This document shows, one piece after another, positions 1-32,177 of a stretch of 32,177 bases of DNA. This DNA comes from Akkermansia muciniphila (GTDB taxonomy: Bacteria > Verrucomicrobiota > Verrucomicrobiia > Limisphaerales > UBA9464): NCBI GenBank assembly GCA_945883815.1, contig CAMCYJ010000040.1:1-32177 (forward strand). The letters run 5' to 3'. Position 1 is the stretch's first letter. Each line of letters starts with the position of its first letter. The translations under genes were made by a program, and so were the position numbers. A model generated the notes under the pieces. The model was not told where the DNA came from and searched no databases. It saw nothing but the letters and a program-made list of their open reading frames with translations.

Positions 1-2696
1 AGCGCCTGAGCGATCCCGATGGGCGTGTGCGCATCAATGCCTTGATGGCCGCAGGTTCGCTGCCGGCCTCCCGCGCTCTGGCCGATGCCGTGGTGGCCGC
101 CTGGCCCAACCTCAAGGATCGCTGGCTGGAATCCGCGGCCGTGGGTGCCGCCGACAAGGATCCGCTGCTTTTCCTCGAGGCGTCCTTCGCCGCCAAGGAT
201 CCGGCCTTCCTCGCCAACTATGTGCCGCACGTGGCGCGTCTGGTGGCCAACCGTCGTGATGCAGCCTTGGCCGGTCGCATGGTGCAGTTGCTGGCGCGTC
301 AATCGGTCGCCACCGACGGCCTCAAGGCGGCCGCCCTCGAGGCATTGTCCGCCGCGCTCGACGCGCGCCTGCAACCGGAACTGGATGCCGCCAACCTCGG
401 CGCCCTGAAGTCGCTCCTGGCCTCGGGTCGGACGGCGGGTTCGGTGCTGCCGCTCGTGGCCCGTTGGAAGGCGGCCTCAGCCCTGTCGGCCGAACTCAAG
501 CCGGCCATTCAGGCCGCTTCGGCCCAGATCCGGGACGCCGCGTTGTCGGATGCTTCGCGCGGCCAGATCGCAGCCAACCTTATTGGTGTTCGCAATATTG
601 ATGCGTCGGTGATTCCGGCCGTCGCCGGCTTGGTCACTCCGAGCATTAGCCCGGCGTTGCAGAAGTCCTTGATCGAGGCGCTCGGTTCCGCCCCCGAAGG
701 CGGGATGGCCCTCGTCGAACGGTTCGCCCAATTGCCCACCGGCCAGTTGGAGACGGCCTTCGCCCAGGTGCTCAAGCGGGCCGACTCATCCGCCGCCTTC
801 ATCGAGGCGCTGGCCGCCCGCAAGATCGACGTGGTGCTGCTGGGCCCCGCCCGACTGCACCGCCTGCGCACCCACGGTGACGCGAAGATCGCCGTCCGCG
901 CCACCCAGGTCATCGATGACCTCAAGGGACCCGAGGCCAAGGAAAAGGACGCCCTCATTGCCAAGCTCCGTCCGGAAGTGGAGAAGCCGGGCGACGTGGC
1001 CAACGGCAAGAAGGTCTTCACCGCCAACTGCGCCGGCTGCCACATTTACAAGGGAGAGGGTCGCAACCTGGCCCCGAACCTCAACGGCATGGGCGCCCAC
1101 GGTGCGGCCGACTTGCTCATCCACATCGTCGACCCGAACCGCGTGGTCGAGCCCAACTTCATCAGCATTAGCATCGAGACCAAGTCGGGCGATCAGTTCG
1201 ATGGTGTCATCGATCGTGAGAATGCTTCTGAAGTCGTCCTGCGCGACGCGTCGTCCGATCACACGCTGCGCGTCTCCGACATCGCCAACCGCAAGTCCAC
1301 CGGTCGATCACTCATGCCCGAGGGCTTCGATGCGTTGGGAGCGGCCGCCCTGCGCGACCTGCTCGCTTACATGACGGTCGATGACAACCGCTTCCGCATC
1401 ATCGATTTGGGCGGGGCTTTCACGGCCAACAGCGGTCGTGGCCTCTACATCACGCCGGAGCAGGAAGACGACACCGTCAGCTTCCGCAGCTACGGCCTTA
1501 AGCGCGTCGAGGACATTCCCTTCGACGTGATCAGCCCGGAGAAGGCCGTCGCCAACGTGGTGGTGCTCAAGGGTGGCGCTTCAGACTCCTGGTCTCGCAA
1601 GAACCTGCCCAAGCGGGTTGAGGTGAAGGTCGGCGTGGCGGCCTCCAAGCTGCACATCCTGGGCGGCGTGGCGGGTTGGGGTTATCCCGCAGTGAGCGAG
1701 AAGATCAACGCCCTGAAGATCACAGCCGTCTTTGAAGGCGGCGCGACACAGGAGATCCTCCTGAAGAACGGCGTGGAAATCGCCGATTACCGCGGCCGGC
1801 CCGATTTGACCGGTTCCAAGGGATTGCCGAGCTGGACCAAGGGGCCCGGCCAAATTCGTTGGCTCTCCAAGAACATCACCAAGCCCGGCGTGATCCAGAA
1901 GCTGGTGCTCGAGAGCTACGACAACGAGGTGGCTCCGACTCTTTTCGCCATCACGGCCGAGCTGGGTGCGCCGGCCGGTCCGGAGCAGGCTCAGGCCGAG
2001 CCGGTCGCGGCTCCGTTGAAGTGGGGCACTGGCCTCAAGACATTGCTCATCGGCGGCGGTGCGTCGCACGACTACAACCGCTGGTTCAACCTGGCAGACG
2101 TGGCGATGCTCAATGCTTCCGGGCGCATCTCGGCCAATTACCGCGAACCCCAGGATGTCACGGTCGAGGCTGTGAAGTCCGCGGACATCTTGCTCATCAG
2201 CGCCAACAAGGCGTTTCCTGACGCGGCAGTGCGCGAGGCCATTGCCGCTCACGCCGTGGCCGGCAAGGGGTTGGTGCTGCTGCACCCGGGCCTGTGGTAC
2301 AACTGGGCCAATTGGCCCGCCTACAACCGCGAGCTGGCCGGCGGCGGTTCCCGCGGCCATGACGCGTACGGGGAGTTCGAGGTCACGGCCTCCGGAGTGA
2401 AGCATCCGCTGATGCAGGGCGTTCCTGAAAACTTCAAGCTCAGCGACGAGCTCTACTACTACGAGGCCGACCCGGCGGGAACGCCCATTCAGGTGCTCGC
2501 CACCGCCCACTCGAAGTCCAAGAACAAGGACTTCCCGCAGGTCTTCGTGGTCAACCATCCCAAGGCCCGCATCGCCGGCATCACGCTGGGTCACGATGGT
2601 ATTGCCCACGGGCATGCGGCCTACCAGCAGTTGCTCAAGAACGCGGTGCTGTGGACGGCCCACAAGGAGGCCTGGATCACGGCCAGCGCGAAGTAA
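1..2696 (+). CDS. HEAT-repeat / PVC-type cytochrome c / ThuA-domain protein (5' truncated)
   Basis: The reading frame is open from the left edge (codons begin at base 3), so the true start lies outside the window; a GTG at 27 is only the first possible internal start. Visible order, numbered from 27: an alanine-rich helical HEAT-like region (about 1-310); a PVC-type haem domain with the c-haem motif CAGCH at residues 335-339, followed by 'ILDP/IVDPNR'-like and 'SLMPEGFDAL' segments typical of the family (to about 455); a beta-sandwich-like middle (about 490-650); and a C-terminal ThuA/glutamine-amidotransferase-like fold (about 668-885) opening with 'LLIGGGASHDYNRWF'. Proteins of this kind in Verrucomicrobiota and Planctomycetota are exported and often carry an N-terminal dehydrogenase propeller; whether this one does cannot be seen. 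The role is probably periplasmic electron transfer linked to sugar or polyol oxidation (inference). A strong terminator follows. Confidence 0.85.
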   Translation, partial: RLSDPDGRVRINALMAAGSLPASRALADAVVAAWPNLKDRWLESAAVGAADKDPLLFLEASFAAKDPAFLANYVPHVARLVANRRDAALAGRMVQLLARQSVATDGLKAAALEALSAALDARLQPELDAANLGALKSLLASGRTAGSVLPLVARWKAASALSAELKPAIQAASAQIRDAALSDASRGQIAANLIGVRNIDASVIPAVAGLVTPSISPALQKSLIEALGSAPEGGMALVERFAQLPTGQLETAFAQVLKRADSSAAFIEALAARKIDVVLLGPARLHRLRTHGDAKIAVRATQVIDDLKGPEAKEKDALIAKLRPEVEKPGDVANGKKVFTANCAGCHIYKGEGRNLAPNLNGMGAHGAADLLIHIVDPNRVVEPNFISISIETKSGDQFDGVIDRENASEVVLRDASSDHTLRVSDIANRKSTGRSLMPEGFDALGAAALRDLLAYMTVDDNRFRIIDLGGAFTANSGRGLYITPEQEDDTVSFRSYGLKRVEDIPFDVISPEKAVANVVVLKGGASDSWSRKNLPKRVEVKVGVAASKLHILGGVAGWGYPAVSEKINALKITAVFEGGATQEILLKNGVEIADYRGRPDLTGSKGLPSWTKGPGQIRWLSKNITKPGVIQKLVLESYDNEVAPTLFAITAELGAPAGPEQAQAEPVAAPLKWGTGLKTLLIGGGASHDYNRWFNLADVAMLNASGRISANYREPQDVTVEAVKSADILLISANKAFPDAAVREAIAAHAVAGKGLVLLHPGLWYNWANWPAYNRELAGGGSRGHDAYGEFEVTASGVKHPLMQGVPENFKLSDELYYYEADPAGTPIQVLATAHSKSKNKDFPQVFVVNHPKARIAGITLGHDGIAHGHAAYQQLLKNAVLWTAHKEAWITASAK

Positions 2697-2716
2697 GCTT
2701 CAGGCCAGGTTCGACG

Positions 2717-2761
2717 CAGCGCGGCGGGTGTGCCAATCACCCCGCCGCGCTGTTTGTTTTT
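2717..2761 (+). terminator. Rho-independent terminator
   Basis: A perfect 12-bp GC-rich inverted repeat (2717-2728 with 2741-2752, 12-nt loop) is followed by a T-rich run ending at about 2761. It lies 20 bases after the stop of the cytochrome c/ThuA gene and ends that transcript. Its presence also argues against starting the next gene at the in-frame GTG at 2730, inside the stem-loop. Confidence 0.88.
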
Positions 2762-2825
2762 CGGCGACCGGTTGAAAGAGTCCGCGCGTCGGCTCACAGT
2801 GCCCAGACAACGGTGGGTGCCGTTG

Positions 2826-4637
2826 ATGGGGCCCTCGATGAACCACCGAATTCTTGCACCGAACGGTTGGAGAACCTTCTGGACCATGGTCCTGATCGGG
2901 TGGGCCATGGCTCTCCGAGCGGGGGCTGTCACTCTGGATTTGGAATTTCGGCCCACCTGGGATGCCAAACCTCTCGAGCTCGAGGCGCTCCGTCATGAGA
3001 CCGGTTCCGGCGAGTTGCTTTCGGTGACCCGCTTGAGTGCTCTGCTCTCGGGAGCCGCGCTGGAGACCACCGACGGAAAATGGGTGGAAGTGACTCCGGC
3101 CCATGCGTGGATCGATCTGGCTTCGGGTCGTTTGCGTTGGACCTTGAATCCGGTTCCGCCGGGCCAATACCGGGCGTTGCGATTTTGGATCGGGCCGGAC
3201 TCGGTCGAGAACCACGCCGATCCAGCCAAACGCTTACCCGACGATCCGCTGTCACCCGGACTCAATGGCCTGCATTGGGACTGGCAGGGCGGGTACATCT
3301 TCATGGCTCTGGAGGGGCGTTATCGCTCCGGCAACGGCCCCATCGGCGGCTACTCGCTGCATTTCGCCCGCGATCCCCGCCGCACCCGGGTGTCGCTCGC
3401 GGTGCCCTTGGATCTGACACGAAACAGGGCCCTTCGATTGGACTGGGATCTCGCATTGCTGTTCCGCTTGCCCCGACCTATCTCACTGGCGCGAGATGGT
3501 CATTCCACCCATTCGCGCGAGCAGGATTCATTGGCCGATGCATTGGGCCAAAACCTGCCCTTGTCGTTTCGGGCCGGGGCGTTGCTGGATAGATCCGGGG
3601 TGGCTGGGAAGGCGGTTCCCCCCGTCGTCCCCAAAGACCTGCCATCAAAGTACACGCCCCATCGATTCGCCATGGCGGGAACCTTTCCCATCCCGCCGCT
3701 CCCACGGGACAACCCATTGATCGAGGAGCGGATCAGTTTGGGTCGACGATTGTTCCAAGAGACAGCCTTGTCGGTCGATGGATCCCTGGCATGTGCCTCC
3801 TGCCACGCTGCGGCGACAGGCTTTTCAGACTCGCGTCGTTTCAGCTCGGGCGTCCGGGGACAGAGGGGAACCCGGCAGTCCATGGCTTTGGTAAATTTGG
3901 CCTGGAAGCGGGAGTTCTTCTGGGACGGTCGAGCCCGGTCGCTGCGGGATCAGGTATTGATGCCCATCCAGGACCCAACAGAGATGGCCGAGACCTTGGA
4001 GTCGGTGATCGGCAAGTTGTCCGGAATGCCGGAGTACCCGGTGCTGTTCGAAAACGCTTTTGGGACGCCGCGCATCGACGCCGAACGCATCGCGTTGGCC
4101 TTGGAACAATTTGTCCTGACCCTGACCCATTTCCGGTCCCGGTTCGATTTGTCGACTCAAGGAAAGGCGAGCCTCAGCGATCAGGAACGCCGCGGGTTGG
4201 AACTCTTCATGACCGAGAACGAACCGCGCATGGGCCAACGTGGGGCCGACTGCTTCCACTGCCACGGAGGACCGCTCTTCACCGATCACCAATTTCACGA
4301 CAACGGGTTGGATGAAAAGCCTTTGGATCCGGGGCGGGCCCGCGTCACGGGTCGAGATGCCGATCGGGGCAAGTTCGTGACGCCCACCTTGCGCAACATC
4401 GCCCAGACGGCTCCCTACATGCACGACGGACGGTTCCAGACCTTGGAAGCGGTGGTGCGGCATTACTCGGAGGGTGTTCAGGCTAGCCCCAATCTGGATC
4501 CCAATTTGGCCAAGCATGCGGCCGGAGGGCTCCATCTGAGCCCGGAAGACCAATCGGCGCTGGTGGCCTTCCTGAAAACCTTGAGCGATCCGGCTCCGGA
4601 GTCTTCACTGCCGAAACCGGAGCGGCCCAATCCCTGA
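2826..4637 (+). CDS. MbnP-like domain fused to MbnH/MauG-family di-haem cytochrome c peroxidase
   Basis: I place the start at ATG 2826, with GGTGGG just upstream; ATG 2838 is equally possible. Both give a signal peptide (hydrophobic stretch ending near 'ALRAGA'), so the protein is periplasmic. The N-terminal part (about 35-290) reads as an MbnP-family domain: 'LDLEF' opening, a 'GQYRALRFWIGPDSVENH' segment, then 'GLHWDWQGGYIFMALEG' with Trp151 and Trp153, followed by beta strands. The C-terminal part (about 290-600) is a MauG/cytochrome c peroxidase module with two haem-c motifs, CASCH (323-327) and CFHCH (476-480), and the family signatures 'FFWDGRARSLRDQ' and 'PTLRNIAQTAPYMHDGRF'. In known systems MbnH is a separate di-haem enzyme that converts a Trp of its partner MbnP to kynurenine, creating a copper site. 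Here both are one polypeptide. No methanobactin precursor or transporter gene is adjacent, so a general copper-handling role is inferred. Confidence 0.88.
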   Translation: MGPSMNHRILAPNGWRTFWTMVLIGWAMALRAGAVTLDLEFRPTWDAKPLELEALRHETGSGELLSVTRLSALLSGAALETTDGKWVEVTPAHAWIDLASGRLRWTLNPVPPGQYRALRFWIGPDSVENHADPAKRLPDDPLSPGLNGLHWDWQGGYIFMALEGRYRSGNGPIGGYSLHFARDPRRTRVSLAVPLDLTRNRALRLDWDLALLFRLPRPISLARDGHSTHSREQDSLADALGQNLPLSFRAGALLDRSGVAGKAVPPVVPKDLPSKYTPHRFAMAGTFPIPPLPRDNPLIEERISLGRRLFQETALSVDGSLACASCHAAATGFSDSRRFSSGVRGQRGTRQSMALVNLAWKREFFWDGRARSLRDQVLMPIQDPTEMAETLESVIGKLSGMPEYPVLFENAFGTPRIDAERIALALEQFVLTLTHFRSRFDLSTQGKASLSDQERRGLELFMTENEPRMGQRGADCFHCHGGPLFTDHQFHDNGLDEKPLDPGRARVTGRDADRGKFVTPTLRNIAQTAPYMHDGRFQTLEAVVRHYSEGVQASPNLDPNLAKHAAGGLHLSPEDQSALVAFLKTLSDPAPESSLPKPERPNP

Positions 4638-4707
4638 TCAATTCCAGATTGTGCGCGAATGGCTCCATGTAACCGCGACGAGTCCCTGACGTCTTTTTTC
4701 CAAAGCC

Positions 4708-6099
4708 ATGACCACCCATCCACTCAAACTCACGACCCTTTCCCTCTGCCTTTGGGGCGCTTGGGTTCCGCTTCAGGCAGCCGCACCCGCGAATTGGCCC
4801 GCCTGGCGAGGTCCTTTGGCGAACGGCGTGGCTCCCGACGCGCACCCTCCAACCCAGTGGAGCGAAACCCAAAACGTGCAATGGAAGGTGGGCATTCCGG
4901 GGCGGGGGACCTCCACGCCGGTGATTTGGGAGGATCAGGTCTTTATTCTCACGGCGGTTCCGACTGGGCCTGAGGCGCCCGCAGAGGCTTCTGATTCCGG
5001 TGGTTCGCCGGCAGAGCGGCCCGATCGACCGGATCGTCCCCGTCGTGGGGGGGCTGGCGGTCACGGCGGGGGCGGTGGAGGCATGGTGGATCGGCCGACC
5101 CGAGCCCAGCAGTTCACGGTGCTCAGCTTTGATCGCAAGACGGGCAAGCAGCGTTGGAGCCATTCACCGCGCACCCAATTGCCGCACGAAGGCCATCACA
5201 AGGATCACGGCTTTGCCTCGGCCTCTCCGGTCACCGACGGCAAGCATCTCATCGTCTCGTTTGGGTCGTTTGGTCTCTACGGGTACGACCTCAAGGGCAA
5301 GCTCCTTTGGGAAAAGGACCTGGGCGATATGCGCACCCGCAACAGCTTCGGCGAGGGCAGTTCGCCGGCCCTGGATGGCAACACGGTGGTCGTGCTCTGG
5401 GACCATGAGGGTGACGACTTCATTGTGGCCCTCGACAAGCGGGATGGCCGCGAGTTGTGGCGGCAGACGCGCGATGAACCCACGGGTTGGTGCACTCCGT
5501 TGATCGTCAGTCACGGCGGTCGCAAACAAGTCATCGTCAACGGCACCAACAAGATCCGCAGCTACGATCTCAAGGATGGCAAACTGCTTTGGGAGTGCGC
5601 CGGGCAGACGGTCAATGCCATCCCTTCGGCGGTTTCCGCCGGGGATCGGGTGTTCTTGATGAGCGGTTACCGGGGCAATGCCCTGCAGGCCCTCCGACTG
5701 GACCGTTCCGGTGATCTCACCGGCACCGACGGCATTGTCTGGTCGCATGCCAAGAGCACACCTTACGTGCCATCGCCCCTGCTGGTGGGGAGCACCTTGT
5801 ACTTCATCTCCAACAACAGTGCCCTGCTCTCTGCCTTCGATGCTGGCTCGGGCAAGGCGCACTTCGAGGCGGAACGCCTGGACGGTCTCAATGGCGTGTA
5901 CGCCTCCCCGGTGGCCGCCGACGGTCGTGTCTACGTGGTGGGGCGCGACGGCAATACCGCTGTTCTCCGTCAAGGTGAGCGGTTGGAGGTGTTGTCCAAG
6001 AATCGTCTGGATGACGGATTCGACGCCTCGCCGGCGATTGTCGGCAAACAGCTCTTCCTACGCGGCCGCCAGAGCCTTTATTGCATCGCGGAGAAGTAG
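4708..6099 (+). CDS. Secreted PQQ-binding-like beta-propeller repeat protein
   Basis: A 463-residue protein with an N-terminal signal peptide (about 1-25, ending 'PLQAAA') followed by 'NWPAWRGPLANGV', the usual opening of verrucomicrobial and planctomycete PQQ-like propellers. Repeated blade motifs of the type 'LLWEKDLGD', 'GRELWRQ' and 'GKLLWECAG' run to the C terminus, as in BamB or quinoprotein dehydrogenase propellers. No quinoprotein catalytic domain or haem motif is visible, so cofactor binding is unproven. An odd low-complexity insert rich in Pro, Asp, Arg and then Gly (about residues 88-131) interrupts the first blades. It starts 70 bases after the MbnP-MbnH fusion gene on the same strand with no obvious terminator between, so cotranscription is possible. 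It is most likely a periplasmic scaffold or binding protein; its substrate is unknown. Confidence 0.85.
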   Translation: MTTHPLKLTTLSLCLWGAWVPLQAAAPANWPAWRGPLANGVAPDAHPPTQWSETQNVQWKVGIPGRGTSTPVIWEDQVFILTAVPTGPEAPAEASDSGGSPAERPDRPDRPRRGGAGGHGGGGGGMVDRPTRAQQFTVLSFDRKTGKQRWSHSPRTQLPHEGHHKDHGFASASPVTDGKHLIVSFGSFGLYGYDLKGKLLWEKDLGDMRTRNSFGEGSSPALDGNTVVVLWDHEGDDFIVALDKRDGRELWRQTRDEPTGWCTPLIVSHGGRKQVIVNGTNKIRSYDLKDGKLLWECAGQTVNAIPSAVSAGDRVFLMSGYRGNALQALRLDRSGDLTGTDGIVWSHAKSTPYVPSPLLVGSTLYFISNNSALLSAFDAGSGKAHFEAERLDGLNGVYASPVAADGRVYVVGRDGNTAVLRQGERLEVLSKNRLDDGFDASPAIVGKQLFLRGRQSLYCIAEK

Positions 6100-6137
6100 C
6101 CTTCGCATGGCGACAGGTGATCGTGGTTCTGCGTTTG

Positions 6138-6167
6138 ACCTCGTACGGATGTACCTCGTGCGGATGT
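6138..6167 (+). repeat. Tandem duplication of a 15-bp unit
   Basis: Two adjacent 15-bp copies (6138-6152 and 6153-6167) differ at one base. They lie in the 200-bp spacer upstream of the sugar operon. A regulatory role is not shown; it may be a simple slippage duplication. The rest of the spacer (6100-6299) shows no gene. Confidence 0.6.
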
Positions 6168-6299
6168 TGACCCTCAGCAGTCGGAGTGGCCAGACTTGCC
6201 CCGGTCACCGTGCCTCAGAGAGTTTGATTCAGGCTCTGCGCCGTAGCGAAAACGGGCCGGCGGGTTCGGTGACGGTTTTCGGAATAGTCCCACCAATCG

Positions 6300-7079
6300 A
6301 TGAAGGCTGTAATTCTAGCGGGCGGGTATGGAACTCGGATTGCCGAGGAGACCCATCTCAAGCCAAAGCCGATGATCGAGATCGGTGGACGTCCCATCCT
6401 CTGGCACATCCTCAAGATGTACTCGGCCCATGGGGTCAACGACTTCGTGATTTGCTGCGGCTACAAGGGGTATGTGATCAAGGAGTTCTTCGCGAACTAC
6501 TTCCTCCACACTTCGGATGTGACCTTCGACGTGGCCAACAACCGCATGGAGGTCCACAAGCGGCATGGTGAACCGTGGCGTGTGACGCTCGTGGATACCG
6601 GCGAGGAAAGCCTCACCGGCGGTCGGCTCAAGCGGGTTTCGTCCTATGTGCAGGACGAGGAGGCCTTTTGTTTCACCTACGGCGATGGGGTGGCGAGCGT
6701 GGACATTGGGGCCTCCATCCGGTTTCACCGGGAGCATGGCAAATGGGCCACGGTGACGGCCGTTCAACCTCCCGGACGCTACGGAGCCTTGCAAATCGAG
6801 GCGGGCGTCGTCCGTGAATTCACTGAGAAACCCCGTGGCGATGGCGGGTTGATCAATGGGGGTTTTTTCGTCCTTTCGCCCAAAGTGCTCGAGCTCATCG
6901 AGGGGGATCGCACGAGTTGGGAGAATGATCCCTTGGTTCAACTGGCCCAGCGCGGCGAATTGATGGCCTTCGAGCACCGGGGATTTTGGCAACCCATGGA
7001 CACGCTCCGCGACAAGAACCAGCTCGAAGAGCTTTGGGCCTCGGGGCGGGCTCCTTGGAAAGCCTGGTCCACGCCATGA
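6300..7079 (+). CDS. rfbF: Glucose-1-phosphate cytidylyltransferase
   Basis: This enzyme makes CDP-glucose from CTP and glucose 1-phosphate, the first committed step toward CDP-deoxysugars, in the cytoplasm. The 259-residue length matches the family. Seen directly: the nucleotidyltransferase signature 'LAGGYGTRIAEETHLKPKPM' at residues 6-25, 'IEIGGRPILWHI' immediately after, 'YGDGVASVDI' carrying a metal-binding Asp, and the RfbF-type C terminus 'ENDPLVQLAQRGELMAFEH' with 'GFWQPMDTLRDKN'. ATG 6300 starts exactly at the conserved 'MKAVILAGG'. It is the first gene of a four-gene operon; its TGA overlaps the ATG of the next gene, implying translational coupling. Confidence 0.95.
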   Translation: MKAVILAGGYGTRIAEETHLKPKPMIEIGGRPILWHILKMYSAHGVNDFVICCGYKGYVIKEFFANYFLHTSDVTFDVANNRMEVHKRHGEPWRVTLVDTGEESLTGGRLKRVSSYVQDEEAFCFTYGDGVASVDIGASIRFHREHGKWATVTAVQPPGRYGALQIEAGVVREFTEKPRGDGGLINGGFFVLSPKVLELIEGDRTSWENDPLVQLAQRGELMAFEHRGFWQPMDTLRDKNQLEELWASGRAPWKAWSTP

Positions 7080-8140
7080 GCCTCCCCGATCCGGCTTTCT
7101 GGCGTGGCAAGCGCGTCCTGCTCACGGGTCACTCCGGGTTCAAGGGCTCTTGGCTGACGCTCTGGTTGCACCGATTGGGGGCCACGGTGGCAGGCTTGAG
7201 TCTCCCGCCCGTCACGGATCCCAGCCTCTTTGAATCCGCCCGCGTCGCCGAGGTGTGCACCTTGAGCCGGATGGTGGACATCCGGGACCGAGCCGCGACC
7301 GCCGGGGTCATCCGTGAATTCCAGCCCGAGATCGTCCTGCACATGGCGGCCCAACCGCTGGTGCGGGCCAGCTATCGCGAACCGGTTGAAACGTTTGCCA
7401 CCAATGTCCAGGGCACCGTCCATGTCTTGGATGCGCTCCGAGGTCTTGAGGGTGTGCAGGTGGCGGTGATGATCACTACCGACAAGGTGTATCGAAATCG
7501 CGAATGGGAGCGGCCCTACACCGAAGACGACACCCTAGGCGGAGCCGATCCGTACAGCGCCAGCAAGGCGGCGTGCGAAATCGTCATCGATGCCTACCGC
7601 GATTCCTTCTTGCGAGCCCAAGGGGTGCGTTTGGCGAGTGCTCGTGCCGGCAATGTCATCGGCGGAGGGGATTGGTCCGAGGATCGCCTGATTCCAGATG
7701 CGGTGCGGGCCTGGCAGCGAGGGCAGGTGCTGGAAATTCGCCGTCCCGAATCGGTGCGGCCGTGGCAGCATGTTCTTGATCCGTTGGCGGGTTACCTGCT
7801 GCTGGCCGAAGCGATGTGGCATCGGACGGCTGCCGAGGAGGCGTACAATTTCGGTCCCTTGCAGGATGATGCCGCCACGGTGCGAGCGGTCATCGAACAG
7901 GCACGTGAGGTGGTGGGTGATGCCCAGGTGCATTACCACCCACAGCTCCAAGGGCCCCATGAGGCCGGCCTGCTGTTGCTGGAAAGCGCCAAGGCCCGCA
8001 GTCGCTTGGGATACCGTTCCCGCTTGGGTTTGGCTGAGGGAGTGCGCCGGACCCTCCAATGGTATCGTGCGCAGACGGACGGCGCCGACGCTCGAATGCT
8101 CTGCGAGAAGGACATCGAGGAATACGCTGCGTTGCTATGA
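7076..8140 (+). CDS. rfbG: CDP-glucose 4,6-dehydratase
   Basis: An NAD-dependent short-chain dehydrogenase/reductase that converts CDP-glucose to CDP-4-keto-6-deoxyglucose. The start is ATG 7076, overlapping the rfbF stop as ATGA, giving 354 residues, the normal length. Visible motifs: the Rossmann 'VLLTGHSGFKGSWL' near residues 14-27 (the 'GHSGFKG' form is characteristic of this dehydratase), 'ITTDKVYRN' with the catalytic-region Thr-Asp-Lys, the active-site 'YSASK' and 'RPWQHVLDPLAGYL' in the sugar-binding part. Longer in-frame starts upstream exist but lie inside rfbF and are rejected. Its stop overlaps the next start, again ATGA. Confidence 0.95.
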   Translation: MSLPDPAFWRGKRVLLTGHSGFKGSWLTLWLHRLGATVAGLSLPPVTDPSLFESARVAEVCTLSRMVDIRDRAATAGVIREFQPEIVLHMAAQPLVRASYREPVETFATNVQGTVHVLDALRGLEGVQVAVMITTDKVYRNREWERPYTEDDTLGGADPYSASKAACEIVIDAYRDSFLRAQGVRLASARAGNVIGGGDWSEDRLIPDAVRAWQRGQVLEIRRPESVRPWQHVLDPLAGYLLLAEAMWHRTAAEEAYNFGPLQDDAATVRAVIEQAREVVGDAQVHYHPQLQGPHEAGLLLLESAKARSRLGYRSRLGLAEGVRRTLQWYRAQTDGADARMLCEKDIEEYAALL

Positions 8141-8697
8141 GCCGATTCGAGATCCAAAGCCTCCCTCTGGCCGGCTTGAAGCGGGTGACGCGCAAGGCCC
8201 ACTCGGATGCTCGGGGATTTATTTCCCGAATTTTCTGCGACGCCGAACTGGCGGAGGCCGGCTGGCATGGGTCCATCTGTCAAATCAACCACGCTCGGAC
8301 TGTCCGGTCGGGGGCGTTGCGGGGGATGCACTATCAGCGCCCGCCGCATTGCGAGATGAAGCTCGTGAGTTGCATCCGTGGTGAAGTCTGGGATGTGGCC
8401 GTCGATGTCCGGGCCGGTTCGCCGACCTTCTTGAAATGGCATGCCGAACGCCTCTCGGAAGACAACCAGCACGCGCTGCTCATCCCGGAAGGGTTCGCGC
8501 ACGGGTTTCAGGCGATCACCGACAACGTGGAGCTGCTCTATTGCCACTCGGCCCCCTATGTCCCCGGTCATGAGGCCGCGTTGAACCCGCTGGATGTGCG
8601 GTTGAGCATCGCTTGGCCGCTGCCAGTGACCGAGATGTCTGAGCGTGACCGGAATTATCCGATGTTGTCCGACAGTTTTGGAGGAATCGCCCTATGA
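8137..8697 (+). CDS. dTDP-4-dehydrorhamnose 3,5-epimerase-family protein (acts on a CDP/NDP-4-keto sugar)
   Basis: A cupin-fold RmlC-type epimerase of 186 residues, starting at ATG 8137 that overlaps the rfbG stop. Family landmarks: 'DARGFISRIFCDAEL' near the N terminus, 'LRGMHYQ' with the catalytic His (the classic form is LRGLHYQ), 'GEVWDVAVDVR' with the partner Asp, 'LIPEGFAHGFQ' and a C-terminal 'PLDVRLSIAWP'. Classical RmlC epimerises C3 and C5 of dTDP-4-keto-6-deoxyglucose. In this operon the likely substrate is the CDP-4-keto-6-deoxy sugar from RfbG or its C-methylated product (inference from context). Whether it epimerises at both C3 and C5 or only one cannot be told from the sequence. 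Confidence 0.9.
   Translation: MSRFEIQSLPLAGLKRVTRKAHSDARGFISRIFCDAELAEAGWHGSICQINHARTVRSGALRGMHYQRPPHCEMKLVSCIRGEVWDVAVDVRAGSPTFLKWHAERLSEDNQHALLIPEGFAHGFQAITDNVELLYCHSAPYVPGHEAALNPLDVRLSIAWPLPVTEMSERDRNYPMLSDSFGGIAL
8680..8685 (+). promoter_or_regulatory. Shine-Dalgarno site GGAGGA for the C-methyltransferase
   Basis: GGAGGA lies 8 bases before ATG 8694, inside the end of the epimerase gene. It is among the clearest ribosome-binding sites noticed in the window and fixes the methyltransferase start. Confidence 0.7.
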
Positions 8698-9929
8698 GAT
8701 GCCGTCATTGCGAAAGCACGTTGGTTCAGAAGGTCCTGGACCTGGGTTCGGCCCCGCCGTCCAACGCCTACCTGAATGCCAAGAACTTGCGCGGGCCCGA
8801 GACCGGCTATCCGTTGGTCATTCGCGTCTGTCATTCTTGCTGGCTCGTCCAGACCGAGGATTACGCGGCCGCGGCGGAGTTGTTCGATGCCCACTACGCC
8901 TACTTCTCGAGCACCTCGACGAGTTGGCTGGAACACGCGTCCCGCTACTATCGGCAGATCACCGCACGACTGGGGCTGACCTCGTCCAGTCGGGTCATCG
9001 AAGTCGCCTCCAACGACGGATACTTGCTGCGGAACTTCGTCGCCGCTGGCATTCCGTGCCTGGGCATCGAACCCACCGCCAGTACCGCTGAGGCGGCAGA
9101 GGCCATCGGGATTCCGGTCTTGCGGGAGTTTTTCACCGAGGCCTTGGGCCAGCGTCTGGCATCGGGTGGCCAACAGGCCGATTTGATCATCGGCAACAAC
9201 GTCTTCGCCCACGTTCCGGCCATCAATGATTTCACTCTGGGTCTGAAGGCCACGCTCAAGCCGTCCGGAACCATCACCTTGGAATTCCCGCACCTCATGC
9301 GGATGTTCGAACAAAACCAGTTCGACACCGTTTATCACGAGCATTTCTCGTATTTCACCCTGCACACCGTGCAGCGCATTTTCGCGGCGGCCGGTCTGCG
9401 GGTGTGGGATGTGGACGAGTTGCCGACTCACGGTGGCAGCATCCGGGTCTACGGTTGCCATGCGGAAGATCCGCGCCCGGAGGCTCCGGCGGTGGCGGCA
9501 TTGGTGGCCGAGGAAGTGCGGCGCGGCCTGCAAAGTCCGGCCGGTTACGAGGGCTTCCAAGCCAAGGCCAACCGAATCAAGGACGACTTGCTGTTCTTCC
9601 TCATCCAGCAGAAGCGGGCCGGCAAGACGGTCGCCGCCTACGGAGCGGCGGCCAAGGGCAACACCTTGCTCAATTACGCCGGAGTCAAACCCGACTTGCT
9701 GCCGTTTGTTTGTGATGCTGCGCCCTCGAAGCAGGGCAAGTGGATGCCCGGCAGTCACATTCCCATTTTGCCCCCGTCCGCTTTGACCGAGCGGAGACCT
9801 GATTTTCTGCTGATCCTGCCGTGGAACATCGCCTCCGAAGTGCGTCAGCAAAATATCGCGCTGGAACGTCTGGGGACCCGCTTCGTCACCGCGATCCCGG
9901 AGCTGACGGTGTTTGCGCCTGCGGAATGA
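8694..9929 (+). CDS. SAM-dependent NDP-sugar C-methyltransferase (zinc-finger N-terminal type)
   Basis: A 411-residue protein with the three-part architecture of sugar C-methyltransferases such as TylC3 and NovU: an N-terminal zinc-binding domain (Cys pairs 'CRHC' near residue 3 and 'CHSC' near residue 46), a central Rossmann methyltransferase domain with the SAM motif 'VIEVASNDGYLL', and a C-terminal domain with 'GKTVAAYGAAAKGNTLLNY'. These enzymes add a methyl branch, usually at C3, to NDP-4-keto-6-deoxy sugars. ATG 8694 overlaps the epimerase stop and has a strong Shine-Dalgarno. As last gene of the operon it suggests a branched sugar such as a virenose- or mycarose-like residue (inference). 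No 4-ketoreductase follows: the next gene is convergent after 24 bases. Confidence 0.9.
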   Translation: MRCRHCESTLVQKVLDLGSAPPSNAYLNAKNLRGPETGYPLVIRVCHSCWLVQTEDYAAAAELFDAHYAYFSSTSTSWLEHASRYYRQITARLGLTSSSRVIEVASNDGYLLRNFVAAGIPCLGIEPTASTAEAAEAIGIPVLREFFTEALGQRLASGGQQADLIIGNNVFAHVPAINDFTLGLKATLKPSGTITLEFPHLMRMFEQNQFDTVYHEHFSYFTLHTVQRIFAAAGLRVWDVDELPTHGGSIRVYGCHAEDPRPEAPAVAALVAEEVRRGLQSPAGYEGFQAKANRIKDDLLFFLIQQKRAGKTVAAYGAAAKGNTLLNYAGVKPDLLPFVCDAAPSKQGKWMPGSHIPILPPSALTERRPDFLLILPWNIASEVRQQNIALERLGTRFVTAIPELTVFAPAE

Positions 9930-9953
9930 ACCGTTGGCGGCCGATGCAGTGAT

Positions 9954-10661
9954 TCAATTCCGCTGCTCGCGCCAGTCATCGACCGTCATGGCTCGTCCGT
10001 TTTTCCATCCGGCATGGCCGTCGAAGAAGAGCAGGTTGGCTCCCTCGCCATGCCGCTTGGCCGCCACCCGACGTTCGCCGCTCAGGGTTCGCCCGGTCGC
10101 TCCGTAGGGCAGGTGGGCCGGGTTCCAAACGTCGTTGAGGTCTACGCCGCCGATGACATTGGTCACGGTGAAGACCGGTCGCCACGAGGCGCTCTCGTTG
10201 TCGGCCAAGTAAATCGTGTCGGAGGGGCTTTGCACGCGCTGGATGTTGACTGCCCCCGTCACCTCGCTGCCGACCATGTCGCGCGGGCTGCTGAACTGCC
10301 AAGAGTTCACCACATAGCATACCACCTGCCGTTTGTTGGGGTAGCTCGGGCAGGTGTACACCTTGATCCGGCCGTACTGGTCGCGCGCGGCAGCGGTGCC
10401 TCCGAGGCTGGGGATATACATCTGCCACCAGTAGGGCTCGTTGCCCCGGGGGACTTTCCCGCCGTGGTCGTCGGCATACATCAGCATCGCCAACCCCATT
10501 TGGCGCAGGTTGTTGTAGCACGAGGTCTTGCGGCCTTTTTCTTTCGCCTTGGCCAGTGCCGGCAAGAGCATGCCTGCCAGAATCGCGATGATGGCAATGA
10601 CCACCAGCAACTCGATGAGCGTGAAGGCCCGATGCGGCGACGAAGTTCTGCGGCGAACCAT
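9954..10661 (-). CDS. Type II secretion-like pseudopilin with HX9DG C-terminal motif
   Basis: The start is taken at the ATG whose complement is 10659-10661, '[12 protein letters not shown]', giving 235 residues; longer frames would read through the palindrome upstream. A short basic leader precedes '[20 protein letters not shown]', the class III prepilin signal and membrane helix, with Ala rather than the usual Gly at -1 and Glu at +5. The soluble part ends with '[16 protein letters not shown]', the HX9DG motif of the large pseudopilin-like families in Planctomycetota and Verrucomicrobiota. These are processed by a prepilin peptidase and anchored in the inner membrane; their assembly state is largely unknown. 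No secretion machinery gene is nearby, so it is an orphan. It converges on the methyltransferase gene. Confidence 0.88.
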
Positions 10662-10730
10662 GGTGCAGATGGAACTCCAACCGCTCAGGGAATCAACCGG
10701 GCAATTCGAGTCCGAAGAGCCTGTCCCTGA

Positions 10731-10895
10731 GCCGGAACGATTCAATTGGATCGGTCGTGCTGGCTGCGTCTTCTTCCGCAAGAGCTTCGTTGTTCGCTCG
10801 TTACGGGCCTTCAATCGGCCCGCGCCTCGCTCTCGCCTCGTCTTGCGGAAGAATCCGCTACGCCATCCCTTTCCTCCCAACTGAATCGTTCCGGC
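10731..10895. repeat. 165-bp coaxial nested palindrome, possible MITE or REP-like element
   Basis: Three inverted-repeat pairs share essentially one centre near 10813. The outer arms are 10731-10749 and 10877-10895 (18 of 19 paired), the middle arms 10771-10783 and 10841-10853 (13 of 13), and the inner arms 10805-10809 and 10817-10821 with a 7-nt loop; sequence between arms is partly complementary. It occupies most of the 289-bp spacer between a pseudopilin and the transferase gene, which are divergently transcribed. No target-site duplication could be recognised at the ends and no protein is encoded convincingly. Confidence 0.75.
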
Positions 10896-10950
10896 CATGT
10901 CGCATGAAGATTCAGCCAGGGAGTTGATCGGGATTCGGGGACAGGTTTGA

Positions 10951-12738
10951 ATGAATGACCGGTCCAGCAAATCCATGAAAACCTACGCCAAATCGAATCG
11001 TTGGTTCCCTATGGTCGCCAATGGCCGGTCCTTATTCCGATCGGGCTTTTTGCCGGTGCTGGTATGGTTTTTGATGGCCGCTGGATTTGACCGTCCGGTG
11101 ACTGCCGCTGATCCAGCCTCGCCGCGCAGAGGTCTTGTCGCGACCGCGAATCCGGTGGCCACCGAGGCGGGGTTGCAGGCCTTGCGTGACGGGGGCAATG
11201 CGGTCGATGCGGCCATCGCCTGTGCCCTGACCCTTGGTGTTGTTGACGGGCACAACTCGGGCCTCGGAGGCGGATGCTTCATGACCGTGCGCTTGGCCGA
11301 CGGACGGCTCATCACCTTGGACGGACGCGAGATGGCCCCGGCCGCAGCGACGCGGGACATGTTCGTGCACGAGGGCAAGGTTGATTCCCGACTCAGCCAA
11401 GATGGTGCCTTGTCGGTGGGCATTCCCGGTGAGTTCGCCACGCTCGCCTACGCCAGCACCAACTATGGGCGTCTGCCGTTGGGCCGACTTCTCGAGGCCG
11501 CGGCTCGGGTCGCCGAGAAGGGTTTCCGGCTCGATCGCCATTAAGTTGGACGACTGAAGGAGACGCGGTCGCTGTTGGCGTTGTTTCCCGAGAGCGAGGC
11601 CATCTTTCTGAAGGGTCTGCCGTCGGTGCCATCGGCGGGCGATCGCTTGCGCCAATCCGATCTGGCCCGGTCGTACCGGCAGATGGCCAAGGGTGGGGTG
11701 GCTTGGTTTTACCAAGGTGACTTTGCCCGCCGCACGGCTGAGTGGATGAAGGCCCACGGAGGTGTGGTCACCGCCGCCGACTTCGACCGCTACGAGGTGG
11801 TGCCGCGCGAGCCGGTCCGGGGCACCTATCGAGGCTACGAAATCGTGAGCTTCCCGCCGCCTAGCTCGGGCGGTGTTCATGTCGTGGAGATCCTCAACAT
11901 CCTCGAACGCTTCGATCTCGCCGCGATGGGTGATGATTCCGCCGAATTTGCCCATGTCGTGGCCGAGGCGATGAAGTTGGCCTTCGCCGATCGCGCCCGC
12001 TGGCTGGGCGATCCCGACTTCGCGCGCGTGCCCCGAGGATTGGTGTCCAAGGAGTACGCGGCCGAATTGGCGCGACGGATTCGTCTCGACCGGGCTTCGG
12101 TCGTCGCGTCAGCGGGCACTCCGCCCGAGACTGACCGTGACTGGTTCACCCGCGAGCGGAACCGGCACACCACGCACTTTTCCACCGCCGACACCGAGGG
12201 CAATTGGGTGGCCTGCACCGCGTCGCTCAACACGAGCTTCGGCAGCAAGGTGGTGGTGCCGGGCACGGGCCTCTTGCTCAACAACCACATGGATGATTTT
12301 TCGGCACAGCCTGGTGTGCCCAATTATTTCGGCTTGGTGGGTGCCGAAGCCAATGCCATCGAGGCGCGCAAGCGGCCGCTCTCGAGCATGAGCCCGACAC
12401 TGGTGCTCCGAGATGGCCAGCCGATCCTCAGCGTGGGCGCAGCCGGCGGGCCGACCATCATTTCGCAAACCCTCCTGGCTATCCTGCGGGTCATTGATTT
12501 CAAGAAATCGCCCCGCGAAGCCCTGGCCGCCCCGCGCCTTCATCACCAGTGGAAGCCCGACGAACTCCATCTGGAACGCGCCTGGGGTGAAGCCGTCATC
12601 GCCGAGTTGCGTCGCCGGGGGCACACGGTTGCGGTCGATGCCTCGCTGGGTGCCGCTCAGGCGGTGGGCCGTGACGCCCAAGGGCAATGGTCCGCCGCGG
12701 CCGATCCTCGGGGCGAGGGGGCTGCTGGGGTGTGGTAG
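10951..12738 (+). pseudogene. ggt: Gamma-glutamyltransferase interrupted by one in-frame stop
   Basis: A single frame runs from ATG 10951 to TAG 12738 except for TAA at 11542-11544, just after 'EKGFRLDRH'; homologous sequence resumes directly ('LKETRSLLALFPESEAIF'), so no frameshift is involved. The 5' part has a signal peptide and the family opening 'RGLVATANPVATEAGLQALRDGGNAVDAA'. The 3' part holds the autoprocessing and catalytic Thr (codon 12169, in 'RHTTHFSTADTEGN'), the 'PPPSSGG' motif, and 'LLNNHMDDF'. The intact enzyme would be periplasmic, cleaving the gamma-glutamyl bond of glutathione and related peptides after self-cleavage into two subunits. The 3' fragment alone (first usable start about 11575) lacks the export signal and much of the large subunit. 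Either the gene is newly inactivated or the stop is a sequencing error; the rest of the gene looks undecayed. Confidence 0.88.
11542..11544 (+). other. In-frame TAA breaking the ggt gene
   Basis: This is the only stop in the 1788-bp ggt frame. Codons on both sides fit the family without a gap or frame change, so one substitution (for example from CAA, GAA, AAA, TAC or TAT) accounts for it. Confidence 0.85.
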
Positions 12739-12864
12739 GTCGGAGTGGTCTGGCGGGGCGTTGATGTCGGGCGGCGGTGCCCGAGAAGTCTTTCTGTCAA
12801 AAGACCGAGCAGTTCGGATTGATCGACCCGGCCTCGGGAATCCGACGATCGACGACCTCGGGCC

Positions 12865-13590
12865 TTATCGATCCATCACTCTGCGGATGGCCCGAGCCAG
12901 TGCCACGGCGCCGGGTGTGTCGCCATGCAGGCACAGCGTCTGGGCGGGCACGGCGACCCACGATCCCTCGAGACTCTTCCATCCGCCGGTCTGCTGCCAT
13001 TCGCGCAGGCGCTCGGTGATTTCTCGGGAGCGGGTTAACAGCGCCCCGTCTTGATTTCGGGGCACGAGTTGGCCGTTCGCGCAGTAAGCCCGGTCGATGA
13101 ATCCCTCGGCCCAGGCGGCAACTCCGACCTCGCGGGCCAGCGTCAGTATCAGGCCTCCGGCGCGGGCGTAGATTTTCACCTTGGGAAACCATCGGGTCAC
13201 CGCCTCGACATAGGCCCGGCCGAGGGCTTTGTCGTTCTCCACGGCATGGTAGAGCGCGCCGTGCAGCTTGATGTGGTGCAACTGACTACCATGCCGCCGA
13301 GCCAAGAGATCCAGAGCGCCGACCTGTTGCAGCACGAAGGTCTGGAGTTGACCGGGCGACAGTGTCACTTCGCCCCGTCCGAAGGCGCCGGGCACTCCGG
13401 GATGAGCCCCCAGCCGCACCCCGAGCGCCTTCGCCTCCACCACCACCCGCTCCATGGTCAGCGCATCTCCGGCATGCCCGCCACAGGCCACATTCGCCGA
13501 GGTGATTTGCCGCAATAGCGCCCGCGTCCGCGCCCAAGGTTCCCCCTCGCCCAGGTCGCAATTCAAATCCCAGCCGGACGTCGATCGCAT
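12865..13590 (-). CDS. pxpA: 5-oxoprolinase subunit PxpA (LamB/YcsF family)
   Basis: PxpA works with PxpB and PxpC in ATP-dependent hydrolysis of 5-oxoproline (pyroglutamate) to glutamate in the cytoplasm. The 241-residue length is normal. Family signatures are present in slightly altered form: 'DLNCDLGEGE' (usually DLNADLGE), 'SANVACGGHAGD' (usually SANIACGFHAGD), 'LGAHPGVPGAFGRG' (usually an HPSYPD type), and 'IKLHGALYH' (usually KPHGALY). ATG 13590 gives the N terminus directly before 'DLNCDLGE'. Its partner subunits are encoded as a fusion at 20055-21779, 6.5 kb away on the same strand. The broken ggt gene lies convergently beside it; together they would form a glutathione/gamma-glutamyl salvage route. 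The VapBC-like pair lies upstream in the same direction. Confidence 0.9.
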   Translation of the reverse strand: MRSTSGWDLNCDLGEGEPWARTRALLRQITSANVACGGHAGDALTMERVVVEAKALGVRLGAHPGVPGAFGRGEVTLSPGQLQTFVLQQVGALDLLARRHGSQLHHIKLHGALYHAVENDKALGRAYVEAVTRWFPKVKIYARAGGLILTLAREVGVAAWAEGFIDRAYCANGQLVPRNQDGALLTRSREITERLREWQQTGGWKSLEGSWVAVPAQTLCLHGDTPGAVALARAIRRVMDR

Positions 13591-13657
13591 GGTCCGATGG
13601 AAGCAGAGAAGGGGGACTCGGGCGACTCCGTGGCTCGGGATATTGCGGCCGACGCGG

Positions 13658-14101
13658 TCAGGTTGATCCCTCGGAGATCAACGGGTTCTGCCACACCAAT
13701 CCGGGAAAACGCGCGAAGTCGCTGTCGTTGGTGAACAGCGTCGCCCGGTGTTCGATAGCGTAGGCGGCCAGGATGGCGTCGGAGAGGACCGGGCCCGCCG
13801 CCATGGCTGCGGTCATCAACTCCATAACTCGGTTGAAGTGCAGTGCACCGGGGACGAGGGTCCGCACCTGAGGCAAATCCATCCAACCTTCCACCACTTG
13901 TCGCGCATCGATCAAAGGCACTCGGGCTGCACCGAGTCTGGGATTGGTTGCGATGCGTACGAAGCCGAAGGCGATCTCCAGCGGTATCCCGATCAGTTCG
14001 TCTCCGTTCATCGCCTGTTCCCACCAACGACGGGCCGCCCCATGTTGCGGCGTGTGTGGGTTGTAGGCGTAAAGCAGCAAGTTGAGATCGGGGAGGATCA
14101 C
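13658..14101 (-). CDS. vapC: VapC-type PIN-domain ribonuclease toxin
   Basis: A 147-residue PIN domain, probably an RNase that inhibits translation when not bound by its antitoxin. The acidic metal-binding set is visible: Asp5 ('LPDLNLLLYA'), Glu42 ('PLEIAFGFVR'), Asp108 ('LSDAILAAYA') and Asp126 ('TNDSDFARF'), as expected for an active enzyme. The 'DLNLLLYAYN...H' opening with 'RIATNPR' resembles the PIN subgroup often annotated as TA-system VapC. The start overlaps the antitoxin stop (ATGA), typical of TA operons. It lies just upstream of pxpA in the same direction, with a 67-bp gap and no evident link in function. The RNA target cannot be predicted. Confidence 0.9.
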   Translation of the reverse strand: MILPDLNLLLYAYNPHTPQHGAARRWWEQAMNGDELIGIPLEIAFGFVRIATNPRLGAARVPLIDARQVVEGWMDLPQVRTLVPGALHFNRVMELMTAAMAAGPVLSDAILAAYAIEHRATLFTNDSDFARFPGLVWQNPLISEGST

Positions 14102-14346
14102 GACCCGAGTTCGAGGATTGTGTCTTCATCCTCCCATTCGGCCGCGAGCCGGTTGAAGCTCTGCCGAGTGAGTTCCGGGGGGAAGGGAGCCGAAAAGAGG
14201 GGTTGAAGTTGGACCCCGCTCGGTCGGCGTCCTAAGGCACGCTTGATCGCCTGATTCAACACCACCTTGAAGGACAGCCCGGTTCGCTCGACCTCCTGTC
14301 GGAGCAGTGCCTCCGTATCGGCATCGATCGTGATCGTTGTCCTCAT
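14098..14346 (-). CDS. Ribbon-helix-helix antitoxin of the VapBC pair
   Basis: An 82-residue protein starting 'MRTTITIDADTEALLRQEVERTGLSFKVVLNQAIKRAL', a ribbon-helix-helix DNA-binding fold: beta strand 'TTITID', then two helices. The acidic C-terminal tail ('LAAEWEDEDTILEL') would wrap and neutralise the toxin. I prefer the ATG at 14346 to the longer start at 14373, because the beta strand then begins the protein and the palindrome at 14359-14379 falls just upstream as an operator. It overlaps the toxin start by 4 bases. The protein likely represses its own operon, as is usual for this family. Confidence 0.87.
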   Translation of the reverse strand: MRTTITIDADTEALLRQEVERTGLSFKVVLNQAIKRALGRRPSGVQLQPLFSAPFPPELTRQSFNRLAAEWEDEDTILELGS

Positions 14347-14358
14347 AGTTAGCACTGT

Positions 14359-14379
14359 GACAGCAGAGTTCATGCTGTC
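14359..14379 (-). promoter_or_regulatory. Operator-like inverted repeat upstream of the antitoxin
   Basis: A perfect 7-bp inverted repeat (GACAGCA ... TGCTGTC) with a 7-nt spacer lies 13 to 33 bases before the preferred antitoxin start. Two half-sites in this position suit a ribbon-helix-helix autorepressor. A TTGACA hexamer overlaps one arm, but no good -10 at standard spacing was found, so the promoter itself is unassigned. Confidence 0.55.
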
Positions 14380-14735
14380 AAGATAGCAAAGTCTGCCCCC
14401 CCCTCTCGATCGGCAGATCGGTTTCCCCGGACGCCCGTGATACCTGGGGCTGACGGATTCGGCGGTTTTCTGGCCGAAAAGCGGACTGTGAGTAGCGGAT
14501 GCCTTTCATTCGATGGACGAATTCGATCGATGGCGGAGCTTCCCCGAGGATCGACGGGGCACGATGGCGACGGATCTGATGTATCGTCCCGACGATGAAA
14601 TCACGATGACCTTCGAACCGTTGGTCTGGCTTGATCGGTGGCATCGATGTGTGGGGATTTGCTTTTTCAACGTCACTCGAACAGATTTGTGATGAACTCA
14701 GTTCGGGAATCTTTCCCTGACATGTTTCTGCTCTC
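14380..14735. other. Intergenic region without a convincing gene
   Basis: This divergent spacer of about 356 bp holds a run of eight C at 14396-14403. A minus-strand frame of 152 codons crosses it and the start of the next gene, but it has no recognisable motif. Presumably it contains promoters for both flanking units; none could be placed with confidence. Confidence 0.5.
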
Positions 14736-16475
14736 ATGCGACAGCTCATTACCCGCCTCGGCTGCCTTTGGCTGTGCCTGGCTCCAATTCTGATCGAAGC
14801 CTCCCAATGGATCAGCGCGCAGCGTGCGGGCGACATCGCCTACGTGTTGCTCGATTCCCCGCCCGAGATACGACGCTATGACCTATCGACTGGGCAGTGG
14901 CTCCCCGCGCTTTCCCTGAGGGACCACCCGACGTCGATGCTCGCCGAGACCAACGCGCTGCACATCGCGTTTGGGACCAGTGTTTATCGCTACGCCCCGG
15001 ATCTCACCGCGGAGACGCACCTGCTGAATACCGGATCGCCCACGACGGCGATTCTCTCATGGACCAATCATGTGTACCTTGTGCATCCAGCCCATCCCTA
15101 TGCTTATATCACGTCGTTGCGCCGGTCGGATGGCACCGTGGTGACCGAGGGAAAGTTCTCCTACGTTGCGTTTGGAGGCGCGAGTGTCTCCAGCGTGCTG
15201 GGCCGCATTTACGGCCGATCACCGTTGGACATAAATACCGTGGTGCTGAACACCGACGGAACCTTCGGCGCAGTCAACGATAGCCCGTATCATCACGATT
15301 ATTCGGGTGGAGAGCCGACGTTCGTGCTTGGAGATGGGCGCCGGGTGACCGACAGCTCGGGCATCGTGTATGAAGGGGACACACTCCGGTTCGCAAACAG
15401 CTTCGATGGTCGTATCGATGCCATGGATTTCTATGGAGGCAGCACTCCAATCGTGTTGCGGGACACGAATGTCATCGCCTTTTCTCAGATTTATCTGCCT
15501 ACCGGTTCCGCCCCTGCGGGGGTGGTCGCTCCCAAGGCGCTGTTTGTTCGTGGTACGCAGATCACGGTGTTCGGCATCAACGGTTCAGAGATTACGGTCT
15601 GCAATCTGGCGGTTGCCGATCTCAAGGCCGAGGAGCCGGAGCCGGGCAAGCCTGTGGATCCGCGAGGCCTCGCCTATACACCAGACACGATCCTGAGGGA
15701 TCGTGCGGGGGATCTAATTCTTTACAACCGGTCCCAACGGAGTCTGTTTCGCTGGTCAGTTTCGAATCGAGGATACGCGCCCACGGTGCCACTCGTCGGC
15801 GCTCCAGCCCAAGTCGCCTACTCTGCGCAATTCCACCGGGTGTTTCTCGGGTTTGCGTCCGGGAAGATCGACAAGCTCGATCTCGGTGGGGCCGCGAAAC
15901 AGGTGCCGCTCATCAATACCGGTGCCGCGATCCTCGGCATGACCGCAGCCGATCCGTGTCTGTTCACCTGCGTGGCGATTTCACCTGGGGTATCTCATCA
16001 AACCTACGATGAGAACGGGGTCTTGATCACCTCGCGTCCCTGGAGCTACTTCTCGTCGGAGTTCATTTGGAGTGCGGTCAATCGACGCGTCTATTACTTC
16101 AACAACCACAACCCCCCCAACGACCTCCACTCGGCAGAGATTGACCTGAACGGCGGGCTCGGGACGCAGTCGGAAAGATCCTACCACTACATAGTGCAGG
16201 CGGTGCACCCGATCCGCGTCAGCCCCGATGCCCGAGCGGTGCTGTTGGGATCTGGGGAATTCTATGAGGGGACCGCGCTCACTAACGCGGGAAGCCTTCC
16301 GGTCCAAATCGTCGATGCCGCGTGGACCGGGCAGAACTTGTATACTATTCGCGTCGTGGCAGGGGTGACCGTGCTGCAGCAGTGGAATTCAAACAACTAT
16401 TCCCAGGCGGCATACCGGCAACTTTCGGGGGCGCCCCTGCGGGTGTTGCCGGGGCCGATGGGGTCACTGTGGTGA
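14736..16475 (+). CDS. Giant secreted repeat protein, 5' portion (frameshifted; first propeller-like module)
   Basis: A signal peptide ('LITRLGCLWLCLAPILIEAS') is followed by a module of about 550 residues with beta-propeller-like character: repeated short strands, 'RRYDLSTGQWLPALSLRDHPTSML', 'SPYHHDYSGGEPTFVLGDGRRV', 'SSGIVYEGDTL', 'PNDLHSAEIDLNGGLG'. The same landmarks recur in the same order in the downstream fragment, so this is copy one of an internal duplication. The frame ends artificially at TGA 16473-16475, after 'RVLPGPMGSLW', while the matching sequence continues in the -1 frame. With one base restored, the full gene (14736-20005) would encode about 1756 residues. I do not recognise a specific function; a cell-surface or secreted structural or binding protein is likely. 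Left unrepaired, this fragment would lack all downstream domains. Confidence 0.8.
   Translation: MRQLITRLGCLWLCLAPILIEASQWISAQRAGDIAYVLLDSPPEIRRYDLSTGQWLPALSLRDHPTSMLAETNALHIAFGTSVYRYAPDLTAETHLLNTGSPTTAILSWTNHVYLVHPAHPYAYITSLRRSDGTVVTEGKFSYVAFGGASVSSVLGRIYGRSPLDINTVVLNTDGTFGAVNDSPYHHDYSGGEPTFVLGDGRRVTDSSGIVYEGDTLRFANSFDGRIDAMDFYGGSTPIVLRDTNVIAFSQIYLPTGSAPAGVVAPKALFVRGTQITVFGINGSEITVCNLAVADLKAEEPEPGKPVDPRGLAYTPDTILRDRAGDLILYNRSQRSLFRWSVSNRGYAPTVPLVGAPAQVAYSAQFHRVFLGFASGKIDKLDLGGAAKQVPLINTGAAILGMTAADPCLFTCVAISPGVSHQTYDENGVLITSRPWSYFSSEFIWSAVNRRVYYFNNHNPPNDLHSAEIDLNGGLGTQSERSYHYIVQAVHPIRVSPDARAVLLGSGEFYEGTALTNAGSLPVQIVDAAWTGQNLYTIRVVAGVTVLQQWNSNNYSQAAYRQLSGAPLRVLPGPMGSLW
16460..16475 (+). other. 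Frameshift site (one base missing, or a -1 shift)
   Basis: A run of four G (16460-16463) lies 9 bases before the premature TGA. Adding one G gives 'RVLPGPMGVTVVTLQDSAPR', which aligns without gaps over 25 residues to 'RLFPLKGSFLLLTMESAQPR' and what follows in the second module. A canonical X XXY YYZ slippery heptamer is not present, so deletion or sequencing error is favoured over programmed frameshifting. Confidence 0.85.
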
Positions 16476-19400
16476 CGCTCCAGGATTCCGCGCCACGCTT
16501 TCATCTGCTCGATCAGTCGCTGACGCCGGTGTTTTCCTCCCCGGTCCGCCCATCGGTTCCCGGTTCGCTGACGGCGGTACGAGTCGGTGCGGAAACTGTC
16601 ACGCTTTCGTGGACGGATCTCCTAGACAATGACGACACCTACGAGGTGGAGCAGCAGCTCCCAGACGCGGTGGGATGGAAGCGTTTGACCAGCCTTGCCG
16701 CCGGCACCGTCCGCTACGAGGTCACCGGCCTGGCCTTCTCGAGCACCAATGCCTTCAGGGTTCGCGCGGTCAACGCCTCGGGAGATTCGGCATACGCGGG
16801 TCCCCTGGTGGTGGTCACTCTGCCGGATCCGCGCAACCCCATGCCGGCGATCGGCCCACAGATCGTGGAGGCGCTCGCCACGAGGGTGGAGATCGGCTGG
16901 GAGGATGCCTCGTCGAATGAGGATGGATTTCGCATCGAGCGACGTGACCTCGGCGATACGGGTTCCTGGAAGATTGCCGGAACCGTTCCAACCGACAGCA
17001 CGCGGTTTGTCGATGCCGGCGTTGGTGCAGGTCGTCGCTACGAATACCGGGTGGTGGCCTTCAACGCCTTTTCCGCCGCACCTCCGACGGCGTCGTTGAC
17101 GGTCACAACGCTCGACCTGGATACCGGGCCCCCGAGCGGAAAATTCACCGGGTTGAACGTGGTCGATGCGGCCCCGTGGGCGGTGGTCTTGAAGTGGGGT
17201 GCCACGTTTCAGAACGAGACCGGATTCGAACTGGAGCGCTCCGATTATCCGGCTGGCGCCTGGATTTCGGTGGGGGCCACCAGCCGGAATGTCTCGCAGT
17301 TCACCGATACCAACGCGGTCCCGGGGGTTCGCTACCGATATCGCGTGTCTGCATTCAACCCTTTCGGCCGCCAGAGAGATTCGTTGACCGTGGACGTCAC
17401 TCCGCGTGCCGTCGGCGGTGAATTCCTCGGTCTTTCGGGCCGCTCTGGATCCGTCCTCTGTTTCGCCGTTGCCAACCCCTTCCGGATCGAGCGGTACGAT
17501 GCCGCAACTAGGGCCTGGCTGGCCTTCATTCCGCTGTCCGAGCGTCCCACCGCGCTCCATTGCCAGACGGATTCTTTGTACGTGGCCTACGATCGAAAGG
17601 TGGTTCGACTGGATCCCGGCACGCTCGTCGAGACATTCATGGTCAACGCGCCGAGCTCCGTGGTGGTGCTGTTCGCCGCCGGCGACCTGCTCTACGTCGT
17701 TGAACGTGGCAATGGAACGCTGTGGCTTGACCGCCGGACCGGCGCGCTCGGTGGCCAGGGCTCACTGGGTTTCTATTCGGTCTTCCCCGGAGTGGATGTT
17801 GCGCCGGATGGAAAAACCCTGTTCGCCGTGACCAGCGGGATTATCCCTGCCGATATTCTGAAGATCGATCTCGCGCCGACCGGTGGAATCGCCGCGAGCA
17901 ATGGTAGCCCTTATCACGGGGCGTATTCCATCGGCTCATGGGCGGCGGTGCTGCCCGGAGGCCGGCGCGTAATGACCTCCAGCGGCATCGTCTACAACAC
18001 CACCGATCTCACTTATGCAGGGTCGCTGGCCGGTGCGGTGGATGCCGTGGCCTTCACCACGAACGGACTTCCCATCGTGGCGCGCGGAACCAAGGTGATT
18101 GCGTACACCGCCAGTTTCCTCGAAGCGGGGGAGAAAACGTTGGGGGCGACACCGTTGCTTCTCGCGGTTGACGGTGCCGACCTGCTCACCGCCCAACCCA
18201 GCGCCACGTCGCTCCATGGGGTGGACGTACAGTCGATGGCTCTGGACACCATCCTCCCACCAGCGGCGCATGAGGCTCCGAGCCTAGAGGGAGTTGCGTT
18301 TAAACCGGCCAACGCGTTTGTGGCCGCGGATGGCGACACCCTCGTGCTGGTGTGTCGAGAATTGTCGGTGCTGTTCCGGTGGTCTATTTCGCGGCGACGC
18401 GAACTGCCCGGCATTCCGCTCTTGGGGTCGCCCAGCTGGACCGCCTATTCCGCGGGCAACAACCGCGTCTACACCGGTTACGAAAATGGGCGTATTCTCA
18501 GCGTTCCGCTGGTCGACGGGGCGACGGAAGTGCCCTTCGCCAACCTGCCGGGTTTCACCCGAGGGCTGGCGTGTGCGGGCGATTGGGTGTTCGCCGCAGA
18601 CACCTCCGGCGCTTGGGCGACTCATTACGTGTTCAATTCCGAAGGCACGCTGATTTCCTCGCGGGACTGGAACCGCATTTCCCGCGCCTACACGTGGGAT
18701 CCCAAAGATCGGAAGATGTATTTCTTCCGCGACAGTCAAAGTCCCAACGACCTTCACTGGGAGGCCATTGATGCGGATGGAAAGCTGGGGCTGGCCGGGC
18801 AGACGCCATACCACGGTGAGGTCAAAGTGGAGGCCCCGATTCTGGTGAAGCCGGATTCCTCGGTGGTTCTGATCGGATCCGGTCAGATGTTCTCTATTCC
18901 GTCGCTCAATTTCGCATCGGTGCTTCCCTATGCGATCACCGATGGCGACTGGCGCGATGGCACGCTGTACACGGTTCGGGATGTCAGTGGGCTTTCCCAG
19001 GTCCAGCGCTGGTCGGCGAACTATGCACCGCTGGATGTGAAGCAGATCGAGGGACGACCGCTCCGCTTGTTCCCGCTCAAGGGTTCGTTCCTGCTGCTCA
19101 CGATGGAAAGTGCACAGCCCCGCATGACGCTGCTGGACGATAGCCTCGTGGTGACGTTTCAGTCGGCGATCAATCATCCGCCAACCGATCTGCGCGTGGA
19201 GCCGGGGATCCTTGGGGAAAACGCTCCGGCAGGGACGGTTGTGGGACGTCTTCTGGTGACCGATCCCGACGTGGGGGACACGGCCCGGTTCTCTTTGAAC
19301 GAACCGGTCACGCCCGCGAGCGCCTTCCGCATTGAGGGCGACCAATTGCTCACCACCCGTCCGCTCGATTTCGAGCTGTTGTCCGCATGGGGCGTGAGTG

Positions 19401-20005
19401 TTCGTGCGCTGGATCGATTTGGCATGTCGGTGACCCAGTCGCTCACCATCACCTTGACCAACGTCAATGAAGCTCCGATCGGAATCATTCTTTCGAACCC
19501 GGTGATCCGAGAGGAGGCACCCATCGGGACGCTGGTTGGATTGCTGTCCGCGAATGATCCGGATCGCGGAGACCGGCAGGCCTTCAGCTTCGTGGAGAAT
19601 CCTGAAAAACTGTTCCGGATCGTCGGAAATCGCCTCGAAGTGGCAGCGGCGCTGGCATTCAGAACGAATGCCTCGCCATTGGTCCGCGTCCAGGCGCGGG
19701 ACGCCGGCGGTCTGGCGGTGGAGGCGTCTTTTTCCGTCACGGTGATTCCCACACCGGTGCTCACCTTCAGCACGCGCCTCGTCGAGGAAGGGGTAGATCG
19801 GATCCTTTGGAGCGATGTCGTTCAACCCAAGCTGGACTTCAACATGCGCTACGAGGCTGACAGTTCCACGGACCTGATCACATGGAAGCCCCTGCTGATC
19901 CCGCCTCAGGTCATCAGCACGGGGGTGCAGTCGCAGACGGTTCGCTACCTCCTGCCAGCAGGCGGAGTGCAGTGTTATCTCCGGATCCGCATCCTCGCGC
20001 CCTGA
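16460..20005 (+). CDS. Giant secreted repeat protein, 3' portion (FnIII, second propeller-like module, cadherin-like repeats)
   Basis: This is the continuation of the gene beginning at 14736; the frame is open from 16322, but homology to the duplicated module begins at the frameshift. Domain order by position: three fibronectin type III domains (about 16549-16827, 16828-17112, 17128-17406, each with 'YRVxAFN/VRAVNASG'-type strands); the second propeller-like module (17410-19165), homologous to the upstream fragment; two cadherin-like repeats (19171-19476 and 19477-19750; 'ENAPAGTVVGRLLVTDPDVGD', 'DFELLSAWGVSVRALDRFG', 'NVNEAP'); and a C-terminal segment with 'SSTDLITWKPL' ending 'YLRIRILAP', of a kind common at the ends of verrucomicrobial exported proteins. 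No catalytic motif is seen. Adhesion or carbohydrate/surface binding is inferred from the domain types. Confidence 0.82.
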   Translation, partial: GVTVVTLQDSAPRFHLLDQSLTPVFSSPVRPSVPGSLTAVRVGAETVTLSWTDLLDNDDTYEVEQQLPDAVGWKRLTSLAAGTVRYEVTGLAFSSTNAFRVRAVNASGDSAYAGPLVVVTLPDPRNPMPAIGPQIVEALATRVEIGWEDASSNEDGFRIERRDLGDTGSWKIAGTVPTDSTRFVDAGVGAGRRYEYRVVAFNAFSAAPPTASLTVTTLDLDTGPPSGKFTGLNVVDAAPWAVVLKWGATFQNETGFELERSDYPAGAWISVGATSRNVSQFTDTNAVPGVRYRYRVSAFNPFGRQRDSLTVDVTPRAVGGEFLGLSGRSGSVLCFAVANPFRIERYDAATRAWLAFIPLSERPTALHCQTDSLYVAYDRKVVRLDPGTLVETFMVNAPSSVVVLFAAGDLLYVVERGNGTLWLDRRTGALGGQGSLGFYSVFPGVDVAPDGKTLFAVTSGIIPADILKIDLAPTGGIAASNGSPYHGAYSIGSWAAVLPGGRRVMTSSGIVYNTTDLTYAGSLAGAVDAVAFTTNGLPIVARGTKVIAYTASFLEAGEKTLGATPLLLAVDGADLLTAQPSATSLHGVDVQSMALDTILPPAAHEAPSLEGVAFKPANAFVAADGDTLVLVCRELSVLFRWSISRRRELPGIPLLGSPSWTAYSAGNNRVYTGYENGRILSVPLVDGATEVPFANLPGFTRGLACAGDWVFAADTSGAWATHYVFNSEGTLISSRDWNRISRAYTWDPKDRKMYFFRDSQSPNDLHWEAIDADGKLGLAGQTPYHGEVKVEAPILVKPDSSVVLIGSGQMFSIPSLNFASVLPYAITDGDWRDGTLYTVRDVSGLSQVQRWSANYAPLDVKQIEGRPLRLFPLKGSFLLLTMESAQPRMTLLDDSLVVTFQSAINHPPTDLRVEPGILGENAPAGTVVGRLLVTDPDVGDTARFSLNEPVTPASAFRIEGDQLLTTRPLDFELLSAWGVSVRALDRFGMSVTQSLTITLTNVNEAPIGIILSNPVIREEAPIGTLVGLLSANDPDRGDRQAFSFVENPEKLFRIVGNRLEVAAALAFRTNASPLVRVQARDAGGLAVEASFSVTVIPTPVLTFSTRLVEEGVDRILWSDVVQPKLDFNMRYEADSSTDLITWKPLLIPPQVISTGVQSQTVRYLLPAGGVQCYLRIRILAP

Positions 20006-20054
20006 TTCTTGGTGAAAGCCAGGGGTGGATCTTCCGGTCGGCTCAGCCAGTTGC

Positions 20055-21779
20055 CTAAGCAGGGGTGAATCGGACGGATTGGCCGGGGCGGCGTTGGACC
20101 AAGCGGGGGAGGTCGCGGGGGTCGATCCATGCGATCTTGGGGTAGCCGCCGAGGGTCGGGCCGTCGTGCAGGGTGACGATGGGCTGGCCGTCGGCGGGCA
20201 CTTGGATCGAACCCGTCAGCACCGGTTCCGAGATGAGTGAGCCGCCAGTCCAATCGAGGCCGCCGGGGGCTGGGGGTTCGGGTGTTGGGGTGGACTGTCC
20301 TTGGGTCGGGCCGATGAGGGGCATCGTCGGTCGGTTGGTGCCGCTCGGGGCGTCCCGATCGCTCCGCAGTCGATACCCCACGCGGTCGCATTGGCTGGTG
20401 GCGCGCCACTCGGTTTCGAACAGGCGGCGTTGGCTTTCTGCGTCGAACTGCTCCCACTGCGGACCCGGCCAGACGCGCAGCGGGCCTGTGTCGCGATCGG
20501 TGACCCATTGGTCGGGTGAGACGCCGCGTGCGGCGACGCCGGAAGGCGGGTGCCAGTCGCCGGCAGGATTCCGCAGGAGCAGGTCGCCGGATCGTAAGGT
20601 GCGGCCGATGCCCGCCCGCGGATTCGTGCTGCGACTGCCCAGGAACGCCTCCGCACGGAATCCGCCGGGCACGGCCAGATAAGTCCAGACGCCGGAATCT
20701 CCGGGGCCGAAGTTCAGCGACTCCCCGGTGCGGACGCGGAAGGCCCGGTAGGGAGCCTGTCCCCGCGGATGCGATCCGCCGCACACCGCGACCCAACCGT
20801 CGCGCAGGGCCTCCAGGCGTTGGCCTTGCAGGCAGAGTTCCAGCACGGGAGCGTCCGGGGGATTGTCGAGCAGGCGATTGGCCCAGGCGGCGGTGACCGG
20901 ATCCATCGTCCCGCTCGCCGGCACGCCGAAACGGCGGAAGCCGTGCCGACCGGCGTCTTGGAGGCTCACCCCGAGACCCGGTTCCAGGATTCGCAAGATG
21001 GGCTCGCCCTCCGGAGAATGGATTCGCTTCCCCAGAGCGGTCGTCATCAGGGCCGTGTCCGGAGACTCTCTTGACTGCCCGCCTTCGGACGGTATCGAGG
21101 CTTCGGTTCTGGGAGGTCCGTTGACTGGCACGAAACTCACCCGGTCGCCGGCTCGCAATCGGAACATCTTCTCCAAGTCGGCGGTGTGCGGATCGAAGAG
21201 CGCCTTGGAGGTCTGGCCGATGAGGTTCCATCCGCCCGGGCTGGGGATGCTGTAGATGCCGGTGTGGTCGCCACCGATGGCCACGCTGCCGGCCGGCACC
21301 CGTGGGCGAGGGGAGGCCAGGCGCGGAGTGGCCAGCGCGGCATCGAGGCCACCGAGGTAAGGGAACCCAGGCGCGAACCCGAGGCAGAGCACTCGGTAGC
21401 GGCCCTGATGATGGCGCTCGATCACGGCTTCCGGGCTCAGGCCGGCGTGATGGGCTACGCGCTCCAGATCGGGCCCGCCGTAGTGCACGGGGATCTCCAC
21501 GCAACGCTCCGGTTCCTGGGTCGGTGGCTGGGCCATGGCCTGCTCCACGAGTCGCTGCAACGTGGCCCGGTCGAGTGGTGGGGCCTCGGGGTGGAAATCC
21601 AGCAGCAGAGTGGTGGGGGCGGGGATGATTTCCCGGAGCCCGGATTGGCCCAGGGAGTCCAGCGAACGGTCCAAGGCCGCCGCCAAGGATCGCCCGCGCA
21701 GGAACGCCGCCTCATCGGCGCGCTCCGCGAAGCGCACCCACCAGGCGTGGGTGCCAGAGGCGGTCAAGGTCGGGACCAT
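20055..21779 (-). CDS. 5-oxoprolinase subunits PxpB and PxpC fused (KipI-KipA)
   Basis: A 574-residue fusion. The N-terminal PxpB/KipI half (about 1-215) shows 'YRVLCLGFAPGFPYLGGLD', 'PRPRVPAGSVAIGGDHTGIY' and 'SPGGWNLIGQT'. The C-terminal PxpC/KipA half (about 255-574) shows 'SLQDAGRHGFRRFGVPASG', 'TMDPVTAAWANRLLDN' and 'VAVCGG'. With PxpA it would hydrolyse 5-oxoproline to glutamate using ATP; the same folds occur in allophanate and urea carboxylases, but the pairing with a PxpA gene in this window favours oxoprolinase. I start at the ATG whose complement is 21777-21779 ('MVPTLTASGTHAWWVRF'), because the roughly 70 residues upstream in the open frame have no family character. The linker between halves is longer than usual and charged. 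Convergent with the giant gene, divergent from the esterase. Confidence 0.9.
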   Translation of the reverse strand: MVPTLTASGTHAWWVRFAERADEAAFLRGRSLAAALDRSLDSLGQSGLREIIPAPTTLLLDFHPEAPPLDRATLQRLVEQAMAQPPTQEPERCVEIPVHYGGPDLERVAHHAGLSPEAVIERHHQGRYRVLCLGFAPGFPYLGGLDAALATPRLASPRPRVPAGSVAIGGDHTGIYSIPSPGGWNLIGQTSKALFDPHTADLEKMFRLRAGDRVSFVPVNGPPRTEASIPSEGGQSRESPDTALMTTALGKRIHSPEGEPILRILEPGLGVSLQDAGRHGFRRFGVPASGTMDPVTAAWANRLLDNPPDAPVLELCLQGQRLEALRDGWVAVCGGSHPRGQAPYRAFRVRTGESLNFGPGDSGVWTYLAVPGGFRAEAFLGSRSTNPRAGIGRTLRSGDLLLRNPAGDWHPPSGVAARGVSPDQWVTDRDTGPLRVWPGPQWEQFDAESQRRLFETEWRATSQCDRVGYRLRSDRDAPSGTNRPTMPLIGPTQGQSTPTPEPPAPGGLDWTGGSLISEPVLTGSIQVPADGQPIVTLHDGPTLGGYPKIAWIDPRDLPRLVQRRPGQSVRFTPA

Positions 21780-22030
21780 TTCCACCGCTTTGGACTCCCA
21801 GCCCCGGCTGCGTCGAGTGTTTTGTTCGGTTCTGGCACAGATCCGCCCCAGATCCGATACCGTCGGTGGGGTTGGAGGATTGTTTCGATGGTCTGTGCCC
21901 AAGGGGGACAGGCTCCCCGTGACGCGCCGGGAGTGGATTTCGGACCGGGTTTCGAGCTTGTCTGGGATCGCGGGCTGGAGAACGGTCACTCCTCCCCGTG
22001 ATTCTTCGAATCCCCACGCCTATGCTCGTT

Positions 22031-23413
22031 ATGAAACGATTGATCCTGTTCTTCGCTGCTCTGGGCCTGTGCGACGGTGCGCTCTCCGCCGCCGTGCGCC
22101 TGCCCGCGGTGATTGGTTCGCACATGGTGCTGCAGCAGCGCACCAACGCCACTCTGTGGGGATGGGCCGGAGCCGCGGAGACCGTCACTGTGTCGGTCAG
22201 TTGGTCCACCAACACCTGGAAGGCCACGGCTTCCAACGGCGGGCGCTGGGCGACCGAGATCCAGACCCCGCAGGCCGGCGGACCTCACACCATTCGAATC
22301 CAGGGAGGCAATGAGATCGTGCTCGAGGACGTGCTGGTCGGCGAGGTGTGGGTTTGCAGCGGCCAGAGCAATATGGAGTGGTCGGGCGACCAGGGATTGC
22401 GCCAGTGCAAGGAGGAAGCCCCGCAGGCCACAAACTCCATGATCCGGTTCTTCTACATTCCCAAGGCCACCTCCGAGACTCCGCAAGATCACCTGACGGC
22501 CCGCTGGGTGGTGTGTTCGCCTGATGAGATGATCCACTTCAGCGCGGTCGGATATTTCTTCGGCAAGCGCCTCAACGAAAAGCTGGGCGTGCCCGTGGGC
22601 CTCATCAACAGCAACTGGGGCGGCACTCCGGCCGAGGTTTGGACGCCACGTGGGATCATTGAAGACGACCCGGACCTCCGGGCTGCGGCCGCGAAGATCA
22701 AACCCTTTCCTTGGTGGCCGCATGAGCCGGGCCTTACCTACAACGCCATGATTCACCCCATCACGCCGTTCCGCATCGCCGGGGTAATTTGGTATCAGGG
22801 CGAGAGCAACGTCTCCACCCACGGAACCTACCGCAAGCTCTTCACCCGGATGATCGACGGTTGGCGCGCAGCGTGGAAATCCGAGCTGCCCTTCTACTTT
22901 GCCCAAATCGCCCCGTACACCTACGACGATCCGACTCGAGCCGCCTTCCTGCGTGAGGCGCAAACCCTGGCGGCCGCGCACCCCAAGACCGGCATGGTCG
23001 TGACCAGCGACCTGGTGGACAACGTGAAGGACATTCACCCGCAGATGAAGCGCGAGGTGGGGGATCGATTGGCTCGCTACGCCCTGGCCGAGACCTACGG
23101 CGTCGCCGGCCCGGAACACCGCAGCCCGACCTACCGCTCGCATCGCATCGAGGGCTCATCGGTTCGGGTGGAGCTTGACCCGGTGCCCACCACGTTGGTC
23201 TCGCGCGGAGGCCCGCCCACCCAGTTCAAGGTGGCGGGATCGGATGGCCGGTTCGTCGAGGCCACCGCGGTGATCGACGGCAAGTCGGTGGTCGTCTCCA
23301 GCCCGGAGGTTGCCCAGCCGGTCGCCGTCCGCTTCGCCTTCGCCTGCGACGCCATCCCCAACCTGTTCACCGCCGAGGGCCTGCCGGTAAACCTGTTCCG
23401 CACCGACCGTTGA
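22031..23413 (+). CDS. Sialate O-acetylesterase (SGNH/GDSL fold, secreted)
   Basis: A secreted esterase of 460 residues that removes O-acetyl groups from sialic acids or other acetylated glycans. The signal peptide 'MKRLILFFAALGLCDGALSA' supports ATG 22031; ATG 22022 is possible. Seen: an N-terminal beta domain ('LPAVIGSHMVLQQ', typical of the family), block I 'CSGQSNMEWS' with the nucleophile Ser, 'INSNWGGTPAEVW' with the oxyanion Gly/Asn region, 'GVIWYQGESN', and the catalytic His-containing 'DIHPQMKREVGDRLARYAL'. Verrucomicrobiota often use such enzymes on complex polysaccharides, so sialic acid need not be the substrate. No glycoside hydrolase is adjacent. No clear ribosome-binding site is visible. 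Confidence 0.92.
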   Translation: MKRLILFFAALGLCDGALSAAVRLPAVIGSHMVLQQRTNATLWGWAGAAETVTVSVSWSTNTWKATASNGGRWATEIQTPQAGGPHTIRIQGGNEIVLEDVLVGEVWVCSGQSNMEWSGDQGLRQCKEEAPQATNSMIRFFYIPKATSETPQDHLTARWVVCSPDEMIHFSAVGYFFGKRLNEKLGVPVGLINSNWGGTPAEVWTPRGIIEDDPDLRAAAAKIKPFPWWPHEPGLTYNAMIHPITPFRIAGVIWYQGESNVSTHGTYRKLFTRMIDGWRAAWKSELPFYFAQIAPYTYDDPTRAAFLREAQTLAAAHPKTGMVVTSDLVDNVKDIHPQMKREVGDRLARYALAETYGVAGPEHRSPTYRSHRIEGSSVRVELDPVPTTLVSRGGPPTQFKVAGSDGRFVEATAVIDGKSVVVSSPEVAQPVAVRFAFACDAIPNLFTAEGLPVNLFRTDR

Positions 23414-23511
23414 ATGGAACGGGTGGGGGCTCTGTCCAGCGATTCGCTCGCGAGGAGCTGCTCAAGACATCGGATGAGGTCCGAAGGGTGAGGGGATTCG
23501 ACTTTTCGGCC

Positions 23512-23536
23512 GGGATCGTTAAAATGAAACGATCCC
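23512..23536. repeat. Perfect 9-bp hairpin in the spacer before the second pseudopilin
   Basis: Arms 23512-23520 and 23528-23536 pair perfectly around an A-rich 7-nt loop. There is no following T run on either strand, so it is not a canonical intrinsic terminator. It lies 42 bases before the proposed pseudopilin start and could be an operator or a 5' leader structure. Confidence 0.6.
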
Positions 23537-23577
23537 AGGGCAGGGTAATCAACGTCCTCAGGGATTGAATCCGGACA

Positions 23578-24411
23578 TTGAATCCATCGGCACCATTCTT
23601 CCGATCCTCCCGCCAGACCGAGAGCGCCGTTGCGTCGCCGGGCTCGGGATCGTCGGGTTGTCAATGGTCGCGCCGCCGTGCCTTCACGCTCATCGAGTTG
23701 CTGGTGGTCATCGCCATCATCGCCATCTTGGCCGCGCTCTTGTTGCCCTCGCTGTCTCGGGCGAAGACCGCGGCGCTGAGCACGCGCTGCAAGAGCAACT
23801 TGCACCAGGTCGGCTTGGCCTTGTCGATGTACCGGATAGATCATCGCGTGTTCCCGCACACGGTGGATGCCAATACCACCAACACCTGGTTTACGGCGAT
23901 CATGCCCGACCTGGCCCGCAGCACGAACATCCTAAAATGCCCCACCTTCAAGGGCGAATGGCCGCTGGAGGAGTCCATCGTCTGGGCCTTCGGCAATGCC
24001 TACATGCGCGGTCCCACCGGGCCCGACAAGGTGGTCGGGGTCAGTTATGGCTACAACGGCTTCGGCATCGGCTCGGTCAACAAGACACTGTGGTATGAGA
24101 ACCTTGGGCTGGGATTTGTGGTCAGTCCCGGGCAGGACGTGCCGCAGGTGGCCGAAGATCGGGTGGCGGCTCCGTCGGACCTGATCGCCATCGCCGATTC
24201 CATGCCGCAGCCGGGGTACCGGCAGTACTTCTCCTTCCTGCTGTCGATCAGCAGCGTGCCTCCCAAGGATCGGCACAATGGCGGGGCCAACGTGTTGTTT
24301 GCCGACGGGCACGCCGCCAGCGAGCGCAACCCCCGCCTGGTCGAGGACACCGAGGCCAACCGACGGCGCTGGAACGTGGACCACCAGCCGCATCCGGAGG
24401 TTTCCTTTTGA
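23578..24411 (+). CDS. Type II secretion-like pseudopilin with HX9DG motif
   Basis: A 277-residue pseudopilin. The only in-frame start upstream of the prepilin signal is TTG 23578, giving an unusually long leader of about 35 residues before '[20 protein letters not shown]'; the start is therefore uncertain. The cleavage site has Ala before Phe, as in the other pseudopilin of this window, and Glu at +5. The mature part carries '[19 protein letters not shown]' after the helix and '[18 protein letters not shown]', the HX9DG motif, near the C terminus. It would be processed by a prepilin peptidase and held in the inner membrane. It lies between the sialate esterase and an alpha/beta-hydrolase in the same direction, suggesting coexpression with exported hydrolases, but no secretion ATPase or secretin is present here. 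Confidence 0.85.
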
Positions 24412-24427
24412 GCCCGGATCGGGCTGG

Positions 24428-25342
24428 ATGAGTCCTGTGCATCCCCGATCCGAACGCTTCCCCACGCGCCGGGCCTCCGCCGCCCTCGCGCTCCTCGTGC
24501 TGCTGGCCGGTTTCCTTGCCGGCCCACGGGCTGCCGCCGATACCGAGCCCGCCGCCCTACCCAAACTTCCGCTCTGGCCCGATCGGGCTCCGGATGGGGC
24601 CGGTGGTTGGGGAAGCCCAGAGAACTCCGGTCTGACCGTTCATCCGGCTCCCAAGCCCAATGGGATGGCTTTGATCATCTGCCCGGGCGGCGCTTATAGC
24701 GGGTTGGTGACTGGCCCTGAAGGCCACGGGATCGCGCGTTGGCTCAATCGACACGGCATCCTCGGGGCCGTGCTCGAGTACCGCCTGCCTGCAGGGCGCT
24801 CGAAGGTGCCGCTCCTCGATGCGCAGCAGGCCATCCGCACCGTCCGACTGAACGCCCGGAAATGGCAAATCGACCCGAAGCGGGTGGGCATCATCGGGTT
24901 CTCTGCGGGCGGTCATTTGGCAGCGACGGCCAGCACCCAATTTGACCTGGGCAAGGCCGACGCGGCCGAGACGATCGCTGGCCAGAGTTCCCGGCCTGAT
25001 TTCACGATCCTGGTCTATCCGGTGATCTCCTTGGGGGACCTCACCCATGTGGGGGTGCGGGACAATCTGCTCGGAAAGAAACCCACTCCCGAGGAGATCC
25101 GGCGGTTCTCCTGTGAACTCCAGGTCACGGCCCAGACCCCGCCAGCCTTCCTGGCCCATGCGGTGGACGACCGGGGCGTGCTCATTGACAACAGTCGCCT
25201 CTATCACCAGGCGCTCCAGGTTCAGGGCGTCGCCAGCAAACTGGTCGAATTGCCCGACGGGGGGCACGGGTTGCATGGTTATCAAGGCGCTTCGTGGGAC
25301 ACTTGGCAGCGCGAAGCGATTGAGTGGCTGAAGCAGCGTTGA
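24428..25342 (+). CDS. Secreted alpha/beta-hydrolase, carbohydrate esterase-like
   Basis: A 304-residue exported hydrolase. ATG 24428 precedes a signal peptide with an Arg-containing N region and the hydrophobic stretch 'ALALLVLLAGFLAGPRAAA'. The alpha/beta-hydrolase fold is shown by 'ALIICPGGAYSGLV' (oxyanion-type loop), the nucleophile elbow 'GIIGFSAGGHLAA', an acid in 'AFLAHAVDDRGV', and the His in 'LPDGGHGLHGY'. The pattern 'LPLWPDRAPDGAGGWGSPENSG' at the mature N terminus matches secreted acetyl-xylan/feruloyl esterase-like enzymes. The likely reaction is deacylation of plant or algal polysaccharide (family-based); the exact substrate is unknown. It follows the pseudopilin by 16 bases, so cotranscription is likely. 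Confidence 0.88.
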   Translation: MSPVHPRSERFPTRRASAALALLVLLAGFLAGPRAAADTEPAALPKLPLWPDRAPDGAGGWGSPENSGLTVHPAPKPNGMALIICPGGAYSGLVTGPEGHGIARWLNRHGILGAVLEYRLPAGRSKVPLLDAQQAIRTVRLNARKWQIDPKRVGIIGFSAGGHLAATASTQFDLGKADAAETIAGQSSRPDFTILVYPVISLGDLTHVGVRDNLLGKKPTPEEIRRFSCELQVTAQTPPAFLAHAVDDRGVLIDNSRLYHQALQVQGVASKLVELPDGGHGLHGYQGASWDTWQREAIEWLKQR

Positions 25343-25391
25343 AGCGCCTTCTCGGTTTCAAGCACCTCGGACAGACTTTGCGTCACCCGCC

Positions 25392-28300
25392 ATGCCCATC
25401 GATCTTTGCAGAACCCTGAGGGCAGCCCATCGGATCCTTCTCGTGTGGGTTGTGGGTTTCCTTGCGGTGGCGGGCGCTCCGGCCTTGTCGGCGGTTGATC
25501 TCCAGGTGCGAGCCTCGGCTTTGCCGGCGATCTCCGGCCAGCGGTCCGGGTTCACGTTGATGGATCCGTCCGCAACCGGGGTCACCTTCACCAATGTCCT
25601 GGTCGGCGATGCCTACTTCACCAACGCGGTGGCCCACAATGGCTCGGGCGTGGCCATCGGCGACGTGGACGGCGATGGTCGGCCAGACCTCTACCTCTGC
25701 GGTCTGAACGGCACCAACCAGCTCTACCGCAATCGGGGACAATGGAGCTTCGAGCCCCTGCCGCTCGGCGACGCAGCCTGCATCGGCCAGATGTCCACCG
25801 GCGCGGTGTTGGTCGATGTGGATGGCGATGCCGACTTGGACCTGCTGGTCAACGGCATCGCCGCGGGCACTCGGCTCTTTCTCAACGACGGCCGCGGCCG
25901 CTGGACTGAGAAACGCGACAGCGGCCTGTACCGCCACACCACCGGCACCTCGATGGCCCTGGCCGACATGGATGGCGACGGCGACCTCGACCTCTATTGC
26001 GCCCATTACATCGACGTGATGCATCTCCTCGATCCGGGCACCCGCTTCTCGATGAGCCAGCAGGGCGGACGCTGGGTGGTCAGCCAGGTCAACGGCATCC
26101 CCGCCACGGATCCGCGTTTCCGGAACCGCTTCGAGGTGATGCCCGATGGCGAGGTGGTGGAACTGCCCGAGGCCGACGCCCTCTATCGCAATGACGGCCA
26201 GGGCCGCTTCACCCCGGTGCACGACCAACCCGGCGTCTTCCTCGACGATCAGGGCAAGCCGATGCCCGTGATGCGCGACTGGGGCTTGGCCGTGGTCTTC
26301 CGCGATCTCAATGGCGACGGGGCTCCGGACCTCTTCGTTTCCAATGACTTTGCCTCGCCCGACCGCCTCTGGTTCAACGACGGTCGGGGCCATTTCCGCG
26401 CGGCCCCGCCCCAGGCCCTGCGCCACACCTGCTTCAACTCCATGGGCATTGATGTGGCCGACGTGGATCGCGACGGCTTCGACGACATCCTGGTCGTGGA
26501 TCTCCTGGCCACCCGCCACGAGCGGCGCATGCGCCAATTGGGCAAGACGCCGCCGGATCCCATGGCCCGCGAAAGCCTCACGGGGCGTCCGCAGTTCAAC
26601 CGCAACATGCTCTTCCTCGGGCGACCCGGCGGACGCTATGTCGAGGCGGCCCTGGGTGCCGGCCTCGCAGCCAGCGAATGGAGTTGGTGCCCGGTGTTCC
26701 TCGATGTCGACCTCGACGGCTACGAAGACCTGCTGGTGTCCAACGGCTTCGAATACGACCTGATGGATCAAGACACGCAGGACCGGGTGAAGGACCCGCG
26801 ACACACCCTCTCGGCGGAGCAGAGGAAGCGTTGGATGAAGCAGTATCCCGAGTGGCGCACGGCCAACCTGGCTTTTCGCAACCGCGGCGACGGCACCTTT
26901 GAGCCGAAGTCCGCCGAGTGGGGGTTCCGGGAAGAAGGTCTGGCCTTCGGCATGGCCTTGGGCGACCTCGATCAAGACGGCGATCTCGATCTGGTGGTCA
27001 ACCGCATCAACGCCTCGGTCGAGATCCACCGCAACGAGGCCACCGCGCCCCGCCTCGCCGTCGAACTTCGCGGCAAGGCCCCCAACACCTCGGGCATCGG
27101 GGCCAAGGTCCGGTTGATCACGACACCCCTCTCGCAAGGACAGGAGATTGCCTCCGGTGGTCGGTACCTCTCGGGCGATCAGGCTCTCAGGGTCTTCGCT
27201 GCTCCGACCTTGGCCGCCCCGACCTCCGCGTCGGTGTTGGAGGTCCGGTGGCGCAGCGGTGCGGTCAGCCGCATCGAACGGCCGCAGGCCAACCACCGGT
27301 ACGAAATCACCGAGCCGGCTGAAGCAGCGAAGCCCGTTCCATCGCCCGCCCCGGGCCCCGAGCCGCTCTTCGAAGACGTGAGCGCGCTGCTGGGGGCCGC
27401 TCCGGCCGGCGAAGCCTTCGATGATACGCTCATCCAGTCCCTGATCCCGCGACGCCTGAGCCGACAGGGACCCGGGCTGGCGTGGACCGATCTGGATGGC
27501 GACGGTTGGGAAGACCTCGTCCATGGGGCGCGTCGCGGTGGCCGGCCCATCGTCTTCCGGAACCGGCAGGGGAAGGGCTTCGACCGCACCGAGGGCCCCG
27601 AATCCCCTGGAGGCCAGCGCGGCGTGGCCGCTTGGGCCGATGGCCTGGGAGGCCGGCACTGGCTGGCTTCGGCCGTGCATCTCAATGCCCGAGGCGAAAC
27701 CGTCGGGCAATTGCTCGTGAACCCGGCGACCTCGGGCACGGCTCCACGAACCATCGAGATCGGGCCGGACTTCAACGGCCCCTTGGCCGTGGGTGACCTA
27801 GACGGCGACGCCGATCTCGACGTGGTGGTGGGCGGGCAGTTTCGTTTGGGTCGCTATCCTGAGCCAGTCCCGACGACGGTCTGGATGAATGAGGGCGGCG
27901 TGCTGCAAGGGGCCCCGGACTGGGGCCGGGCAATGACCCGCGCTGGCTGCGTGAATGGTGCCACGCTGGTGGACCTCGACGGCGACGGCGATCTCGACCT
28001 GGCCCTGGCCGTCGAATGGGAGCCGGTGCGCCTCTTCCGCAACGAGGGAGGGCAGTTTCGCGACATCACCACGCCCATGCGACTGGCCGGTCGCACGGGG
28101 TGGTGGCAGGGGATCGCCGCCGGGGATTTCGATGGCGACGGGCGCTTGGACCTCGCCGTGGCCAACCTGGGTCGCAACACGGCCTACGCGATGTATCGGC
28201 CCGGCCCCATCCGCCTCTATCACGGAGAGTGGAGCACCCCCGGCCGGGTCGAGCTGCTCGAGGCCTGGCAGCGCGACGGCACCTGGCTGCCCATCCGCAA

Positions 28301-29084
28301 TCGCACCCAACTTACGGCCGGCCTGCCGGATTTGCCTGCCCGCTTCCCCACCCACGAGGCCTTCGCCCGTGCCGATGTTCCGCGTGTCTTGGGCGATGCC
28401 GCGGCGCGAGCGAGCTTCCTGGAGGCCGTGGAATTCGACTCCGGAGTCTTCCTCAACCGCACCAACCGCTTCGAGTGGCGGCCCTTCCCGCGCGAGGCGC
28501 AGTGGGCTCCCGCCAGTTCAGTCCATGTCGCCGATGTTGATGGCGACGGGTTCGAGGATGTTTTCCTGAGCCAGAACCGTTCCGACTTGCTGCCGGAATA
28601 TTCACGCGACGACGCGGGCAGCGGACTCTGGTTGCGAGGACGTGGGGATGGGAGCTTTCAGGCCCTCGATCCTACGGTGTCGGGCATCCGCATCGACGGG
28701 GAACAGCGGGCGGCGGCCCTGGCCGACTTCGACCACGACCACCGGATCGACGTGGGGGTGTCGCAAATCAACGGGCCGACGGTGCTCTGGGCCAATCGGC
28801 GGGCCCGGCCCGGCCTGCGCGTGGTGCTCGAGGGCCCTCCGGCCAATCCTGAGGCCATCGGGGCCCAGGTGCGCCTGCGGTTCGCCGACGGTCGCAGCGG
28901 CCCGGTGCGTGCGGTTCAGGGAGGCAGCGGTTTCGGGGCTCAAGACGCGGCCCCGGTGCTGCTCGGCCTGCCGGCGCAGGGGACGGTTTCGGGCGTGTGG
29001 GTTCGCTGGCCCGGAGGCCGCGAGCAGGTGGTGCCGGTGGGCCCCGAACCGACCGAGGTGCGCATCCGTTGGGAGAAGCCCTGA
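25392..29084 (+). CDS. Large secreted CRTAC1-type protein with FG-GAP/VCBS repeats and two UnbV/ASPIC domains
   Basis: A 1230-residue exported protein with a signal peptide ('ILLVWVVGFLAVAGAPALS'). Many calcium-binding FG-GAP/VCBS motifs of the form DxDGDGxxDL are spread throughout (for example 'GDVDGDGRPDLYLCG', 'ADMDGDGDLDLYCAH', 'RDLNGDGAPDLFVSN', 'GDLDGDADLDVVVGG', 'VDLDGDGDLDLALAV', 'ADVDGDGFEDVFLSQ'), indicating integrin-like beta-propellers. Two UnbV/ASPIC domains are visible, one in the middle ('VELRGKAPNTSGIGAKVRL', about 550-640) and one at the C terminus ('VVLEGPPANPEAIGAQVRL', about 1135-1228). The protein thus looks like two CRTAC1-like units joined. Such proteins are very common in PVC bacteria and Bacteroidota, and their function is not established; surface binding or adhesion is assumed. 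The acidic repeats create long false reverse-strand frames. Confidence 0.9.
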   Translation: MPIDLCRTLRAAHRILLVWVVGFLAVAGAPALSAVDLQVRASALPAISGQRSGFTLMDPSATGVTFTNVLVGDAYFTNAVAHNGSGVAIGDVDGDGRPDLYLCGLNGTNQLYRNRGQWSFEPLPLGDAACIGQMSTGAVLVDVDGDADLDLLVNGIAAGTRLFLNDGRGRWTEKRDSGLYRHTTGTSMALADMDGDGDLDLYCAHYIDVMHLLDPGTRFSMSQQGGRWVVSQVNGIPATDPRFRNRFEVMPDGEVVELPEADALYRNDGQGRFTPVHDQPGVFLDDQGKPMPVMRDWGLAVVFRDLNGDGAPDLFVSNDFASPDRLWFNDGRGHFRAAPPQALRHTCFNSMGIDVADVDRDGFDDILVVDLLATRHERRMRQLGKTPPDPMARESLTGRPQFNRNMLFLGRPGGRYVEAALGAGLAASEWSWCPVFLDVDLDGYEDLLVSNGFEYDLMDQDTQDRVKDPRHTLSAEQRKRWMKQYPEWRTANLAFRNRGDGTFEPKSAEWGFREEGLAFGMALGDLDQDGDLDLVVNRINASVEIHRNEATAPRLAVELRGKAPNTSGIGAKVRLITTPLSQGQEIASGGRYLSGDQALRVFAAPTLAAPTSASVLEVRWRSGAVSRIERPQANHRYEITEPAEAAKPVPSPAPGPEPLFEDVSALLGAAPAGEAFDDTLIQSLIPRRLSRQGPGLAWTDLDGDGWEDLVHGARRGGRPIVFRNRQGKGFDRTEGPESPGGQRGVAAWADGLGGRHWLASAVHLNARGETVGQLLVNPATSGTAPRTIEIGPDFNGPLAVGDLDGDADLDVVVGGQFRLGRYPEPVPTTVWMNEGGVLQGAPDWGRAMTRAGCVNGATLVDLDGDGDLDLALAVEWEPVRLFRNEGGQFRDITTPMRLAGRTGWWQGIAAGDFDGDGRLDLAVANLGRNTAYAMYRPGPIRLYHGEWSTPGRVELLEAWQRDGTWLPIRNRTQLTAGLPDLPARFPTHEAFARADVPRVLGDAAARASFLEAVEFDSGVFLNRTNRFEWRPFPREAQWAPASSVHVADVDGDGFEDVFLSQNRSDLLPEYSRDDAGSGLWLRGRGDGSFQALDPTVSGIRIDGEQRAAALADFDHDHRIDVGVSQINGPTVLWANRRARPGLRVVLEGPPANPEAIGAQVRLRFADGRSGPVRAVQGGSGFGAQDAAPVLLGLPAQGTVSGVWVRWPGGREQVVPVGPEPTEVRIRWEKP

Positions 29085-29180
29085 TCCCGATTTCCGATTG
29101 CGGAGTCAGGTCGCGTGTGTCCGCGTCGGGATTGGATGCGCGGGATTGAATGCGGTGCGCCGGATGGGCATCGTCGCCCC

Positions 29181-31169
29181 ATGGCACTCCCCGCGCTCTC
29201 CGACGAGCAGGTCCGCACCCTGAGTCGATCTCAGAAGGACGAATGGTGGCTGGATCACGTCTTCCGGGGCGACATGCCGCAGCTCACGGTCCGCTCGGCC
29301 CTCACGGGATTCCTGCTGGGGGGTGCGCTGGCGGCCACCTCGCTCTACATCGGGGCCAAGACCGGCATCTCCATCGGCGTGGGGCTCACCTCGGTGCTCA
29401 TCACCTTCGCGCTCTTCCGGTTGCTGGCCAAGACCCCGCTGGGTGGCGGCTTCACCATTCTTGAGAACAACTGCACCCAGTCGATTACCACGGCCGCAGG
29501 CTACGTGGTGACGCCGCTGACCTCCAGCTTCGCCGCCTACATGCTGGTCACCGGCAAAATCCTGCCGGCGTGGCAGATGATCCTGTGGATGATCGTGATT
29601 TCGATCCTGGGCGTGCTGGTGGCCTTCCCGCTCAAGCGGCGTTTCATCAACGACGACCAGTTGCCCTTTCCCGAGGGACGCGCCTGTGGCGTGGTGCTCG
29701 ATGCCTTGTACACCGGCTCGGCCGAGGCGGGGGTGTTCAAGACGCGCCTCCTGACCGTGACGTCGTGCGCGACCGCCTTCCTGCAGCTCCTGATGAGCGA
29801 CGGCTGGATGCGCCTGCTGCAGTTCCAGTTGCTGCGTCTGGACCGCTGGGCGGGCTTGCGCGAACCCTGGCACCTGCACGAGCGGATCGACACCTACTAC
29901 TACACCTGGGCTGCGAAGGTCTCGGGGGCGATCCCGCGCCTCCTGGGCACCGACATCCGGCAGTTGGGCCTGCGCGTCACGGTCGATGGGGCGCTCCTGG
30001 GCGTGGGCGGGCTCATCGGCATCCGTGTGGCCAGCTCCTGCCTGCTCGGGGCGATCATCAACTTTGTCGTGTTGGCTCCGATCATGATCCAGCGCGGGGA
30101 GATCCGCAGCTACACCAACGCCGCAGGCAAGGTGGTGGAGATTTCCCGGGCTGAGATCGTCAACCAATGGTCCCTCTGGTGGGGCGTCGCGATGATGGTG
30201 GTGGGGTCGCTGGTATCCCTGATGGCCCGGCCGGATCTTTTCAAAGGCCTCTGGCGCATGGTCCGCCCCAACCGCGTCGCGCGCGCCACCGGCGGGCCGG
30301 ATCCGCTGAAACATCTCGAATTGCCATTGTGGCTGTCGTACCTCGGCGTGCCCGTGTTCGGGTTCCTGGGCGTGTGGATCGGGCATGCCTTCTTCGGAGT
30401 GCCGTGGACCTCCGGATTCCTGTCGCTGCCTTTGATTCTGGTGCTTTCGGTGATTTGCACCAATTCGATGGCCCTCACTTCGTGGACTCCCACTGGGGCG
30501 CTCTCGAAGATCACCCAGTTCACCATCGGCGCCCTCGACCGGTCCAACCCGGCCAACAACCTGATCCCGGCGGGCATGACGGCGGAGGTGTCGTCCAACG
30601 CGGCGAACCTGCTCTCGGACATCAAGCCCGGCTACATGCTGGGGGCCAAGCCGCGGCAGCAGGCCATCGGTCACATCATCGGAATCGTGGCGGGCTCGCT
30701 GGCGGCGACGCCGCTGTTCTACCTGCTCTTCCTCAAACCCGACGCCTCGGGGGCTCGATCGACGGCCACGTTGGTGACCGAGCAGTTCGCCATGCCTGCG
30801 GCCGTCCAGTGGAAAGGCGTGGCCGACCTCATCGCCAAGGGAGTCGGCAGCCTGCCGGTCTCGGCGATGGTCGCCATGGCCGTTGCTGCCGTGGCGGCCG
30901 TGGTCTTCGAGGTCCTGCGCATCCGCTCGCGGGGCCGCTTCCCGCTGTCGGCCGTGTCCATCGGGCTCGGGGTGGTGCTGCCCCCGGACGCCTCGCTGGC
31001 GATGTGGCTCGGGGCCTTCGTGTTCTGGTGGATGGGCCGCAAGGCTGTCGCAGGCACCCACAAGCACGACCTGTGGGTGGAGGGCTGCGAACCCATTTGC
31101 GCCGGCCTGATCTCGGGCGCGGCCCTCATCGGGATCGGCAACGCCCTGGTTAACGCCTTCCTGCCCTGA
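29181..31169 (+). CDS. OPT-family oligopeptide transporter
   Basis: An integral inner-membrane protein of 662 residues, with numerous hydrophobic helices ('ALTGFLLGGALAATSLYIGAKTG', 'LLGAIINFVVLAPIM', 'GVPVFGFLGVWIGHAFF'-type segments, and 'LGIGVVLP/LGVVLPPDASLAMW' near the C terminus). OPT proteins import peptides or metal-chelate complexes with protons; the sequence does not say which substrate. Landmarks include 'LPFPEGRACGVVLDALY' and 'AGMTAEVSSNAANLLSDIKPGYMLGAKPRQQ', well conserved in bacterial OPT members. I start at ATG 29181 ('MALPALSDEQ'); a GTG at 29115 would add 22 residues of unlikely composition. It follows the CRTAC1-type gene by about 100 bases. Peptide uptake would fit with the peptidase-like and gamma-glutamyl enzymes in this window, but that is only context. 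Confidence 0.92.
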   Translation: MALPALSDEQVRTLSRSQKDEWWLDHVFRGDMPQLTVRSALTGFLLGGALAATSLYIGAKTGISIGVGLTSVLITFALFRLLAKTPLGGGFTILENNCTQSITTAAGYVVTPLTSSFAAYMLVTGKILPAWQMILWMIVISILGVLVAFPLKRRFINDDQLPFPEGRACGVVLDALYTGSAEAGVFKTRLLTVTSCATAFLQLLMSDGWMRLLQFQLLRLDRWAGLREPWHLHERIDTYYYTWAAKVSGAIPRLLGTDIRQLGLRVTVDGALLGVGGLIGIRVASSCLLGAIINFVVLAPIMIQRGEIRSYTNAAGKVVEISRAEIVNQWSLWWGVAMMVVGSLVSLMARPDLFKGLWRMVRPNRVARATGGPDPLKHLELPLWLSYLGVPVFGFLGVWIGHAFFGVPWTSGFLSLPLILVLSVICTNSMALTSWTPTGALSKITQFTIGALDRSNPANNLIPAGMTAEVSSNAANLLSDIKPGYMLGAKPRQQAIGHIIGIVAGSLAATPLFYLLFLKPDASGARSTATLVTEQFAMPAAVQWKGVADLIAKGVGSLPVSAMVAMAVAAVAAVVFEVLRIRSRGRFPLSAVSIGLGVVLPPDASLAMWLGAFVFWWMGRKAVAGTHKHDLWVEGCEPICAGLISGAALIGIGNALVNAFLP

Positions 31170-31296
31170 GGCGTCGGATACGGGCGGCGTGAGTTCCGAA
31201 GTTTGTGAACCTCTGGGATCCCCCGAAGTCCTCGATAGAGCCCTCGCGATCTCTCGTTATGGACTCGGCCTGGGGGGGCAGGCCAGTCTTCGGTCC

Positions 31297-32177
31297 ATGG
31301 GTGTCCATTGCCGTGTTGTGTGGGCCAGGTTGCTCTGCCCGATCTTACTACTCCTCTCCTGTGCCTCGGTGAGTGCCGACGACTCCGGCGGATTTGAGGC
31401 CAATTACACCAAGCGCGAGGTGCGCATTCCGATGCGCGACGGCGTGAATCTCTTCACCGTGGTGTACACGCCGAAGGAGCCCGGCCAGTACCCGATCCTC
31501 CTACGGCGGACCCCGTACAACCTCAAGCCGTACACGGTGGATGCCGGCCGCAATCCGGGCTTCGGCGATGGGTTGGTGCGCGAGAAGTTCATCTTCGTGT
31601 GCCAGGATGTGCGTGGTCGCTTTGCCTCTGAGGGCACCTTTGTTGACGTCCGCCCGCACAAGCCGACCAAGACCGGCCCGAAGGACACCGACGAGAGCAC
31701 CGACACCTGGGATACCATCGAGTGGTTGGTCAAAAACGTGCGCCACAACAACGGCAACGTGGGTATGGACGGCATCTCGTACCCGGGATTCTTCGCGGCC
31801 ATGGGCATGATCGATTCGCATCCGGCATTGAAGGCTGTTTCGCCCCAGGCCCCGGTGGCCGACATGTTCGACGGCGATGACACACTGCATGGCGGCGCGT
31901 TCCTGCTGGCCCACAACTTCGGCTTCTTCAACTTCTTCGGGCAGAAGCTTCAGAACCCGCTGAGTCAGGAGCCCGTGCCCTTCGACTACGGCACGCCCGA
32001 CGGATACGAGTTCTTCCTGCGGGGCGGGGCGGTGGGCGACCTGGGCGACCGGTACTACAAGGGCAAGATCGACTTCTGGGACAACCTCATCGGCAACATC
32101 ACCAACGCCGCCTGGTGCGCCCGTCACGACATCACGCCTCACCTCAAGAATGTCCGCGCCGCGGTGATGACCGTGGG
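31297..32177 (+). CDS. CocE/NonD (X-Pro dipeptidyl-peptidase S15-like) hydrolase, 3' truncated
   Basis: The frame runs off the right edge, so only the first 293 residues are seen. ATG 31297 starts a signal sequence ('LLCPILLLLSCASVSA'); the 'LLSC' could be a weak lipobox. The mature protein opens 'REVRIPMRDGVNLFTVVYTP', the hallmark of CocE/NonD hydrolases, followed by 'PILLRRTPYN', 'FVCQDVRGRFASEG' and the nucleophile elbow 'VGMDGISYPGFFAAM' with the catalytic Ser. The expected Asp and His of the triad and the C-terminal jelly-roll domain lie beyond the window. Members include X-Pro dipeptidyl-peptidases, glutaryl-7-ACA acylases and cocaine esterase; which activity applies cannot be told. 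It follows the OPT transporter by 127 bases on the same strand, so export-side peptide cleavage coupled to uptake is a possible inference. Confidence 0.88.
   Translation, partial: MGVHCRVVWARLLCPILLLLSCASVSADDSGGFEANYTKREVRIPMRDGVNLFTVVYTPKEPGQYPILLRRTPYNLKPYTVDAGRNPGFGDGLVREKFIFVCQDVRGRFASEGTFVDVRPHKPTKTGPKDTDESTDTWDTIEWLVKNVRHNNGNVGMDGISYPGFFAAMGMIDSHPALKAVSPQAPVADMFDGDDTLHGGAFLLAHNFGFFNFFGQKLQNPLSQEPVPFDYGTPDGYEFFLRGGAVGDLGDRYYKGKIDFWDNLIGNITNAAWCARHDITPHLKNVRAAVMTV

Follow-up and report, generated by a model that had tools for sequence, protein, structure and literature searches.

An MbnP domain joined in one chain to a MauG/MbnH-like di-haem domain in Verrucomicrobiota, with a predicted kynurenine-dependent copper site

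The window (the whole stretch of 32,177 nucleotides that was analysed) carries on its forward strand, at positions 2826-4637, an open frame of 603 amino acids that encodes an MbnP domain and a MauG/MbnH-like di-haem domain in a single chain. A sequence-only reading of this DNA had already discerned in this one frame a signal peptide, an MbnP-like domain and a di-haem module, and the Pfam profiles bear this out: PF20243 (MbnP) matches residues 36-224 with 87.3 bits (E 1.5e-24, against a gathering cut-off of 27), and PF03150 (CCP_MauG) has its best stretch at residues 301-448 with 172.5 bits. Both haem motifs, as well as Trp151 and Trp153, lie where that reading had placed them. The features of the locus are the following, with residues numbered in the 603-residue frame:

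27..2696, + strand: upstream neighbour with cytochrome c and ThuA domains (Pfam), not counted as part of the system
2838..4637, + strand: fused MbnP/di-haem gene (Pfam, NCBIfam), with a first ATG at 2826 and a second at 2838
2838..2927, + strand: signal peptide, residues 5-34, ending ...ALRAGA (read by eye)
2928..3581, + strand: MbnP domain, residues 35-252 (Pfam; structure model; 7l6g fold match)
3273..3284, + strand: HWDW, with His150, Trp151 (predicted kynurenine) and Trp153 (117-row alignment)
3360..3362, + strand: His179, common to all six standalone MbnPs compared (alignments)
3507..3515, + strand: Thr228-His229-Ser230, a motif not seen in the six standalone MbnPs; all fused rows have its His and Ser (alignments)
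3582..3689, + strand: linker with a TPY..F...FP.P.LP.DNPL-like stretch, frequent among relatives (alignment)
3690..4613, + strand: MauG/MbnH-like di-haem domain (Pfam, NCBIfam, PDB sequence and fold comparison)
3792..3806, + strand: first haem motif CASCH, residues 323-327 (read from the sequence)
4251..4265, + strand: second haem motif CFHCH, residues 476-480 (read from the sequence)
4464..4466, + strand: Tyr547, at the position of a Tyr in MbnH and MauG and of a Met in two di-haem peroxidases (alignments)
4708..6099, + strand: downstream neighbour, a PQQ-type beta-propeller protein (Pfam), not counted as part of the system

The second ATG is more likely to be the start than the first, since the relative L016 has a Met only at that position. 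The mature fused protein probably begins at Val35, a cleavage point read by eye.

By its profile and by the fold predicted for it, the N-terminal domain is an MbnP domain. The predicted structure of residues 35-256 (222 mature residues) had a pLDDT of 95.3 and a pTM of 0.91, and a search of the PDB with this model drew in six chains of 7l6g, the MbnP of Methylosinus trichosporium, as the only matches below E 0.001 (E 1.1e-8 to 1.4e-7, TM-score 0.65-0.67 by query, 15% identity). The best of these had a TM-score of 0.66 by query and 0.52 by target with an rmsd of 6.0, and the next different PDB entry followed at E 0.064; CorA and MopE were absent among the 50 listed of the 767 structural matches of this domain. 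The NCBIfam model TIGR04052 (MbnP_like_WxW) gave a weak score of 22.9 bits with the fused protein, below its cut-off of 140; among standalone MbnPs, that of Methylocystis parvus scored 290.9 bits and two from Deinococcus 85.2 and 78.6 bits. The sequence-only reading was to fall if the N-terminal domain had no MbnP-family match; such a match is seen in the PF20243 profile, in the 7l6g fold, and in an invariant Trp151 and three invariant histidines.

The C-terminal domain had been read as an MbnH/MauG-type enzyme, and the broader part of this assignment stood. TIGR04039 (MbnH) was its top NCBIfam model (residues 293-589), with a score of 217.5 bits that lies under the cut-off of 362.85, while the MbnH of M. 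parvus reaches 493.7 bits; the cut-off of the NCBIfam MauG model was likewise not reached. Given these Pfam and NCBIfam scores in relation to the TIGR04052 and TIGR04039 cut-offs, both domains belong to known superfamilies and neither to the narrow equivalog. In a tree of 20 rows, nine chosen fused domains formed one branch (93/94), which adjoined a long-branched Photobacterium protein and stood apart from the four MbnHs and two Deinococcus enzymes; the four MbnHs formed a clade (97/97) that excluded the nine, with the deep order unresolved. With the five ungrouped rows left out, every one of the 200 bootstrap trees grouped the nine together. Thus, judged by sequence, the fused enzyme domain is MauG/MbnH-like and falls outside both the narrow MbnH equivalog and the clade of four MbnHs. 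The genome contains a second match to the MbnH model, below the cut-off with 172.8 bits, on contig C113, which has no MbnP match.

Comparison with proteins of known structure led to a near-tie between MbnH and peroxidases. By sequence, MbnH 6e1c scored 144.4 bits and the Nitrosomonas peroxidase 1iqc 144.1 bits. A joint AlphaFold model of both domains, built from an alignment of 69 rows (the window together with 68 whole-frame loci out of 73, five being omitted), had a mean pLDDT of 88.5 and a pTM of 0.86, the other four models having a pLDDT of 74.1 to 82.6. In a PDB fold search with this model the best E-value was that of MbnH 6e1c (4.1e-21), followed by 3o5c (2.2e-20), 1iqc (5.2e-20) and then MauG, and the TM-score over the target was slightly higher for the peroxidases 3o5c and 1iqc (0.79-0.80) than for 6e1c (0.74). 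Tyr547 aligns with the Tyr of MbnH, in a position occupied by Met in the peroxidases 1iqc and 3o5c that is presumably that of a haem ligand. A Tyr is also present here in MauG and in both Deinococcus enzymes, and is absent from a Turneriella peroxidase; since it further occurs in proteins of Hymenobacter, Novosphingobium and Photobacterium, which as far as examined do not come from MbnP pairs, it marks a group wider than MauG and MbnH. The fused protein might on this account be a copper-responsive scavenger of H2O2, that is, a cytochrome c peroxidase of the di-haem type whose N-terminal domain binds metal, as the PF03150 match, the comparable alignment of peroxidases and MbnH by sequence and TM-score, and the Tyr of standalone peroxidase-like proteins would allow. 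We consider this unlikely, in that every row reaching the site has Tyr and not the Met of 1iqc and 3o5c, the CytoC_perox model of NCBIfam gave 14.4 bits against 217.5 for the MbnH model, and the enzyme is constantly attached to an MbnP domain with an invariant Trp151.

The joined form is widespread among related bacteria. PF20243 was found once in the window's own genome. Of 50 genomes of its family, 30 carry it, and of 387 sampled from its phylum, Verrucomicrobiota, 22 do (both tallies include the own genome). Among the 56 loci that these searches yielded (L001 being the window gene, L046 and L055 one and the same gene, and the match G029:C126 being given no locus), 52 had both domains in one frame; these include L010, L026 and L046/L055, in which the C-terminal domain runs on in a different frame, as well as L021 and L030, which reach the edge of a contig. 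Of the remaining four, L024 lies at a contig end, L007 and L008 have the domains split between two frames, and L051 is interrupted. Scanning GTDB contigs for a motif gave 242 confirmed relatives. Of the best 80, whose titles are of Verrucomicrobiota type apart from one titled only 'bacterium', 75 combined the MbnP domain and the two haem motifs in a single frame, and five ran off the contig; this set is biased on the motif, since the scan demanded HWxW[QS]GGY[IV]. As the fused architecture was found again in both surveys, it is beyond chance, and we could rule out a read-through or artefact of assembly as its origin. The comparison of fused with separate forms, which the sequence-only reading had proposed for PVC genomes, covered the window's phylum together with plasmid records, and the latter yielded six separate pairs. 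L007 and L008 were not accepted as true split pairs, the second motif of L008 being CFHCY. Genome G170 (L051/L149) was discarded as a keeper of an unfused ancestor, the gene being interrupted by transposase-like frames. At this locus (L149, 5731-9546) the broken fused gene still has its YHYH neighbour upstream.

Residue conservation was counted over 117 aligned rows, from which only identical strings were removed and in which L008 was not included; the rows are not independent, as the window gene enters twice, once as the window and once as L001, and there is overlap between the two collections. Trp151, His150, His179 and His229 are kept in all 117, and they are also kept in 52/52 of the Pfam-selected rows, in which the motif was not presupposed and the window gene is counted twice. 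The Cys and His residues of the first haem motif are present in 117/117 rows, those of the second in all 112 that reach it, and Tyr547 in all 109 that extend to its site. The distances in the MbnP domain and in the enzyme domain were correlated (Pearson 0.83 over 111 rows), as is to be expected of domains that are inherited together. Two tryptophans had been put forward as candidates for modification. Trp151, which aligns with what we take to be the Trp converted to kynurenine in MbnP, emerged strengthened from the alignment, whereas Trp153 (116/117 rows) is the weaker candidate because L050 has a Pro in its place while retaining Trp151, and we disfavoured it as the main target.

In the plasmid records we noted six two-gene systems of an MbnP and a di-haem enzyme. 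The PLSDB label of the enzyme is 'methanobactin export MATE transporter MbnM' in three of the six; we read these enzymes as MbnH, an identity that the MbnH model score supports for M. parvus. In Deinococcus radiodurans 55 nt separate the mbnP gene from a cytochrome-c peroxidase gene, after which come a hypothetical gene, copC and copD; in D. grandis mbnP and the enzyme gene are separated by two genes, one hypothetical and one for copper resistance. These Deinococcus pairs (L137, L138) have the same two domains as the fused protein and in the same order, mbnP preceding the enzyme gene, but as two genes, which are adjacent to each other in D. radiodurans only, with copper genes beside them. Their MbnPs differ from the fused form in that they have Met at -2 of the Trp and lack a His at -1. 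When four fused MbnPs were aligned with six standalone ones, both Trp residues and His179 proved common to all ten. Five of the six standalone MbnPs have Met at -2 (Leu in Trichormus), and none has a His at -1. Both Deinococcus MbnPs carry a His three positions beyond the place of His229, which may thus have a counterpart there.

In the 2021 MbnP paper the copper, as Cu(I), is reportedly surrounded by His, Met, solvent and kynurenine. Relative to a copper site of the M. trichosporium type, the fused rows keep His179 and have at -2, the place of a Met whose ligand role is only presumed, Leu in 114/117 and Met in 3/117. The fused form shares with MbnP/MbnH (7l6g; 6e1c) the MbnP fold, the WxW motif, the Tyr in the di-haem enzyme and the conserved His of an HLG/HLA motif; it differs in being one chain rather than two, in the invariant His right before the Trp, in the largely replaced Met, in the invariant HS of THS, in its scores under both equivalog cut-offs, and in having no methanobactin gene noticed beside it. 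MauG, which likewise has a Tyr at the ligand position, is a di-haem enzyme that oxidises a tryptophan of a separate protein of a different fold, methylamine dehydrogenase, to a cross-linked quinone with oxidising equivalents from H2O2. CorA binds Cu(I) through two His residues, a water and Kyn, and its gene is co-transcribed with that of a di-haem protein (PMC3912023). The methanotroph systems CorA/CorB and MopE/SACCP would thus resemble the fused protein in a kynurenine-containing Cu(I) site with two His, which on the fused side is predicted, and in a partner di-haem protein, but they consist of separate proteins (PMC3912023). It is plausible that the fused copper site is nearer to the CorA kind than to the MbnP kind. 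The literature searched, consulted in part and lying outside the primary MbnH (2019) and MbnP (2021) papers, held no mention of an MbnP/di-haem fusion; the words 'fusion' and 'fused' are absent from the main text of PMC3621798, and 'fused' from that of PMC3912023.

Given the observed architecture, the family assignments and the invariance of Trp151, the histidines and the haem motifs, we lean towards a single-chain version of MbnP/MbnH that itself converts Trp151 to kynurenine and then binds copper, a course of events that we regard as fairly probable. In this scheme, the fused chain would be exported and receive two c-type haems. The di-haem domain, when given oxidising equivalents, would oxidise to kynurenine the Trp151 of its own MbnP domain or that of a sister chain, and the kynurenine region together with the invariant histidines (His179, with His150 and/or His229) would complete a site of Cu(I) type. 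The oxidation, its occurrence in cis and the binding of copper are what we infer from MbnP/MbnH, CorA and MauG. In favour of this explanation we counted the profile and fold matches, the invariant Trp151 and Tyr547, the recurrence of the fusion, the pTM of the joint model, the copper genes of Deinococcus and the CorA site. Against it we counted the missed MbnH and MauG cut-offs, the exclusion from the MbnH clade, the near-tie with peroxidases and their better TM-score, the occurrence of the Tyr in a wider group, the loss of the -2 Met, the lack of a recognised copper gene among the eight window frames scanned and of a CopC match in the genome, and the spread of pLDDT among the joint models. 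The invariance of His150, His179 and His229 and the mostly lost Met could also be accommodated if the enzyme had formerly modified the MbnP domain and the fused family now bound copper or another metal through the three histidines alone, without kynurenine. We hold this to be very unlikely, as the aligned rows show no departure from Trp151, Tyr547 or the two haem motifs, so that the enzyme seems to be under selection. If kynurenine does form at Trp151, copper sites of this type would reach beyond the copper handling of methanotrophs to a widespread phylum, here with no methanobactin gene noticed beside the gene. The fixed 1:1 linkage of enzyme and substrate would moreover make a difficult protein-protein oxidation testable with one construct, including whether a chain uses its own or its neighbour's Trp.

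Methanobactin genes were not noticed in the listed open reading frames of the window (one list holding frames of at least 220 aa) or in the eight frames scanned with Pfam, a scope that excludes short mbnA-like genes; this agrees with the sequence-only reading, which had seen none adjacent. Likewise, no copper gene was recognised among those eight frames, and a search of the genome for CopC at E 0.001 gave nothing. The PQQ-type beta-propeller gene lies next door in 6/69 loci, the window included. A homologue of the YHYH family (PF14240) is found in the flank of 37 of the 69 loci; in 36 it lies at 350 nt or less from the fused gene, and 32 have it directly upstream in the same orientation. Of the 69 loci, 62 have 1 kb or more of upstream sequence. 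A looser first clustering gave 42 loci for this neighbour, but it merges unrelated proteins; of five of its members scanned with Pfam, four were YHYH proteins and one a sulfatase. Examples beside fused genes (PF14240) are:

L113:3156-4928: YHYH gene
L067:6688-7920: YHYH gene

In the phylum sample PF14240 is present in all 22 MbnP genomes as against 26 of the 365 without MbnP (Fisher p 7e-23, kinship uncorrected; one of these 48 YHYH genomes is below the family cut-off and some matches are partial), and the two genes are within 6 kb of each other in 16 of the 22. In the family sample it is present in 27/30 MbnP genomes versus 7/20 others, within 5 kb in 16/30, and the three MbnP genomes with no match are incomplete. 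The window genome has its YHYH gene on another contig than the fused gene, as do close relatives such as G019, G027, G032 and G034, and G028 gave no YHYH match. This co-occurrence of YHYH genes with the MbnP fusion is new here. The YHYH proteins retain Trp178, His196, His203, His205 and Trp244 (L113 numbering) in 34/34 aligned rows, and the protein is a candidate metal protein; no function for the family was found in the portions of the literature consulted.

The co-occurrence of these genes, their closeness in 36 of 69 loci and the invariant Trp and His residues of the YHYH proteins raise the alternative that the di-haem domain acts on another protein, especially the neighbouring YHYH protein, with the MbnP domain serving as a docking or copper-delivery module. 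This appears improbable to us: it leaves the invariance of Trp151 unexplained, the YHYH gene of the window genome is on a different contig, and the three incomplete family genomes with MbnP show none. One may also conceive, though rather doubtfully, of a three-part copper system in Verrucomicrobiota, in which a self-maturing fusion, with its Met/His site rebuilt as a His-rich and kynurenine-dependent one, works together with a YHYH protein that is exported and serves either as its copper partner or as a second protein on which the di-haem domain acts. If this is so, the YHYH family gains a strong genomic partner.

Some further neighbours were noted around the fused genes. With the looser clustering, response regulators lie near nine loci and kinases near six, and the one two-component pair that was scanned (L126) was best matched by heavy-metal models, below both cut-offs. 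In eight of the 69 loci (L117, L121, L122, L123, L124, L127, L128 and L136) a large gene of one cluster lies 37-67 nt downstream of the fused gene; its only scanned member, that of L122, is of GSDH type, a glucose/sorbosone dehydrogenase.

Elsewhere in the window, a gamma-glutamyltranspeptidase gene (10951-12738, + strand) is cut by one in-frame TAA at 11542-11544, its two parts matching positions 2-121 and 128-512 of the PF01019 profile, and could be a pseudogene or an assembly error. It lies in one region (10951-21989) with genes for LamB/YcsF (PxpA-type) and a fused carboxyltransferase (PxpB/PxpC-type), and an OPT oligopeptide transporter is encoded at 29115-31169, a set that we take to look like the use of glutathione or 5-oxoproline. 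Between these, at 25392-29084, lies the gene of a large FG-GAP/UnbV_ASPIC repeat protein of 1230 aa.
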